From: Bacteroidota bacterium | Lineage (GTDB): Bacteria; Bacteroidota; Ignavibacteria; Ignavibacteriales; Ignavibacteriaceae | Assembly (NCBI GenBank): GCA_021815405.1 | Contig: JAKAGV010000021.1 | Coordinates: 1-64,000 of the forward strand | Direction: 5' to 3' | Length of the DNA: 64,000 nucleotides | Part shown: piece by piece, positions 1-64,000 of the stretch | Position numbering within the stretch: the stretch's first letter is position 1 | Layout: every line of letters begins with the position of its first letter | Position numbers and translations under genes: made by a program | Notes under the pieces: generated by a model | Databases searched by the model: none | What the model saw: the letters and a program-made list of their open reading frames with translations, nothing else | What the model was told of the DNA's origin: nothing

Positions 1-61
1 TATTTTTAAGCTGTTTTTAGATGCTGAAACAAGTTCAGCATGACAATTGCGTAACTTCAGT
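1..61. mobile_element. 124-bp MITE-like element, right part (copy 1, cut by window edge)
   Basis: The 61 bases match exactly the right half of the complete copies at 6781-6904 and 25250-25373. They include the inner hairpin ATGCTGAA-ACAAG-TTCAGCAT and the terminal inverted repeat ending GCGTAACTTCAGT. The bases after the end, TATTT (62-66), are the size and composition of a 5-bp target duplication; the left partner lies outside the window. Non-coding and presumably non-autonomous. Confidence 0.85.
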
Positions 62-73
62 TATTTATTAATC

Positions 74-102
74 AATTTTGTGAAATCAGTGAAATCTGTG
101 TC
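74..102. repeat. AGACAC/GTGTCT-family repeat at a stop codon
   Basis: Reading on the minus strand, the TGA stop of the neighbouring secreted-protein gene continues directly into GACACAGATTTCACTGATTTCAC. This is a single arm of the palindromic repeat family that is dense in the cas locus (13.2-24.4 kb) and also occurs at 28.7 and 41.7 kb. Confidence 0.7.
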
Positions 103-1827
103 TCACTTCAGAAGCATCAGCTTCTTAACTTGACTAATGCTTCCGGCAGTTAATCTATAAAAATACACTCCGCTTGCAAGATGATATCTTTCTGCCGAAA
201 GCTGAATGCTGTACTTGCCTGCCTGCTGTTCCCTATCTACAAGTGTTGCCAGCTCCTTTCCTAAAATATCATAAATTTTTAAAACAACTTTGCTTTGCTT
301 CGGCAATTCATATTCAATTGTTGTAGAAGGATTAAAAGGATTCGGATAATTCTGCAGTAATTTATATTGAACAGGAACATATTTTATATTCAGAGTCTTT
401 GAGTAAGCAAACTTGCCATTAATATCAATTTGCTTTAATCGATATTCATAGTCGCTTCCATTTATATTGCTATTTCCATTTGCATTCAATTGATCCACAA
501 AAGAATAATGCTTAGGAGAATTACTGTTCCCGCTCCCTTTCACAAAACCAATCTTCTGCCATGTAGCAGTTTCCCCTCCTTGGAGGGGCAGGGGTGGGAT
601 TGCTCTTTCCACTTCAAACCCGTAATTATTCACTTCCGTTGCCGTTTGCCAATTCAACTCAACTTTATCGCCAAGATTATATGCGGTAAAAGTCGTAATC
701 TCTACAGGCAATGGTTTAAGATTCTGTAAATAAGGATAACTGAAATTAGTTCCCTGAGTAATAGTCCAAGTAGTTGAGAAATCCCATCCGGAGAAAGTTG
801 ATTGTGTCATCATATTTGAATTTGTTTCGCCTGTTCCTCCGGCACTGCTTGACCGCCCGGAAGTATTTGAATCCCAATAGCTATTGTTTACCGATGCACC
901 TGATTCCGCTCCTATAAACCCCCCTGCAGTACCACTTGAATTTACCCATCCGCTGCTGAAGCAGTTATCTACTGTACCACCTTCTTGATTTAATCCGATA
1001 AAACCGCCGCCAACATTATTTGCGTTGCCGCTTATGCTAACATTCCCAGTACTATAGCAGTTGGATATTGTAGCAGTGGATGTACCGGCAAGCCCGCCAA
1101 CATAACTACTGTCTGTGCTGCTAACAATGATATTTCCGGTACTGTAGCAGTTCGATATTGAACCGCCCGATATACCGACAAGCCCACCGACATTTCCTAC
1201 ATTTGATGATGTAATATTTACGGAGCTGTATGAATTCTGTATAGTGCCGTAATTGTCACCAACCAAACCTCCTACATCTGTTGCAGCACTTGAGCCAATA
1301 ATTCTTCCTGTAGTATAACAATTGATAATAGACCCGCCGCTAACTAACATGCCGGTAAGTGCTCCTATTTTACTAGTTATTTGCATTAGTATTACATCGG
1401 CATTTTTAATACCAAGGTTCTCAATTACACCTTTAGTTTCTCCAAATAAACCTGAAATCCCGGCATACCTATATACACGAAGATTGGAAATCGTATGCCC
1501 GTTCCCATCATAAGTGCCGTTAAATGGATTGCTATCACTAATACCGATGGGACTAATTCCTCCTCCGGAATTCAAGTTATAACTAGCTGATGCATCAATA
1601 TCCGAAGTCTGTTTGAAATAATATGATGATGTAGAATCGGCAAAAGAGCCACCCCACACAGAATCGGTTACAGAGAGCCAGTAAAGGTTATTGAAGTTAG
1701 CTATAAGGTACGGATCAGCCTGTGTTCCGCTGCCGGATGGTGCAACTGCGGTTTGAGCCTGCAGCTTTGGCAACAAAATATTTACCGCTATAAAAATGAT
1801 TAACAATACTTTGTATATGTGTTTCAT
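103..1827 (-). CDS. Secreted GLUG-repeat protein with T9SS sorting domain
   Basis: 574-aa protein with an N-terminal signal peptide (hydrophobic stretch about 7-20, cleavage probably after LQAQ). Residues about 85-340 hold degenerate GLUG-type repeats (GGLVG followed by xISNCYSTGxI), as in bacterial surface adhesins and IgA-peptidase-like proteins. A short FnIII-like segment follows (PLPVEITTF..., about 373-470), then a type A T9SS C-terminal domain with NYPNPFNPSTTIEY, SGVYFYR and a final KKLMLLK. It should be exported across the inner membrane, moved by T9SS and displayed or released. The catalytic or binding role is unknown; surface attachment is the usual guess for this architecture. Its stop codon is followed at once by the GACACAGATTTCAC repeat that recurs in the cas region. 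No partner gene is evident next to it. Confidence 0.85.
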   Translation of the reverse strand: MKHIYKVLLIIFIAVNILLPKLQAQTAVAPSGSGTQADPYLIANFNNLYWLSVTDSVWGGSFADSTSSYYFKQTSDIDASASYNLNSGGGISPIGISDSNPFNGTYDGNGHTISNLRVYRYAGISGLFGETKGVIENLGIKNADVILMQITSKIGALTGMLVSGGSIINCYTTGRIIGSSAATDVGGLVGDNYGTIQNSYSSVNITSSNVGNVGGLVGISGGSISNCYSTGNIIVSSTDSSYVGGLAGTSTATISNCYSTGNVSISGNANNVGGGFIGLNQEGGTVDNCFSSGWVNSSGTAGGFIGAESGASVNNSYWDSNTSGRSSSAGGTGETNSNMMTQSTFSGWDFSTTWTITQGTNFSYPYLQNLKPLPVEITTFTAYNLGDKVELNWQTATEVNNYGFEVERAIPPLPLQGGETATWQKIGFVKGSGNSNSPKHYSFVDQLNANGNSNINGSDYEYRLKQIDINGKFAYSKTLNIKYVPVQYKLLQNYPNPFNPSTTIEYELPKQSKVVLKIYDILGKELATLVDREQQAGKYSIQLSAERYHLASGVYFYRLTAGSISQVKKLMLLK

Positions 1828-1970
1828 TTCTTTTCCTTTCTTATAGAACTATAGTCTAAGTTTGAAAATTAAGCTCTTAGTATTGGTAACTTATTAGTAA
1901 AAGGCTGGAATAATCATTATCATTATAACATATTACTCATAATTTTTATCTTATGACTTTTGACCAGGGT

Positions 1971-2315
1971 TTAACCCTTACCGTGTGAAATAATTCGCCG
2001 TAGCTCAATTAGATTTTCCTTAGAGACAAACTCATCGACGCCAGCTTCGGCAGCTGCCTTGCGGTGCTTTTCATCCGAATAATCTGTTACCATAACTATC
2101 TGTGCTTCCGAGTAAGAACTTCTGATTATTCTTGCCGCCTCAATCCCTTCAATACCTGGCAGCTTTATGTCTAATAGTATCCAGTCCGGCTTTTCCGATT
2201 TGTAGGCAATAATTGCAGATTCTGCATCAGCATACTCAATGTATTCATCTGCAAGAATTATCTTTTTTATTACTTCACGGATTTTTTTGTTGTCGTCAAC
2301 AATCATTATTTTCAT
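1971..2315 (-). CDS. Stand-alone response-regulator receiver protein
   Basis: About 114-aa single-domain CheY-like receiver when started at the ATG at 2315 (MKIMIVDDNKK). The longer reading from 2351 only adds a short hydrophobic run that does not fit the family. Acidic pocket VDDN, phospho-acceptor Asp in ILLDIKLPG (about D49), switch Thr in MVTDYSD and the conserved Lys in FVSKENL are all visible. There is no output domain, so it probably relays phosphate or acts by protein contact. It lies downstream of the NarL-type regulator/sensor pair, separated by about 215 bp, on the same strand, so co-regulation is possible but not shown. Function beyond phosphotransfer is not predictable. Confidence 0.85.
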   Translation of the reverse strand: MKIMIVDDNKKIREVIKKIILADEYIEYADAESAIIAYKSEKPDWILLDIKLPGIEGIEAARIIRSSYSEAQIVMVTDYSDEKHRKAAAEAGVDEFVSKENLIELRRIISHGKG

Positions 2316-2532
2316 TGGGACTAAATAACGAAGCGCGAAGACAAACATCAATCATGGCTGCTCTTCATTTTTATAGTGGCTGGCTGCTATAAGAGGTTAG
2401 TATTTATATTCATCGTACTATTTCTAAAACAATTTGTTTGGAGGAAAATATTTAGGATAATCGAACGCTATACTCGTTTAATAGGATTAATATGAGTTGA
2501 ACCGTTGAGCATGTATTCTATTACTGGATTGC

Positions 2533-3174
2533 TTACAGCTTCTCCTTATTTTCAAGAGCAAATCTTATAAGCGCATTGTTACCGGAAATATTTAACTTGC
2601 GGCATATATGAGCACGGTGATTTTCCACTGTATTTATGCTTATGAAAAGCTCTTCTGCAATTTCCTTACTTGTTTTATTTCCAGATATAAGCTTTAGTAT
2701 CCGCCATTCACTCTGTGTAAGCTTGTCCAGTCCGGTATTGGATACGAAATTCGTTCCGCTAAAACGTTTGACGAGGTATCCTGAAATTAAAGGGCTGATA
2801 TAATATTTACCCTCCGATACTGCTTCTACACCGTTTCTAATATCTATAACTGCGCTTTCTTTTAAGATATAGCCACGCGCTCCTAAATCCAAAGCTTTAT
2901 TAAACATCTTTTCTTCATTGTACATGGTTAATACTATTACGCTTACTTCGAGTCCCCTTATTTGTATCTCCTTCATAACATCAAAGCCTGACATTTTCGG
3001 CATGTCGATATCAAGAATGGCTACTTCAGGCTTAAATCTTTCTATCATTTCAACTGCTTCAACTCCGTTTTCAGCTTCTGCAGCTATTTTAAAATCGGAC
3101 TTTAGTACATCTGCCAATCCTTTTCGAAATACCGGATGGTCGTCTGCAATTATAAGTGTTACTTCGTGCTTCAT
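2533..3174 (-). CDS. NarL/FixJ-family response regulator
   Basis: 213 aa. Receiver domain at residues 5-120 with the acidic pair in ADDHPVF, phospho-acceptor D55 (AILDIDMPKMSG), the switch Thr in VLTMYNEE and the Lys in LKESAV. C-terminal LuxR-type helix-turn-helix at about 147-205 (LTQSEWRILKLIS, then KEIAEELFISINTVENH). It starts 6 bp after the stop of the upstream sensor kinase gene, so the two are almost certainly one operon and a cognate pair. It should bind DNA as a phosphorylated dimer; targets are unknown. In this phylum such pairs often act as environmental or nutrient sensors, but nothing nearby fixes the signal. Confidence 0.93.
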   Translation of the reverse strand: MKHEVTLIIADDHPVFRKGLADVLKSDFKIAAEAENGVEAVEMIERFKPEVAILDIDMPKMSGFDVMKEIQIRGLEVSVIVLTMYNEEKMFNKALDLGARGYILKESAVIDIRNGVEAVSEGKYYISPLISGYLVKRFSGTNFVSNTGLDKLTQSEWRILKLISGNKTSKEIAEELFISINTVENHRAHICRKLNISGNNALIRFALENKEKL

Positions 3175-3180
3175 ATTAAA

Positions 3181-6100
3181 CTAAACCGGAATATTTATTT
3201 TTATTGTGGTACCTAATTTTAGTGCAGATTTAATTGAACATGTTCCTCCAACTAACCGGACTCTCTCATAAATAGAATTTAAGCCGAACCCATGATTGTC
3301 AAATTTATCCTTATTAAATGATTTCCATAAAGATTCCTTTATAGAGTCATTAAATCCATTCCCATTATCGCTAATTTCTATTTCTAAACCTGTAATTGAT
3401 TTAATTATTTTTACCTCTGCTTTTGTCGCATCAGAATGTTTTAAAATATTATTTAGGGATTCTTGAACTATTCTGTAGATATTTATCTCCGCTTCCTTTG
3501 TAAGTGTACCGTCTATATCATCAATATTTATTGTAAAGGAGATGGTAGATGAGTCATTTACCTTTTCAACAACTGATTTAAGCGCTTCAGTAATGCCGAA
3601 CCTGTCTAATTCATATGGACGCAAGTTATGCGAAATTTCTCTCATCTCTTGAAGTGTGCTTGATGCGGTACCGGATATTTCCATTAAATCATCGCGTAAA
3701 TCATCAGTTAATTCCAGCTTTTCAAGTGCTAACAATGCTCGGTTTTTCATAACGAGCAGGTTTTGTCCCAGACTATCGTGAATTTCTGCTGCAATGCGTT
3801 TACGTTCATTCTCCTGGCTTTCAATTAATCTTCTCGAAAACATTTCCTGCTGTTGTTTTTCTTTACTCAACATAGAGACCCGCCGGAAATAAATAGCCGG
3901 ACCAATCGCTATAAACAAAAGTACAACAACTATTCTGAACCACCATGTCATCCAGAAAGGAGGAAGTATATTTATCAGCAGCTTTGCTTCGTGAGTACTC
4001 CATTTTCCATTACCGTTTTTGCCTCTTACAATAAATAAATATTTACCGGGATCAAGATTTGTATAAGATACTGTATGCTGCGTGCCCGACAAAATAAAAT
4101 TTTTATTGAACCCACTAAGTTTATATTCATATTTATTGTTTCGCGGATTTGTATAATCGAGATAAGAAAATGTAAATGCCAATTCGTTCTGTTTATAATT
4201 AAGAGTTATACTCTTTGTGAATTGCGGCGATTGCTTTAGTATGCCAGTGCTATCTCCAATAATAAGTGTTTTATTGAACAGTGCTATATTTGTAATTACA
4301 ACTTTAGGATTGTTTTTTATATCTGCTTCTTCATCTGGTAAAAATGAATCAAAGCCGTTTATCCCGCCAAAAAATAATTCTCCTTGCGGACTTTTATAGT
4401 AAGCACCTGTATTGTATTCATTACCTTGCAATCCATCCACTGCCTTATAATTGGTTATTGATTTTGTAAGCGGATTAAATTCCGTCAACCCTTTATTTGA
4501 ACTTAACCAAAGATTTCCTTTACTGTCTGTTAGTATTCCGTAAATAACATTATCAGGTAAACCGTCTGATTCCGTAAAAGAGGTAATTGCACCTGTATTT
4601 ATATTTAGCCTGTCAAGCCCGCCGCCTTCGGTTCCGATCCATAAAATGCTGTCATAATTAAATGAATCTTTACACAATGAAATAGTAACATTACTGCTAA
4701 GTTTATTTTCTCCATAACCTGCTGTATAATTAACAAAAGATTTGCTAACGGTATTAAACCTCCACAATCCCGATCTTGAAGTAAACCAAATTGTTCCGTC
4801 GCTTGTTTGGATAATGGATGTCGGAGAAGGATCATTCTGTGGACCGGGATTTTTATTAAAATAGTAATGTCGCCATCTGAAGGTTTTAGTATTTAGTTTT
4901 TCTAAAGAGCCTGGTGTTACTGCCCATATTGTATTATTCTTATCCTGGAAAATTCCGGTAACAAATGATGAAGATAAACTTAAACTGTCGCCGGGAATAT
5001 GGCTAAAATACTTTACGAAATTTTTATTAGTTAGATTCAGCTTATTATTTCGGTCCCACATGAATAAAATTTTATTTGGATTAATACATGCAATTCCAAG
5101 ATCACTTGTAAGCCATATCTTGCCTTCCCTATCTTGCATAATACTTTTTACCGGATTACTCATTCTAACGTTTATCATCCGGTAAGAATCTTTTTCTCTG
5201 TTCATTACATAAAGACCACCGTAAGTTCCAATCCATAGTCGTCCCTTGCTGTCTTGAAAGATTGATCTAATACTTGGGTTGGACCATTTAATACCGCTTT
5301 TTTTTGTAAATGAATTAAAGTGAACAATGTTGGGGTTGTAAGTATAAATACCATAGCCATTAGTGCCTATCCAGATTGTGCCGCTTTTATCCTGCTTTAT
5401 GCATATTGCTCCTCCATTGTTATTAAGCAGATCCAACATAGGGATAAAGGAATTGCTTTTTAAATCCAGTATAAAAACGTTTGAGAATGTCCCAAGCCAT
5501 AATCTGCCTTTACTATCTTCTGTAATACTTCGAATTCCTGAAGACGGTTTAATACCCCTGCCCTTGTATGGTACGAATAATTTTTTTGCTTTATCCAGAA
5601 CATACAATCCCTCGCTTGTGCCTGCCCAAATATTTCCATTAGAATCTTGATATAAATTTAATATGTCTGGAATATCAACCCTTTTAGATAAAGCAAAATG
5701 GTAAAGCTTTATTTCCCGCAAAATACTTTTACCTGTTTTAGGATTATATTCCGGTTTCAAAGAAAATAACTCTTTACCAATGCCTGCCCAGAGAGTTCCG
5801 CTTTCGTCATACAACAATGCCGATACTAAGTCACTTTTAAACGCCTTTGTATTTTTATCGTTCCAGTTTGTAATAGAATAATTGAAAGGAACTTCTGTCG
5901 ATGCTAAAAGTTCATTATGAATTTTATCTTTAATAGATATTTCAACAATTCCCTTGTCAGAAGTACCTAACCAGATATTTCCTCTGTCGTCCTCTGTAAT
6001 CGCAGACTGGCTGAGCGGACCTTTAGTTAATTTATCAAGTTGAATTTTACGAAAGACTTCAAGCTGCGGAATATATAAATCTAAATGACCGTACTGTGTT

Positions 6101-6408
6101 CCTACCCATATTCTGCCTTTTTTATCACAGAACAGAACAGTAACAAAATTATCTGACAGAGAAGTTGAATCTGATTGGTTATGGATAAAAACTTTGAAAT
6201 TGTAACCGTCATATCTATTCAAGCCATCTTTAGTACCGAACCAAAGAAAACCGCAAGTGTCCTTCATAATAGCATAAACTGAACCCTGCGATAAACCGTC
6301 GTTGGCAGTCAGATGCCGGAAAAAAGGTCGGAATATCTGTGCTTGCAATGTGAAAGGCAACGCGAGAGAAGAAAATATAAAAAGCAATCCATATAGGATT
6401 TTGCGCAT
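3181..6408 (-). CDS. Two-component sensor kinase with reg_prop beta-propeller and Y_Y_Y domain
   Basis: 1075 aa. A signal peptide (about 1-23) is followed by many two-component-propeller (reg_prop) repeats at about 30-700, visible as recurring IWxGTxxGLxxxD/N strings such as LWFGTKDGLNRYDG. A Y_Y_Y domain lies at about 735-815, one transmembrane helix at about 823-842, then a HisKA_3 dimerisation domain with the phospho-acceptor His877 (AEIHDSLGQ) and a HATPase_c domain (N-box ESLNNILKHS, ISDNGNGF, HGFGLNSI). This is the periplasmic-sensor layout of hybrid two-component systems but without a fused receiver or AraC output; the output is supplied by the NarL-type regulator 6 bp downstream. The ligand is unknown; related sensors usually bind glycans or other extracellular cues. 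Confidence 0.93.
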   Translation of the reverse strand: MRKILYGLLFIFSSLALPFTLQAQIFRPFFRHLTANDGLSQGSVYAIMKDTCGFLWFGTKDGLNRYDGYNFKVFIHNQSDSTSLSDNFVTVLFCDKKGRIWVGTQYGHLDLYIPQLEVFRKIQLDKLTKGPLSQSAITEDDRGNIWLGTSDKGIVEISIKDKIHNELLASTEVPFNYSITNWNDKNTKAFKSDLVSALLYDESGTLWAGIGKELFSLKPEYNPKTGKSILREIKLYHFALSKRVDIPDILNLYQDSNGNIWAGTSEGLYVLDKAKKLFVPYKGRGIKPSSGIRSITEDSKGRLWLGTFSNVFILDLKSNSFIPMLDLLNNNGGAICIKQDKSGTIWIGTNGYGIYTYNPNIVHFNSFTKKSGIKWSNPSIRSIFQDSKGRLWIGTYGGLYVMNREKDSYRMINVRMSNPVKSIMQDREGKIWLTSDLGIACINPNKILFMWDRNNKLNLTNKNFVKYFSHIPGDSLSLSSSFVTGIFQDKNNTIWAVTPGSLEKLNTKTFRWRHYYFNKNPGPQNDPSPTSIIQTSDGTIWFTSRSGLWRFNTVSKSFVNYTAGYGENKLSSNVTISLCKDSFNYDSILWIGTEGGGLDRLNINTGAITSFTESDGLPDNVIYGILTDSKGNLWLSSNKGLTEFNPLTKSITNYKAVDGLQGNEYNTGAYYKSPQGELFFGGINGFDSFLPDEEADIKNNPKVVITNIALFNKTLIIGDSTGILKQSPQFTKSITLNYKQNELAFTFSYLDYTNPRNNKYEYKLSGFNKNFILSGTQHTVSYTNLDPGKYLFIVRGKNGNGKWSTHEAKLLINILPPFWMTWWFRIVVVLLFIAIGPAIYFRRVSMLSKEKQQQEMFSRRLIESQENERKRIAAEIHDSLGQNLLVMKNRALLALEKLELTDDLRDDLMEISGTASSTLQEMREISHNLRPYELDRFGITEALKSVVEKVNDSSTISFTINIDDIDGTLTKEAEINIYRIVQESLNNILKHSDATKAEVKIIKSITGLEIEISDNGNGFNDSIKESLWKSFNKDKFDNHGFGLNSIYERVRLVGGTCSIKSALKLGTTIKINIPV

Positions 6409-6582
6409 ATATTTATATATTGTTTTTGTTTATTTGTGTAGTTTTATTTATCCGCTGCGGGTAATATAGTTACCTATTTTGAAATAACAAAAAGACATCT
6501 TCCTCTTTTTATTCTAAATCATTTAATACTGAGACCTAATGTCCTGAAGAAATTAGGTGTCTAAAAATATTTGTCAATCGTA

Positions 6583-6660
6583 GAGTAGGACAAGGGCGCA
6601 ACGTTGTCCAGCCATAGTGAACCCAGACAGCTTCTCTCCTTTCGGAAGAGTGTCCTACTC
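6583..6660. other. Intergenic segment closed by a perfect 10-bp inverted repeat
   Basis: Arms GAGTAGGACA (6583-6592) and TGTCCTACTC (6651-6660) are exact complements and enclose 58 bp. Inside, GGACAA (6588-6593) can instead pair with TTGTCC (6604-6609), giving two mutually exclusive hairpins. A short unsupported reading frame crosses it on the minus strand (6671-6561). The rest of 6409-6780 shows no gene, only A/T-rich sequence upstream of the sensor-kinase start. It could be a structured RNA, a regulatory leader for the kinase gene about 175 bp away, or an eroded mobile element. Confidence 0.4.
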
Positions 6661-6780
6661 AAGCGTGGCATCAACCTGTTTCCCTTGAACCCTCATCAAA
6701 CTGTAATGCACCCAGAAAAGTAAGAGAAAATAAAGATAAAAATGGTAGAGAAAAATCAAGCAACATTTTTGTAATTATTT

Positions 6781-6904
6781 ACTGAAGTTACGCAAAATGA
6801 ATAAAATGATCCATTTGTCATTCCGAACTTGTTTCGGAATCTTTATTTTTAAGCTGTTTTTAGATGCTGAAACAAGTTCAGCATGACAATTGCGTAACTT
6901 CAGT
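6781..6904. mobile_element. 124-bp MITE-like element (copy 2, left flank of CRISPR locus)
   Basis: Terminal inverted repeats ACTGAAGTTACGCAA (left) and TTGCGTAACTTCAGT (right) match over 15 bp. The element is flanked by 5-bp direct repeats TATTT (6776-6780 and 6905-6909), as expected for a target duplication. Two internal hairpins are present: ATTCCGAA-CTTGT-TTCGGAAT and ATGCTGAA-ACAAG-TTCAGCAT. It has no coding capacity and appears identical base for base to copy 3 at 25250-25373. Its right end supplies the stop codon of the neighbouring transposase fragment. Confidence 0.9.
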
Positions 6905-7024
6905 TATTTAGTTTTTCAAATTCAATCGGACTTAAATATCCAAGAGCTGAATGTGGATATTCCTGGTTATAAAAATTGATGAAATTATCTACTAATATTT
7001 TTTGCGATTCTATATAAGTGATGA
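6900..7024 (-). pseudogene. IS3-family transposase, C-terminal remnant
   Basis: Minus-strand translation gives VDNFINFYNQEYPHSALGYL followed by SPIEFEKLNN. This is the recognisable extreme C-terminus of an IS3/IS150-type DDE transposase (rve family, the HxxLxxxSPxxFE end). Only about 40 residues remain; no catalytic DDE residues, N-terminal half or inverted repeats of a full insertion sequence are present. One side joins the final CRISPR repeat directly, and on the other side the stop falls within the terminal repeat of a MITE. The fragment therefore marks an old breakpoint at the trailer end of the array. Confidence 0.75.
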
Positions 7025-10000
7025 ATTTCAATTCTATAGTAGTTCGATTAAAACAAAAAAAGACAGCCGTTAAGGCTGTCTTTTGATACACATTTCAATT
7101 CTATAGTAGTTCGATTAAAACAAAAGAAAACTTCTAAAAAAATTTCTCAACGAAGAATTTCAATTCTATAGTAGTTCGATTAAAACTATGACAACATTGA
7201 TTCTTACCTTAGTTATTGTGGATTTCAATTCTATAGTAGTTCGATTAAAACGATGGCTTACGAAGGCAGCTTGAGAATGAGCAGCTAATTTCAATTCTAT
7301 AGTAGTTCGATTAAAACGGGATGGAAGCCGCGCTCCTAAGCAGCGCTCAATTATTTCAATTCTATAGTAGTTCGATTAAAACTCGCGCTGTTATGGTTCC
7401 GGTTCTATTGAAATATATTTCAATTCTATAGTAGTTCGATTAAAACCCCGATAGAGAAGGAAGAAGCAAAGTGATATACGGAAATTTCAATTCTATAGTA
7501 GTTCGATTAAAACATGCAGATTTCTTGAGTCAAGTAGATAATTTGTATTAATTTCAATTCTATAGTAGTTCGATTAAAACCTGACGCAAATAAACATGCC
7601 AAACTTATGCGCCGTAATTTCAATTCTATAGTAGTTCGATTAAAACTTTAGTAGATATGAGTGTAAAGATTTTTGTTCAAGATTTCAATTCTATAGTAGT
7701 TCGATTAAAACGATGTTATTAGAAATAAGGCATTTCAGAACACGAAAATTTCAATTCTATAGTAGTTCGATTAAAACTTGAACCCTCTGCCAACATAAGA
7801 CGTGCAGCGCAGATTTCAATTCTATAGTAGTTCGATTAAAACGAAGGGAGTTTAAACAGCTCCCTTCTTATATAACAATTTCAATTCTATAGTAGTTCGA
7901 TTAAAACCACTTTTGCCAGTGCTCCATTTAGAGTATCCCCTAAATTTCAATTCTATAGTAGTTCGATTAAAACCTTAAAGGAAGAGAAGATATTAAGTAA
8001 TACCATTAATTTCAATTCTATAGTAGTTCGATTAAAACAAAAATGTCAAGTGCAATGTCTGATTACTTAGCGAAATTTCAATTCTATAGTAGTTCGATTA
8101 AAACTATGATGCTGAAAATAAAAATATAGTTGCCACAAAATTTCAATTCTATAGTAGTTCGATTAAAACTAATAATATTGATATTAGATTTAATTCAGTA
8201 AATGTATTTCAATTCTATAGTAGTTCGATTAAAATGACTCCTCACCTTCATCATTACTATTATTTTTTTGCATTTCAATTCTATAGTAGTTCGATTAAAA
8301 CCCTGCATGCCAGCTTTTTTTTTCGCCGACATTTTTTATTTCAATTCTATAGTAGTTCGATTAAAACTTAGCATGAATTTTCTTGAGCTATTGCCGGTTT
8401 TAAATTTCAATTCTATAGTAGTTCGATTAAAACTTAAAAATTTGTTTTTAATAATTTTAAAGAAAGAAATTTCAATTCTATAGTAGTTCGATTAAAACTT
8501 GAAAGAACTTACCAAATTGTTGTAGTTATTTAGCATTTCAATTCTATAGTAGTTCGATTAAAACCGAACCACTACCCGAACCACTACCCGAACTTAACGT
8601 ATTTCAATTCTATAGTAGTTCGATTAAAACCGCCCTTGATTATTCTTTACAATCTCAAATAGTTAAATTTCAATTCTATAGTAGTTCGATTAAAACGCGA
8701 GACAAGATAGAAGTTGTCGTCAACTCTTTAGAATTTCAATTCTATAGTAGTTCGATTAAAACCATATGTGAATGACGCCGCTAAGTTAACAAAAATTAAT
8801 TTCAATTCTATAGTAGTTCGATTAAAACTAGAAGATAGCGAGTAGTAGAAGTAAGCAGTTAGCGGATTTCAATTCTATAGTAGTTCGATTAAAACTTTAG
8901 GAGCTATTGTCGGTTTTCTTTTTCCGAGTGTATTTCAATTCTATAGTAGTTCGATTAAAACTTTAGTAGATATGAGTGTAAAGATTTTTGTTCAAGATTT
9001 CAATTCTATAGTAGTTCGATTAAAACCAGCTCAGAGCTCAGCTAATGCAGCGCAATAAGCAGCATTTCAATTCTATAGTAGTTCGATTAAAACTAGCATG
9101 TTTATCGTTCCGCGTGTGTCGTGCGTTCATTTCAATTCTATAGTAGTTCGATTAAAACCACGATAATGTTTCCCATCGATCACTATTTCGATAATTTCAA
9201 TTCTATAGTAGTTCGATTAAAACTACGCAAAAGTTAAATGCAACAAAACAACAATCGATATTTCAATTCTATAGTAGTTCGATTAAAACAAGCCGCGCCA
9301 TTAAAATAATCTGCCGCAAATTTTCATTTCAATTCTATAGTAGTTCGATTAAAACAAATTCTTCCGCAAGGATGAAGCAACTATTAATTTGATTTCAATT
9401 CTATAGTAGTTCGATTAAAACTCTTTTGTCGCTGTCCACCGAATACCTCTGCATAAATTTCAATTCTATAGTAGTTCGATTAAAACTTATTCTCTTTTGC
9501 TCTTCGGCATCAAGACTCGCTAATTTCAATTCTATAGTAGTTCGATTAAAACTAACAATTCACTAATTTATTTAGTTAACAAGCACGTATTTCAATTCTA
9601 TAGTAGTTCGATTAAAACGGTGCATCGCCCGATGGATTAGTTAATGAGAAAAAATTTCAATTCTATAGTAGTTCGATTAAAACTAATCAGTATTTCCTTA
9701 TCGCCTTTTTAAAATACACATTTCAATTCTATAGTAGTTCGATTAAAACCAAAATAACAATTAACTATTTTATTTAACAAGCACGTATTTCAATTCTATA
9801 GTAGTTCGATTAAAACATGTTCGTCTGAATTTATAAGGTTTCAGATCGAGGAATTTCAATTCTATAGTAGTTCGATTAAAACTTAACTACAATATCTTTT
9901 CCGCAACTTTCTAAAAGATTTCAATTCTATAGTAGTTCGATTAAAACTTTTTATAATGTTAGTTTAGTGATATTTGAAATACTATTTCAATTCTATAGTA

Positions 10001-12051
10001 GTTCGATTAAAACCCCAAAATTGCAGCTATCATAATTGCCCAATTTATATTTCAATTCTATAGTAGTTCGATTAAAACCATCATCATGCGTGAAGCCTTG
10101 AAATCCTAAATTTATTTCAATTCTATAGTAGTTCGATTAAAACTAAATTTTGGCTTGCTGTAACAAGTCCATCAATAAATATTTCAATTCTATAGTAGTT
10201 CGATTAAAACTTTGAAGGAAGGTTCTTGAGCCGCCGACAAATTAAAATTTCAATTCTATAGTAGTTCGATTAAAACTGATTCCTCTATCGCTTCGATAGA
10301 GAAGATTTTCCTATTTCAATTCTATAGTAGTTCGATTAAAACCCTGCAAATCTTCAAAAGTCATTTTTATTCATTATTATTTCAATTCTATAGTAGTTCG
10401 ATTAAAACATGCAGAAGTTATTTTAAGAGCGATGATCTTTTGAATTTCAATTCTATAGTAGTTCGATTAAAACTGAAGCAAGATTCCATTATCAATTTTT
10501 GTTTCTATCTATTTCAATTCTATAGTAGTTCGATTAAAACTTGTATCAGCCTTAACTGTGTCAACATTAGTTTGAAATTTCAATTCTATAGTAGTTCGAT
10601 TAAAACAAAGTCATCAATAAATTATCTGCCGCATATTTTAAGATTTCAATTCTATAGTAGTTCGATTAAAACTTTACAAATGCCGGGTATTGATCGTGCG
10701 GATAAGTATTTCAATTCTATAGTAGTTCGATTAAAACTCTAATGGCAATTCTAATGGCAATTTAAATTTAAGACATTTCAATTCTATAGTAGTTCGATTA
10801 AAACCCCCTATCGAGCTGTTTTCTCAAACTTTGAATAAAATTTCAATTCTATAGTAGTTCGATTAAAACGCACATTCCCTAATCTGTCTTAATCCTCGAT
10901 TTTTATTTCAATTCTATAGTAGTTCGATTAAAACGGTTTTAGAAGTTGCGAATATTGATTCGCAGAAAATATTTCAATTCTATAGTAGTTCGATTAAAAC
11001 ATTTAATAATTGGATAGATGTTCTAAGATACGTCGAATTTCAATTCTATAGTAGTTCGATTAAAACTCGAACGGAAATGATTTTATAAAAGGTAATATGA
11101 AATTTCAATTCTATAGTAGTTCGATTAAAACCCGTAGAATTGGCTTGTTTTTTAATGTACCAATCAAATTTCAATTCTATAGTAGTTCGATTAAAACGGG
11201 CTATCACATAATGTTCGAGGATTTCTTCCATTTATTTCAATTCTATAGTAGTTCGATTAAAACTCCAAATATTCATCCTGGCATGCCCTGCCGAATCATT
11301 ATTTCAATTCTATAGTAGTTCGATTAAAACCAAGACCCGGACTCGCGAATAAGGCGCGCGATTGAACATTTCAATTCTATAGTAGTTCGATTAAAACGTT
11401 CTTAAAAATATTGCGTAGTCCACTGCATCTAAATTTCAATTCTATAGTAGTTCGATTAAAACAAAGCCACGAGTAAGATTATAATTCCTATAATTAAATT
11501 TCAATTCTATAGTAGTTCGATTAAAACAGCGAATAGCCGGCGTAGACAAAATCTCTTTCCTTCATTTCAATTCTATAGTAGTTCGATTAAAACGCGAGCA
11601 ATATTCTAAGCTTCTCAACAAACAACCTTATTTCAATTCTATAGTAGTTCGATTAAAACCCGGCAGCGTTGCAATACAACCTTGCTTATCAAGATTTCAA
11701 TTCTATAGTAGTTCGATTAAAACTTTGAAAACAAAACCTCCGGCGCTGAAACGGTAATATTTCAATTCTATAGTAGTTCGATTAAAACAATAGGCGATTT
11801 TATCCCCTTCTTCATCGGCTGGCAATTTCAATTCTATAGTAGTTCGATTAAAACGGTTCGGGCGGGAGTTCGACAACTTATACTTTAAAATTTCAATTCT
11901 ATAGTAGTTCGATTAAAACTTTTTTCATTTCTTACTCTCCAGTTCTTTTATTCTTTATTTCAATTCTATAGTAGTTCGATTAAAACGCATTGACGTGTTG
12001 GATGTTAAAACAATCAAAGATATTTCAATTCTATAGTAGTTCGATTAAAAC
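7025..12051 (-). CRISPR. CRISPR array, 77 repeats and 76 spacers, type I-B
   Basis: I counted 77 copies of a 30-bp repeat, the first at 7025-7054 and the last at 12022-12051. They are separated by 76 spacers of mostly 35-37 bp (mean about 35.8). On the minus strand the repeat begins GTTTTAATCG and ends ATTGAAAT, so crRNAs would carry an AUUGAAAU 5-prime tag, typical of Cas6-processed I-B repeats. The leader, cas2 and the rest of the operon lie at the high-coordinate end. Transcription is therefore inferred to run from about 12.1 kb down to 7.0 kb. The repeats look uniform; the one variant noticed is at 8206-8235 (terminal base changed). The spacers at 7647-7681 and 8962-8996 are identical. 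Short apparent reading frames inside the array are artefacts of the repeat. Confidence 0.99.
7055..7091 (-). terminator. Terminal spacer forming an intrinsic terminator
   Basis: On the minus strand the spacer reads AAAAGACAGCC, loop TTAAC, GGCTGTCTTTTTTT, and runs into the GTTTTAA of the last repeat. This gives a perfect 11-bp stem with a U-tract prolonged by the repeat itself. On the plus strand the same palindrome also ends in TTTT. It lies at the trailer end, where the pre-crRNA should stop. It may be a captured foreign terminator that now ends array transcription. Confidence 0.65.
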
Positions 12052-12164
12052 CGCCGAAATTTAGCCCTTTTTAACCCATATTTCAAGCTTTTTCTTCATT
12101 CGCCATTGTCGACCTATAATATTGCATTTTCATAGGGGGTTCGACGATATCCGGCATTTCCATC
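12052..12164 (-). promoter_or_regulatory. CRISPR leader
   Basis: A/T-rich, non-coding segment between the leader-proximal repeat and the upstream 179-aa gene. On the minus strand it carries an imperfect inverted repeat: GTCGAACCCCCTAT (plus coordinates about 12132-12145) and ATTATAGGTCGAC (12108-12120), 57-94 bp from the first repeat. GTCGA-containing boxes of this kind recur in leaders of I-B arrays as I know them. The segment should hold the array promoter and the integration signal for Cas1-Cas2; exact promoter boxes are not resolved. Confidence 0.7.
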
Positions 12165-12704
12165 CTAACTCTTGCCGCTTCGCTCATTATTCTTTCCCGC
12201 TTTCCTATTTCCCTTCAACTTAATAATTTTGGAATGATTTTTCTGGCTTCTTTCCAGTAGTTTATTTATTAATGTTTCATCTCTTAATATCTCTCTGCTG
12301 TAATAGATTAAATCATCTTCATAATCATCAAAAATTATGTCTAATAAGTACAACTTATCTTCTCCCGTAATTAGTTCTGGAGATATGATGCTTTTTAGTT
12401 TAAGAAATACCACGTATTCTGTCCTATTCATAGTCTCTTCATTGAGGTAAATCGCCTCAATTTTTCTTGCGCTATTCATTAAAGGAATACTTTTCTTGTA
12501 ATCTTTTATTGTCATTGTCTTAACTATTATACTGCCAATATTATAAGCCCAATTTATTATGCTCTGTTCTTCTTTATCCGGCTGCTTACCATTAAGTATC
12601 TCATAAAAACGTACGTATCTCAAGCCTCTTCGCAGTCCAAATGGAAAACCTATGATTAGACTTAATGCATCAACTACATTATTAATGTCGTATTCAGGTT
12701 TCAT
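12165..12704 (-). CDS. Unrecognised 179-aa protein between leader and cas2
   Basis: I do not recognise a family. A strong ribosome-binding site (AGAAGGAGG, 5 nt before the ATG at 12704) supports it as a real gene. The protein is soluble and mostly helical-looking. It has an N-terminal motif IIGFPFGLRRGLRYVRF, an acidic centre (LDIIFDDYEDDLIYYSR) and a strongly basic C-terminal tail from about 155 on (KIIKLKGNRKAGKNNERSGK) that could contact nucleic acid. It sits on the cas strand directly next to the leader and is separated from cas2 by a MITE insertion, so it was probably adjacent to cas2 before that insertion. A CRISPR-related role is only suggested by position. Confidence 0.7.
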   Translation of the reverse strand: MKPEYDINNVVDALSLIIGFPFGLRRGLRYVRFYEILNGKQPDKEEQSIINWAYNIGSIIVKTMTIKDYKKSIPLMNSARKIEAIYLNEETMNRTEYVVFLKLKSIISPELITGEDKLYLLDIIFDDYEDDLIYYSREILRDETLINKLLERSQKNHSKIIKLKGNRKAGKNNERSGKS

Positions 12705-12795
12705 TTCTGCCTCCTTCTGCTAAATTGTTGTTATGTGTGAAAAGCTAATATGATAATTGAAATAAACTCCCTTATTTACAATCTTTCAATAATTA

Positions 12796-12920
12796 TCTGA
12801 AGTCACGCAAGAGCTTATAAATGCCATGCTGAACTTGTTTCAGCATCTAAACACTGCGCCCCAAAAGAGATTCCGAATCAAGTTCGGAATGACAAATTCA
12901 TTTCTTTGCGTAACTTGAGT
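12796..12920. mobile_element. MITE-like element (copy 4, diverged, between cas2 and the 179-aa gene)
   Basis: 125 bp with imperfect terminal repeats (TCTGAAGTCACGCAA and TTGCGTAACTTGAGT) and the two internal hairpins in swapped order (GCTGAAC...GTTTCAGC then ATTCCGAA...TTCGGAAT), so it is inverted relative to copies 1-3. A 5-bp direct repeat AATTA flanks it (12791-12795 and 12921-12925). The right-hand duplication provides the TAA stop codon of cas2. Confidence 0.85.
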
Positions 12921-12922
12921 AA

Positions 12923-13189
12923 TTAAATAAAACTATCAACCTCATTTTTCGCTATCCCTATTACTTCCCTTCCAGAATAGCTCATCGATTCAAATGTGTA
13001 AACTATTACACTGTCCTTTTCCTTGTTTATTATCTCCTTTATCCCGGCTTTTATTTTCTCAAATCCACTTTCGGTAACTTCGCCTTCAAATACAGAGTTC
13101 TGCACCCAAGTCAAATTCTGACGAAGATATTTAAGCAGCTTCGTTCCGCGCTTCTGGGATATTATATCATAAACTAAAATTACATACAT
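12923..13189 (-). CDS. cas2: CRISPR-associated endoribonuclease-fold protein Cas2
   Basis: 88 aa, normal length for Cas2. The ferredoxin-like first strand MYVILVYDI carries the conserved Asp (D8). It is followed by RGTKLLKYLRQNLTWVQNSVFEG, the typical Cas2 helix and second strand. It forms the Cas1-Cas2 integrase that inserts new spacers at the leader. The start codon at 13189 is preceded directly by the palindromic repeat ending AATCTGTGTCTG, with no Shine-Dalgarno sequence, while the stop lies in the target duplication of a MITE. Both ends of the gene have therefore been reshaped by repeats. It is separated from cas1 by an inserted GxxExxY gene. Confidence 0.95.
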   Translation of the reverse strand: MYVILVYDIISQKRGTKLLKYLRQNLTWVQNSVFEGEVTESGFEKIKAGIKEIINKEKDSVIVYTFESMSYSGREVIGIAKNEVDSFI

Positions 13190-13190
13190 C

Positions 13191-13222
13191 AGACACAGAT
13201 TCCACTGATTTCACAGAGAGAC
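13191..13222. repeat. AGACAC/GTGTCT-family repeat upstream of cas2
   Basis: AGACACAGATTCCACTGATT followed by TCACAGAGAGAC lies one base before the cas2 start codon (minus strand). It occupies the place where a ribosome-binding site would be expected. It forms the left bracket of the GxxExxY insertion; the right bracket is at 13712-13899. Confidence 0.75.
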
Positions 13223-13306
13223 AAGCCTCTATTAAAAATAATAAATTAAAAACATTAAATATATTTTATCACAAATAGCTAATATTTCAATTTCAGAAAA
13301 AAAGAA

Positions 13307-13684
13307 TTATTTGGTTAAAATTACCCTTTTATAGACAAGCGAGTCTTCACCAAAATTTATTAGTAATCCTAATCTTAATTTTGATGTCGCCAGGTAATTT
13401 AATGTTTGTTTTATATGTCCACTCGAGATTGATTCCATTGCTTTCGCCTCTAAGATTATTTTTTCAAATACTAAAAAATCTGCGTTATAATAATGCGGAA
13501 GTACGAATTCCTTATAAGAAATTTTATACCCGACTTCTCTTCTGTAAGGAATGTTGCTTTTTTGTAGTTCTATTTCCAATGCATCTTTATAAACTACTTC
13601 ATTAAATCCTTTGCCTAATATTTTGTGCACTTCCATACAACATCCAATTATTTTGTAGGTTTCTTCCTGATAAAGGTAATTCAT
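13307..13684 (-). CDS. GxxExxY protein (PD-(D/E)XK nuclease-like)
   Basis: 125 aa, the usual length of the GxxExxY family (PDDEXK_3). The signature is G26-x-x-E29-x-x-Y32 (GFNEVVY). A nuclease-like core has D69 in YYNADFLVF and E79-A-K81 in IILEAKAME. It has a good ribosome-binding site (AAGGAGT, 4 nt before ATG). It is inserted in the same orientation between cas1 and cas2, which are normally adjacent, and is bracketed by copies of the AGACAC repeat. Members of this family are scattered in many genomes as solitary genes with no agreed function. Whether this one acts in adaptation, or is simply a mobile cassette that landed here, cannot be told from the sequence. Confidence 0.85.
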   Translation of the reverse strand: MNYLYQEETYKIIGCCMEVHKILGKGFNEVVYKDALEIELQKSNIPYRREVGYKISYKEFVLPHYYNADFLVFEKIILEAKAMESISSGHIKQTLNYLATSKLRLGLLINFGEDSLVYKRVILTK

Positions 13685-13711
13685 ATATACTCCTTTGGCT
13701 TATTTCATTAT

Positions 13712-13899
13712 CAGACACTGATTTCACAAATTTCACAGACTTAATTATAAAACAATTTTTGTGTAATTTGAATCCGCGTAATCAGTGTAATCTGTGTCTT
13801 TTAATTTTTCGTGTAATTTGAATCAGCGTAATCAGTGTAATCTGTGTCTGTTAAATTATCGTGTAATCTGAATCAGTGTAATCTGTGTAATCTGTGTCT
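13712..13899. repeat. Palindromic repeat plus three 50-bp tandem units after cas1
   Basis: Begins with CAGACACTGATTTCACAAAT (13712 on) and continues with three tandem units starting GTGTAATTTGAATC or close to it at 13761, 13811 and 13861, an exact 50-bp period. Each unit ends AATCTGTGTCT. The last unit touches the cas1 stop codon: on the minus strand the TAG is followed by AGACACAGATTACACAGATT minus its first bases. It fills nearly all of the space between cas1 and the GxxExxY gene. Confidence 0.85.
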
Positions 13900-14994
13900 C
13901 TACCACCAGATCTTAAACGGCTTATATTCCTTCTCCCCCAAAATATGTTTAATTATTTTATAGCACTCCAGTCTAATCAGATGCCTATAGCTTACCGACT
14001 TCTTCAGACTCCTATGCTTAATTGTTGTCTTCAGCTTCTCATCATACTCTTTCAAGTAAATTTTTCTCCCCTCATCATTAAGATGGCACAAATTCATTCC
14101 CTTTGTAAAATGCTTTTCTTGTATTTGTTTTTTATTCAGCAAAGAAAAAATTATCCTATCGCTAAGCAGCGGCTTAAATATTTCCGCAACATCAAGACTT
14201 AGCGAAAACCTCCTCTCTCCAGGCTCATGCAGAAAGCTTATCAACGGATTTAACTGTGTTTTATATATCTCACTTAACACTGTTGTATAGACAAGCGAAT
14301 TTCCAAAAGAGATCAAAGCATTCACCGGATTAGTCGGCGGATGCTTTTCCCTCTTCTCAAATGCTATCTCATCATTTATAATCAGGTTCCAAGCTTTGTA
14401 ATATGTTGAGCGGATATTTCCTTCTATCCCCATAAGTTCATGAACTTCAGTTGTACTGTTTATTTTGTCATAAAGCTCTTTTATTATTTCAAGAAACACT
14501 GACATATCCTTCTCGCGTGCATTGTGGTATTGAAGGTTTTTTATAATATTATCCGCCGCTCCCTCAACAAACTTACGTGCAATCGCTATCCTCTTCTCAT
14601 TGTCATTATACGCATTAACCTGTTCAACAAGCAGCTTACCTGAGACAAACGGTTCACGAGGATAAAATGATCCGCTGTAATACCCATAATAATTAAATAG
14701 ATGAAGTGTAATCTGTTTCTGTGCAATAAAGTTCAGAAATTTTGTATTGAACCTTAATTCACTGAAGCAATATATCGATTCAATATCCTCAACCGGAATA
14801 GGTCTTCTCGGTATTTGCTTTGGTTCCTCCGTCTCTTCTGAATTTTCTATGTCTTCATCTTCAACCTGAATTTCATCCTCTTGAATTTCCTCATCGGATT
14901 CCTCCGGCTCCTTACTTTCACCCGGTTCAAAATAAAGCGTGTTTTGCCTGCGGATTAACTTGCCGCTGCTGAATATGTAATAATTCCTTTTCAT
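13900..14994 (-). CDS. cas1: CRISPR integrase Cas1 with acidic insertion
   Basis: 364 aa from the ATG at 14994 (MKRNYYIFSSGKL); a GTG two codons upstream (15000) lies inside a repeat and is less likely. Catalytic residues are visible as E193 (GIEGNIRS), H258 (FLHEPG) and D270 (LSLDVAE) in GTG numbering. It is the type I-B form (LFNYYGYYSGSFYPRE). Between the first two beta strands, about residues 25-60, lies a run with 20 Asp/Glu in 36 positions (ESDEEIQEDEIQVEDEDIEN), much longer than the short linker common in I-B Cas1. There is no reverse-transcriptase or Cas4 fusion. The gene lacks a Shine-Dalgarno site because the GTGTCT repeat abuts the start. It is the nuclease-integrase of spacer acquisition, with Cas2 and Cas4. 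Confidence 0.96.
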   Translation of the reverse strand: MKRNYYIFSSGKLIRRQNTLYFEPGESKEPEESDEEIQEDEIQVEDEDIENSEETEEPKQIPRRPIPVEDIESIYCFSELRFNTKFLNFIAQKQITLHLFNYYGYYSGSFYPREPFVSGKLLVEQVNAYNDNEKRIAIARKFVEGAADNIIKNLQYHNAREKDMSVFLEIIKELYDKINSTTEVHELMGIEGNIRSTYYKAWNLIINDEIAFEKREKHPPTNPVNALISFGNSLVYTTVLSEIYKTQLNPLISFLHEPGERRFSLSLDVAEIFKPLLSDRIIFSLLNKKQIQEKHFTKGMNLCHLNDEGRKIYLKEYDEKLKTTIKHRSLKKSVSYRHLIRLECYKIIKHILGEKEYKPFKIWW

Positions 14995-15205
14995 AGACAC
15001 TGATTACACAAATTTTCGCAAATTTTTAATTATATCTTTTGAATTCATTTTTCTTAGCTTTACTAAATACAATTTTATTAAAACCTTTTATCAATTTTTT
15101 AGGTACATCTTACGTCAACAAATAATTATATTGGCTAAATCTTCATATAACATTTACCCTCCATATTTTATTTGTATTTCAGTGAAATCTGTGAAATCTG
15201 CGTCT
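14995..15205. repeat. Intergenic spacer cas4-cas1 framed by the AGACAC/GTGTCT repeat
   Basis: The 205-bp gap starts at the cas1 end with AGACACTGATTACACAAATT (14995 on) and ends at the cas4 stop with AGTGAAATCTGTGAAATCTG then CGTCT (15181-15205). The two arms are inverted relative to each other and touch the start codon of cas1 and the stop codon of cas4. The centre is A/T-rich with no gene. Confidence 0.7.
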
Positions 15206-15688
15206 CTAGACATAACACAGGTCATAATATGAACATTTTTTACAAAGCGGTATGTTTATTGTTTCTGGTGGATTAGGTAAATTAATTATTCTTTCAACAT
15301 CAGTTTTTATTTCGTCAAGTCTAATTTTATCAGCATCAGTAAATGTCACCTTTACCTTTTCTCTAAGCTTCGGATAATCAATCTCGCCTGTTACTCCCGA
15401 AACTCCCTTTTCCTCCAACACACTAATATAATATTTCACCTGCCATAAATGCAGTTCCCCCATTTTATCGGACTTTTTAACTTCATGTATTATTTTCGTC
15501 TTCTCATCATAAAAGTCCAGTACAATATCATCAATCTGTATTTCATGTTCTTCTCTTTTATAAGTAGATTCCGAAATGAACTTACCCATAGCAACAGTGT
15601 CGCTGTTCTGTTCCATATTAATTGAATGTGCAAAAAGCCAAAGATGTCGATGGCAGTGGAAATAATAGTTGATATGTGTGCCAGTCAT
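15206..15688 (-). CDS. cas4: CRISPR-associated Cas4 exonuclease
   Basis: 160 aa, typical compact I-B Cas4. It has the iron-sulfur Cys set, C12 (YYFHCHRHLW) and C149, C152, C158 (PLCKKCSYYDLC). The RecB-like nuclease residues are D58 in IVLDFYD, E69-x-K71 (IIHEVKK) and the QxxxY-type motif at 83-87 (QVKYY). Cas4 trims prespacers and selects the PAM end together with Cas1-Cas2. The start codon follows the cas3 stop by 4 bp, so it is translated from the same message. The stop codon merges with the AGACGCAGATTTCAC repeat. Confidence 0.95.
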   Translation of the reverse strand: MTGTHINYYFHCHRHLWLFAHSINMEQNSDTVAMGKFISESTYKREEHEIQIDDIVLDFYDEKTKIIHEVKKSDKMGELHLWQVKYYISVLEEKGVSGVTGEIDYPKLREKVKVTFTDADKIRLDEIKTDVERIINLPNPPETINIPLCKKCSYYDLCYV

Positions 15689-15692
15689 AGAT

Positions 15693-18365
15693 TTATAAAA
15701 TATTTACATCAGTCTCTAAATCAGTTATCAAACCGGTTTCGTATGAATATATATCTTTGTAAAAGTGTTTAGACAATTTTACAAATCCATATTTTTTTTC
15801 ACCTTCGTCACTGCGTTGAAAGAGTAAGTTTATAGTATTCTGATTATTCCATACGTTAAACGTGAATTTAGATATTATTGTTGAGATTATTTTAATGTCT
15901 ATTTTAGAACTGAATCCTCTTTCTTTATTCGATATAATTGATTCATAAACATCCCATACCGCCTCGCCATCAATCGTTTCGCTATTGCACATTTCTGGTT
16001 TATACTGTATAAGGAACTTAATTTCAGCTGAATTAAAATATTTTTTGTCAACTTCAGACGGGACGAAAACAGAAACAGTGTTATCTTTTATTAACTGAAA
16101 CTTTTTCTTTACTTCTCCGTAACGAAGCGAATTAATTTGACTAATGAAATCCGATAAATTATCAGAGAGATAAGGATCATTATTTGCTTTATTTATTCTT
16201 TCAAACACCTTCTCATAAAGTAAATCGAAATCCCTTGATCCTATTATTTCATTATATAATGATTCATCTATTGGTTTATATCTTAAATCTTTAACATAAA
16301 CTTTCTGCCTGTCTCCCGTATTAAAAATAAATAGTTCAGAATTTATTTTTGTTGCATTTCTATTTATTCTACCCGCAAACTGTTCTTCTGAATCAAGAAT
16401 TGCTTTGTCTTTAAACCCTAAATCCATATCTATATCAAGACCGGCTTCAATTACTTGCGTGCAAATTACAAGTATCTTCTTCTTCTTCGATTCATTGGAT
16501 TTTAGATAATTAATTATTTCCTTACGCCGTGGCTCTAATATTGTCCCTGTAATCAAATACAATTCATAATCACAAAATAATTGTGCCTCTAGAATATTTT
16601 TGTAAAACTTATGAGCTTTAGTTTTTGTTATAAATTCAATCATAGATTTTACTTCGTGGTGTGATAGATAATATTCTTCTGAGTGCTTATGCAATAATTC
16701 ACACAAACGGTTTAAGTCTTCGCCCTCTTTTAAGTAATCAAGTTTGATTTTTACTCTGTCTTTAAAATTAGGATTAGAGAAATACTCTTTTTTATTTTGA
16801 ACAAGATATACAAACTCATCCTTAGAAATATTGGTTTTATCAAGAAACAGTTTACTAATTTTGGGCAATGTTGCCGACATAACTATGAAAGTGATATTCA
16901 TTGCTTCAGAATATTTCTGAAGAAGATAATTTATTTTATCCCATTCAGAAGGATTGTAAGATTGCAGTTCATCAATTATTACAACCGAATTAGCAATACG
17001 ATGTAAAAGATAATTTGCCTCCTTTTCATTTGATATAAGGATATCGAAAAACTTAATATGAGATAATAAAACGAAGGGATAATTAACAAATAAATTATCA
17101 ATATAATTTTTCCAATTTACATCATACTCACCATCTTGTTCATCAGTGGTTGCCGCATTTCCTTTAAAAGAGGCTTTTGAGTGCACCTCTGTAATTTCCG
17201 AAAAGGTTAAACCAAGATTTTCGGTGAGCGACTTATAAGTTTGAGTTATTATTGTCGTAAAAGGGAACACATAAAATATTTTTGTAATATCATTCCGCTG
17301 TCTAAGGATTTCTGTTAATGCAAGAAGTGAGAGATTTGTTTTACCGGAACCCGTCGGGGCTTCTATATAGAATAACTTTTTCGAAATGTTATCTCTTATA
17401 TTAATAATTACTTCAGCCGACAATTTTTGACGCAATAAATTAAGATTACTTTCTGAAAATTTGTCCAATTCATCAAATTGCAATCCCTTGAAATAATCAA
17501 ATTGTTCATTCAACTTCTTGTTATATGAAATCTTGTATGTGTTTGAAATAATTTTTTCCCTAAGCTCTTCTTTCATCATACCAAAATCATTAATTGCCAT
17601 ACCATTCATATATTCGTTTGTTGCATAGTAATCGGCTGCAGTGAGCAAAGAATAATTGAGTTTCAGTAAAAAGAATAGGTTAAAATCAATTTTAAGACTG
17701 CTTTGGATCTTATCGTAATAGTCTGTCGTTCTCAAAAAAAAATTCACTTTATCATCGTTAGAGTGAATATTAGAAAAAATCATTCTATAGTCCTTTAAGT
17801 AGCCAACCACCTCATCATTAAATTCAGTCTCATTTACGTCATTAAAAAATGAATGATGTTTCAAAATTGGATACGCAAAGATTAATACAATCCCTAGTAA
17901 TCGGTTTTTATCGTTGTTTGCTATAGCGCTATTTATAACTTCATAGAAATGTGAACCAATAAATAGATACGCACTTAGTATGGAATGCTGAGAGCCGATT
18001 CCATTATTAGCATTTTGGAATTGTGGATTACCCATTTTTTTAATCTGAAAATTCTCGTTTACTTTACCATAATCATGGAAGTATACAGAATTTATAAAAA
18101 GTAATTTTATAAAATCTGCAATCTCTTCACGATTATTATAGCCGCCGTTAGTAACATAATTTGTGATAGCTGCATCTATAATTTTTTCAAGGTTGTTGTT
18201 TTTACAAAGCTCGATAAAGTATTTTAATACTAATTCAGTATGTGCGGAAAGAGTTTCTTTATTTTCGTAACTATCTAAAGTATGCGCAAAATACTTTTCT
18301 GCATTTTTTAACTTTTTATTAAGTTGAAAGTAGTCTGCTTCAAAAAATTTGTTAAATGCTTTCAT
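15693..18365 (-). CDS. cas3: CRISPR helicase-nuclease Cas3 (HD plus DExD/H)
   Basis: 890 aa. The N-terminal HD nuclease has H42 (SAHTELV), H97-D98 followed by GK (YFHDYGK), H127 (SQHSIL), H170-H171 and D245 (TAADYY). The superfamily 2 helicase has Walker A APTGSGKT (336-343), the Walker B-like DELQ (465-468), SAT (497-499) and motif VI in EQFAGRINRN. It unwinds and degrades target DNA after recruitment by Cascade. It lies 45 bp after cas5 and 4 bp before cas4. The length and motif set look intact, so the interference arm should be functional. Confidence 0.96.
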   Translation of the reverse strand: MKAFNKFFEADYFQLNKKLKNAEKYFAHTLDSYENKETLSAHTELVLKYFIELCKNNNLEKIIDAAITNYVTNGGYNNREEIADFIKLLFINSVYFHDYGKVNENFQIKKMGNPQFQNANNGIGSQHSILSAYLFIGSHFYEVINSAIANNDKNRLLGIVLIFAYPILKHHSFFNDVNETEFNDEVVGYLKDYRMIFSNIHSNDDKVNFFLRTTDYYDKIQSSLKIDFNLFFLLKLNYSLLTAADYYATNEYMNGMAINDFGMMKEELREKIISNTYKISYNKKLNEQFDYFKGLQFDELDKFSESNLNLLRQKLSAEVIINIRDNISKKLFYIEAPTGSGKTNLSLLALTEILRQRNDITKIFYVFPFTTIITQTYKSLTENLGLTFSEITEVHSKASFKGNAATTDEQDGEYDVNWKNYIDNLFVNYPFVLLSHIKFFDILISNEKEANYLLHRIANSVVIIDELQSYNPSEWDKINYLLQKYSEAMNITFIVMSATLPKISKLFLDKTNISKDEFVYLVQNKKEYFSNPNFKDRVKIKLDYLKEGEDLNRLCELLHKHSEEYYLSHHEVKSMIEFITKTKAHKFYKNILEAQLFCDYELYLITGTILEPRRKEIINYLKSNESKKKKILVICTQVIEAGLDIDMDLGFKDKAILDSEEQFAGRINRNATKINSELFIFNTGDRQKVYVKDLRYKPIDESLYNEIIGSRDFDLLYEKVFERINKANNDPYLSDNLSDFISQINSLRYGEVKKKFQLIKDNTVSVFVPSEVDKKYFNSAEIKFLIQYKPEMCNSETIDGEAVWDVYESIISNKERGFSSKIDIKIISTIISKFTFNVWNNQNTINLLFQRSDEGEKKYGFVKLSKHFYKDIYSYETGLITDLETDVNIL

Positions 18366-18410
18366 GATTTTATTATTAAAGGTGCATAAGTATAATTATG
18401 CACCTAATGT

Positions 18411-19208
18411 TCAGTTTAACTGTATGTATTTATTATCATCTAATAGATAAAGATTTTTCGGGATAAAAGATGGTAACAATTTTTTATTAGAATAAACAAA
18501 GTTTGAAAAACTATAATTGGTTGTAACCTTATCGAAACCTACCGGCAGATTTTCGAAGAAGATATAAAAGTTGAGATTATTTGGCTCGTTCCAATCAAAG
18601 ATCATATCAGCGATTTGCTCGGAATTTTTCCTAATAGTTTTTCCCTCTGGTTTTATAAATAAGTTCTGAATGATATAGCTCTCAGTCGGAACATCTTCAA
18701 TTGGTTCCCCATGGTCAATTACACTATTTATATCCCACCACAATTGAAAATCATTTTTACCGAGATAAGGAATATACTCAGCTTCTCCATTTATTAGATA
18801 GGTAAATAACTTTTTTTCATATTCACTATCCAAATCCAGAAGTAAATAAATTCGGTAGTAAGGTTCTATTATTGTTTGTTCTGCTACTATTAACGTACCT
18901 CCATCAAGGTTAGCATAACCCACACTATTATTGTATGTGATTACTGTTTTTGTAAAGTTGCCATTAAAAGAACTTAGTGGTTGTATTCCGACTTTTACAT
19001 TGCCAAGCATTTCGTAATACAACGGTTCTTTTTTCTTTTTAACATAACTTTGGTAATATCCACCAAGTCCAATAATTGAGCCAAGTATTCCAAGTAAAGC
19101 CGGTTTATGAAGGCAGTTATATGTTAAGTAAATACCTTCGTTAATATCCGGCTTTTTTAGAAATCCAAAACTTGCTTTTATATCAAAAGAGATTATTCTC
19201 TTATCCAT
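18411..19208 (-). CDS. cas5: Cascade subunit Cas5 (type I-B)
   Basis: 265 aa RAMP-fold protein. The start MDKRIISFDIKASFGFLKKP and the motif HKPALLGILGSIIGLGGYYQ are characteristic of the Cas5h/Cas5b N-terminus that caps the crRNA 5-prime tag. It is almost contiguous with cas7 (2 bp between the cas7 stop and this ATG), as in most I-B operons. No catalytic residues are expected, because Cas6 does the processing here. The gene appears complete. Confidence 0.93.
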   Translation of the reverse strand: MDKRIISFDIKASFGFLKKPDINEGIYLTYNCLHKPALLGILGSIIGLGGYYQSYVKKKKEPLYYEMLGNVKVGIQPLSSFNGNFTKTVITYNNSVGYANLDGGTLIVAEQTIIEPYYRIYLLLDLDSEYEKKLFTYLINGEAEYIPYLGKNDFQLWWDINSVIDHGEPIEDVPTESYIIQNLFIKPEGKTIRKNSEQIADMIFDWNEPNNLNFYIFFENLPVGFDKVTTNYSFSNFVYSNKKLLPSFIPKNLYLLDDNKYIQLN

Positions 19209-19210
19209 AA

Positions 19211-20491
19211 CTATATCTCATTATTATTAAGAATATTGAAATGCCTAATATTACCGCCTTTTGCCAAACCTTTAATAATTGTTGTTGATGGATTATAGTA
19301 AATTTCTATTTGTTCAACATCTGAAAAAATATGGGCAATAACTTCCTCAACTTTAGTTAAATCAATTTCTCTGTTTTCTTTCACTTCAATTAGCTCTGTT
19401 AAACTTGGCAGCATTTTTTTTGAGCCTTCTTTTAACTGTATCCAAATTGTAGCTTCATTCTCGGTACCTATTTTTCTTGATGAATCTAAAGCGGTCACAG
19501 AATTATTGAATGCTTCCTTAAGCTTATCTATATCTTCTATGCTAAGACAAAGTTTTTCTTCATCTTTTTTTTCTTTGTTAATCACTGAATAGAATTCATC
19601 TGTGTTTTTAGGATTAATTGAAAAATGAAATACATAATGACCTTCTTTTAAATTTGTTTGATTCCCTATCGTTGACATTTGTGCATCTTTTTTATCTGCA
19701 AAAGGTGATAAAATATCTTCGGTATACGGTTCATTAATTATATGTCCTTTCCCATCCTTAAAACGGTTTACTCCGTGATTAACTTGAACTGGTCCATGTA
19801 TAGAAATATTCACTTTATCAACACCATCAGCAAAAGTTGCACCGAATAACCTAATATCTCTACATGTTAAAAGGTTTCTAAGAGTTTCAAATTTGTTTAC
19901 ACCGCCAGTTAATAGGTTTTCCAATGCATCACAAATTTGTTTAATTTCTTCATCATCACCGTTTATTTTCTTAAGCATATCTTTTTGCTTATAATAAAAG
20001 CATTCCATTTCTTCTTGTGGTTTTTCAACTTTTGATTCTTCTATTACAATGACATCTTTACCCGCAAGTATCTCAAATTCTTTTTGATAATTAATTAATG
20101 GCGAATCCTTTTCTAAATCCTTGAAATAATCTGTGATTTGTTTTTTCTTTGAAATTTTGGGAAGTATTCCCTGTACATTTTCACCATCAAAGTAGAATAA
20201 ACAATACTTATCAATGCTGGCTTTTGGATAACTGCCAAATATATGTTTGTAAGTATCATTCAATGAAATTGGATTCATTTTCTCATTGTACCGTTTTACA
20301 TAGAATAGTTTTTCTTGGCCATCCATTTTCTTGAAATAATCCTTAATCGTGTATTTTAACGCTTTATCTGTAGAATAAACAACTCCATCTGGTAATGTTC
20401 TTGGATGATGTGTAAAATCAGCATTAAAATTCGAGTTTATAGATTTCAGAACAACTGCCCCAAATACTCTGTTTTTAAATTCTTGTAACAT
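19211..20491 (-). CDS. cas7: Cascade backbone subunit Cas7 (Csh2-like), enlarged
   Basis: 426 aa, longer than the roughly 280-330 aa usual for I-B Csh2/Cas7. The conserved parts are the N-terminal NRVFGAVVLKSINSNFNADF, the CRDIRLFGATFA strand at about 208-219, and the NISIHGPVQVNHGVNRF region. Extra sequence of about 100-120 residues sits between, roughly 80-205, including a lysine-rich and acidic helical part. The gene is placed exactly where Cas7 belongs (cas8-cas7-cas5). It polymerises along the crRNA spacer. The insertion may be a lineage-specific thumb or web extension. Confidence 0.92.
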   Translation of the reverse strand: MLQEFKNRVFGAVVLKSINSNFNADFTHHPRTLPDGVVYSTDKALKYTIKDYFKKMDGQEKLFYVKRYNEKMNPISLNDTYKHIFGSYPKASIDKYCLFYFDGENVQGILPKISKKKQITDYFKDLEKDSPLINYQKEFEILAGKDVIVIEESKVEKPQEEMECFYYKQKDMLKKINGDDEEIKQICDALENLLTGGVNKFETLRNLLTCRDIRLFGATFADGVDKVNISIHGPVQVNHGVNRFKDGKGHIINEPYTEDILSPFADKKDAQMSTIGNQTNLKEGHYVFHFSINPKNTDEFYSVINKEKKDEEKLCLSIEDIDKLKEAFNNSVTALDSSRKIGTENEATIWIQLKEGSKKMLPSLTELIEVKENREIDLTKVEEVIAHIFSDVEQIEIYYNPSTTIIKGLAKGGNIRHFNILNNNEI

Positions 20492-20508
20492 TTTAAGTAC
20501 TCCTTTTA

Positions 20509-22350
20509 TTAATTATTTAATTTTTCTAAAATCATTGACTGAGAAAAATAACCAGCAAGTATTATCGGAAGTAGTCCTTTAACATCTTGTTCGCATTCAT
20601 AGCCCAGTATTTCGCTGGTAAGTTTTTCAAAACGACCTTTTCCAGATTCCCCGTACCAATCAAACGCATGCTTATATTGATTTATTCCTCTAAGAATCGC
20701 TTCATGAAATAATTTGGGATCGTTCTTGTTAATGAAAGGCTCCAACAGGGCGTGTGATTTATTATTCGATTTACTTTTTCTTATGATACAATAAATCAAT
20801 TGCCCCGCTGCAAATGCGAAGTCTTGATCTGTCAAAATATGATAATCATTATCATTTAGTAACTTTCTCATATTCCCCAGGTATTCTGGAATTTTTGTGG
20901 CCATAGTTTTATCTCCTAAATATTTGAAATTGTTATTTTGCTTATCAAAATGATGGTTGAGCGAAAAGAGGATATTAAGTTTTTCCTTAATGGCAAAGTC
21001 TTTGGAATGCTTATTGTCTTTATATTCATCATGCCTAATATCATCAATTATTATTGGCATTAGTAAATCATAGAAAATATTTCCGTCAATTGCATTTTCT
21101 TTCGATTTATAAACATAATCATAGAAGTTTTTACGATACTTCAGAATGTTTTGATAATTTGTCTGCGTTGTGTATTGCGGATCAATGTCATCGAAATACT
21201 TAAAAAGGAAAGTTTCTTTTTTTGTTTTTACAATTAATGAATTGTTAAATATTTTTTGAACAACATTTAATTCAAAATCAAATACGTTTTTGATTGGCTC
21301 TTTATCTTGTATATTCGGTAAACCAAACAAATTATTAACAGCAAACTTTTCAAGATAAAATTTGAATTTTGACACGTAATCAATATCATTGATAACAATA
21401 CCCATTCTATTAGCCCAATTTATCAAGTAGTAATTTGAAATATCCTCTGCTCGTTGTTCAAATAATTGACGAATGATATCCCTAAAAGACTGATTCCTAT
21501 CGCGATTATAAATTCTTACGAATTCCTTGTTCAGTTCTTCTTTATCAATAAATATAGGTACAGTATTGGGTAGCTTTTTGTTTTTTAACAATCTTTCAAA
21601 TTGGTAAAGTTTTACTGGGACTTTATCTTTTTTAGAAATTCGGTTATTTATGCCGTCCTTAATTAAGGATGTTTTATGCATCATGAAAGCTTTTTTTGAA
21701 TTAGCTCCGTTTAAGAAACCACTTAATCCCCAAATATCATTTCCTTTTTCATCATCAATGTTAAAATCATCTTTGTTGAAAAGATTAGCAGAGAGATAAT
21801 TCTCTTGGCTCAGTTTCATCTTTTCAATAGTGGTGTTGAAATAAACATAAATATCATTCTTTGTATCAACCTTTTCAAGTTTAGGCTCTTTCAATAACCT
21901 TTTAACAAGATTACTAGTGCAATATTTTTCTATAAAATCAATCTTGTCAAATTCTTCTTCGTTCACGTATTGGCGGCAGCTTGTGAAATAATCATTAAGA
22001 ATTGCACTCAATTGATTTATGCTGCTACTTTTAAATGATAAAGAATACGGAGTTGATGTGTGAATTTTTTTATTTTTAATATCAACGGCTTTGTTGGTTG
22101 AAATTATTTGAGAGTAGTAACACCGGAGTTCAAGTTGATCGTTATTAACAACTTCAATTAATTTACTTTCTTCTGTTAAGTCAAAACATTTTCCCTTTTT
22201 ATCAAAAATAAAACTCCTCCAACCATTCTCTTTTAAATTACCATTTTCATCCAACTCAATAAGAATATGCAAACCCGGTGAAGGACTTAGCCCTTCCGTA
22301 TGATATTCTTTAGGTATGGTATCAATAAAATTTGCTATTTCTTGTATCAT
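20509..22350 (-). CDS. cas8b: Cascade large subunit Cas8b (Csh1-like)
   Basis: 613 aa, in the size range of Cas8b/Csh1. Overall similarity is weak, as is normal for this subunit. Recognition rests on the N-terminus (FIDTIPKEYHTEGLSPSPGL), the C-terminal helical block ending LPIILAGYFSQSMIL, and its position immediately before cas7. Cas8b should recognise the PAM and recruit Cas3; the C-terminal domain can also give rise to a separate Cas11-like small subunit in I-B systems, but no strong internal start was identified. It is preceded by a 490-bp gap full of palindromic repeats rather than a plain promoter. Confidence 0.88.
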   Translation of the reverse strand: MIQEIANFIDTIPKEYHTEGLSPSPGLHILIELDENGNLKENGWRSFIFDKKGKCFDLTEESKLIEVVNNDQLELRCYYSQIISTNKAVDIKNKKIHTSTPYSLSFKSSSINQLSAILNDYFTSCRQYVNEEEFDKIDFIEKYCTSNLVKRLLKEPKLEKVDTKNDIYVYFNTTIEKMKLSQENYLSANLFNKDDFNIDDEKGNDIWGLSGFLNGANSKKAFMMHKTSLIKDGINNRISKKDKVPVKLYQFERLLKNKKLPNTVPIFIDKEELNKEFVRIYNRDRNQSFRDIIRQLFEQRAEDISNYYLINWANRMGIVINDIDYVSKFKFYLEKFAVNNLFGLPNIQDKEPIKNVFDFELNVVQKIFNNSLIVKTKKETFLFKYFDDIDPQYTTQTNYQNILKYRKNFYDYVYKSKENAIDGNIFYDLLMPIIIDDIRHDEYKDNKHSKDFAIKEKLNILFSLNHHFDKQNNNFKYLGDKTMATKIPEYLGNMRKLLNDNDYHILTDQDFAFAAGQLIYCIIRKSKSNNKSHALLEPFINKNDPKLFHEAILRGINQYKHAFDWYGESGKGRFEKLTSEILGYECEQDVKGLLPIILAGYFSQSMILEKLNN

Positions 22351-22842
22351 TCTTCCTCCTTAAAAATATTATTTAATCATTACTACCTTATAGTTATAAG
22401 CAGCACAGCTTCGCGCCGTTGCTCTATTACTCACAGACACTAATTACACGAATTATCACAAATTCAATTTTTTATAATCAGTGTTAATTTGTGAAATCTG
22501 TGTCTATACTTATGAAAGGCACCAATAAGAAAATGCTGGTAATCAAAAGGAATGGTTTGTGAATTTGCTGTTAAACAAAAATGTAATCTCACATTACACC
22601 TCTTAATAAATTTAGTTATTTCGTAATCTTTTAATAATGTAAATTTGTATAATTATAAGTGCAACTTCGCTCCGTCACTCCCAGACACTGATTACACAAA
22701 TTTTCACAAATTCAATTTTTAGAATTAGTGTAATAGGTATCCACAGCTTACACAGCTTTCCACAGCTTCATTTTTTAATCAGCAATAATCTGTGTCTACT
22801 CTTTTTAATTCGTGTTAATCTGTGAAATCTGTGTCTATTCTT
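22351..22842. repeat. Repeat-filled gap between the SpoVG-like gene and cas8b
   Basis: It contains a 71-bp palindromic element from AGACAC at 22435 to GTGTCT at 22505, and a second from AGACAC at 22684 to TGTGTCT at 22797. Two tandem units beginning CGTGTTAATCTGTG start at 22811 and 22849 (38-bp period), the second running into the SpoVG-like coding sequence. A further motif CCACAGCTTACACAGC lies at about 22741. No gene was found. RNA hairpins here could give differential expression of the downstream cas genes. Confidence 0.8.
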
Positions 22843-23112
22843 TTAATCCGTGTTAATCTGTGAAATCTGTGTCTTGTATCCATCAATCGCCATCTTCTCC
22901 AACTTAGCTTTCAAATCCTTTGGCACAATGACGTTCTCATAATACTTACCGTCTTTCCCCTTTTCATCTGGTGCGGAAATAAACAGACCATTTGCACCGT
23001 TCACAATGCGGAATCCTTTAATTATGATCTCTTCATTTGTCTGTATATCGAAATAAGCAGCAATCTTTCCGCTGCCGTTATTTTGCAGTGCATTCATTCT
23101 TACTATTTTCAT
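22843..23112 (-). CDS. SpoVG-like small protein in the cas operon
   Basis: 89 aa. The start KIVRMNALQNNGSGKIAAYF, the strand IKGFRIVNGANGLFISAPD and the following GKYYENVIVP match the layout of SpoVG (a conserved xxDIRVIxGxxGLFVxMP core, then a hydrophobic strand). SpoVG proteins are small DNA/RNA-binding regulators, first known from Bacillus sporulation and septation and also found in phages. Here the gene lies inside the cas operon between the WYL regulator and cas8b, on the same strand. Its last ten residues (KTQISQINTD) are encoded by the AGACACAGATTTCACAGATT repeat. It could bind the pre-crRNA or an operator; an anti-CRISPR or accessory origin is also possible. Confidence 0.7.
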   Translation of the reverse strand: MKIVRMNALQNNGSGKIAAYFDIQTNEEIIIKGFRIVNGANGLFISAPDEKGKDGKYYENVIVPKDLKAKLEKMAIDGYKTQISQINTD

Positions 23113-23154
23113 TTTTAATCCTTTCCTTTGATTGTTGGTTTATTTTACATGTCT

Positions 23155-23228
23155 GAATAAACTCTGATTTCACAAATTTCCACAGAATAATTTTTCTATC
23201 AGTGTAAATCAGTGTAATCTGTGTCTGG
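23155..23228. repeat. AGACAC/GTGTCT-family palindrome upstream of the SpoVG-like gene
   Basis: Left arm CTGATTTCACAAATTTCCAC and right arm TCAGTGTAATCTGTGTCT frame a short A/T loop. It occupies most of the gap between the WYL regulator and the SpoVG-like gene, together with an A/T-rich stretch at 23229-23307 in which no gene is seen. Confidence 0.7.
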
Positions 23229-23307
23229 ACCCAGTAATTATTTATCTCTTTACTTTCCTGAACTTAATCAAAGTATAAATTTTATCAGTAACATTTCATG
23301 ATACTTT

Positions 23308-24183
23308 TTAATCATAATTATTTAAAACCCCCTTTGCCGTTTTAATTACTAACTCCCTCAATTCTGAAGGTTCAATTACTATTACTCCTTCTCCGCGACT
23401 TACAATCCAGCTCGCTATTTCTTTCAACGAATTCACTACCGTTTCCAATATTTCAGATCCGTCTTTATCTTCTATTATTTTCTGCGACTCCATCAGCTTC
23501 CCCGGCTTCATCCTTTCTGTCCACGGCGGTAGCAGCCTAAGCCTTACTTTATACCTCTCATTACCTAACCAGCTCTTAAATGATGATGAAAATATCTCGT
23601 CAATCTGCTCTTGTTTTATTCTTTCGAATGTTTTATCAAGCTCCACTATCGATTTAATTTTAGTCAATATGAATTGTTTTATTGTCCCATTATGCCTTGC
23701 CAGCAAGCGCCAGTTCTTATCGCTTTGGAAAATACAATAAGGCTCTACATCCCGCTCTTCTATTATTATTTTTTCTTTGCCTGGATTTTCATCCACTTTT
23801 TCATATTTGATTCTAACAGCTCTCCCGTTATCAATGCAGCTTTGTAATGTCGTTAAAATTGGAACAGTTTGTATGTGATGCTTGCCAATTAAAAAGTTTG
23901 TAGCTTTGTTATAAGAGCTTTGATTTACAGCCATACCTATATATTGTAAAACCATATCCTTAATTGTTTCATCCGAAACCTTAGCCAGCACGCTTAATCC
24001 TTTTCCTTTTCTCGAATGGATATCGATGCCCATAGCCCTCAGCTCACTTAAATCCCTTTTAATCGTTAAGCTGTTTACTCCAAACAGTACTTCAAAATCA
24101 GTAATATAGAATGTATTGGGTTCCATTAACACTTTCCCCAATATCTCAAACTGCCTCTTAAATTTTGTTTTAAAGTCTTTCAT
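23308..24183 (-). CDS. WYL-domain transcriptional regulator
   Basis: 291 aa. The N-terminal winged helix-turn-helix is at about 5-75 (FYITDFEVLFGVNSLTIKRD then LSELRAMGIDIHSRKGKG). A WYL domain lies at about 120-200 (VRIKYEKVDENPG..., RDVEPYCIFQSDKNWRLLAR) and a WCX-like C-terminal extension at 225-285. WYL regulators are frequent in CRISPR-Cas and other defence loci, where they sense nucleic-acid ligands and repress or activate cas genes. This one sits within the operon between cas6 and the SpoVG-like gene, so autoregulation of the cas transcript is likely. Nothing is missing from the domain architecture. Confidence 0.92.
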   Translation of the reverse strand: MKDFKTKFKRQFEILGKVLMEPNTFYITDFEVLFGVNSLTIKRDLSELRAMGIDIHSRKGKGLSVLAKVSDETIKDMVLQYIGMAVNQSSYNKATNFLIGKHHIQTVPILTTLQSCIDNGRAVRIKYEKVDENPGKEKIIIEERDVEPYCIFQSDKNWRLLARHNGTIKQFILTKIKSIVELDKTFERIKQEQIDEIFSSSFKSWLGNERYKVRLRLLPPWTERMKPGKLMESQKIIEDKDGSEILETVVNSLKEIASWIVSRGEGVIVIEPSELRELVIKTAKGVLNNYD

Positions 24184-24239
24184 TGTTTTAGATTGAAAAT
24201 TTAATATAACATAACTTCGTCAGATCACTCCCATAAACC

Positions 24240-24375
24240 AGACACTGATTTCACTGATTTTCACAAATTCAATTTTTTAATCAGCGTAATCTGTGTCTGT
24301 TTATACATCAGCGTAATCTGTGTAATCTGTGTCTGCTTATATATCAGCGTAATCTGTGTAATCTGTGTCTGCCAG
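24240..24375. repeat. AGACAC/GTGTCT palindrome and tandem units overlapping the cas6 3-prime end
   Basis: A palindrome runs from CAGACACTGATTTCAC (24239 on) to CTGTGTCTG (about 24299). Two tandem units GCGTAATCTGTGTAATCTGT start at 24311 and 24348 (37-bp period). The second is translated as the last residues of Cas6. Confidence 0.8.
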
Positions 24376-25143
24376 ACCAAATCCCATCGAGTTCTTTTCT
24401 CCGAACCCGCATTCATAACCTATCTTAATCAAATCCGGATTTCCTTTTAGCGTAAATGGAGCCTGTATTCCCACAACATCAATCGGATATTTTCCGTTTT
24501 CATTTATGGTAATCTTCTTAGTTACCCTGTTGTGCTTTTTCAGATACTCATCATCCCATTTCAACTTAACATCATCGCAGTCAATATCTTGCTTAAATAT
24601 TGATTTATATTTGTTCTTCAAATTGTTAGTCAGGATTACATTTATTTCGTCAGAATCATTTGGTCTCAAGTAATATTGTTTAAATTCGTTATTTATTTCT
24701 TTTCTTGTAGAAAGTACTAAAGGTGAGAGCAGCTTAAATTTCATATACTCTTTAAACTGCGGTATAGAAAGGCTTTCAACTTGAACAATGGAAAAAGAAA
24801 CATTACTGCTGCTTCCTGTAAGCTCAAGCTTTTGTGCTTCAAATGTCCCCATTATAAAATTTTGAATGAAGGTATCAACTAAAGGAGAGGATAAATAAAG
24901 ATTCGCTAACGGACTTTTTAGAGTGAGAGAATTTCCATCAACGGTATAATGTTCAAATCTTAATGCAAAAGTAAAAAGCTTATATGTTTTATTATTTCCC
25001 TCATAACCTATGTCATGTAGAAAGGTCGAAAATTCAGGTGAGCTGAATTTAAGCAGACTGTAAATTGCCGATGATAATGAGTAGTTGTAATTCATCATCA
25101 ACCGGTTATTACCGTTACATTTTAGTTTTAATAAGAGTCTCAC
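24337..25143 (-). CDS. cas6: CRISPR RNA endonuclease Cas6
   Basis: 268 aa from a GTG start at 25143 (MRLLLKLKCNG). It is a RAMP protein with two ferredoxin-like halves and the C-terminal glycine-rich loop at about 242-257 (GYECGFGEKNSMGFGL) that defines Cas6. A candidate catalytic His is H43 (FLHDIGY). It cuts the pre-crRNA repeat to leave the 8-nt tag AUUGAAAU. It is the first gene of the operon, with a promoter-like sequence about 50 bp upstream. Oddity: the final residues after the Gly loop (DTDYTDYADI) are encoded by a copy of the AGACACAGATTACACAGATT repeat, so the original C-terminus was replaced or extended by repeat insertion. Confidence 0.93.
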   Translation of the reverse strand: MRLLLKLKCNGNNRLMMNYNYSLSSAIYSLLKFSSPEFSTFLHDIGYEGNNKTYKLFTFALRFEHYTVDGNSLTLKSPLANLYLSSPLVDTFIQNFIMGTFEAQKLELTGSSSNVSFSIVQVESLSIPQFKEYMKFKLLSPLVLSTRKEINNEFKQYYLRPNDSDEINVILTNNLKNKYKSIFKQDIDCDDVKLKWDDEYLKKHNRVTKKITINENGKYPIDVVGIQAPFTLKGNPDLIKIGYECGFGEKNSMGFGLADTDYTDYADI

Positions 25144-25190
25144 CTCACAGAATCCCTCACAATACGTCCCTCAGTTCATAAGTCTTTGTT

Positions 25191-25222
25191 TAAACTTAAC
25201 TTATTTACTGTTTGTATGTCAA
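25191..25222 (-). promoter_or_regulatory. Candidate cas operon promoter
   Basis: On the minus strand TTGACA (25217-25222) is followed after 18 bp by TAAGTTTA (25191-25198). This fits a TTG...TAnnTTTG promoter of Bacteroidetes type and places the start site about 40 nt before the cas6 GTG. The identical MITE copy 3 begins only 28 bp upstream of the TTGACA. Confidence 0.4.
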
Positions 25223-25249
25223 GTAACAAGGTAAAAAAATTAATTATAT

Positions 25250-25373
25250 ACTGAAGTTACGCAAAATGAATAAAATGATCCATTTGTCATTCCGAACTTG
25301 TTTCGGAATCTTTATTTTTAAGCTGTTTTTAGATGCTGAAACAAGTTCAGCATGACAATTGCGTAACTTCAGT
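25250..25373. mobile_element. 124-bp MITE-like element (copy 3, right flank of CRISPR locus)
   Basis: By eye identical over 124 bp to copy 2 at 6781-6904 and in the same orientation. It is flanked by its own 5-bp direct repeat TATAT (25245-25249 and 25374-25378). It lies immediately upstream of the cas promoter candidate, so insertion may have altered expression of the operon. Copies 2 and 3 are direct repeats 18.5 kb apart that enclose the entire CRISPR-Cas locus. Confidence 0.92.
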
Positions 25374-25605
25374 TATATATTAATATATAGAGGGAAAAAC
25401 GCCTCTTTCGGAAAATTTGAAAAATATTTTTCTAAGTTTTTGTTTTCATTATTCACAACTAAAATGATTTAATGCAAAATTGTGGTATTCTATCAAAGAC
25501 AAATAATTGCATGAATTTTTTTAAATCTTGCTTATTTTTCTTACCTTTTAATCATGAAATTACCTTTCCTTCAACCGTCATCAGTACTACCTCCTACAAG
25601 CAATT

Positions 25606-25660
25606 TGAATGCACTCTGAATGCACTCTGAATATACTCTGAATGCACACTCAATGCACAC
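25606..25660. repeat. Five tandem 11-bp iterons
   Basis: Unit TGAATGCACTC is repeated five times without gaps: two perfect copies, then TGAATATACTC, TGAATGCACAC and TCAATGCACAC. The 11-bp period is close to one helical turn, so all copies would face the same side of the DNA. An imperfect dyad CTTAGGTATATCTAAG follows at about 25663. The rest of 25379-26155 shows no supportable gene; one short frame fragment near 25890 has no recognisable family. The block may be a multimeric protein-binding site. Confidence 0.75.
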
Positions 25661-26155
25661 ATCTTAGGTATATCTAAGCATGTAACCGGTATATTCCCAT
25701 ATTATATCCCCGATAAGTCTCCGGTATTTAAGGTCAGAAACAATGGCATCGATTCAAGCTTGATCGACATTTATATAGAACAACGTTCTAAATTAATCCT
25801 TTCAATCATTTATACAAATATCAAAATATTCGATGAGATCTTACATGAAAAAAATTATCAGTAAAGAGACAATGTTTAATGCTTCACGGAAAGGATAGCA
25901 GATTTAATTATCGATTATGTTATAGGGATGCCTCTAAAAAGAATTGGAATAAAAAACTTACAGTAATTCAAAATAAATATAAAATCAGTCCCATCTCAAG
26001 AAAGGTCGAATAAGAAATTCGATTTATTCTAACTTAGATTTAATTTTGATAATTGTTGCGTAGTTTCTTTTATACAGCAAAAGCCCCAATCATCATCCTG
26101 GTAAGATAATGATATGAGGCTTCTCTCATCTAAAGGAGATAATGAAAGCTTATTA

Positions 26156-26279
26156 ACTTACGTTACGCACAATTAAGGATCTAATTTACTTTGTCATTCC
26201 GAACTTGATTCGGAATCTCATTTTTCAGCATTTTCGGGATGCTGAATCAAGTTCAGCATGACATGTGCGTAACGTGAGT
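26156..26279. mobile_element. MITE-like element (copy 5, diverged)
   Basis: 124 bp with terminal repeats ACTTACGTTACGCAC and GTGCGTAACGTGAGT and both internal hairpins (ATTCCGAACTTGATTCGGAAT and ATGCTGAATCAAGTTCAGCAT). It is flanked by the 5-bp duplication TATTA (26151-26155 and 26280-26284). Same orientation as copies 1-3 but clearly older by divergence. It ends 15 bp after the stop of the GH3 gene. Confidence 0.88.
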
Positions 26280-26294
26280 TATTAATTCAAGCTG

Positions 26295-28547
26295 CTAATC
26301 CAGCAGTGTAAACTCGGTACTTAAATTACCAATAAATATTTTGAATTTCCCCGGCTCTACAATTCTTTTATTTTGCCTGCCGATAAATGATAGATCATAA
26401 TCATTTAACTTAAATGTTACCGTTCTTGATTCACCCGGATTAAGTTCAATCTTAGTAAATCTTTTCAATTGCCTAACCGGACGAGAAACAGAACCATACT
26501 CATCATTAAGGTAAAGCAAAACTGCTTCTTTGCCTTTTCTATTGCCTGTATTCTTAACTTCAACCGTTACAGATATTTCTTCTCCCTTATTAAAAGCTGG
26601 CTTGTTCAGTTTTAGATTTGAATAAGAAAAGTTTGTATAACTTAACCCGTACCCGAATGACCACTGTGGATTAAAGGTATTCCCCTCCGCAGCTTCAAGC
26701 GGTTTATAATCGTAATGCATTAAGTCATCCGGGTATCTCGGATAAGTAACCGAAAGCTTTCCGCTTGGATTTGCATAGCCAAATAAAATATCTGAAATTG
26801 CTTCTCCGCCGTCCATACCTGGAAGAAAGGCTAACAACACAGCCTTTGCACCATCAACAATACTTCTTATTATCCGTGGTCTGCCTTCAATCATAAGAAC
26901 TATTACAGGCTTACCTGTCTTAATCATTGCATTGGCAAAATTTAATTGAGCAGTATCCAGCGTCAAATCATTTATGTTGCCGGGAGTCTCGCAATAAGCA
27001 TTTTCGCCAAGACAGAGTACAATATCGTCGACATCTTTTGCGGCATTCACAGCTTCATCAATATTAATTTCCTTGTTGAAGTTAGTACCCTGAACATATT
27101 TCACATTTCCGGATTTTATTTTGTCTTGTATTGCCTTAAGAACAGTCGGCTTATCTTTTGGATAAAGCGACTCTTCATTTCCCTGCCAGGTAATCGTCCA
27201 TCCGCCGTTAAGAACGGAAAGCATATTGGCTGTCGGTCCGGTAACTAACACCTTTGAATCTTTTGAAAGCGGGAGAACATTCCCATCGTTCTTTGCAAGA
27301 ACAATTGATTCTTGTGCAGCCTCCAGGTTTGCAGCATCAGATTCTTTTGTAGCAAACTTAGCTTTTAGATTTTCATCTGGGTAAGGATTATCAAACAATC
27401 CAAGCATATATTTTACACGAAGTATCCTTGAAACAGCCTCATCAATTCTTTTAACCGGAACTTTGTCTTCCTTAACAAGCTTTAAGAGGTAGTTGTAAAA
27501 GCTATAATCGGTTGGAACCATGCTCATATCAACGCCTGCCATTACTGCCATTCTCACGGCATCCTCCGGTGAGTCTGCTACTTTATCTCTGGTGTAAAGC
27601 CTTTCAATATCCTGCCAATCCGAAACCACAATTCCCTTAAACTTCATTTCTCCTCGAAGTACTTCGGTCAACAGATGATAGTTTGAATGCCCCGGTATTC
27701 CATCTACCTCGGAAGAATTTACCATTACAGTCTGTGCACCTGCTTCAATGGCTTTTTGAAAAGGTGGTAGAAAATATTCCTGCATCATTCTCTCTGGGAT
27801 CCAAGCAGGAGTTCTATCCTTCCCGTCAAGCGGAAAACTATAACCTACATAATGCTTCAAGCAAACCGCAACTTTATCTTTCTCACTTATATCATCTCCT
27901 TGAGCACCTTCTATATAGCTTTCTCCCATTTTTGAATCGAGATAAACATCTTCTCCATAAGTTTCCCATAATCGCGGCCATAACTGCTGCCTGCCTAAAT
28001 CCAGTACCGGATAAAAATTCCAAGGTATGCCCGAAGCTCTTATTTCAAGCGCGGTGATCTCTCCTTCTTTCTTTACCAGATCAGAATTAAATGTTGCCGC
28101 CATATTGATTGCCTGGGGAAATATAGTCGCACCTTTCGTGTAGTTTGCGCCATGTATTCCGTCTATTCCATAAAGGATTGGAATCTTTAAGCGAGTATCT
28201 TTTGTTGCAATATCTTGAATAGCTGTCTGCATCTTATGCCAGTAATCGATATCAAGCGCAACGTCATAAACGTTTAAGAGAGAACCGACATGATACTTAG
28301 TGATAGCCTCTTTCAGCTTTATCGGATCATATTCAAATTGCTGTGTTGCTGTTCCATGCTGCTTAGAAACTGTTTCAATCGTTATCTGAGTCATTTGCCC
28401 GACTTTTTCTTCGAGCGTCATTTTTGAAACTAAAGCTTTTACCTTTTTATCAATTGCATTTTCTTTCTTATCAGCTTTCTGCTTTGCGCTTAAAAGAATT
28501 GTAGAACATACAATCGCTGCTATAATTATATAAGCTAATTTTCTCAT
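26295..28547 (-). CDS. GH3 beta-glucosidase (BglX-like), exported
   Basis: 750 aa with an N-terminal signal peptide (about 1-21). The GH3 N-terminal TIM barrel is at about 35-385, with the substrate-binding KHY and the nucleophile D310 in GIVVSDWQD. The GH3 C-terminal domain is at about 410-620 and a fibronectin III-like domain at about 665-735. There is no T9SS tail, so it is probably periplasmic. It would release glucose from beta-linked oligosaccharides imported through the TonB receptor encoded upstream on the same strand. It is the last gene of the minus-strand glycan-use set. It differs from the GH3s at 48384 and 55498 in domain content, so the three probably act in different compartments. 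Confidence 0.92.
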   Translation of the reverse strand: MRKLAYIIIAAIVCSTILLSAKQKADKKENAIDKKVKALVSKMTLEEKVGQMTQITIETVSKQHGTATQQFEYDPIKLKEAITKYHVGSLLNVYDVALDIDYWHKMQTAIQDIATKDTRLKIPILYGIDGIHGANYTKGATIFPQAINMAATFNSDLVKKEGEITALEIRASGIPWNFYPVLDLGRQQLWPRLWETYGEDVYLDSKMGESYIEGAQGDDISEKDKVAVCLKHYVGYSFPLDGKDRTPAWIPERMMQEYFLPPFQKAIEAGAQTVMVNSSEVDGIPGHSNYHLLTEVLRGEMKFKGIVVSDWQDIERLYTRDKVADSPEDAVRMAVMAGVDMSMVPTDYSFYNYLLKLVKEDKVPVKRIDEAVSRILRVKYMLGLFDNPYPDENLKAKFATKESDAANLEAAQESIVLAKNDGNVLPLSKDSKVLVTGPTANMLSVLNGGWTITWQGNEESLYPKDKPTVLKAIQDKIKSGNVKYVQGTNFNKEINIDEAVNAAKDVDDIVLCLGENAYCETPGNINDLTLDTAQLNFANAMIKTGKPVIVLMIEGRPRIIRSIVDGAKAVLLAFLPGMDGGEAISDILFGYANPSGKLSVTYPRYPDDLMHYDYKPLEAAEGNTFNPQWSFGYGLSYTNFSYSNLKLNKPAFNKGEEISVTVEVKNTGNRKGKEAVLLYLNDEYGSVSRPVRQLKRFTKIELNPGESRTVTFKLNDYDLSFIGRQNKRIVEPGKFKIFIGNLSTEFTLLD

Positions 28548-28589
28548 TTGTATTCCTATTTACGATAATACTATTTGATACCTTCCTGT

Positions 28590-28735
28590 TATTCTGGAGT
28601 TAAACTCCGGAACAAAACCAGTGCGGCAGTTTACCTCCCGCACAACAGACTATTTACTATTAAGACTCCGATTAAATCGGGGCTGGCTATTTGTTACCTT
28701 GTATTTTATTCGTGTTAACTCGTGAAATTCGTGTC
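28590..28735. other. Hairpin cluster and repeat between propeller gene and GH3
   Basis: Three small palindromes follow one another: GGAGTTAAACTCC (about 28598), GTGCGG...CCCGCAC (about 28621-28643) and CCGATTAAATCGG (about 28668). An AGACAC-family arm (GTGAAATTCGTGTCTTAC) abuts the stop codon of the upstream gene at 28736. They may act as a processing or attenuation zone between the two genes. Confidence 0.5.
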
Positions 28736-30007
28736 TTACTTAAGTAAAATCATCTTCTTAACCGAAACATAATTTCCGCCTTTACCATTCAAACCAGTTA
28801 CTTTTAATTTATAAAAGTAAATTCCACTCCCTATCCCCGACGCATTAAAGTTAATTGAATGAAGTCCTTCACTTTCATCCGCATTCACCAAAGTTTTTAT
28901 TTCCCTGCCGAGTGCATCGTATACTTTTAATTCAACCAAGCTTCTTGATGATAGCTGATAGTTTATCGTTGTCGATGGATTAAACGGATTGGGATAATTC
29001 TGGTAAAGTTTGAAATTATTAGCAACTACATTTTGATTTTGCTCTTTTACTGCAGTAATGATTTCTGAAATCTCTCTGCTCCATATCTCTCCGTTTAATG
29101 AGCCAGCAAACAGTTTTGTGCCGCTGACTGCAAGACAGTATATATATCCATCCGTTAATCCTGTATCTACAGGAGACCAGTTGCTGCCTGTATTCATCGA
29201 GACAAAAACTCCTTCACCTGAAGTTCCGACTATCAAATTTGGATGAATAATAGTTAAAGCACGGATGTATGTGTTAGTCAACCCTTGGTTCATCAATGTC
29301 CAACTGTAACCATTATCAGTACTGGAATATACTCCTTCATCATTTCCTATATAAACGTTCGGACCATCTCCCGTAACAGTATAAATATAAAGTTTAGTAA
29401 TTCCGGTATTACTTTGCATCCAGCTCTCACCTTTATCGTCAGAAACAAAAATTCCATCTCCCCAGGTGCCTGCAAAGAGACGGTTCTCTTTTACTCCTAG
29501 AACACGTACATTCAAATTAGTAAGACCATTGTTGACTTGTTTCCATGCAGTGTCATTTACTGAACAGGTAAAAATTCCTCCTCCCCAGGTACCTGTAAAA
29601 ACGCTGGAATCAATTACCTGAATTGAATAGATAAATTTGTTCGAGAGAGAAGGACTCGAACCAACCCAGGTTTTCCCGTTATCAGTCGATGTAAATATTC
29701 CGCTGCCGTAAGTCCCGATATATAATTTATTGTTTATAACTTTTATTGAATTAATATCTGAGGTAGTTAATCCAGTATCGATATACGTCCAGCTATTGCC
29801 ATTATCTTGAGATAAATAAAGGTTACCTCCAAGAGTTCCGGCATAAATATTTGAGCCGGATGTTTCCAGAGAAATTATTCTACCGGGCAAGGCGCCATGT
29901 CCACCCGGAGGATTAGGAAGAATAGTTTTAGTCCATTGCGCAAATAACCCATCTGAAGCTAAAGTAAAAATTCCTGCAATAATAAATAGTAAAAGATTTT
30001 TTTTCAT
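28736..30007 (-). CDS. Secreted Asp-box beta-propeller protein with T9SS domain
   Basis: 423 aa. Signal peptide about 1-24 (ending GLFAQ). Residues about 45-315 form a propeller of Asp-box/BNR-type repeats (STDNGKTW, SDDKGESW, STDNGYSW and similar, each after a GTxGxGIF strand). A type A T9SS sorting domain (NYPNPFNPSTTINY to KKMILLK) ends the protein. Such propellers bind ligands or cap surface complexes and usually lack enzymatic residues; no sialidase catalytic set is visible. It lies 26 bp after the PorV-like gene on the same strand, so it is probably cotranscribed with the TonB receptor group. Confidence 0.88.
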   Translation of the reverse strand: MKKNLLLFIIAGIFTLASDGLFAQWTKTILPNPPGGHGALPGRIISLETSGSNIYAGTLGGNLYLSQDNGNSWTYIDTGLTTSDINSIKVINNKLYIGTYGSGIFTSTDNGKTWVGSSPSLSNKFIYSIQVIDSSVFTGTWGGGIFTCSVNDTAWKQVNNGLTNLNVRVLGVKENRLFAGTWGDGIFVSDDKGESWMQSNTGITKLYIYTVTGDGPNVYIGNDEGVYSSTDNGYSWTLMNQGLTNTYIRALTIIHPNLIVGTSGEGVFVSMNTGSNWSPVDTGLTDGYIYCLAVSGTKLFAGSLNGEIWSREISEIITAVKEQNQNVVANNFKLYQNYPNPFNPSTTINYQLSSRSLVELKVYDALGREIKTLVNADESEGLHSINFNASGIGSGIYFYKLKVTGLNGKGGNYVSVKKMILLK

Positions 30008-30033
30008 TTTAATTACCTAAGTTTTAATTGATC

Positions 30034-31083
30034 TTAGAACGCAATGCCAAGTGAAAATTTCTGAATATTATTAAGCCTGCCGAAATTCTGGTAAGCATAG
30101 TCTACATGTATAGCAATGTTGCCTAGAAAAATTTGCTTTAATCCGAAACCAAGTGCAAACGATTCTTCTGAATCCTGAAGGAATAAAGATTTATATCCTC
30201 CGCGGATTGCAATCAAATCATCAAATACATATTCAGCGCCTACATTTATACTTTCATAATTATCACTTGGATGAAGTGCATCGACATCTATCGTAAGCTT
30301 ATGCTTTTCTGTCGAGATCGGACTATATGCCAGACCAACACGGAAATTCAACGGCAGTGACCAATAATCCGTACTTAAGTTTGCAGCAATTTTTCCATTG
30401 TTCCCCAGAGTCGAAGGATCGGGATCGTAGGTAACTAATGTACTGTTTCCTTGTAGATGCATTTTCGTTCCGAAATTTGAAATCGACATCCCAAGCATGA
30501 TGCCATCAAATGGAGTCCTATATAAAACTCCGAGATCCATTGCAAAGCCAACGGCACTTGTTTCCCAGATTGACTGATAAATTATTTTGGGATTAAATCC
30601 TATAGCAAAATTATCAGTCAGGTTCAATGCATAACCTAAGCTGAAAGCAATATCTGATACCGTGAATACCTGTCCAGTTCCTTCAGGCGCATCGACTGTT
30701 GTTACTTTCATATCTCCATAGTCCGAAGCAGTAAAGCTGAAACCGACCGTGCCCATACCGCCCAGATTGTATGACGCTGCAAGAAAATTGTAAGCAATAC
30801 CTGCAAGCCAGTTGGTATGATCAATCATAATACCGACACCTTCCAGTTTTGCCAGACCGGCAGGATTCCAAAAGAATGCGCTCTGATCATCAGCTATCCC
30901 TACAAAAGCGCTTCCCATTGCAGTAGCCCTTGCGCCTTCGCTGATCGAAAGAAAAGGCGCTGCGGTAGTTCCTTTCTTAGAAACATTCGAAACAAAATCA
31001 GTTTGGCAAAATGTCATCGTAGAGATTAAGACTAATGCCGATAATATTTTTAATGCGATATTTTTCATCTTCTTCTCCGTCAT
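30034..31083 (-). CDS. PorV/PorQ-family outer-membrane protein
   Basis: 349 aa. Signal peptide, then the family hallmark SEGARATAMGSAFVGIADDQ followed by FFWNPAGLA, and a beta-barrel pattern to a C-terminal aromatic strand (KFSLGIAF). PorV-type proteins are FadL-fold barrels that carry T9SS substrates from the translocon. Paralogs next to TonB receptors are common in this phylum. The ATG at 31083 overlaps the stop of the upstream large secreted-protein gene (ATGA); an alternative ATG lies 15 nt later after GGAGAAGAAG. Coupling to the preceding gene suggests the two proteins work together at the surface. Confidence 0.9.
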   Translation of the reverse strand: MTEKKMKNIALKILSALVLISTMTFCQTDFVSNVSKKGTTAAPFLSISEGARATAMGSAFVGIADDQSAFFWNPAGLAKLEGVGIMIDHTNWLAGIAYNFLAASYNLGGMGTVGFSFTASDYGDMKVTTVDAPEGTGQVFTVSDIAFSLGYALNLTDNFAIGFNPKIIYQSIWETSAVGFAMDLGVLYRTPFDGIMLGMSISNFGTKMHLQGNSTLVTYDPDPSTLGNNGKIAANLSTDYWSLPLNFRVGLAYSPISTEKHKLTIDVDALHPSDNYESINVGAEYVFDDLIAIRGGYKSLFLQDSEESFALGFGLKQIFLGNIAIHVDYAYQNFGRLNNIQKFSLGIAF

Positions 31084-34000
31084 TTGATTACCGCAAATTT
31101 GCCAATGTATTCACCGATGCCTGGTGCATCCACATGAAAGATATAAACACCATAAGCTATGTCCATTCCATCCTCGGAAACAAGGTTCCATGAGGCTGAT
31201 CCGCCGTTGTACAAGTTAGAATCATCTTTATAAAGAGTTTTTACCAAAGCTCCGGTAACCGTATAAATTCTAATCGTACATTTTGCAGGAAGATTTATGA
31301 AGTCAATCTTCCTTGTCCCGCGACCTGTCGGATAAAGCGATCTTGGCTCCCATGATGCGGTAGCTATATAAGGATTAGGAACTACGGAAATATTAGAAAG
31401 CCTCTTATCTGCAAGCGCATCATTTACAGAAGATGCCTTAGTAGTATAGCTGAAATAGTCTCCGTTATAAAACGGCTTGTTTGTATAGATACGGAACTTA
31501 TCTCCCGGCTGCGGATATGTAGGCGTTAATGCCGGATTAAACGGCGGCTGGTAATGTATTCTCCATGAATATTTTGTTTGGCTTCCCACAGGCTGAATCA
31601 TAATAATATCATCGCCGGTAGTAAGAGTTTTAGATTTATCGTTATCGATAATTTCAGATTTTACCGTATCACCGGTATTTAAATCCGTAATTACATAATT
31701 CACAGGAATTTTATTATACGGGGTTGTTGCTACGGTATGATCGAAGAATTCCATTTGATAATCAGTCGGCCATTTAACATCAAGTGAAGGCGAAGTATTA
31801 TCCGGAATAACGCTTAGGTTAAGATTGCTGCTGCCGACATACCATCCGGTCAGGGTATCATTTATCGAAACTGTTGTATCATTATTAAAAGCAAATACCA
31901 TCCCATCAAACGGAATACTATATACGTTGCTGCCGAAAGTCGTTGCGTCCACATCGCTTTCCAAAGTATCAGTCTTTCCGTTATAGGATTTTACAATTGA
32001 GTAAGTAGAGGTTCTATAATTTGGAATAGAGCCGTTTGCATTAAACAATATTTTATACTGCGCGCCGTTCGATATTGTTTGAGGATTAAGAACTTGAACA
32101 TTTATTGAGCCGGTTCCTAATCCGCTTGATACCTTGCTTAAATTACCTACAATCTGCGGCGGAACATAACCGGCAACAGATGCATTCGGAGTTACTTCAG
32201 CGCAGTTTTGATCTATAAAAGTAATGTTGCCTGCTTCATCCTGACGAATAATTTTTGAACACTCCGTCGGCTGCAAGCCGGAAGGACCAAAAGAATTATC
32301 ATAAGCAGTATCACCCATCGAATAAGAACATACAGCATAGTAATAGGTCTTGCCGTTTTCTACAGTTGTATCAACATATGAGTGTTGTAGTCCTGTGTTA
32401 CTTCCTCTCCAGAATCTTGCACCGTTAATTCCAACCGGATCAGGTCCAGCTATTGAATCAACTAAATCATACTGTGCAATCGGCTTCCAGTATGTTGGTT
32501 CGCCTTGAGAATCGGTTATTAGTTTTACATCTTCAAACTGAGGTTCTTCACTTCTATAGATTGTGTAACCTTCAAATATTTTTTTGTAACCCTGACGCGG
32601 ATCGTTATGCTCGTAACCCAGAAATGAATCTCTCGATTGTTCGGCAATATTATCCCAGTATAAAAAGACTCTCTTATTTCCGGCTACAGCGTGAACCGTA
32701 GGCTTGTAAGGCGGTTTAGAGAAATTATAATTAGCATTGTAAATCTGCTGAACTGTTTCTTTGTGGAAGAGAAGCTGATTCAAATCATTTCCCATTAACA
32801 ATGCCATTGAGAATCTTTCTCTCAATCCTTTTCCAAGTATGAAAGGACCCGATGCAAAAACCAAATAAATATTTGCATTCTGAACAAGTGTATCTCTGAA
32901 TGCATTATTCATTGCATTCCACATAATGTCATCGTTCTTTCCCCAAAGTCCGTTTGGTCCATGCGAGTTATCAAGTACTTTAACCGTCATGGATGTTAAT
33001 CCTATCTGATCGGATTCATCCTTATCTGTCGCATCAAAATGAGGCTCGCCTGGGGTCGGTTTCCCGTCTCCTTCACCCTCATCCGGTCCGGTATAACCCG
33101 GATCTGTCGGACCAATTCCATCCTTTCCAACATCGTCATTCAAAGGTTCACCCGGATCCCATTTGCCGTTTCCATTTAAATCAGAAAAAGAAATCCAATT
33201 ATGGTTGTTATCTATATTATCGTCTCTTCTTTCATCGATCATTCCATCATGGTCATTATCAATTCCGTCAAAAGGATTGCCTGGACTTTCCAAATAAGCG
33301 TAACCGAGATAACCTGTTTTCCAGTTGCCCGGAGTCCCAAGCCCGCTTGGAGCCCAGGTATAAGCTATATTCAAAGTAGTATTGTAGTAAGCGCTGTTCG
33401 CCGGTTCGGTAGCATTAGCTCCGCCGATTCCTGGATCAGTATAAAATCCAAAAGCAGTACTATCGTAAGTATAGTCTGAAATATTTACGATATCATAATG
33501 CCAGAAGATACAGTCTTCAGCTAAAACATGAGACCACTGAAAACCACGAACTTCAACTCTTAGTCCTAAGCCTCCGCGATTCGAATCGCTCGCAACCGGG
33601 AAGTAGTAATAAGGATAGCGGGTAAACTTTTTGTCCTGCGAATCATCCATTACAAAGAAAGTTTCAAAATCTGCATTAGATACGCCCTTTCCGAAGTAAC
33701 CGTACCATTTTCCATCCCAAGTCGGATCCAAATCAAGAGCTTTTGGCCATGTAGTTGGAATTGAATTTAGATCAATATTTACAGCAGGAGATGTGCTCTG
33801 AGGATTTTGATATCCTGGTACTGGTTCTAATCCCCAGTGAGCTCCGGTAATTGGATCCTGACTATCGTATTCTCTATAGCGTGTAATTAACGGATTAACT
33901 CTGTAACCCGTTTTTGTTGTTACACGTGCTGCAATTAAAACTGCAGTACCATCAAGATTGTTATGCCCCGATCCTGAAGGCCATTCCATAGAAGGTGCAA

Positions 34001-34223
34001 ATTGCCAGTAACCAACTTCACCATAATTATAATACAGCGTGCTGATCCTATTGCCAACCATTGTTCCTTCTCTTTCGTACTGAGAATTTCCGTATGGATC
34101 CTGACGGTATAACGGTATTCGAGGATCTTCCTGTCCAACATCAATTTGTGCAAATGAAACTCTGCAGAGTATGCTGGTTAAAAATAAAATACTTAAAAAC
34201 TTAAATTTCATTATAAACTCCAA
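31080..34223 (-). CDS. Large secreted protein with Asp-rich Ca-binding-like loops
   Basis: 1047 aa. Signal peptide ending SFAQ at about 26; an alternative start at residue 5 (MKFKFLS) fits it better. No family is recognised for most of it. Residues about 320-395 contain Asp/Asn-rich loops (DNDHDGMIDER, DLNGNGKWDPGEP) like EF-hand or thrombospondin-type calcium sites. An FnIII-like segment is at about 515-620. The C-terminal about 95 residues look like a FlgD/T9SS-type ending (VVPNPYIATASW, CTIRIYTVTGALVKTL, YGVYIFHV) rather than the PNPFNP form. It is encoded between the TonB receptor and a PorV-like gene with 8-bp and overlapping junctions. This position would suit a surface glycan-capture partner in the absence of SusD. 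Confidence 0.75.
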   Translation of the reverse strand: MEFIMKFKFLSILFLTSILCRVSFAQIDVGQEDPRIPLYRQDPYGNSQYEREGTMVGNRISTLYYNYGEVGYWQFAPSMEWPSGSGHNNLDGTAVLIAARVTTKTGYRVNPLITRYREYDSQDPITGAHWGLEPVPGYQNPQSTSPAVNIDLNSIPTTWPKALDLDPTWDGKWYGYFGKGVSNADFETFFVMDDSQDKKFTRYPYYYFPVASDSNRGGLGLRVEVRGFQWSHVLAEDCIFWHYDIVNISDYTYDSTAFGFYTDPGIGGANATEPANSAYYNTTLNIAYTWAPSGLGTPGNWKTGYLGYAYLESPGNPFDGIDNDHDGMIDERRDDNIDNNHNWISFSDLNGNGKWDPGEPLNDDVGKDGIGPTDPGYTGPDEGEGDGKPTPGEPHFDATDKDESDQIGLTSMTVKVLDNSHGPNGLWGKNDDIMWNAMNNAFRDTLVQNANIYLVFASGPFILGKGLRERFSMALLMGNDLNQLLFHKETVQQIYNANYNFSKPPYKPTVHAVAGNKRVFLYWDNIAEQSRDSFLGYEHNDPRQGYKKIFEGYTIYRSEEPQFEDVKLITDSQGEPTYWKPIAQYDLVDSIAGPDPVGINGARFWRGSNTGLQHSYVDTTVENGKTYYYAVCSYSMGDTAYDNSFGPSGLQPTECSKIIRQDEAGNITFIDQNCAEVTPNASVAGYVPPQIVGNLSKVSSGLGTGSINVQVLNPQTISNGAQYKILFNANGSIPNYRTSTYSIVKSYNGKTDTLESDVDATTFGSNVYSIPFDGMVFAFNNDTTVSINDTLTGWYVGSSNLNLSVIPDNTSPSLDVKWPTDYQMEFFDHTVATTPYNKIPVNYVITDLNTGDTVKSEIIDNDKSKTLTTGDDIIMIQPVGSQTKYSWRIHYQPPFNPALTPTYPQPGDKFRIYTNKPFYNGDYFSYTTKASSVNDALADKRLSNISVVPNPYIATASWEPRSLYPTGRGTRKIDFINLPAKCTIRIYTVTGALVKTLYKDDSNLYNGGSASWNLVSEDGMDIAYGVYIFHVDAPGIGEYIGKFAVIK

Positions 34224-34231
34224 ATCGATTA

Positions 34232-37015
34232 TTAAAATCCTAAACTCAATCCAAGTCGAATTTGTCTTGGCGCCGAATAACTTGACGGATCATTTATATA
34301 CTGCTCAAGCGTATTTAAGCCAATGATCTTTCCGGCAGAAGTTATGTCCTGATTTAAAAGATCATTTGCACGCCCTGTTGCCGAGTTTACGTTCACTTCA
34401 TTCTTTAAATCCAGAAGATTGTATATAAGTGCGAACAGATTTACATCAAGTCCCGCGACTTTAAATGTTTTCTGAGCTCTTAAATCAACATTATATGTTG
34501 GCGGCTTTATACCGTTGTTCTCAAATAATAAACCCTGAGATATTCTTACATCTTCTGTGTACGGGAAACCTGATCCGTAATTAAATATTAAACCAACGCT
34601 CCAATCATTCGGCTGACTAATGTTTGCTGAGATATTAAGCGTGGACCTTTGATCCCAATTTAGCGGAACAAACATTTTGTTGGTCTGAACCGGCGGATTA
34701 GTTTGATTGTTATAAAAGACCGACATTGGATCAGATGCGTCACCTTCAGCTATTTGATATGTATAATCCAGCTTAACACTGAAGTAATCCGAAAATCTTT
34801 TATCGAGTGTAACAATAAAGCCTCTTACGTTTGCATAATCTCTGTTGATATATCTTCCATATTTTGCACCGTGGTATGTGTTATAAATTTCCATACCGAG
34901 AAGGTTGCGGATATCCTGGTAATAAACTGTGAAGTCTAATGCTAGATCTGAAGTAAGAGCCTGCTGAAGACCAAGTTCATATTTAACTGTTCTTTCCGGC
35001 TCAAGATCTGGATTGCCCATTACAGTCGATAACGAACCGTTCGGCATAATGATTTCATCCGAGTTAACATAAAGATTTGAAAAGCTTGGTATCTGGAAAA
35101 AGTGTCCATAAGAAAAATGAATAATACCTTGATCGGTAATCGGGAAGGAAATTCCCAAGCGCGGACTTAACTGAGATTTTGCATGCGCCTCAACCATCCT
35201 GCCGGCATTTGGAAAATTCGGATCTCTTTCCGGGTTGTTCAAATCATACAAATATTGTGAATTAGATTTGAAGTAGTCAAACCTCAGTCCGAAATTAATA
35301 ATCATAATATCATATTCTGCTTTATCCTGAACATAAGCAGAAAATGAAGTTGGATATTTGGTATATGCCTGATTTCCCGGAGTTCCCAACTGACGGTAAA
35401 TCGGAGTGTAAATTGTATCTGCTGCTGATCCTGAGTTTGGACTTTGCAAGCTGTAATCATGATTATAAAGTTTATACCAGTCAGCTTCTACACCAAGCCC
35501 GATTTTGTGCTGTCTCGATACCTGAGCATTAAGCTGCCATTGAAGAATGCTTTCAAGTGTTTCTCTTTCGTATCTATCGTTCTGCTGACCGCCGTATTGA
35601 AAGGTATAACTAGAACTCGGTACTCCCTGACTCGGATCAACATAACGCTGATCGAATGGATCCTGGTAAACATAACCTCGGTAACTATAGCGATCAACTG
35701 AGAATTTAAGTGTTTGATAAACACTTTGTGAAAGAATATGAGAGAGTTGAAAATTATGTATCCAATCAGTTGAATAATGATTGGTTAATCCATCCGGATT
35801 CCATGCCCATTGCTGGCTGAAATATTTATTCCAGCTTTTATTCCAGAACAAACTATAAGAAAATTTTATACTAGGAAGTTGGTAAGTAAGTTTACCATTG
35901 AAAGTGTATCGTTCAGTCGGATTCATCGGAACATAAGAACTGTCGCCGCTATGAAAAATAATTGGATCGCCGTTGGCATCTTTTGGTCCGTTCAGAGGAT
36001 TGTCTGAGACACTAAAAATTCTTTGTCCATAGAAATATCCCGGATCATTGTAATATCTGCCGGTAGTAAAAAAAGTTAGATTTTTAGAAATGCCCGTAGG
36101 TCCACTTAAACTGAATTCATAATCTCTCGTTCTAAATGTAAAAAGCTTGCCGACATTCGGGAAAAGACTTGTATGCGTAGTAACATAGTCTCCGGTATAT
36201 GCCGAAATCATTCCATGAAATTCCTGAGAACCATCTTGAGTAACGATGTTGACAATACCGGACATTGCTCGCCCATATTCCGCATTGAATGTTCCGCTTA
36301 TAACTTCCATTTCTCTTATAGAAGAGTTTTCAATCTGCACAGGAAGTGAACCATTAAAAGCATCAGTTACAGGCATTCCGTCAATTAGGTAAGAAACTTC
36401 ATCAGACCTGCCGCCTCTAAAATGTCCGCCGACTACACCAGCTTGTAAATTTATAATCTGCCCGACGCTCTCAACAGGCATCATTTTTATTTCATTTGAT
36501 GAAACAGTAACGGCTGTTGATGTTAAATCTTTTTGTACTAGAGGTCTCCGAGCAGTAACCACAACTTCCTTTGCATTGACAGATTGCGGATTCATCTTAA
36601 CATTAAGTGTGTAAGTCAGATCAATCTTTATAGGAACTTTTTTAACAAAAACTTTTTCATACCCGATAGAACTGATTACAACGTTATAATCTCCTGGAGG
36701 AATGTTGTTTATATAATAATATCCGTCAAGATCGGTTGCTGCGCCTAAATATGTTCCCTGGATTAGCACATTAACACCCACAAGAGGTTCACCGGTTTGA
36801 GCATCTGTAATTCTTCCCGCCAACTTTCCAGTTGTGCCTGCGAAAGTGTTGTTCCACCAAAAATTCGGTAAGCTTGAAAGAAGTAGAATTATAAAAGTAA
36901 AAAAGAATATTCCTCCTGCCTTGCTATACAAAAATTTAAAGTGTTTCACTTTCAAAGTATTGCGACTAAACATGTTTTTTCCCGAATAATAATATAAATT
37001 TTGAGTCGACCTCAT
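34232..37015 (-). CDS. SusC-like TonB-dependent receptor
   Basis: 927 aa. After the signal/anchor region (FFFTFIILLLSSLPNFW) comes a carboxypeptidase-regulatory-like domain at about 65-140 (GRITDAQTGEPLVGVNVLIQ), a plug domain at about 150-265 (including SYLIDGMPVTDAFNG and AEYGRAMSGIVNIVT) and a 22-stranded barrel ending RQIRLGLSLGF. It should import oligosaccharides, probably beta-glucan fragments given the neighbours. No SusD gene is adjacent; the large secreted protein and the PorV-like protein follow instead. It is preceded by the glycan-binding-type T9SS protein (50-bp gap), suggesting one transcript from about 39.6 kb. Confidence 0.92.
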   Translation of the reverse strand: MRSTQNLYYYSGKNMFSRNTLKVKHFKFLYSKAGGIFFFTFIILLLSSLPNFWWNNTFAGTTGKLAGRITDAQTGEPLVGVNVLIQGTYLGAATDLDGYYYINNIPPGDYNVVISSIGYEKVFVKKVPIKIDLTYTLNVKMNPQSVNAKEVVVTARRPLVQKDLTSTAVTVSSNEIKMMPVESVGQIINLQAGVVGGHFRGGRSDEVSYLIDGMPVTDAFNGSLPVQIENSSIREMEVISGTFNAEYGRAMSGIVNIVTQDGSQEFHGMISAYTGDYVTTHTSLFPNVGKLFTFRTRDYEFSLSGPTGISKNLTFFTTGRYYNDPGYFYGQRIFSVSDNPLNGPKDANGDPIIFHSGDSSYVPMNPTERYTFNGKLTYQLPSIKFSYSLFWNKSWNKYFSQQWAWNPDGLTNHYSTDWIHNFQLSHILSQSVYQTLKFSVDRYSYRGYVYQDPFDQRYVDPSQGVPSSSYTFQYGGQQNDRYERETLESILQWQLNAQVSRQHKIGLGVEADWYKLYNHDYSLQSPNSGSAADTIYTPIYRQLGTPGNQAYTKYPTSFSAYVQDKAEYDIMIINFGLRFDYFKSNSQYLYDLNNPERDPNFPNAGRMVEAHAKSQLSPRLGISFPITDQGIIHFSYGHFFQIPSFSNLYVNSDEIIMPNGSLSTVMGNPDLEPERTVKYELGLQQALTSDLALDFTVYYQDIRNLLGMEIYNTYHGAKYGRYINRDYANVRGFIVTLDKRFSDYFSVKLDYTYQIAEGDASDPMSVFYNNQTNPPVQTNKMFVPLNWDQRSTLNISANISQPNDWSVGLIFNYGSGFPYTEDVRISQGLLFENNGIKPPTYNVDLRAQKTFKVAGLDVNLFALIYNLLDLKNEVNVNSATGRANDLLNQDITSAGKIIGLNTLEQYINDPSSYSAPRQIRLGLSLGF

Positions 37016-37065
37016 TACGTAAACAAAAGTGCAGCTCCGGGTAATCAGAGCTGCACCTTTGAATT

Positions 37066-39615
37066 TTACTTAAGCAGCATCATCTTCTTAACGCTTCTAA
37101 ATGAACCGGCTTCTATTCGATAGAAATAAACGCCGCTTGCAAGTCTGGAAGCATCAAAGTTAATTGAATGAGTACCTGCTGTTTGATATTGATTAATTAA
37201 TGTGGACACCTTTCTTCCTAGAACATCATAAACAGTTAATGTAACTAATCCTGCTTTCATAACTGAATATTGAATATTCGTTGTTGGGTTAAATGGATTC
37301 GGATAGTTCTGGAATAACTCATATGATTTAATTGCCTGGTTGTTATTCGAAACTGCCGTAGTCCATTTATCGCCGATCCAGGTATTTGTCCAAAGAGCTA
37401 CATTAGAATAAGAATTTCCATTGGCAATTGATGAGTAATCCAGTTGACCATCTCTTTGTGTTGCGCCAATAGTTACTGAACTCAATTCAATGTCAAACGG
37501 AATTCTCATACCTTCCTGAGGTACGAATACTGAATCTGTTCCTGTATTCCCGCCGTTACGTTTATGAGCAATATCCTGCCAGGAAATTTTTGCTTCAAAA
37601 TTATAACCTGCAAGAGGATCAGGAAATCTTGAATCCCAATAGTAATTACTGCCGGGCGTTTCTAATGAGTCTGTACCTTTATTATCAATTATGATTCTGT
37701 CTTTTGCAAATCTAAAATGATAATCAGGCTGACCACCACCTTGCAGAGTAGTGTGTGGCGCACCATGCCAGTTGTATAATCCAATGAATAAATCAGTGCT
37801 TGTATTAAACCATGAACTTTGTGAAGGATCGAATACTATATTATTTGTGTTTATATGACCTGCTACATATAAATAATTTTGATCTACGGCTACATAAACA
37901 TCGCCGGAGCTTACAGTATCGTTAGGAACTTTAGTGTTGGCTACTACTGTTCCGCTATGATCACTCACATATAAACGGAAAGGCTTAATTCCTGCATTTG
38001 TCCATTCGCTAAGATCGCCGTCAGCAGCAAAGTTTGCAGGCGCTTGTGGAGAAATAGTAGTTACGCCTTGAGCTGTATTTGTAATGCTTCCCGAAGCCGG
38101 ACCTACATTTCCAAGCAGCCCATCACCGCTTTTACAAACCACGGCATAATAATAAGTAACTTTCTGATCAGTTCCAGGTGCAATTAATTTATGAACATAA
38201 AGTTGAGTTCCGTGAGGAATAGCTGTTGTAGCAACTTCAACACCAGGCGCCGTTATATCCGTAATTGGAGATTCAGAATAGTAAATATTATATGTTTCTG
38301 AAGACTGTCCCGGAACATCACTCCAGATTATCGAATTTGTGTAATCGCTGTTAGTTACTACGGATACACCTTGAGGAGCTACAGGAGGAACGGGTGCGTT
38401 AGGATTGCCTGTCCATACATCGGACAACCAAATGTTATTTCCATTCTTACCATATGCATTACCTGTTCCGAATATACCGGCAGGCATAATTTGCCAAACT
38501 GTAACATTAGCAGGATTAAAGTCTCCTGGATTCTGATCGTCTCTTGTTGTAATATCCTTTAATGCAATAGAATACTGATGCCAATTTGTATCCTGGATTA
38601 CTTTGAAATTTTTGTAGACTTTAGCGTTTCCGTCTTCAAACTGAACTCGCATAGAGTCAACACCAGGATCTTCTTTCATATAGAATTTAAGGCTGTCAAC
38701 TGGCCATCCGCCTGAAAGATTGAATGCCGGAGAAACATTATAGCCGAAGCCATTCCAGCCGTTTCCCCATTGATCTCCCATTACATAATGTATTGAATTA
38801 GTGTTGGGAAATGGTCCGTTACCAGTTTCAACAGATGCGGTAGCATTTCCCCATGTAAATGGTGAAAGATTATTAGGAACGGCAATGCCGTTAAATACAA
38901 TAAATGGAATCGGTTTGTTTCCGCTTCTTACAAAGCCGTCCAATTTAAGTTCAACAGAATCTGCAGGAATGTTGTCAGGTGCAATATAACCGGAAGTAAT
39001 AAATCCGATATTCCAACCGACCAGTTTATCAAGATTCAATTTATGATCGTTATATGTAAAGCCGCCCCAAGAATAAGGCGCCATTACAAATCCGCTGTCT
39101 GCCGGGATCACGGTTCCATTCTGAGAGTCTATTTCATGTAACGGAACTTTTAACAAGTACCAGTCATGAACGGAGTCAATAACGAAGCCGTTTTCATAAA
39201 TATATTGTTCTTGAGGATCACCAGGAGCATCCTGATCTACAAGGTGAATTCTGAAAACCATGTATTCAGGGTGAGTTGGAGCCATAACAACTTTAATCCA
39301 GAGTTTTAAAGTATCGCTAGAGCTCCAGTCCATTGTTTGACCTTCAGGAAGTCTGTATTGTAATTGAGAATAACTTCCCCAAGGATGGAACGCGCCAATT
39401 GAAGTGCGTACATCCAAAGAAGCAGCGCCTTCCATTTTATCAGTCGAATCTTCCTTAACATTAAGGTAACTGGGAGCGCCTTCTGTACTGCCCGACCAAA
39501 CAAAATTGGTATCGGCAGAAATGTTATCGAAGCTTTGAATTATAGTCTCCTGTGCGTTTGCACTGTACGACCATGCAATCAAAGCTAATAGTACAGGTAA
39601 AATAACTTTCTTCAT
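37066..39615 (-). CDS. Multi-domain secreted glycan-binding protein with T9SS domain
   Basis: 849 aa, signal peptide 1-21. Two beta-sandwich segments are visible at about 22-225 and 235-400 (CBM-like, with QYRLPEGQTMDWSSSDTLKL and SLKFYMKEDPGVDSMRV strands). An FnIII module is at about 410-510. A DOMON/CBM9-like domain is at about 525-760 (FAADGDLSEW... DVYVAVDQNYLYVAGHI). A type A T9SS tail (NYPNPFNPTTNIQY to KKMMLLK) ends it. No catalytic motif was recognised. It is the first gene of the TonB receptor group, and a good Shine-Dalgarno (AAGGAAG) precedes ATG 39615. The likely role is capture of polysaccharide at the cell surface; the family assignment of the two N-terminal modules is tentative. 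Confidence 0.78.
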   Translation of the reverse strand: MKKVILPVLLALIAWSYSANAQETIIQSFDNISADTNFVWSGSTEGAPSYLNVKEDSTDKMEGAASLDVRTSIGAFHPWGSYSQLQYRLPEGQTMDWSSSDTLKLWIKVVMAPTHPEYMVFRIHLVDQDAPGDPQEQYIYENGFVIDSVHDWYLLKVPLHEIDSQNGTVIPADSGFVMAPYSWGGFTYNDHKLNLDKLVGWNIGFITSGYIAPDNIPADSVELKLDGFVRSGNKPIPFIVFNGIAVPNNLSPFTWGNATASVETGNGPFPNTNSIHYVMGDQWGNGWNGFGYNVSPAFNLSGGWPVDSLKFYMKEDPGVDSMRVQFEDGNAKVYKNFKVIQDTNWHQYSIALKDITTRDDQNPGDFNPANVTVWQIMPAGIFGTGNAYGKNGNNIWLSDVWTGNPNAPVPPVAPQGVSVVTNSDYTNSIIWSDVPGQSSETYNIYYSESPITDITAPGVEVATTAIPHGTQLYVHKLIAPGTDQKVTYYYAVVCKSGDGLLGNVGPASGSITNTAQGVTTISPQAPANFAADGDLSEWTNAGIKPFRLYVSDHSGTVVANTKVPNDTVSSGDVYVAVDQNYLYVAGHINTNNIVFDPSQSSWFNTSTDLFIGLYNWHGAPHTTLQGGGQPDYHFRFAKDRIIIDNKGTDSLETPGSNYYWDSRFPDPLAGYNFEAKISWQDIAHKRNGGNTGTDSVFVPQEGMRIPFDIELSSVTIGATQRDGQLDYSSIANGNSYSNVALWTNTWIGDKWTTAVSNNNQAIKSYELFQNYPNPFNPTTNIQYSVMKAGLVTLTVYDVLGRKVSTLINQYQTAGTHSINFDASRLASGVYFYRIEAGSFRSVKKMMLLK

Positions 39616-39682
39616 ATGTTATCTTCCTTTTGTTTATTGTTAGATAGATAGTTAATTATGAGTATATATAGATAGAACATTT

Positions 39683-41311
39683 TCAAAACCATAAACTCCA
39701 TAGCCCGATTATTAACAAAAGAATAAATGCAGACATTATTATATTCGCGCTTAGGAAAATTTTTGTCCCTCCGTTTGAAAAGTTTAAAACTAGTTCTGAG
39801 AAACTGTTCGGTACCAAATATGGAACTGAAGATTCCCTTAGTTTCTTTTCTCTTTGAGGTAAATAACTGATAAAAATTATAATTATCGTGCTTAGTACAA
39901 AAAGCAAAATTGAAAAATTCAGAAAGTTAATATTGACAATCGAGGATAGAATGCCGATACTTTGAAGGTTTGATCCGTATACGGTTTCCAAAATTAAACG
40001 AAGGAAACCGATTGACTCGCCAACAATTAATGTTGCTATCGCAGCTCTCGCATTTACTTTTTTCAGAATAAAACCCCAAAGAAAAACTGCCGTAATAGGC
40101 GGGCTGATGTAGCCCTGCAGACTTTGAAGATATAGATAAACCTGAGAACTAATTAGTTTAACAAGAGGGACACATATAATCGCCAGGATAACAATCGCCG
40201 TTGTAGATAGTCTTCCAACCAAAACCAATTCTCTGTCGGATGCATTAGGATTATTTACTTTGTAAAAATCATTTGTAAACAATGCAGCAGTAGTATTAAA
40301 CACACTTGAAAGCGAAGACATAATTGCAGCGAGCAATCCTGCCAAAACCAGTCCTTTTACTCCCACCGGAAGAATATTGCTGGATAATAAGAGCGGATAT
40401 GCTTCATCTCCCTTTACATTCTGGAACATCGCTGCCGCTATTAAGCCGGGTATAACCAGAATAAATATCGGTAAAACTTTTAAAAGCCCTGCAAACAACG
40501 AGCCTCTGCGTGCATCGTTAATTGATTTTGCAGATAATATTTTTTGGACAAAATACTGATCTGTTATCCAGTACCAAAATGCTAATATAGGCGCACCGAA
40601 TATTACCCCTGTCCATGGATAGTCAGGATCACTTGATGGCTTAAACATATTGAAAAAATCATGCGGAAGCTTTTCTTGTAAGCCGGAGTAACCGCCTACT
40701 GCTTTCAAGCCAAAAATTGTTAAGAGAAGTGCGCCGACTATTAGAATAACAGCTTGAAAAGCATGGGTTTTCATTACAGCAGTTGCACCGCCGAGAACCG
40801 AGTATAGTCCGGTAAACAAAACAATCATTATCGCAGAAGTGTAAATATTAAGTCCAAACATTTTGTTGAACAAAATGCCGCCTGCAAATAATGAGACTGA
40901 AATTTTTGTGAAGATATAAATTATAATTGAGATAGCAGCAAAAGGTTTTCTTAAGGAAGGATCAAATCTTTTCTCAAGAAATTCCGGAGTTGTTGTAACA
41001 CCTGATTTTATATAGATTGGTGTAATTAACCAGCCGAGTATAATTAAAATAAAAACAGCCATCAGTTCAAACTGACCTACAGCTAGTCCTCTCGCAGAGC
41101 CTGCACCGGCAAGACCAATAAAATGTTCGCTTGATATATTGGTTGCAAATATTGAAAGTCCCACAGTTATCCAGCCCATTTTTTTCCCTGCAAGAAAGTA
41201 TTCCTCATATGAGTGTTCTTTCTTACTCGAAAAATAAAATCCAAGACTTAAGACAACAACTAAGTAAATAAGAAGAATAAGAGTGTCTAAAATTGTAAAA
41301 TCAACTTGCAA
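39683..41311 (-). CDS. Sodium:solute symporter (SSS family), sugar type
   Basis: 542 aa, about 14 hydrophobic helices, starting at a TTG (41311) after GGAAGC. SSS hallmarks are TTPEFLEKRFD, GATAVMKTHAFQAVIL and the ISSEHFIGLAGAG segment. The closest known group is the SglT-like sodium/sugar cotransporters. It should take up monosaccharide released by the GH3 enzymes. It is encoded upstream of the TonB group on the same strand with a 67-bp gap. A sigma-54-like motif lies just upstream. Confidence 0.92.
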   Translation of the reverse strand: MQVDFTILDTLILLIYLVVVLSLGFYFSSKKEHSYEEYFLAGKKMGWITVGLSIFATNISSEHFIGLAGAGSARGLAVGQFELMAVFILIILGWLITPIYIKSGVTTTPEFLEKRFDPSLRKPFAAISIIIYIFTKISVSLFAGGILFNKMFGLNIYTSAIMIVLFTGLYSVLGGATAVMKTHAFQAVILIVGALLLTIFGLKAVGGYSGLQEKLPHDFFNMFKPSSDPDYPWTGVIFGAPILAFWYWITDQYFVQKILSAKSINDARRGSLFAGLLKVLPIFILVIPGLIAAAMFQNVKGDEAYPLLLSSNILPVGVKGLVLAGLLAAIMSSLSSVFNTTAALFTNDFYKVNNPNASDRELVLVGRLSTTAIVILAIICVPLVKLISSQVYLYLQSLQGYISPPITAVFLWGFILKKVNARAAIATLIVGESIGFLRLILETVYGSNLQSIGILSSIVNINFLNFSILLFVLSTIIIIFISYLPQREKKLRESSVPYLVPNSFSELVLNFSNGGTKIFLSANIIMSAFILLLIIGLWSLWF

Positions 41312-41339
41312 ATAAGCTTCCGTTTTTTGTTGTTCTATC

Positions 41340-41354
41340 TCACAAAATATGCCA
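41340..41354 (-). promoter_or_regulatory. Weak sigma-54-like -24/-12 motif before the symporter
   Basis: The minus strand reads TGGCATATTTTGTGA, compared with the consensus TGGCACNNNNNTTGC. GG at -24 and G at -12 are correctly spaced, but the second half is a poor match. The start site would fall about 18 nt before the TTG start codon. Proposed only because a sigma-54 activator is encoded upstream at 43773-45224. Confidence 0.25.
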
Positions 41355-41720
41355 GTAAAAAATCGAAGCCGAGTGATATATTATTAATAATTTGGATTGA
41401 TTTTCTCCTGATTAAAAAATCCTCTCTTATTAAATTGATAAAAGAGGCTTTATTATTCTAATAAAAAATTCCCTTGCCCTAATAATTTCTTGCCGCCTAA
41501 ATTTTATTAATATAAAACTTCGCCAGCATTGATGCGGCTGGCGAAATGCTAAAGACTCAATTGATATTTAATTATTTACTATAACAACATTCGTCACCTA
41601 ATATTTTACTTCAATATGAATCTCATTTATCATTTGTGTTAATTAGTGAAATTCGTGTCCTATTTACTCTTACGACATTTGTCGTCTAACATTCATCAGC
41701 GCAATCTGTGAAATCAGTGT
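41355..41720. other. Gap with stem-loops and AGACAC-family repeats between GH5 and symporter
   Basis: A 10-bp stem with one mismatch (CCTCTCTTAT...ATAAAAGAGG, about 41419-41447) precedes a T-rich run. A perfect 9-bp stem TTCGCCAGC...GCTGGCGAA lies at about 41519-41545. Two AGACAC-family arms (GTGAAATTCGTGTCC at about 41647 and GTGAAATCAGTGTCT at about 41708) follow, the second abutting the GH5 stop codon. No gene seen. Probable termination zone. Confidence 0.55.
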
Positions 41721-43721
41721 CTATTTAACCAAAATCATTTTTTTCAAATCGGAAAATCTCCCGGCGGTTATTCTATAGAAATAAACTCCTGACGATAAAC
41801 GTAAACCATCGAAGTCAATTGAATATTCACCTGCATTCTTTGTTTCATTTACTAGAGAAGCAATCTCTTTCCCTAAAATGTTAAACACTTTTACGGTTAC
41901 GAAGCTTCTTGAAGGAATTGAATATTTTATTACAGTCACCGGATTAAACGGATTTGGATAATTTTGATTTAAATGAAAAGTAAATTCTTTTTTGTCATCA
42001 GCAGCGGCATCAGTTGTGCTTGAGAATAAAAGATAATTTAAATTAAAACCACCTGAAAGAAACTGAACCATCATCGAATGTTTACCTGATTGCATTTGAA
42101 TATTAGACAGAGTGAGTGTCTGCCAGTTTTGCCAGCCTCCGGAAACAGGAATATCAATCGATGGAGTAATAATATTTCCATCGAGCTTTATTATAAATTT
42201 TCCACCTGTTTGATTTGATGCATAGCGAACATCAACATTGTAGTTTCCGGTTTGCGCAACATTGACCGTAAACTTCAACCATTCACCTGTATTTATCCAG
42301 CCTACATCGTAACCGTTTGTCGGCAGATCGCTGCACGGCTCAATATCCACACCGTCGTTACGATAGCTTCCGCCGGAATTCCATGAGGTTTGAGATCCGC
42401 CATTGTTTTCATAGTCGAAGTCGCTGTAAGCATAAGAATATTTTCCCAGATCATAATTATCCAAATAAACTATACCGGGAATATTATTGTCGGCAAACGG
42501 TAATAGAGAATTATCATAAGGTTGACGCATCATAGCATCGATCATATCATTCTGAAATATGCAATTTTCAAATTTTAAATTATCCGCCATTCTAAGCAGA
42601 GCATTAGTAGCAAATTGTACTGAAGGTTTAGAGCCGCTGCCTTCCCAATAATTAAGTAGCTGTTGATAGTCACTTGTAATTGGCACATTTAAAGGTGCAT
42701 TTGTAGTCCCGAATTTTTTCAAAGTCCACCATGACCAGCCAATGTCATATTGATCCATTAAATTAATACATTCGGTAAACCATGTATTTGAATTTTCTCC
42801 AGTCTCTCCTAGCCACAACGGAACATTTGTATTTGCTCTTAGATTCAAATAACTCTGAATAGAATTATAATCATTTGAGTTCCAATATTTATGAAAACTG
42901 TAAGCCATCTTTTTATCCCAAGGAGGAGTTAAGCCGCTAAAATCAGTAGCGTACTGATTCCCTTCTATAAAAAGAATGTGTGAAGTGTCAATTGAACGGA
43001 TTGCATTTGTTATTCTTATAAATAAATTTCTTAGAGGCGCATTGTTAGATCCCGAACCGAAGTCCCATCTAGTTTCATTTAATAAATCATAACCCGCTAC
43101 GGTCGGATTATCTTTATAACGTTCGGCAATCGTTCTCCAAATCTCAACAGTTCTTGTTTGTTTTGATGTATCCTGCCAAAGTGATGGAACTGTTGGATCA
43201 TAATCTGAAATTGTCTGATCGCTTTCGCCGCCGGGTGCACAGTGCATATCGAGTATAACATAAATATTATACTTAGTACACCAAGAAATTAAGCTGTCAA
43301 AAATTGCCCAACCGCTTTGAAGATAAACGCCGGGAGAATCCGGTGGAGTTAAAATATTATAATGAAACGGCAGCCTTACCAAATTAAATCCCCAGTTGGA
43401 AAGTGCTTTTATATCGCTTTCAGTAACAAAATTTTTTCTAAATGTATTGTAAAAAGTATTTGTATTATCTACTCCAATTAAGTCTTGAATTTTCTTTTTA
43501 ATTTGCGACGGTGAATTCGCAAAGCTCGACATGTGAAACATATAACCTTCGGGTTCAAGCCAGCCGCCTAATCCCATTCCTTTGAAGTGAATTTCCTGTC
43601 CGTTTTGATCAACTATCTTTGTCCCGCTTACGGTTAAAAAGTTTTGAGAGAAGTTTAATTGAAATGCCGAAGCTAAAAATATTGTTAAAGCTAAAATGAA
43701 ATAAGTAAAATTGTGCTTCAT
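41721..43721 (-). CDS. GH5 glucanase with CBM6 and T9SS domain
   Basis: 666 aa from the ATG at 43721 (MKHNFTYFILAL), which has a GGGAA ribosome site; the GTG at 43745 is less likely. Signal peptide ends about FSQN. The GH5 catalytic domain is at about 30-390, with acid/base E216 (DLLNETRWD) and nucleophile E306 (LWLGETGEN). A CBM6-like module lies at about 420-560 (FDYENNGGSQTSW, NTGEWLKFTVNVAQTGNY). A type A T9SS tail (NYPNPFNPVTVIKY to KKMILVK) ends the protein. It is a secreted endo- or exo-acting beta-glucanase. It is clearly paralogous to the simpler GH5 at 51158 (shared GLGGWLEPEGYMF-type motif and catalytic segments). It follows the sigma-54 activator gene by about 50 bp. Confidence 0.93.
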   Translation of the reverse strand: MKHNFTYFILALTIFLASAFQLNFSQNFLTVSGTKIVDQNGQEIHFKGMGLGGWLEPEGYMFHMSSFANSPSQIKKKIQDLIGVDNTNTFYNTFRKNFVTESDIKALSNWGFNLVRLPFHYNILTPPDSPGVYLQSGWAIFDSLISWCTKYNIYVILDMHCAPGGESDQTISDYDPTVPSLWQDTSKQTRTVEIWRTIAERYKDNPTVAGYDLLNETRWDFGSGSNNAPLRNLFIRITNAIRSIDTSHILFIEGNQYATDFSGLTPPWDKKMAYSFHKYWNSNDYNSIQSYLNLRANTNVPLWLGETGENSNTWFTECINLMDQYDIGWSWWTLKKFGTTNAPLNVPITSDYQQLLNYWEGSGSKPSVQFATNALLRMADNLKFENCIFQNDMIDAMMRQPYDNSLLPFADNNIPGIVYLDNYDLGKYSYAYSDFDYENNGGSQTSWNSGGSYRNDGVDIEPCSDLPTNGYDVGWINTGEWLKFTVNVAQTGNYNVDVRYASNQTGGKFIIKLDGNIITPSIDIPVSGGWQNWQTLTLSNIQMQSGKHSMMVQFLSGGFNLNYLLFSSTTDAAADDKKEFTFHLNQNYPNPFNPVTVIKYSIPSRSFVTVKVFNILGKEIASLVNETKNAGEYSIDFDGLRLSSGVYFYRITAGRFSDLKKMILVK

Positions 43722-43772
43722 AAAATTCCCTATATAATCAGACACAATTTTTTAACAACAATCAAGCCAGAA

Positions 43773-45224
43773 TTATTTAAGTCCAAGTTCTTTAGCCATG
43801 CGATGGTAATTTGATGGAGCTAATCCGAGCTTTTTAGCAGCTTCCGTATCGGAATCGGAATTCTTACGCATAAAAACAAAATATTTTTCCCTTAGCATCT
43901 TTTCCATTTGAGAAAGAGGCAGTTCATTATTTTTGAAGAATGATTCGAACTCATCGGAAAATTCGTTTTCATAAGAAAATACTCCAAGAGCTCTTAAAAC
44001 ATTTTGTTCGTCAATAACAGAATTATCTACAAACAACATTCTCTGAACAACATTTTTTAGTTCTCTGACATTTCCATTCCAGCTGTAGTTTATCAAAATG
44101 TCGAGAGCTTTGGAATTTATTGTAGGTTTATCCTTTCCCATATTTTGACTGTAAAAAGTTAGAAAGTGATCGATTAATATTGGAATATCTGTCTTCCTTT
44201 CCTTTAAGTCGGGCACTTTTATGTAAATAACGTTTAAGCGGTAATATAAATCTTCCCGGAATCTTTTTGCTTTAACTTCTTCTTCAATGTTTCTATTTGT
44301 CGCGGCAATTATTCTAACGTTAACTTTTACTTTATCCGTTCTTCCTATTTTTTCAAGTTCGCCTTCCTGAATTACTCGTAGCAGCTTAACTTGTGCAGAA
44401 AGAGGAAGTTCGGTTATTTCATCAAGGAATACTGTTCCGTTGTGTGCAATTTCAAATAATCCCGGCTTACGTTTGTCTGCGCCTGTAAAAGAGCCCTTTT
44501 CATAACCAAACAACTCACTCTCAATCAGTTCTTGTGGAAGACTGCCGCAGTTGATTGTTATAAAGTTTTCAAATTTCCTGCTGCTATTGTAATGGATATT
44601 GTATGCAACAAGTTCTTTACCAGTACCTGAAGCGCCGCTTATTAAAATATTAACATCGCTTTGCGAGTATTTCGAAATTTCCTGTTTTAAATACTGAATA
44701 GATTGTGAATCTCCGATAATTTTTTTCTGGATTAAAATATCCTCTATATTTTTAATCAATTTTTGGTTTGATTTGTTCCAAGCTTTTTCAATCCTTGATT
44801 TTTCATTAGCATTTAAAATACTCAGTACAAAATCCGTCGGCTGGTATATATAATCTTCAATGTCTCCGGGATATTTTGTGCAATACCAGAATGCGCCTGC
44901 CTTCAATAAGCGATGAGCGAAATTGTAATCAGTTATATTGATAGTCATCTTAGTAATAACGATAATTTGAACAGATGGTTCAATTTCTTTAATTGCCTGA
45001 ATTAATTTCTCACCCATCAATCCGCCGGAAAGATTGAAATCCATAATTACAACATCGAAGAATGATTGCTTTTGTTTTATCATCTCCAACGCATCATTAC
45101 CATCTGAGACAACATCAACAATTTTAATTCTATCTGCAAAAGGTTCTAGAGTTTTTCTTACTCTGATCACGTCAAATTCTTCATCTTCAACTAACAAGAT
45201 ATTGATATCGTTTCCCGTAGACAT
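43773..45224 (-). CDS. Sigma-54-dependent response regulator (NtrC family)
   Basis: 483 aa. Receiver domain 6-125 with D62 (VVIMDFNLS). AAA+ domain at about 165-400 with Walker A GASGTGKE, the sigma-54 contact loop GSFTGA (GAFTGA variant), Walker B TVFLDEI, and the arginine-finger region [12 protein letters not shown] Fis-type helix-turn-helix lies at the C-terminus ([20 protein letters not shown]). It should bind an upstream palindrome and remodel sigma-54 polymerase at -24/-12 promoters. It is the third gene of the solute-binding protein/kinase/regulator set and directly precedes the GH5-CBM6 gene. This strongly suggests control of the glucan genes. Confidence 0.94.
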
Positions 45225-45319
45225 TTACTTCCTTTTTTTCAATTTATATTTCCTATTCTAAATTCAAGCCGGAAAAATATTTTTATTTTACTATTAAATC
45301 CAAATTCCAGAATATTTTT

Positions 45320-46798
45320 TTACGTTTTAATTGAAATTGTAAATTCGCAGCCTCCACCTTCAAGATTTACTGCGTTAATTTCCCAGCCGCATTTTTTCGT
45401 CATTTCATAGGCAATATAACAACCATATCCAACATTTTGAATCTGTGAATCTTTAGTCGAAACATTCTCGCCGAAAATTAATTTTACACCTCTTTCATCA
45501 GGCTCAAGCAATTGCGGTGAAATCCCTTTACCGTTATCAGCAATAGATATTTCAATCTTCTTTTCCTTTATATCATATTCTGTTTTTATTTTGATCTTAA
45601 GATCATTCATGCTGCCATGATCTATACTGTTCTGAATCAACGGCTCTATTATTTCCCAAATGACAAACTCATTTACATTCAATACCGGCAAGCCCTTTCC
45701 TTCTTCAAAAGATATTGAGAACGTGCCGCTCTTTTTTGAGCTGCGCAGAAAAATATGATTTATAAGGAATGTAATAACTTCATTCAGATCAGTCCGGAAA
45801 ATTTGATTTCGTATTGTCTGCACAGGCGGTTCGAACCATTTCATGTCATAAATTATTCTCGAGATAAAATTTGCGTACTTTGAGACGCGGTATTTTATCT
45901 CATTTATATTGAAAGGTGAAAGCACAGCCAAGTCACCTTTTATAAATCCCATAATTTTCTCTGCTTTATGGTGAGTATGATAAATGCGCTTTGTAAAAAT
46001 CATTTCCTTTTCGTAATTGAACTGCTTCTTCAAATTATCCTCATGCTCAATCAAGAATAAGCGCTGCGTTTCGTCCCTTTCCTTTACCGTGTAAGAAGAG
46101 ATGAAGTACATTGACAGTAGACCAAGCGATATTAGAGATAAATATAAAATTGAGGTCTCATCATAGTTAGAAATTATTTTACTTGAAATGAATGAAAAGT
46201 CAGGTGTATTTTTCATGTAAACTGCACCAATATATTCACCTCGTAGCACAAGAGGAACGAAAGTATTAAAAGTATTCGAGCCGGTAATGATACTTTTAAT
46301 TTGTTCTTTAGAAACTAAAAACTCATGGACACTTTTATATAGCGAAACCGCCTGGCTGTGAGTAGAATTCAAACTGAGGTTTGCTGTGGAATCAAGATAA
46401 AGCGCCTGGTATAAATCTTTCCCGTCGTCAATTGCATATACTTTATCTCCCTGTTTAATTAGGATGCACATCTCTTCAATATTATGCTGCAGAACTTCCT
46501 GGCTGAAGAGAATATCAAAAGCCTTAATTATCTTATTAGCTTCATCTTCATTAATATCTTTCTTTCGATTAATTGTTTCCAGCAGAAGCTCAAACGTTGT
46601 TGTTGAAAGATTTGCCAGTCTCTCGGCTGAGTCCTTCTGGTACCAGCTTTGGGTGCTGTCGAAAAAAGATCGCATTGAAGATTTATTAATGAAAGAAACT
46701 ATAACCTGGAAAGAGAAAAGGACAATAAATATTACTGTCAAGTGCTTAAACTGGAAATGATATTCCTTAAGCTTTTCAAAAATTTTTTTCTCGCTCAT
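45320..46798 (-). CDS. Membrane histidine kinase with atypical His box
   Basis: 492 aa. TM1 is at about 19-37, an extracytoplasmic domain at about 40-215 and TM2 at about 218-238. A helical region follows with candidate phospho-acceptor histidines in IYHTHHKAEKIMGF (not the usual HELRTPL). A HATPase_c domain is at about 375-492 (N-box PLIQNSIDHGS, SIADNGKGIS, GYGCYIAYEM). The His box is unlike classical HisKA, so this may be a divergent kinase group. It lies 10 bp from the solute-binding protein gene upstream and 95 bp from the regulator gene downstream. The periplasmic domain would be the docking site for the anchored binding protein. Confidence 0.88.
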   Translation of the reverse strand: MSEKKIFEKLKEYHFQFKHLTVIFIVLFSFQVIVSFINKSSMRSFFDSTQSWYQKDSAERLANLSTTTFELLLETINRKKDINEDEANKIIKAFDILFSQEVLQHNIEEMCILIKQGDKVYAIDDGKDLYQALYLDSTANLSLNSTHSQAVSLYKSVHEFLVSKEQIKSIITGSNTFNTFVPLVLRGEYIGAVYMKNTPDFSFISSKIISNYDETSILYLSLISLGLLSMYFISSYTVKERDETQRLFLIEHEDNLKKQFNYEKEMIFTKRIYHTHHKAEKIMGFIKGDLAVLSPFNINEIKYRVSKYANFISRIIYDMKWFEPPVQTIRNQIFRTDLNEVITFLINHIFLRSSKKSGTFSISFEEGKGLPVLNVNEFVIWEIIEPLIQNSIDHGSMNDLKIKIKTEYDIKEKKIEISIADNGKGISPQLLEPDERGVKLIFGENVSTKDSQIQNVGYGCYIAYEMTKKCGWEINAVNLEGGGCEFTISIKT

Positions 46799-46808
46799 GG
46801 CTTAAACT

Positions 46809-48119
46809 TTATTTTAATAAAATATTTTTTGAATTCAATTTATCATATGCCCTGTAAAGTGCATCGCGAGGAGTAATATCGCTCTTCAACGATAAGTTAA
46901 TATAGTAAGACAAAATATCCGAGACTTTGGTATAATGTTCTGAAAAAGGTCGATAGATTCCGTTCTTCAGCAGTTTCGAATAAAACTTCAAATTGGGATG
47001 TTTTTGTACATATGCAGAATCGTCGAATAATTCATTGTTGGTAGGAATAAAGCCACCACCTTCGAACAGAATTTTTTGTGCCTCTTTACTAGTCAAGAAT
47101 TTTACAAACTTAACCGCTGCTGGTATTTTAGTTGAAAATCTTGAAATCATCAGGTCCCACCCGCCAAATACCGATGCCGGTTTAGAACCCTCTAGATGCG
47201 GCGTTGGGACTGCTTCAACATCATCTTTCAGATTAAAATATTTCTTACCTACAGCATTATTTTTAAACAGTCCTGTCCATCCACGGACGAAGACAGAATT
47301 ATCTTGAAAGAAGTATTTGTAAGAATCATCTTCTTTAAACCTTAAAACTTCCTGCGGCGATATTTTATCTTTTTTAAATAGGTCATCCAAGTATTGCAAC
47401 GCCTCAATTGCTTTCGGAGATTTGAAAAGCAATGAATCATCTTCCATAAATTTACCGCCCATATTCGCTAGTATCTCAATATATGAACAGATTAGTCCTT
47501 CGTAGTCATCTGCCTGGAAAACATAGAGAGGATTATTTTTTATTTTCTTATTAAGATTAATAAGTTGCTGCCAGGTTATGGAGTTACTCAGTTCATTCTC
47601 TATTGCCTTAGCATCGCTAAGTTTATCAATAATGTCCTTCCGGTAATACATTAAGGCAACATCTATGTAGAGCGGAACTGCAACTAATGTATCGTTATAA
47701 TAGCAAGTCTTTAATGCATAGCTCAACAGCGAATCTTTCTCAGGCTTAGAAAAATATTCTTCCAATGGGATTGCCCATCTAGCAAACCTCGGAACCCAAA
47801 TTTGATCAACTGAAAAGACATCAATCCTGTCGCTTTTACTTCTAAAATATCGTGCAAGCAGTTCTTTCCTGTCGTTAGTACTGAATTTGCTGAATGGAAG
47901 ATCGATTGGAACTACTTCGATTTGCCCCTTATACTTCTCATTAAAAAGACCAATCAATTTTCTGTGTGCCGATGAAATATTATCAGCAAAATATATTTTA
48001 ATCGGCTTTCCTATACTTCTATCGGAAATATTATAGGAAGGAAATATGTAAATGATAAGCATAAATATTGTAACCAGAATAATGCTGATCACTACATAAA
48101 ACATCTTAGAAAATTTCAT
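46809..48119 (-). CDS. Membrane-anchored sugar solute-binding protein (sensor partner)
   Basis: 436 aa. An N-terminal hydrophobic helix (about 7-27, no lipobox) is followed by a family 1 extracellular solute-binding fold (KIYFADNISSAHRKLIGLFN, VDQIWVPRFARW, VPLYIDVALMYYRKD, GGWDLMISRFSTK). These proteins normally deliver sugars to ABC permeases, but no permease or ATPase gene is adjacent. Instead the kinase gene follows after 10 bp. It is therefore more likely a ligand-binding co-sensor for that kinase, similar in principle to LuxP-LuxQ or XylFII-LytS. The ligand is presumably a beta-gluco-oligosaccharide, inferred from neighbours only. Confidence 0.85.
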   Translation of the reverse strand: MKFSKMFYVVISIILVTIFMLIIYIFPSYNISDRSIGKPIKIYFADNISSAHRKLIGLFNEKYKGQIEVVPIDLPFSKFSTNDRKELLARYFRSKSDRIDVFSVDQIWVPRFARWAIPLEEYFSKPEKDSLLSYALKTCYYNDTLVAVPLYIDVALMYYRKDIIDKLSDAKAIENELSNSITWQQLINLNKKIKNNPLYVFQADDYEGLICSYIEILANMGGKFMEDDSLLFKSPKAIEALQYLDDLFKKDKISPQEVLRFKEDDSYKYFFQDNSVFVRGWTGLFKNNAVGKKYFNLKDDVEAVPTPHLEGSKPASVFGGWDLMISRFSTKIPAAVKFVKFLTSKEAQKILFEGGGFIPTNNELFDDSAYVQKHPNLKFYSKLLKNGIYRPFSEHYTKVSDILSYYINLSLKSDITPRDALYRAYDKLNSKNILLK

Positions 48120-48239
48120 ACGCTGCCCGTTTAATATTTATCAATTTAATAAACACCATTTATTAAAATAATAAAATATTTTGAATTCCAATTAAAAAAT
48201 TTGGTAAATATTCTAATTTAAGCATGTATTAGGCACTCA

Positions 48240-48256
48240 TTTTTAGCCGCTAAAAA
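48240..48256. promoter_or_regulatory. Palindrome upstream of the GH3 operon (candidate activator site)
   Basis: TTTTTAGCCGCTAAAAA is a near-perfect dyad (TTTTAGC and GCTAAAA around one base). Its centre is about 78 bp upstream of the predicted sigma-54 start site, a suitable distance for an NtrC-type enhancer site. It lies in the divergent gap between the sensing module and the plus-strand glycoside hydrolase run. Confidence 0.4.
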
Positions 48257-48300
48257 TAATATCTAGTAGAATATCATTATTATTCGAGCAATCCTTTTAA

Positions 48301-48315
48301 GGGCACAATAATTGT
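48301..48315 (+). promoter_or_regulatory. Sigma-54-like -24/-12 promoter before the GH operon
   Basis: GGGCACAATAATTGT matches TGGCACNNNNNTTGC in all but the first and last positions, with exact spacing. Predicted start about 48327, 57 nt before the GH3 ATG at 48384. A sigma-54 activator is encoded nearby on the other side of this divergent gap. Confidence 0.5.
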
Positions 48316-48383
48316 CCTTCTAAAGAAATCTTTAGCTTAATCTTATAGACGATTTTTTTACAAAAACTGACATAACATTTCTA

Positions 48384-50186
48384 ATGAAAACAAGAATTCT
48401 ACTATTCATAATTATCACTGCACTTCTTACTTTAAATTGCAGCAAACAGAATACCCAAACTTCAGCCAGCAATAATCCTTCAATCGATCAAAAGGTAGAA
48501 ACAATATTAAGTCAAATGACACTGCAAGAAAAAGCAGGTCAAATGACTCAAGTTGACAGATCTGCAATTCAAAATATTGAGGATATAAAGAATTATTATC
48601 TGGGCTCATTATTAAGCGGCGGAGGATCAGCGCCGAATGATAATTCACCAGCCGGTTGGGCTGATATGTACGATAATTTCCAAAGCGAAGCTTTAAAGAC
48701 TAGATTGAAAATTCCTTTGATATACGGGATAGATGCCATTCATGGCAATAACAATGTTAAAGGAGCTGTAATCTTTCCACATAATATAGGAATGGGCTGC
48801 ACATGGGATCCGGCTCTTGTTAAAAAAGCAGCTCAAGTTACTGCAGAAGAGGTTGCCGGAACGGGAATAAATTGGACTTTTTCTCCTTGTATTGCTGTAG
48901 CAAGAGATATAAGATGGGGAAGGACTTATGAAAGTTTCGGTGAGACTCCTGAAATACAACAGATGATGGCACAGGCTGAAGTTGAAGGTTATCAGGGAAC
49001 TGATCTTGCTGCTTCAGGATCCATACTTGCATGTGCAAAACATTTCCTGGGAGATGGAGGAACAACCGGCGGCATAGATCAAGGAAATACGCAATGCGAT
49101 GAAGCAACTCTAAGAGCAATTCATCTTCCCGGTTATATTTCAGCTATTAAATCTGGAGTTGGCTCTATTATGGTCTCCTACAGCAGTTGGAACGGATTAA
49201 AAATGAGTACCAATAAATATCTCCTAACAGATGTACTTAAAAATGAATTAGGTTTTAAAGGCTTTCTTGTTTCTGATTGGGGAGCACTTTATCAATTGCC
49301 GGGAGATTTTAAAACTCAGATTGCATCCGCTGTGAATGCAGGTATAGATATGGTAATGGTCCCAACAGACTATAAGGGATTCATTTCAGCTCTAATCAGC
49401 GATGTTAATAGTGGAGCTATTTCAATGGATAGAATAAATAATGCTGTAAAAAGAATTCTAACAATTAAAATGGAAATGGGATTGTTTGAACATCCTTTTT
49501 CGAACAGGTCTTTTACAGCTCAAGTCGGTTCTTCTTCACATCGTGAAATTGCAAGAGAATGCGTAAGGGAATCTTTAGTCCTGCTGAGAAATGACAATAA
49601 TATTCTGCCTCTTAAAAAAAATTTATCAAAGATTTTTGTTGCGGGAAAAAATGCAGATGATATTGGCAACCAATGCGGTGGATGGACAATTTCATGGCAG
49701 GGCAGCAGCGGTAACACAACTACCGGGACCACAATACTTCAAGCAATAAAAAATGCTGTCTCCTCTTCAACTCAAGTTACATATTCTGAAGATGGCAATG
49801 GTGCATCTGGATCAGATGCAGCAGTTGTGGTAATAGGCGAAATACCTTATGCAGAAGGCAAAGGTGATAGGACTGATCTTTCAATTTCAAATGAAGATTA
49901 TCAGACTCTGTTAAACGTTAAAAAAGCAAATATCCCAACAGTAGTAATTTTAATATCCGGGAGACCTATGATACTTGATAAGATATTAAATTTATCTGAC
50001 GCAATAATAGCTGCATGGCTTCCGGGTACTGAAGGTGAAGGAATATCAGATGTCATTTTTGGAGATTATAAGCCAACAGGCAAATTAACTCACTCTTGGC
50101 CAAGAAGCATGAGCCAAGTCCCGATAAATTATGGTGATCAGAATTATGATCCTTTATTCCCATTTAAATTTGGATTAACATATTAA
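48384..50186 (+). CDS. GH3 beta-glucosidase lipoprotein
   Basis: 600 aa. Lipoprotein signal with lipobox LTLNC (C19). GH3 barrel at about 35-370 with KH and the nucleophile D298 (GFLVSDWGALY). GH3 C-terminal domain at about 395-600. There is no FnIII or T9SS extension, so it is shorter than the two other GH3s here. Probably anchored in the outer membrane or periplasm, acting on laminari- or cello-oligosaccharides. First gene of the plus-strand run, 10 bp before the GH16 gene. No clear Shine-Dalgarno is visible before the ATG. Confidence 0.93.
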   Translation: MKTRILLFIIITALLTLNCSKQNTQTSASNNPSIDQKVETILSQMTLQEKAGQMTQVDRSAIQNIEDIKNYYLGSLLSGGGSAPNDNSPAGWADMYDNFQSEALKTRLKIPLIYGIDAIHGNNNVKGAVIFPHNIGMGCTWDPALVKKAAQVTAEEVAGTGINWTFSPCIAVARDIRWGRTYESFGETPEIQQMMAQAEVEGYQGTDLAASGSILACAKHFLGDGGTTGGIDQGNTQCDEATLRAIHLPGYISAIKSGVGSIMVSYSSWNGLKMSTNKYLLTDVLKNELGFKGFLVSDWGALYQLPGDFKTQIASAVNAGIDMVMVPTDYKGFISALISDVNSGAISMDRINNAVKRILTIKMEMGLFEHPFSNRSFTAQVGSSSHREIARECVRESLVLLRNDNNILPLKKNLSKIFVAGKNADDIGNQCGGWTISWQGSSGNTTTGTTILQAIKNAVSSSTQVTYSEDGNGASGSDAAVVVIGEIPYAEGKGDRTDLSISNEDYQTLLNVKKANIPTVVILISGRPMILDKILNLSDAIIAAWLPGTEGEGISDVIFGDYKPTGKLTHSWPRSMSQVPINYGDQNYDPLFPFKFGLTY

Positions 50187-50196
50187 AAGGATTGTA

Positions 50197-51018
50197 ATGA
50201 AAAAGAATATTTTAGTACTGAGTATTATTTTCTTCACTATGGTTATTATCGGCTGTAAGAAAAATGACAATATTACAAATCCTGATTCATCCAATACAAA
50301 AGATAATATCATCCCTCCTCCCGGATATAAATTAGTCTGGCATGATGAATTTAATTCCTCGGTTCTTGATACATCAAAATGGAATTATGAAGTTAACGGC
50401 GGCGGCGGCGGAAACAATGAGCTTCAATATTATACAAATTCATCAAAGAATTGCTTTATTCAAGATAGCTGTCTTGTTATTCAAGCTTTAAAAGAAAGCT
50501 ATATGGGCAAAGATTATACTTCTGCAAGATTGAATTCGAATGAAAAAGGAGATTGGACATACGGAAGGTTTGAAGTACGTGCAAAGCTGCCTTATGGACA
50601 AGGACTATGGCCTGCGATATGGATGCTTCCTACTGATTGGGTTTACGGAGGATGGCCTGCCAGCGGGGAAATAGATATTATGGAAGAGCTGGGGCAGCAA
50701 GCTAACAAAGTTTATGGCACTATTCATTACGGAGATCCGCATCAGCAGCAAGGCGGCAATTATATTTTACCCAGCGGTTATTTTCTTAGCAACTTTCATG
50801 TCTTTGCATGCGAATGGGATTCGACAAGCATTAGCTTCTTCGTTGATTCGGCTAAATACTTTACTGTAAAAATTTCAAAGCCTTTCGATCAAAGATTTCA
50901 TTTTATACTTAATGTTGCCGTCGGCGGCAATTGGCCCGGCAGCCCCGATTACAGAACTTCGTTCCCACAACAAATGGTAATTGATTATGTACGTGTTTTT
51001 CAAAAAATATCTAACTAA
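50197..51018 (+). CDS. GH16 endo-beta-glucanase lipoprotein (laminarinase type)
   Basis: 273 aa, lipobox MVIIGC (C20). A single GH16 domain at about 42-270 (WHDEFNSSVLDTSKWNYEV). Catalytic E158-x-D160-x-x-E163 in GEIDIMEELG; the uninterrupted ExDxxE with the preceding WPASG is typical of beta-1,3(4)-glucanases. The terminal VDYVRVFQ strand is complete. It lies 10 bp after the GH3 gene with AAAGG as ribosome site, so the two are one unit. It would cut beta-glucan at the cell surface. Confidence 0.94.
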   Translation: MKKNILVLSIIFFTMVIIGCKKNDNITNPDSSNTKDNIIPPPGYKLVWHDEFNSSVLDTSKWNYEVNGGGGGNNELQYYTNSSKNCFIQDSCLVIQALKESYMGKDYTSARLNSNEKGDWTYGRFEVRAKLPYGQGLWPAIWMLPTDWVYGGWPASGEIDIMEELGQQANKVYGTIHYGDPHQQQGGNYILPSGYFLSNFHVFACEWDSTSISFFVDSAKYFTVKISKPFDQRFHFILNVAVGGNWPGSPDYRTSFPQQMVIDYVRVFQKISN

Positions 51019-51034
51019 TTACGAATACACTTCG

Positions 51035-51124
51035 GTGCAGAAGATAAAAATAGTCTTCGAACTCATTGCAATAAGCTTTCTTTCATTATCTCTCATTATT
51101 GTACTGCTGCTGGAACTTATTTAA
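51035..51124 (+). CDS. Possible 29-aa single-pass membrane peptide
   Basis: GTG-initiated frame in the 139-bp gap between GH16 and GH5. It translates to a charged start (QKIKIVFE) followed by a hydrophobic helix ISFLSLSLIIVLLLELI, then TAA. The pattern is that of a small membrane protein, but there is no good ribosome site and no recognised family, so it may be chance. Confidence 0.25.
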   Translation: MQKIKIVFELIAISFLSLSLIIVLLLELI

Positions 51125-51157
51125 TTTTCTCTTAATGTATTTTTTTATGGAAAGTAT

Positions 51158-52387
51158 ATGATTACTTTAAGACAATTTTTTTTATTGGCTGCCATCGCAT
51201 CGACAATTTTATATTCATCAATTTATCCTCAGCAAAATGAATTCGTTTCTACAAAAGGCAAAATGATAATTGGACCTGAGGGGAATGAACTAAAGCTTAA
51301 AGGAATAAATCTCGGCAACTGGCTTGAGCCTGAAGGCTATATGTTCAAATTCAAAAAAGCAGACTCACCGAGAAAAATATACGAGGTCTTCAATGAATTA
51401 ATCGGACCAGATGCAGCTAATGAATTCTGGGATAAATTTCGCAATGATTTTATAACCGAAGCAGATATAAAATTCATTAAAGAGTGTGGATTTAATTCAG
51501 TAAGAGTACCTTTTAATTACAAGCTTTTTGTCAATGAAGATTTTTCTTCAGGATGCAATAAACCAGGATTCAAATTACTCGATAATGTTATTGATTGGTG
51601 CAGTAAATACGGTATTTATGTAATACTTGATATGCACTGTGCCCCCGGAGGTCAAACTGGAGCTAATATCGACGACAGTTGGGGCTATCCTTTTTTATTT
51701 GAGAGCAAACAAAGTCAGGAGCTTATAATTAAAATCTGGAAAGAGATTGCAGAAAGATATAAAGATAAAAAGTATATATTAGGTTATGATCTATTAAACG
51801 AGCCTATTGCCCCATATTTTGACATCGAGAGATTGAACCCTCTTCTTGAGCCGCTTTATAAAAAAATTACTGAGGCTATTAGGGAAGTAGACAAAAATCA
51901 TTTGATAATCCTCGGCGGCGCACAATGGGATTCAAATTTTAAAATCTTTGGAAAACCGTTCGATCCTAAGCTTGTATATACTTTCCATATTTATTGGAGC
52001 GATACAACTCAATCTGTAATTCAAAAATATATTGACTTTAGAGACAGCAATAACGTTCCTGTTTGGCTGGGAGAATCAGGAGAAAATACTATGATATGGA
52101 TTTCTTCTTTCAGAAAGCTTTTAGAAAGAAATGATATCGGATGGTGCTTCTGGACTTTCAAACGTCTGGATACAGATAGAAGCATAGTTTCAATTAACCA
52201 GCCTGATAATTATGATAAGATTATTAAATATGCAGATAGTAATCGTCAGACTTTTGAAGAAATTAGAAAATCAATGCCTGATAGGAGTGTGGTAAAAGAG
52301 GTTTTATTTCAATATCTGAATAATATAAAATTTGATAACTGCAAAATAAACGTCGGATATTTGCAGGCACTTGGATTAAAAAATTAA
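51158..52387 (+). CDS. GH5 glucanase, exported
   Basis: 409 aa, signal peptide ending about IYPQQ. Single GH5 barrel at about 30-375 with acid/base E215 (DLLNEPIAPY) and nucleophile E306 (VWLGESGEN). It is clearly homologous to the catalytic part of the GH5-CBM6 protein at 41721-43721 (shared NWLEPEGYMF and ILDMHCAPGG) but lacks CBM and T9SS domains, so it is likely periplasmic. The exo-beta-1,3-glucanase-like subgroup is possible. The ribosome site GGAAAG precedes the ATG. Probably part of the same transcript despite the 139-bp gap. Confidence 0.92.
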   Translation: MITLRQFFLLAAIASTILYSSIYPQQNEFVSTKGKMIIGPEGNELKLKGINLGNWLEPEGYMFKFKKADSPRKIYEVFNELIGPDAANEFWDKFRNDFITEADIKFIKECGFNSVRVPFNYKLFVNEDFSSGCNKPGFKLLDNVIDWCSKYGIYVILDMHCAPGGQTGANIDDSWGYPFLFESKQSQELIIKIWKEIAERYKDKKYILGYDLLNEPIAPYFDIERLNPLLEPLYKKITEAIREVDKNHLIILGGAQWDSNFKIFGKPFDPKLVYTFHIYWSDTTQSVIQKYIDFRDSNNVPVWLGESGENTMIWISSFRKLLERNDIGWCFWTFKRLDTDRSIVSINQPDNYDKIIKYADSNRQTFEEIRKSMPDRSVVKEVLFQYLNNIKFDNCKINVGYLQALGLKN

Positions 52388-52474
52388 AGCTTTATTCAAG
52401 TATTTTAATATAAAGAGTTAAAGTAAATTTGTTTACTAAAAAAATAAGTTCGTGGGACAAAACAGGATTCTATA

Positions 52475-54307
52475 ATGGTAAGATTTATAACCGGATTATT
52501 CGTAATCATTTTTATTTTGAATATAAAGGTTTTTTCACAAAACGTAAATAATATTGTAGCAAAAGTCGGAAACGAAAATATCAGCGATAGAGAGTTTAGA
52601 ATGAGATATGAACTTGTACCTCATTTCTCTCGTGATCAGTTTAATGAGGATTCATCTAAGCAGGATTTGCTTTATTCAATAATTGCTGAGAAGCTTCTTG
52701 CTATCGAGGCAAACCAACTTGGTTATGATACTACCGATTATTTCAAATATTCTCTTCTGCAGATTGAAAACCTCTATGTTAGAGATGCTCTGTTTAAAAA
52801 ATATATTGCTAGCAAAGTAAAGATCAGTCAGGCTGAAATACAAAAAGCTTTGGATAGGAGTGCATTAACATTAGAAGTTAAAATAATTTCCAGCGGAGAT
52901 TCTTCAACAATATTTGATTATTATAATAATCTGAAATCCGGGGCTTCTTTCGATTCACTCGAAAAGATTTCTGATCCGGTGGAGTATAACTCAAACAAAT
53001 CAGCGCTTAAAATAACATACGGACAAATGAGTGATGACTATGTTGAAGACACCTTATATAATCTAAGTATCGGAAGTTTCTCCTCTCCAGTTAAGACTGA
53101 AGGCGGCTGGTTTATTTTTAAGCTTGTGGGTAAAAAGACTGTCGTTCCTTCCAACGGTAATGATCCTAACTTCGATAAAAAAGTTCTGGATGTTTTACGG
53201 TTAAGGAAGTCCAGAGTAATAGGACTAAAATACCTGGAGAGCTTTTATAAAAATAAAAAAGCCGAAATTGACAGTACGGAATTTTTAAGCCTGGTAGAAA
53301 AAATCTCAGAAGCATTAACCGATAAGAAAGAGAAACTGGGATTAAACCCAGATGGTTTGCTTTTCCTGGATGAAGGCAGTATAATGAATATTCTGAGAGA
53401 GTTCGGGAATGAAAGCAATTCCATTCTAGTTCAAATTAAAAATAATCCAATTTCTATAAAGGAATATTTATTTAGCTTATTAGTTTATCCGATGTATATT
53501 AAAGATCCAGCATTCAATTCAACGGCACGTAATTTAATGTTTAATCTGAACAAATATATCCAATATAAATTCTTATCTGCTGAAGGTTACCATGAAGGAC
53601 TTCAAAATATTCCAGACGTCAAAGAAGATATTAACATTTGGAAAGATGACTATCTTGCTAAGATGCTTAAAAATACCTTCAGAGATTCAATACATGTTAC
53701 CGATGAGGAGGTTAAAAATTATTATAATACAAGCAAGGGAATTGAGCTTATAAACATTGATGGAATAATAAATGACAACCTTGATATAATAGAAAAGGTT
53801 TTCAATGAGCTTCGCGCAAAAAAAGATTTTCATAAGCTTGCTGAAAAATATTCTCAGAGATACTTTTCTGCCGGTGAGAAAAGTGAATCCGGCTACTTTC
53901 CTCTTTCACATTTTGGCGAGATTGGTTTATATGCTTCAAAGATGAAATTAAATCAAATATATGGACCAATAAAAACCGATAGTGGTTATACCATAATTAA
54001 ACTGATCGGCAGAAGATACGACTCAACAAAAACAGCAGCGAATTTTGATTCTATAAAAACTCAATTAAAAGATGATCTTCTTGAAAAACGATACAATCAG
54101 AAATTCTTTAAGTATATAGCAAGCCTTGCCGATAAATACAAAGTATCTATTATTGAAAATAATTTGAAGAGCATAAAGGTACTCGACATACCTATGTTCA
54201 CTTATAAATTTATCGGATTCGGCGGAAGGATTGCAGCAATGCCCTTCCTTGGTGCATGGTATGATTGGGTAAAATATCTTCCTAATAAATCTGTTTTGGC
54301 GCCCTGA
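52475..54307 (+). CDS. Periplasmic parvulin-type peptidyl-prolyl isomerase
   Basis: 610 aa, signal peptide ending VFSQN. SurA/PrsA-like layout: an N-terminal chaperone-like helical part (NNIVAKVGNENISDREFRMR), then two PpiC/parvulin-like rotamase domains, at about 120-215 (KTEGGWFIFKLVG) and about 410-520 (FHKLAEKYSQRYF then SGYFPLSHFGEIG). It assists folding of exported proteins. The position in the middle of a glycoside hydrolase run, 87 bp after GH5 and 34 bp before GH16, suggests dedicated folding help for this set of enzymes. No C-terminal sorting tail. Confidence 0.88.
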   Translation: MVRFITGLFVIIFILNIKVFSQNVNNIVAKVGNENISDREFRMRYELVPHFSRDQFNEDSSKQDLLYSIIAEKLLAIEANQLGYDTTDYFKYSLLQIENLYVRDALFKKYIASKVKISQAEIQKALDRSALTLEVKIISSGDSSTIFDYYNNLKSGASFDSLEKISDPVEYNSNKSALKITYGQMSDDYVEDTLYNLSIGSFSSPVKTEGGWFIFKLVGKKTVVPSNGNDPNFDKKVLDVLRLRKSRVIGLKYLESFYKNKKAEIDSTEFLSLVEKISEALTDKKEKLGLNPDGLLFLDEGSIMNILREFGNESNSILVQIKNNPISIKEYLFSLLVYPMYIKDPAFNSTARNLMFNLNKYIQYKFLSAEGYHEGLQNIPDVKEDINIWKDDYLAKMLKNTFRDSIHVTDEEVKNYYNTSKGIELINIDGIINDNLDIIEKVFNELRAKKDFHKLAEKYSQRYFSAGEKSESGYFPLSHFGEIGLYASKMKLNQIYGPIKTDSGYTIIKLIGRRYDSTKTAANFDSIKTQLKDDLLEKRYNQKFFKYIASLADKYKVSIIENNLKSIKVLDIPMFTYKFIGFGGRIAAMPFLGAWYDWVKYLPNKSVLAP

Positions 54308-54341
54308 AAAAATTTAATATACAGTTAATCGGAGATCTCAA

Positions 54342-55451
54342 ATGAAATTTATTAATAAAGCTTTTTTACTTTCGATAATTTTTCTTGCTCAGGCATTCCC
54401 ACAAAACTATAAACTTGTCTGGTCCGATGAATTTAATGATACTACATTGGATCTATCAAAATGGAGCTATGAAATTGGCAATAACAATGGCTGGGGTAAC
54501 AGTGAATCGGAATACTATACTAATAGACCGCAGAATTGTTTCATACAGAACGGCATTTTAAACATAGTTGCAAATAAGGAGAACTATAACGGATATAATT
54601 ATACTTCTGCAAGAATAAAAACACAGGGAAATTTCTCATTCGCTTATGGCAAGATTGAAGCAAGAATAAAGCTTCCCTACGGTAATGGAATTTGGCCTGC
54701 TTTCTGGCTGCTCGGCGATAATATTACTTCCGTCGGATGGCCAGCCTGCGGCGAAAGCGATATTATGGAAATGATCGGTGGCAGTGGTACAGGTAATACT
54801 GGATCTAATCTTAGCGATTCAAAAGTATATGGAACTTTGCATTGGAAAAACTCTAACGGTACACATGCCTCTTATGGTACAAGCTACGTTTTAAACAGTG
54901 GAAAGTTTGCAGATAATTTCCATAATTTCGGAATGATTTGGACGCCGCAGAAAATTCAGATCTATGTTGATGGGACTATTTATTACTCAATTGATATTAC
55001 TCCTTCAGGATTGAGTGCGTTTCAAAAGAAATTTTTTATTATTCTGAATCTGGCTGTGGGAGGTAACTGGCCAGGTTATCCTAACAGCAGCACAGTTTTT
55101 CCGCAAACTATGCAAGTTGATTATGTCAGAGTATATCAAGATACAACCGGGACAACAAATACTGAAGATGGAGACCGCAATGCACCTCAGGGTTTTCTAC
55201 TTCAGCAGAACTATCCGAATCCTTTTAATCCTAGTACGACGATAAATTATTCATTACCTAAAAAAAGCCTCGTCTCAATAAATGTATTTGATGTTCTTGG
55301 AAACAAAATAAAAACTTTGATACATAGTGAAAAACCGGCGGGTAAATACAGTGTTTCGTTTAATGCCGATAATATTCCAAGCGGGATTTATTTTTATTCA
55401 TTCCATGCAGGAGATTTCGAGCAGATCAGAAAAATGGTGCTGTTAAGATAG
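54342..55451 (+). CDS. GH16 endo-beta-glucanase with T9SS domain
   Basis: 369 aa, signal peptide ending AFPQN. GH16 domain at about 22-265 with catalytic E138-x-D140-x-x-E143 (GESDIMEMIGG) and the closing VDYVRVYQD. A type A T9SS sorting domain follows at about 285-369 (NYPNPFNPSTTINY, SGIYFYSF, RKMVLLR). It is the secreted partner of the lipoprotein GH16 at 50197 and would attack polymeric beta-glucan outside the cell. A GGAG ribosome site precedes the ATG. Adjacent to the GH3 T9SS gene (46-bp gap). Confidence 0.94.
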   Translation: MKFINKAFLLSIIFLAQAFPQNYKLVWSDEFNDTTLDLSKWSYEIGNNNGWGNSESEYYTNRPQNCFIQNGILNIVANKENYNGYNYTSARIKTQGNFSFAYGKIEARIKLPYGNGIWPAFWLLGDNITSVGWPACGESDIMEMIGGSGTGNTGSNLSDSKVYGTLHWKNSNGTHASYGTSYVLNSGKFADNFHNFGMIWTPQKIQIYVDGTIYYSIDITPSGLSAFQKKFFIILNLAVGGNWPGYPNSSTVFPQTMQVDYVRVYQDTTGTTNTEDGDRNAPQGFLLQQNYPNPFNPSTTINYSLPKKSLVSINVFDVLGNKIKTLIHSEKPAGKYSVSFNADNIPSGIYFYSFHAGDFEQIRKMVLLR

Positions 55452-55497
55452 CGATCAAAACTAAATTTTTATTTAAGATATTAACAGGGACAACTCC

Positions 55498-58400
55498 ATG
55501 CAGACAACCATAAATCATAAAATAAGAAAATATTTAATTTCTATTTTTTCATTTTATATCATTTCTTTAAGTATTACTAATGCACAAACTGTAGAAGATA
55601 GAATTACAAAAATTATGTCTCAAATGTCTCTGCAGGAGAAAGTAGATCAATTGCATAGAAATGGTGATTTCACCACTCCTATAAATACAAGGCTTAATAT
55701 ACCCGGATTTATTATGTCCGATGGACCTCATGGAGTAAGAGATGGAATGGCTACATCGTTTCCTGTTGGAATAGCAATGGCTGCTACATGGGATCCCGAT
55801 CTGACAAAATTAATCGGTAAGGCAATGGGAGAAGAATTCTGGGCTAAAGGTAAAAATCAGGCACTTGGACCTTGCATGGATATTAATCGCGATCCGAGGA
55901 ACGGCAGAAGCCCTGAAAGCGGCGGTGAGGATCCTTATCTAGATGCGCAAATAACTACTGCTGTTGTTGAAGGCATTCAGATGAATCCTGTTATCGCAAC
56001 TGTTAAACATTTCAACTGCGTGAACAGGCAGACGAACAGAACGAGTAATAATGTTACCATATCGCAGGAATTACTTATGGATGAATATGGTTTGAATTTT
56101 AGAAATGCAGTTCAGATCGGCGGTGCAATGAGTGTAATGAACGCATATAATTTGATAAATGGAGAGAAGTGTGCAGAAAATTATAATCTTCTTACAACGA
56201 CTTTAAGAAATCATTATGGCTTCCCCTATTATGTCGTATCAGACTGGGGTTCAATCTGGGATGCAGGCAGAGCTATTAATGCGGGTTGTAATCTTGAAAT
56301 GGGCTCTGATCTTTATCAGAATAATTTACTGAACCTTGTAAACAACGGTACCGTTTCTCAGGCTGTAATTGATGACGCAGCTAGAAAAGTACTGCGCACA
56401 AAAATAATTGCCGGTATGCTTGATAATTTTCCGCAAGGCGACCCATCCCTCGTTAATGATGAAGATCATCAAAGGCTTTGCCTGCAGGCGGGAAAAGAAT
56501 GCTTGGTATTATTAAAAAATCAGGATAACATACTTCCGTTAAATGAAGATTCAGTCAGAACAGTTGCGTTAATAGGACCAAGCGCCGCCGTTGCACAGAT
56601 TGACGGGACAGGCAGTAGTTATGTAACACCATTTTATTCAGTAAGCCCAAAAGAAGGAATAGAAAATCTTATCGGTACTAATAAAGTTTTATATGAAAAA
56701 GGCTGCGATATAAATAGTGCCGATACATCAGGATTTGCTTCAGCATTGGATGCAGCTAAAAATTCAGATGTAGTTATATTTTTTGGTGGATTGGATCCCT
56801 CTCAGGAAGGAGAAGGTCTTGATAGAGTTGGTAATTCAATTGAGCTCCCCGGTAGACAAAAATTATTAATAAATGAATTAGCTGCCGTTAATAAAAATAT
56901 AGTCGTAGTTTTATACAGTGGAGGTATCTGCGGTGTTCACGATTTCCTTGATAAAATAAAAGGATTAATTTATGGATTCTACCCTGGACAGGAAGGCGGA
57001 AATGCAATTGCACAGGTTCTTTTCGGATTATATAATCCCGGTGGCAAATTACCGGTAACAATGCCACAATCAACATCACAGCTTCCTGCGAGAGATGATG
57101 ATTTTACTAACGACTATGGATGCGGTTATAGGTGGTTCGATAGGATGAATCTTAAGCCTGAATTTGCATTCGGTTTCGGTTTGAGTTATACAAATTTTTC
57201 TTACAGTAATTTACAGATTACACCTTCTTCATTGCCTGCAGGACAGATCGTCAAAGTAAGCTTTGATATTACAAATACAGGTACAAGAGTCGGCGATGAA
57301 GTTACTCAACTTTACTTAAGTTTTACCGTTCAGGGCGTCGAGATACCGAAGAAACAGCTAAAAGGTTTTAAAAGGATTACTCTTAATCCGGGAGAGACGA
57401 AAACAGTTAGCTTTCAATTAAGCCCGGATGAATTATATTATTTTAAAGAATCTACTGACTCATACTCTGTTGCTTCAGGCACATATACAGTAAGAGTTGG
57501 CGGGTCTTCTGATAACCTTCCGTTAACAGGAACATTTCAAATAAATCCTGCTGATCCAAAACCTGATTTAAAAATTGCTAACATTTTAACTGTTCCAAGA
57601 TATCCTCTTGAAGGTGATTCGGTAATATTTTTAGCTGCGATTATTAATAGAGGAACTGGCGCAAGTCCTGAAGGCATTGTTCATAATGTAACCTTTCGCG
57701 TAAATGGAACTGAGATTAGTAAGTCAGTTGAACTTACTCATTCAATTCCGGTAGGTGGTATGGCGCTCGTTTGCGGCAATCTTGGAATAAGCAATACGAA
57801 TGCTTGGGTTGCAGGCAAGCCGGGAAGTTATTCTATTACAGCTTCCGTTAATGAAGATAAATCCATATCCGAAACAATAGATACAAACAATACTGCCTCG
57901 GCAACATTAAAAGTTTATTCCGTTCCGCCTAAAAATTTAGCACTTAATAAACCGGTGATTGTCTCATCAGTTGAGAATTCCGGGCTTGGCGGACAGAATG
58001 CCGTAGACGGCAATTTATCTACACGATGGTCATCTCAGTTTAGCGATCCGCAATATATTGCAATAGATTTGCAGTCAGTACAGACATTTAATGAAATAAT
58101 CTTAACCTGGGAATCTGCCTATGCAAAAGAATATGAAGTGCAGATTTCAAATGATAATAATAATTGGAATACATTGGCTCATATAACTAACGGTATGGGC
58201 GGAACTGAAAAAGTATCAGTTCAAGCATCGGCTAGATACGTGCGTATTTACGGAATTCAACGTGCTACTCAGTGGGGTTATTCTTTATATGAAATTGGAA
58301 TTTATAATACGGAAGATAGTTCATCAGATGCTTCGCAAAATATAAATAAAACGCCTTCAGGTTTTTCATTAAGCAATAATTTTCCAAATCCATTTAATCC

Positions 58401-58635
58401 TTCGACGACAATTGGATACGATATTCCAAAAGCCGGATATGTTAAATTAGAAATTTATAATTCTCTCGGTGAATTAATTAATATATTAATAAATGATTAT
58501 AAAGGCGCAGGTAAGTACACAATCAAATGGAATGGGAAAACCTCAAACAACCTGGATGTCCCCAGTGGAGTTTATTTTTACAGGATGAGTTCCAACGGAT
58601 TAACCATAGTAAAAAAGATGATGCTGTTAAGATAA
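55498..58635 (+). CDS. Multi-domain GH3 with CARDB, F5/8C and T9SS domains
   Basis: 1045 aa. Signal peptide ends about TNAQ. GH3 barrel 32-315 with nucleophile D249 (YYVVSDWGSIW). GH3 C-terminal domain about 335-560. FnIII-like about 600-675. CARDB-like about 690-800 (PDLKIANILTVPRYPLEGDS). F5/8 type C (CBM32-like) about 815-935 (LNKPVIVSSVENSG, AVDGNLSTRWSS). T9SS tail about 960-1045. It is therefore a cell-surface or secreted beta-glucosidase able to bind its substrate. It is the last gene of the plus-strand run; palindromes follow it. The combination of a GH3 with CARDB and F5/8C is uncommon compared with the two simpler GH3s in this locus. Confidence 0.92.
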   Translation: MQTTINHKIRKYLISIFSFYIISLSITNAQTVEDRITKIMSQMSLQEKVDQLHRNGDFTTPINTRLNIPGFIMSDGPHGVRDGMATSFPVGIAMAATWDPDLTKLIGKAMGEEFWAKGKNQALGPCMDINRDPRNGRSPESGGEDPYLDAQITTAVVEGIQMNPVIATVKHFNCVNRQTNRTSNNVTISQELLMDEYGLNFRNAVQIGGAMSVMNAYNLINGEKCAENYNLLTTTLRNHYGFPYYVVSDWGSIWDAGRAINAGCNLEMGSDLYQNNLLNLVNNGTVSQAVIDDAARKVLRTKIIAGMLDNFPQGDPSLVNDEDHQRLCLQAGKECLVLLKNQDNILPLNEDSVRTVALIGPSAAVAQIDGTGSSYVTPFYSVSPKEGIENLIGTNKVLYEKGCDINSADTSGFASALDAAKNSDVVIFFGGLDPSQEGEGLDRVGNSIELPGRQKLLINELAAVNKNIVVVLYSGGICGVHDFLDKIKGLIYGFYPGQEGGNAIAQVLFGLYNPGGKLPVTMPQSTSQLPARDDDFTNDYGCGYRWFDRMNLKPEFAFGFGLSYTNFSYSNLQITPSSLPAGQIVKVSFDITNTGTRVGDEVTQLYLSFTVQGVEIPKKQLKGFKRITLNPGETKTVSFQLSPDELYYFKESTDSYSVASGTYTVRVGGSSDNLPLTGTFQINPADPKPDLKIANILTVPRYPLEGDSVIFLAAIINRGTGASPEGIVHNVTFRVNGTEISKSVELTHSIPVGGMALVCGNLGISNTNAWVAGKPGSYSITASVNEDKSISETIDTNNTASATLKVYSVPPKNLALNKPVIVSSVENSGLGGQNAVDGNLSTRWSSQFSDPQYIAIDLQSVQTFNEIILTWESAYAKEYEVQISNDNNNWNTLAHITNGMGGTEKVSVQASARYVRIYGIQRATQWGYSLYEIGIYNTEDSSSDASQNINKTPSGFSLSNNFPNPFNPSTTIGYDIPKAGYVKLEIYNSLGELINILINDYKGAGKYTIKWNGKTSNNLDVPSGVYFYRMSSNGLTIVKKMMLLR

Positions 58636-58689
58636 TTCTTTTGGATTGATATCTTGAACTTGGATGTCATAACTTGTCTAGACATTATC

Positions 58690-58775
58690 GAATAATTATT
58701 TCATAAAAAAATTTTACTAGAGATTAAATCTCTGCTTATCGACTTCTAAAAATGATAAGTACTTAATTCTTGAAG
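58690..58775. terminator. Palindromes between converging genes
   Basis: The convergent gap after the GH3 gene and before the giant aminotransferase-like gene contains AGAGATTAAATCTCT (about 58721-58735) and CTTATC...GATAAG (about 58736-58761). They are suitable for terminating or stabilising transcripts from both sides. T-runs are weak, so this is tentative. Confidence 0.4.
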
Positions 58776-58825
58776 AGTCCTATTAGGATTGCAAGCACAA
58801 CAGCAAATATCAGCAGTGGACTCAT
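58763..58825 (-). CDS. Possible 20-aa hydrophobic membrane peptide
   Basis: ATG-initiated frame reading MSPLLIFAVVLAILIGLFKN then TAA, a short helix with a single basic end. It lies 62 bp after the stop of the giant gene on the same strand, with GGAAA 7 nt before the ATG. It resembles small membrane subunits such as KdpF or CydX in size only. No family is recognised. Confidence 0.3.
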   Translation of the reverse strand: MSPLLIFAVVLAILIGLFKN

Positions 58826-58887
58826 TTATGTTTCCGAAATATTAAATTCGAGTCTTTAGGATTTAAAACGAAATATATGAAATAATC

Positions 58888-61800
58888 CTACCCGTTATCT
58901 CCTACATAACGCGCAATTTGAAATAGATAGAAGTTGAGAAGTTCCTGCTTGTTTTTACTGAGTGCCTGTTCTTCAATTTGCAAAATTCGTTCAACATCTT
59001 TTAGTGCACGAACTATGTCTACCGGAACTTCAACTTGCTCGGCAGGAAGATGCGTTAAATATTGTACCGCCGCAGAAAGGAATTGACGCATCGTATCATC
59101 TACATGCCCTCTTAATAAATCTGCCAGCGATGTTTCATATTTATATTTGTTTAATGCAGGCTTCGCCATCGATAAATCTTTAATATCGATATCACGAGAC
59201 AGTCTGTTCAAAGCTACAGCTAATTCCACAAAAGATTTTACCTGGTTCCTTACCGGCTCATCTAATAGCTGCCAAATTTTTTCCCGCCAGAAATGAATCC
59301 TGTCCGGCATTCTTAAAAGCTGCGAAAAATCATGGAGCCATTTTTTATCTATCTCGTGTTTGATTTCTTTAACTACTTTTTCCGCATCAGTATTGAATAA
59401 ATCCGGCTGAAGAAGTACGGCAAGATCAGGACGCAGAGTTGGAAGCAGTTCATAAATAAACAAGCCGTTCTTAAAAAATTCGGAAACATCTATGCCGTGC
59501 CTGCGCAGCAGTTCCTTTTGAAGCATCGGAATAAAAATATCAAGAGAATCCATATCTTCACGCAGTAAAGTAAACGCGGTAATACCCGGAGGAAATGTAT
59601 CGGAAAACTTCTGAATAATTTTTAACCGCCTGTCCTGAAAAATTCTTACAGTATGAAGTATTTCATAAACCGGCAAACGCGGCAATATCCTGTCGTTCAA
59701 AAACAGGTAACCGTTTCCGCCGACAAAATCCTGCTGCGAAAATTGATTAAGCGCCCTAAACAATCCTGTAGTCAATTGGTTAACTCCAAGCATAAATGTC
59801 TGCGCTTTATTATGACTAATAGCCCGCAGCAAGCTTCCGTGTTTTGAAAGAGGAATTGTAGATGCAATCCTTTCAAGAATCTTTTGCCCTTTATCTTCTC
59901 CATTCCCGCGAACCGGTCGCTCAACAGGTCTGTCTCTTAGCATCATTGTAGTTCTGGAAAGGAAGTAAGAAATTATATGAATACCGACAACGTCATCGTC
60001 GTTGCCATAAACAATCTGCTGAAAATTATTTTTGGCTAACTCGGCAAATGCATCGAAAATTTCGTCGCTTTTACCGAATGTCAGCCGTTCAAGCTCTTTA
60101 ATACTTTTGGATTCGTAAACTAGCCGCGTGTCTATGAACGGTTCGGAAGCCCTAATTAATTCAGTATGATAAAATCCCTGAGTATTGTTTAAATGATACA
60201 TTAACTGCGCACGGTCGGCAATTTTCAGATGTCTTATTTTCTCGGAAATTGCACTCTGAAGAGTTCTTAAATCGCCGCCGGCAAAAACACCGTGCAGTGG
60301 ACTAACGGCAAACTCTGTTGCTTTAACCGTGGATTCTTCAAGATACTCTCTGAACCGTTTGTTGTTTACTTCATTCATAATGAATGCCGGCTTGCTGGAA
60401 AAATCGGCATAATAACCGCCCTGTCTCTGCATCGGCTCACCGGACCCCAGCTTAATCCTTACGTCTTCTACCAAACCTTTCTTTGCCAGCCATTCAATTG
60501 TTTTATGTTTAGCAAAATTAAACAATACCGTTGATGATGTTTGCCCTACTTGCTGACTTAAATCTGAACCGGCAACAAATACTTCGCATATTATTTCCGC
60601 AAATCTTTCTTTTGGTTCTTGGTCTATACTTCTGCTTTGAACTGCATATTCCCAAACCTTATCAAGATAGCTTTCTATGCCTTCAACCGATGAGAGATCC
60701 TCAAACAAAGGTATCGACCATACTTTTGCTAAATTTTCCTGTTCGGTTGTGTTTAGAACTTTTTCTCTTTCGGAAACGAATTTTTTATCTAAAGAAATTA
60801 ATGCATCCGGAGAAGTTGACATACTGACTTGCAGACCGAGAACCATTCCCGGATTCCCGTATTTACCGGATATTTCATTTATCTCAACAATATTATGGAC
60901 GGTTGTGTTAATTGCAAATTGATCTTTCGCAGTTATCAGTCTTTGATGTATCCTTGGCGTAAGAATGAACCGCTTGAGTATGTCGCGGTAAAGTCCCGCC
61001 TGAAGTATTAACCGATGGTTTGCAGAATGTTTTATTATAACCGGAATCAAATCGTGAAGAGTCTTGCGCAACTCTTTATTTAGTTTGAAGTAATACTCAA
61101 GTTTGTTTTTTCTTTCGAGACGCATCTCAAGCATTTTCTGTTCAAGGCGGTCGTTGTGTTCCCACAGCTTAATAATCGGGTCTTGCGCAATGCGCAACTT
61201 CATACCAATTTTTCTAATGCGGTTGGATTCGATGCTAAAAGGCAGTACGCTGCGGTATCTTTTCTCCAATTGATTTGTTAAAGAAGTAATATTGTTGAGC
61301 AATTCCCAAAAAGTTCTGTTTGTATTTGTAAGCTGATCTATTTCTGCAGTTAAAGCCGGATTGATTTTAACAGTTTTATCGATTGACAAAATTGTTTTTA
61401 TTATTCCGGAAAGCTGGTTAACATTTTCAAGCAGCGCTGCAGCAACAAGGCGGTGCCCCTGTCCGGAAGGTCTATTGCTGCCGTCCCAGTCTCCCCAAAA
61501 TGAAAGAAGCATTTGGTTCGGTTCATCTGAATAGAGAGCTGAAAAATTTTCCGCTGCTATATTCGAACGCAAATCGCAAACAAGCTCTTCGCCTTCCTTA
61601 ACCGAATTGATAGCGACATTCCTGCCCAGATATTCCTCAATTAAATTCCTGCCTATATTTCCGGCTAATACTTTGTCTGGAATTTCACCTCTCAAAATTT
61701 TATCGAATGCTTTATTAAAAAGAATATCGGTGTCGATCGAATAAAGCTGCGTTGGGTGAACAGTGCGGTCGTAGGATCTTTTCTTAAAACGTTCCCGCCT

Positions 61801-64000
61801 GTGTTCAATATTATCTTTATAGAATTCAAAATCCAACTGCGACTCAAGAGATTTGCCGCCTTCTGAACCAATGTATGAAAGAAAATCCAGCGAAATCTTC
61901 AAATAATCTTTGAATATATTTTCGAAGATATTTAATCTTTCCGGCAAATACTTTTCGAAGAATCTTCCCGATAGAATTTTTTCATCCGTTTCTCCCTGAA
62001 AAGCTTTAACCATACTAAGCGAAGTTCTTTTGCACTGTTCTTTAATATCAAAAATAAATTGTTCCCAAAATGCAGCTGCATTCTCAATGTAAAAACCACT
62101 CTTGCGATTTATCGTTTTAACTCCAAAAGTTTTTTTGTTGTAGCTGGCTTTCTCCTTTGCAATCAAGCGGTTTAAGTCGATAAGAACTCTTCGTGTTTTT
62201 CTTAAAAGTATTTCGGGCGTATCGGTTCCGCCGAGAGTAAGTCTAAAAGATTTTCTTCCAAGCTCGTATCCTTTTGAAGTCCTTGCAAAAGAAGAAAACG
62301 GGATCAATCCAATTCCCTGCGCTGCCAATCCATATGAAAGCCAATCAAGCGAAAGCCCGTTTGGTAGATTATCGATTACCATGCGCGGGTACATGCTTCC
62401 CTGTGGGCGCCTTATGTATATGTTGAAAGGATTGCGAGCCTCGGGAAATTCAGAAGACGCCTCTTCTAAAGCTTTCATCTTTGCTTTAAATATTTTGTTA
62501 CGCAGTAGCCAGAAATTTTTTATACGCGTGGAATCGTTTCTGTAAAAAAGATATGCAATAATTATTGCCGCAATGTTCGGTTTAATCAGTCGGTTTATTG
62601 AGTTAAATTTTTCGGATAAATTTTGGTCTGCAATTTCGATTACAGCAAGCCGCGCCCCGGCAAATGAATCCGTTTTCGACAATGAATGAACTGAAATAAT
62701 TTTTCGAAGTTGATCTTTATAAAGCCGCCCTTCGTTTACAAGTTCCAATGCAAGTTGCTTAATTGTTTTTGGTCCGTAAAGCGAATCATCCGGTAAAACA
62801 TTCTGATAAGCAAGGTCATCAATTACAAAAACATTTCGATCCAATATTTTTGTAATAAGATTTTTCAAATCCCTTTCCGAAAAAATCTTACCGCTGGCAT
62901 TGTGGGGGTTGTTAATAACAACCGCAATTTTATCTGGTGAATTACTTTCTTCAGTCAGACTTTTATCTACAGCTTTGCAGATACCGTCAACGTCGAGTTC
63001 AAATTCATTTGTAAGAGGAATGAAAGTTGATTTTGGAAAACAATGTTCGTAAGTCCAGCTAAAATCGCAAGCAAAAACTTCTTCTATGCCACAGTGAAAT
63101 CCAAGCAGACCGAGTGCAGTGCGGGAAGAACCATTAACAACTGACAATTTCTGAAACGAATATTCAGGGTGTTCCTTTGCAAATACAGACATAAAACTGT
63201 TTGCGGTTTCCGCATACCATTCCTCGTTATCAATATTACTTAAGAATTCGGTTAAGATTTCTCCGGTATCTTTGTTAATAAGATGATCGGAAGCCGGAAT
63301 ATTTTTAAACCCGGTCTTAAAGGTATTCTTTTCAAATCTTTCGGCAATAGATATTAATTTTTCTGATTTATCCTCATAGATCCGGTTTACTCTTTCAAAT
63401 AAATCACTTTTATTTAGAATAGAAATTTGCGGCAGCGGATAAGGTAAAGAGGATTCAAATTTGTCAGTGTCATAATCGCCTCCTTCATTAATCCAGGATG
63501 TTTTAATTTCTTCTTTTATTTCTTCCGGGTGAACAGCTAAATATTGAAGCAGCTCTATTTCTGTGGAACTCGGAGTTCCTTTTAATTGGAAATGTACTGC
63601 TTCATAAACCTTTAACAGCTCAGGGTATCCGGCAAGAAAAACAACAGATAAATTTTTCAGCCTGTTCGAAAAAAACGACGGCGTTAAAATTCTAAGGACA
63701 CGGTTTTTTAATTTCGCCTCGCGTGCAAGAGATGAATGATTCGGTACGTCGTTAATCTCGATGAAAAACAGCGGATAATCGTAAGACAAATTCCTTAGCT
63801 TACGCCTTCCTTCTTCAGAAAGGACACTGCCAATAAAAAGAAAGACCGGCTTATCGTTTTTCTCAATTATATATTTCGACAGGATTTCATAAGCCTCAAT
63901 TTCGCTGTCAGGCAGTAAATCGAAATCAAGCGAATCGAAACTGCTGAAGCACAAAGGGATATTGCAGTTTGTAAAAAATATTTTTGCGGGAAGATGAACC
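58888..64000 (-). CDS. Giant PLP-dependent aminotransferase-like protein (5-prime partial)
   Basis: The frame is open to the right edge (the upstream codons read VHLPAKIFFTNCN), so more than 1,700 aa with the start outside the window; a TTG at 63954 is only internal. Using TTG numbering, a class I/II fold lies at about 230-615: NGSSRTALGL, the NNPHNASG segment (N349), D379-D380 in VFVIDDLAYQN and the Schiff-base lysine K427 in HSLSKTDSFAGARL. About 230 residues precede it. About 1,070 residues follow with no recognised family, rich in helix and conserved-looking blocks (RHGIDVSEFFKNGLF, MPDRIHFWREKIW). Typical aminotransferases are about 400 aa. Substrate unknown. The gene converges on the glucan locus and is probably unrelated to it. 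Confidence 0.8.
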   Translation of the reverse strand, partial: VHLPAKIFFTNCNIPLCFSSFDSLDFDLLPDSEIEAYEILSKYIIEKNDKPVFLFIGSVLSEEGRRKLRNLSYDYPLFFIEINDVPNHSSLAREAKLKNRVLRILTPSFFSNRLKNLSVVFLAGYPELLKVYEAVHFQLKGTPSSTEIELLQYLAVHPEEIKEEIKTSWINEGGDYDTDKFESSLPYPLPQISILNKSDLFERVNRIYEDKSEKLISIAERFEKNTFKTGFKNIPASDHLINKDTGEILTEFLSNIDNEEWYAETANSFMSVFAKEHPEYSFQKLSVVNGSSRTALGLLGFHCGIEEVFACDFSWTYEHCFPKSTFIPLTNEFELDVDGICKAVDKSLTEESNSPDKIAVVINNPHNASGKIFSERDLKNLITKILDRNVFVIDDLAYQNVLPDDSLYGPKTIKQLALELVNEGRLYKDQLRKIISVHSLSKTDSFAGARLAVIEIADQNLSEKFNSINRLIKPNIAAIIIAYLFYRNDSTRIKNFWLLRNKIFKAKMKALEEASSEFPEARNPFNIYIRRPQGSMYPRMVIDNLPNGLSLDWLSYGLAAQGIGLIPFSSFARTSKGYELGRKSFRLTLGGTDTPEILLRKTRRVLIDLNRLIAKEKASYNKKTFGVKTINRKSGFYIENAAAFWEQFIFDIKEQCKRTSLSMVKAFQGETDEKILSGRFFEKYLPERLNIFENIFKDYLKISLDFLSYIGSEGGKSLESQLDFEFYKDNIEHRRERFKKRSYDRTVHPTQLYSIDTDILFNKAFDKILRGEIPDKVLAGNIGRNLIEEYLGRNVAINSVKEGEELVCDLRSNIAAENFSALYSDEPNQMLLSFWGDWDGSNRPSGQGHRLVAAALLENVNQLSGIIKTILSIDKTVKINPALTAEIDQLTNTNRTFWELLNNITSLTNQLEKRYRSVLPFSIESNRIRKIGMKLRIAQDPIIKLWEHNDRLEQKMLEMRLERKNKLEYYFKLNKELRKTLHDLIPVIIKHSANHRLILQAGLYRDILKRFILTPRIHQRLITAKDQFAINTTVHNIVEINEISGKYGNPGMVLGLQVSMSTSPDALISLDKKFVSEREKVLNTTEQENLAKVWSIPLFEDLSSVEGIESYLDKVWEYAVQSRSIDQEPKERFAEIICEVFVAGSDLSQQVGQTSSTVLFNFAKHKTIEWLAKKGLVEDVRIKLGSGEPMQRQGGYYADFSSKPAFIMNEVNNKRFREYLEESTVKATEFAVSPLHGVFAGGDLRTLQSAISEKIRHLKIADRAQLMYHLNNTQGFYHTELIRASEPFIDTRLVYESKSIKELERLTFGKSDEIFDAFAELAKNNFQQIVYGNDDDVVGIHIISYFLSRTTMMLRDRPVERPVRGNGEDKGQKILERIASTIPLSKHGSLLRAISHNKAQTFMLGVNQLTTGLFRALNQFSQQDFVGGNGYLFLNDRILPRLPVYEILHTVRIFQDRRLKIIQKFSDTFPPGITAFTLLREDMDSLDIFIPMLQKELLRRHGIDVSEFFKNGLFIYELLPTLRPDLAVLLQPDLFNTDAEKVVKEIKHEIDKKWLHDFSQLLRMPDRIHFWREKIWQLLDEPVRNQVKSFVELAVALNRLSRDIDIKDLSMAKPALNKYKYETSLADLLRGHVDDTMRQFLSAAVQYLTHLPAEQVEVPVDIVRALKDVERILQIEEQALSKNKQELLNFYLFQIARYVGDNG

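Follow-up and report, generated by a model that had tools for sequence, protein, structure and literature searches.

The AGACAC repeats that line the cas gene borders of the window (the whole stretch of 64,000 nucleotides analyzed here) are probably the ends, and the end-only relics, of a REP-like mobile element carrying a small nuclease gene. It is best read as a hairpin element resembling a REPtron, but with a Cas4-like nuclease instead of the REP transposase, from which solo arms are shed nearby; we infer both its mobility and its RNA processing. A full element would consist of one small GxxExxY gene, encoding a Cas4/RecB-like nuclease, between two inverted arms of short words. In single-stranded DNA (or RNA), the arms would pair as an imperfect hairpin, to be recognized and processed by the nuclease. 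This would generate further solo arms and tandem copies nearby, in the way proposed for RAYT transposases and REPs. We propose that the copies remain at gene borders because insertions within genes would be removed by selection.

The arm pair has the form AGACACAGATT...AATCAGTGTCT and is found at cas gene borders and also elsewhere in the genome. Collecting all exact copies, we found 20 of AATCTGTGTCT in the 4.97-Mb genome, 13 of them in the window and 12 between positions 13191 and 24375, and 24 of GTGWAATCWGTGTCT, 15 of them in the window. The 11 kb around the GxxExxY gene hold 12 of the 20 exact arms. The reversed sequence of AATCTGTGTCT, used as a control, has no exact copies genome-wide. 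With at most one mismatch allowed, AATCTGTGTCT occurs 20 times in the window, where 1.07 matches would be expected and none of 100 shuffles yielded more than 4. One match, at 14710, lies within cas1 and is probably due to chance. Nowhere in the window was there a match to Rfam at the gathering score, nor any match to rRNA. A literature search, in which long result lists were judged by leading titles and the openings of abstracts, returned no description of these arms.

The first-pass annotation had placed repeat arms directly at the stop codons of cas1 and cas4 and at the start codons of cas1 and cas2. Indeed, arm ends meet the cas1 stop (13899/13900) and the cas4 stop (15205/15206), both at 0 bp, and lie 0 bp from the cas1 ATG (14994) and 1 bp from the cas2 ATG (13189). 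The listed cas1 ORF starts at GTG 15000, inside the arm; we took ATG 14994 as the start instead, because 10 of 11 orthologues start with ATGAAA at the corresponding position and the eleventh has TTGAAA there. The arms and elements of the window are as follows.

64..103, minus strand: solo arm, 1-nt overlap with the stop of the T9SS C-terminal-domain gene 103-1827; inner end approximate
13191..13899, minus strand: composite element filling the cas1/cas2 junction, 0 bp from the cas1 stop and 1 bp from the cas2 ATG
~13191-13220 and 13713-13736, minus strand: 3' arm copies of the composite element; precede the GxxExxY gene in coordinates
13307..13684, minus strand: GxxExxY gene (TIGR04256 / PF13366 PDDEXK_3), predicted Cas4/RecB-like nuclease
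Ends at 13799, 13849 and 13899, minus strand: three 5' arm copies of the composite element, after the GxxExxY gene in coordinates
14995..15205, minus strand: 211-bp arm-bounded element without a listed ORF, filling the cas4/cas1 junction; fold -36.2 kcal/mol, z -2.54
22435..22505, minus strand: 71-bp imperfect hairpin element; -17.1 kcal/mol, z -3.3
22683..22874, minus strand: element with one 3' arm (22683) and three 5' arms (ends 22797, 22836, 22874); 22683-22797 folds with z -2.4
23155..23226, minus strand: degenerate hairpin element in the WYL/SpoVG-like gap; z -1.3, 21 of 200 shuffles fold as well
24240..24370, minus strand: cas6/WYL element with a 3' arm at 24240 and 5' arms ending at 24298, 24334 and 24370; 24240-24298 folds at -18.6 kcal/mol, z -4.6
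28706..28736, minus strand: variant solo arm (AGACACGAATTTCACG), 1-nt overlap with the stop of a T9SS C-terminal-domain gene
~41632-41660: second, variant arm near the GH5/CBM gene
41697..41722, minus strand: solo arm, 2-nt overlap with the stop of the GH5/CBM gene 41721-43745

When the paired arms were folded, five of six full elements gave imperfect hairpins that outscored nearly all shuffles; a solo arm lacks a second arm with which it could pair. The element at 22683..22874 also contains a nested CACAGCTT word array. The SpoVG-like and cas6 ORFs enter an arm and terminate within it, and therefore the arm encodes the final residues of both: translation of the 5' arm ending at 22874 gives the C-terminus of the SpoVG-like protein, and that of the 5' arm ending at 24370 gives the Cas6 C-terminus, ...GLADTDYTDYADI and the stop. 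The claim that arms fill most gaps of the operon holds for six of its ten junctions, but there are no arms at cas8/cas7, cas7/cas5, cas5/cas3 and cas3/cas4. Here cas8, which has no NCBIfam match, is labeled by position alone, and cas5 and cas7 score below their curated cut-offs. The description of the repeat as marking cas gene boundaries is correct, with the qualification that the GxxExxY, SpoVG-like and WYL genes between arms are not cas genes. The repeat is not specific to CRISPR loci and also occurs at non-cas loci.

The GxxExxY gene belongs to TIGR04256, scoring 137.2 bits against a cut-off of 35. Residues G24, G26, E29, Y32, D69, E79, K81, Q93 and Y97, which include the catalytic D69, E79 and K81, are invariant in 34 of 34 sequences. 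The AlphaFold2 model of the protein (pLDDT 94.9) retrieved 4ic1 as the top Foldseek match, followed by an alkaline exonuclease and Cas4 (4r5q). The protein is a predicted Cas4/RecB-like nuclease, with intact catalytic residues and a Cas4/exonuclease-like fold. The genome has two other GxxExxY genes: the arms at L051 are built from a different word, and no significant inverted flank was seen at L052.

Inverted arms around such genes are not specific to this locus. The GxxExxY loci examined were the best-scoring ones of larger lists, 32 in the class and 77 in a separate collection of named genomes from several phyla. In the class, inverted flanks beating all 60 shuffles were found in 21 of the 32 best-scoring GxxExxY loci, 15 of 29 four-helix loci and none of 30 ParE control loci; in the separate collection, 55 of the 77 best-scoring GxxExxY loci had such flanks. 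The remaining 11 and 22 loci had no significant inverted flank. At least two CRCRRA words in both flanks were seen in 16 of the 32 and 41 of the 77 best-scoring GxxExxY loci, and in 0 of 30 four-helix and 0 of 30 ParE loci. The arm word is CAC-n-GATT at this locus and CAC-n-GAG or CGC-n-AAG elsewhere. The linker base was mismatched between arms in 30 of 77 and 58 of 157 cases in two sets, compared with 1 of 76 and 3 of 162 for the preceding C. At R2 and w5, the inter-arm match was 0.84-0.93 versus 0.49-0.63 after between-locus shuffling, while that of the linker (0.61 and 0.63) was within the shuffle range. The words are homogeneous within one locus, and the pairing therefore shows no word-by-word covariation beyond a slight signal at R2 in one of the sets; homogenization of the arms could mimic selection for a hairpin. 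We also considered co-evolution of the protein and its arms, but it was only weakly supported by a Mantel test of protein against arm-word similarity (45 of 2000 and 65 of 2000 permutations equally high).

The orthologous junctions vary among relatives. In 11 relatives, the cas4/cas1 gap is 6-70 bp in six and 592-1779 bp in five, and the cas1/cas2 gap in relatives without an inserted gene is 4-126 bp. Among 12 cas1 loci compared, we found empty junctions as well as junctions with GxxExxY, four-helix (S23/IVP) or RAYT-like (REP-transposase-like) genes. In particular, the cas4/cas1 junction of G028 has a RAYT-like gene (67.8 bits, below the cut-off of 80) with GTAG-type repeats, and TIGR02436 genes lie in elements at the same junctions of other genomes. 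For the full GxxExxY element, neither a target-site duplication nor an exact empty site was recovered. Mobilization of the AGACAC arms by a resident Y1/RAYT transposase was also considered, but none of the five Y1 loci found had arms in the ~3.3 kb around it.

Outside the cas locus, arms at the stop codons at 103, 28736 and 41721, as annotated earlier, overlap them by 1, 1 and 2 nt. Genome-wide, 10 of 13 non-cas arms lie no more than 2 bp from a stop codon, compared with 1.45% of random non-coding positions. Nine of these ten come after genes with a T9SS C-terminal domain; the GH5/CBM gene 41721-43745 also has one. Arms are present at nuoM and, in G007, at nuoN as well, where the arm begins at the very position of the stop codon in ten congeners. 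The ends of NuoM and of the gene downstream of it are altered. Among 22 paired loci, the stop side is nearer than the start side in 16. Copied T9SS C-terminal modules as the source of the stop-abutting arms are not supported, as the similarity of the last 240 nt had a median of 0.67 for the nine arm-bearing T9SS genes and 0.68 for 28 other T9SS genes. The genes of L055 and at 103 in the window (0.76) could be duplicates. The suggestion that gene borders are where the element inserts, or the only places where it is tolerated, is thus well supported by the non-random placement and by the short element-free junctions in relatives. Exact targeting of stop codons, on the other hand, is unproved, because the insertion in Cas6 is upstream of the stop, short operon gaps force closeness, and nine of ten arms follow one gene class. 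A genuine bias toward the stop-codon end is likely rather than proved.

This pattern would also arise, without any targeting, if an ordinary non-autonomous repeat inserted at random and purifying selection in gene-dense operons spared only the copies in gaps. The arms would then touch codons because native gaps are short, as are the gene-free cas4/cas1 and cas1/cas2 gaps of the relatives, and insertions near, rather than at, stops do survive, as in Cas6, which has lost its last four residues compared with G006, and in NuoM and its neighbor. We consider this explanation unlikely, as closeness to stops far exceeds that of random non-coding positions for arms outside the cas operon. Moreover, several congeners have a long spacer and a terminator-like hairpin (by eye) 3' of nuoN, yet the arm begins at the stop; and the stop side is the closer one in most paired loci, though protection of ribosome-binding sites could contribute. 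Somewhat less probable still is homing, in which the nuclease would cut alleles lacking the element at a conserved gene end and recombination would copy the element in, giving the same junction across species. The repeated occupation of the cas1 junctions and the intact residues and fold of the GxxExxY nuclease are consistent with it, as are four-helix elements at apparently the same nuoC/nuoD junction in four genomes and the same kdsB-side junction in three (by eye). However, vertical inheritance could give shared junctions too, and homing explains neither the solo arms scattered at unrelated stops nor the different element types at one junction.

The arms could also act at the RNA level, forming double-stranded RNA that is cut by RNase III, so that an IVS-like insertion is excised from mRNAs or separates them and closeness to codons protects the coding parts. 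Such a mechanism is known from the 23S IVS of Coxiella, which is reported to carry tandem heptamers and terminal inverted repeats and to be excised by RNase III (PMC4990558). It agrees with the folding of five of the six full elements, with the S23/IVP four-helix gene, known from 23S IVSs, in the sister elements, and with the strand of the inner gene, which is mostly that of the upstream gene (67/76 and 28/30 for GxxExxY and 25/27 for four-helix loci, versus 103/135 background pairs and 16/26 for ParE). By contrast, the strand bias on the downstream side does not reach significance in the class sets, the solo arms at T9SS stops lack a partner, and the duplexes are weakened by long internal regions and recurrent mismatches. 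Of the 30 four-helix loci, the 20 scanned contain no rRNA. We therefore regard this explanation, too, as improbable. As for a structured RNA or terminator specific to CRISPR and regulating the cas operon, a palindromic candidate has been reported over the cas6 stop in 15 type I-B systems, mostly of Bacteroidetes (PMC9067536). Such a CRISPR-specific role is very unlikely here and is largely refuted by the copies at non-cas genes: the same arms lie at T9SS, nuoM and (in G007) nuoN genes, GxxExxY elements elsewhere adjoin many other genes, and the window lacks Rfam matches at the gathering score.

The preferred reading, a hairpin element with its own nuclease, gives two very common protein families a shared, testable anatomy, in which one gene lies inside inverted, family-specific word arrays at gene borders; in the class sample of 119 genomes, GxxExxY is present in at least 82 and four-helix genes in 93. 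More tentatively, GxxExxY proteins may be the enzymes of a separate class of mobile hairpins, stand-alone Cas4-like nucleases that move or maintain word arms with unpaired linkers (CAC-n-GAG) and place them at stops, with four-helix (S23/IVP) elements as a parallel class and the 23S IVS as its special case. Elements of this kind occur in several bacterial phyla, often almost exactly at gene ends, and rewrite the final codons of genes such as cas6. They could account for a large group of short repeats found between the genes of environmental bacteria, and they tie 23S rRNA IVSs and REP/RAYT systems to these repeats, all three sharing one niche.

REP/RAYT systems (REPtrons) and their TIR-flanked relatives are described as one small gene between inverted imperfect palindromes, with extragenic solo copies mostly 3' of genes (PMC2817692, PMC3733652) and, in some genomes, REP clusters local to rayt genes (PMC2817692). 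Similarly, the arms described here include extragenic solo copies, mainly downstream of genes, and they cluster near the GxxExxY gene. Unlike in REP/RAYT systems, the central gene encodes a TIGR04256 nuclease of the Cas4/RecB fold rather than a Y1 (HUH, tyrosine) transposase, and the arms begin with AGACAC, lack the GTAG/CGTC tag and are arrays of short words with unpaired linkers. In the 23S rRNA IVS, terminal inverted repeats enclose a short ORF in their loop, and in Coxiella this ORF is accompanied by tandem short words (PMC4990558). Terminal inverted repeats are likewise predicted to form a stem in the window elements (in one, not better than shuffles), and four-helix genes lie between inverted arms at about half of their loci. 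However, these elements lie between protein genes rather than in rRNA, as judged for the four-helix loci from the 20 scanned, and the window element has a GxxExxY rather than an S23/IVP (TIGR02436) ORF. Finally, CRISPRCas_133 (Fremin and Kyrpides 2022; PMC9067536) is a palindrome over the cas6 stop of type I-B systems, and in location it resembles the element at 24240-24370. It was published as a candidate CRISPR-operon RNA, whereas the repeat described here is genome-wide and tied to a nuclease gene; still, the two may be the same kind of thing.

Arms of one single inverted repeat, the ends (AGACAC...GTGTCT) of a probable hairpin element, lie at six of the ten junctions of one operon:

12923-25143, minus strand: cas operon (genes for Cas6, a WYL-domain protein, a SpoVG-like protein, effectors, Cas3, Cas4, type I-B Cas1, GxxExxY and Cas2)

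Among the effectors, cas8 is labelled by position only, and cas7 and cas5 score below the NCBIfam cut-offs. On the gene strand, the typical element starts with AGACACAGATT(T/A)CAC and ends with AATCAGTGTCT. At three cas junctions the 5' arm is tripled in tandem, the final copy adjoining the upstream gene or falling inside its end. The window contains 20 arm matches, with 1.07 expected; the whole genome has 20 exact copies and none of the reversed pattern, and 12 of these 20 sit in the 11 kb of 13191-24375. A word of a second type, CACAGCTT (22740-22770), is nested in the AGACAC element at 22683-22797. Arms bound both the SpoVG-like and the WYL gene (22843-24183); the relative G006 likewise has WYL in its cas locus (66%), while SpoVG had no match in the stretches searched from 11 relatives, several covering only part of the operon. 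The CRISPR array runs from 7019 to ca. 12000, with at least 77 repeat copies listed (ATTTCAATTCTATAGTAGTTCGATTAAAAC) and one spacer, starting TTTAGTAGATATGAGTGTAA, present twice among them. In the gap upstream of the operon, the 11-bp unit TGAATGCACTC occurs five times in tandem (25595-25658).

The contacts reported in the first-pass annotation, with the stops of cas1 and cas4 and the starts of cas1 and cas2, were borne out, and its wider claim of placement at gene borders held outside the operon. With the AGACAC start motif, 32 arms were collected from the window plus 16 further stretches of its genome; one deep inside an ORF (L068) was left out. Ten of the 13 non-cas arms were no more than 2 bp away from a stop codon, every one oriented stop-AGACAC; the corresponding share of 3995 random positions, taken from these stretches outside coding sequence or at gene ends, was 1.45%. 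The three others were those at L060, L061 and L053, the last of which is read through by an ORF. Arm and stop codon often overlap (T|AG, TG|A, TA|A). Of the ten stop-adjoining arms, nine lie behind genes encoding a T9SS C-terminal domain, which has 130 matches in the genome, and one behind nuoM (L056); the mutual similarity of the arm-bearing T9SS genes is not unusual. A preference for stop codons is likely, and selection against insertions within genes very probably contributes to the placement.

Relatives provide examples of insertion. In the congener G007, a 58-bp AGACAC...GTGTCT hairpin lies exactly between the nuoN stop and the stop of a convergent gene. NuoN in the ten other congeners examined ends at the corresponding residue, and hence the arm starts at the position of the native stop; what looks like a decayed copy is found at the same site in G000. 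Not every insertion hits the stop: the C-terminus of Cas6 is GFGLAVSRN in G006 and GFGLA-DTDYTDYADI in the window, where the arm supplies the final ten residues. G000 also has a longer NuoM tail, with the start of the next gene replaced by arm sequence. Compared to congeners, the window genome has an altered nuoM C-terminus, and the N-terminus of the next (CitMHS) gene is arm-derived (L056, L259).

The gene in the cas1|cas2 junction (13307..13684, minus strand) encodes a GxxExxY protein scoring well above the TIGR04256 cut-off. The D and E-x-K residues of PD-(D/E)XK nucleases and the QxxxY motif are invariant (34/34). The best Foldseek matches of its AlphaFold2 model (pLDDT 94.9) were SSO0001 (a Cas4; 4ic1), an alkaline exonuclease, and Cas4 Pcal_0546, with query-normalised TM-scores of 0.44-0.59; only 4ic1 had E <0.001. 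Given the family score, the invariant residues and the fold matches, the protein is likely an active nuclease of the RecB/Cas4 type.

The occupants of the junctions on either side of cas1 vary. Twelve cas1 loci were compared, that of the window and those of 11 relatives with Cas1 identities of 72-90%. Six relatives have a cas4-cas1 gap of 6-70 bp between tblastn match ends, and the other five one of 592-1779 bp. GxxExxY occupies cas4|cas1 or cas1|cas2 in the window, G043 and G037, and a four-helix gene (TIGR02436) does so in G006, G051 and G056; in G051 it is at both junctions, one copy interrupted by a stop. G028 carries a gene resembling the REP transposase RAYT, under the curated cut-off, and GTAG-type repeats beginning at the cas4 stop. 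In G043, the arm AATCCGTGTAATCCGTGTCT is directly against the cas1 ATG.

Within the class Ignavibacteria, GxxExxY is present in 82 of 119 genomes and the four-helix family in 93. We analyzed 30 of the best-scoring loci per family, plus two further GxxExxY genes of the window genome, with ParE loci as controls. Inverted flanks exceeded all 60 shuffles in 21/32 GxxExxY, 15/29 four-helix (one locus omitted because of a short flank) and 0/30 ParE loci. GxxExxY arms are typically built of CRC-n-RRR words, and at least two CRCRRA words occurred in both flanks of 16/32 GxxExxY, 0/30 four-helix and 0/30 ParE loci. As this pattern was chosen after viewing the class set, a second sample is the cleaner test: the best 80 GxxExxY loci of a longer list, from named genomes, reduced to 77 by three exclusions (mostly Bacteroidota; also Planctomycetota, Acidobacteria, Verrucomicrobia, Proteobacteria and one Dehalococcoidia). 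Here, 55/77 had significant inverted flanks and 41/77 had CRCRRA words in both. Judged by eye from the flanks, four genomes have four-helix elements (L149-L178) at an apparent nuoC|nuoD junction and three have them at an apparent kdsB-side junction; one four-helix protein (L110:16740-17102) weakly matches Avd of diversity-generating retroelements (E 3.7e-4, below cut-off).

The element gene and the upstream gene are on one strand in 67/76 and 28/30 GxxExxY and 25/27 four-helix loci, compared to 103/135 neighbouring pairs at the second sample's loci and 16/26 for ParE; the downstream-side excess did not reach significance in the class sets and was borderline in the second sample (p 0.05). An upstream stop was present at 28 of the 32 class loci that had strong inverted repeats, and lay at -16 to +6 bp in 17; the stop side was nearer in 16 of the 22 with both sides measurable. 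In the second sample, the stop was within 6 bp in 21 of the 50 loci having one upstream.

In aligned arms, the linker base between CRC and RRR was mismatched in 30/77 pairs (24 loci) and 58/157 (61 loci), and the preceding C in 1/76 and 3/162. At the A/G-variable positions R2 and w5, the arms matched at 0.84-0.93 versus 0.49-0.63 when shuffled across loci; linker matches (0.61 and 0.63 versus 0.52 and 0.58) were inside the shuffle range. Within a locus, shuffling the words had little effect beyond a slight one at R2 in the second set; homogenisation of an element's words could thus account for the matching instead of selection on individual bases. Most predicted hairpins of AGACAC elements have an A-A mismatch at the linker-equivalent position; fold z-scores of six elements (five from the window, one from G007) were -5.85 to -1.31.

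These observations could be read at the RNA level, by analogy with 23S rRNA intervening sequences (PMC4990558). At the DNA level, the nuclease would process the arm hairpin, and solo arms would spread. No description of the arms was found among the papers listed in literature searches that covered few subscription journals and no bioRxiv preprints; the word GxxExxY occurs in two papers of that literature, in passages that do not deal with repeats. In a 2022 survey, a palindromic candidate RNA lies over the cas6 stop in 15 type I-B systems, mostly of Bacteroidetes (PMC9067536); it is possibly an element of the same type as that at 24240-24370. For the DNA-level reading, the closest working analogue is the REPtron, in which inverted imperfect palindromes enclose a small gene; its solo copies can build up nearby and are mostly found downstream of genes (PMC2817692, PMC3733652). 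Membership in that family is ruled out, as the enzyme of the window element differs, the tag is absent, and no AGACAC arms accompany any Y1 gene found in the window genome.
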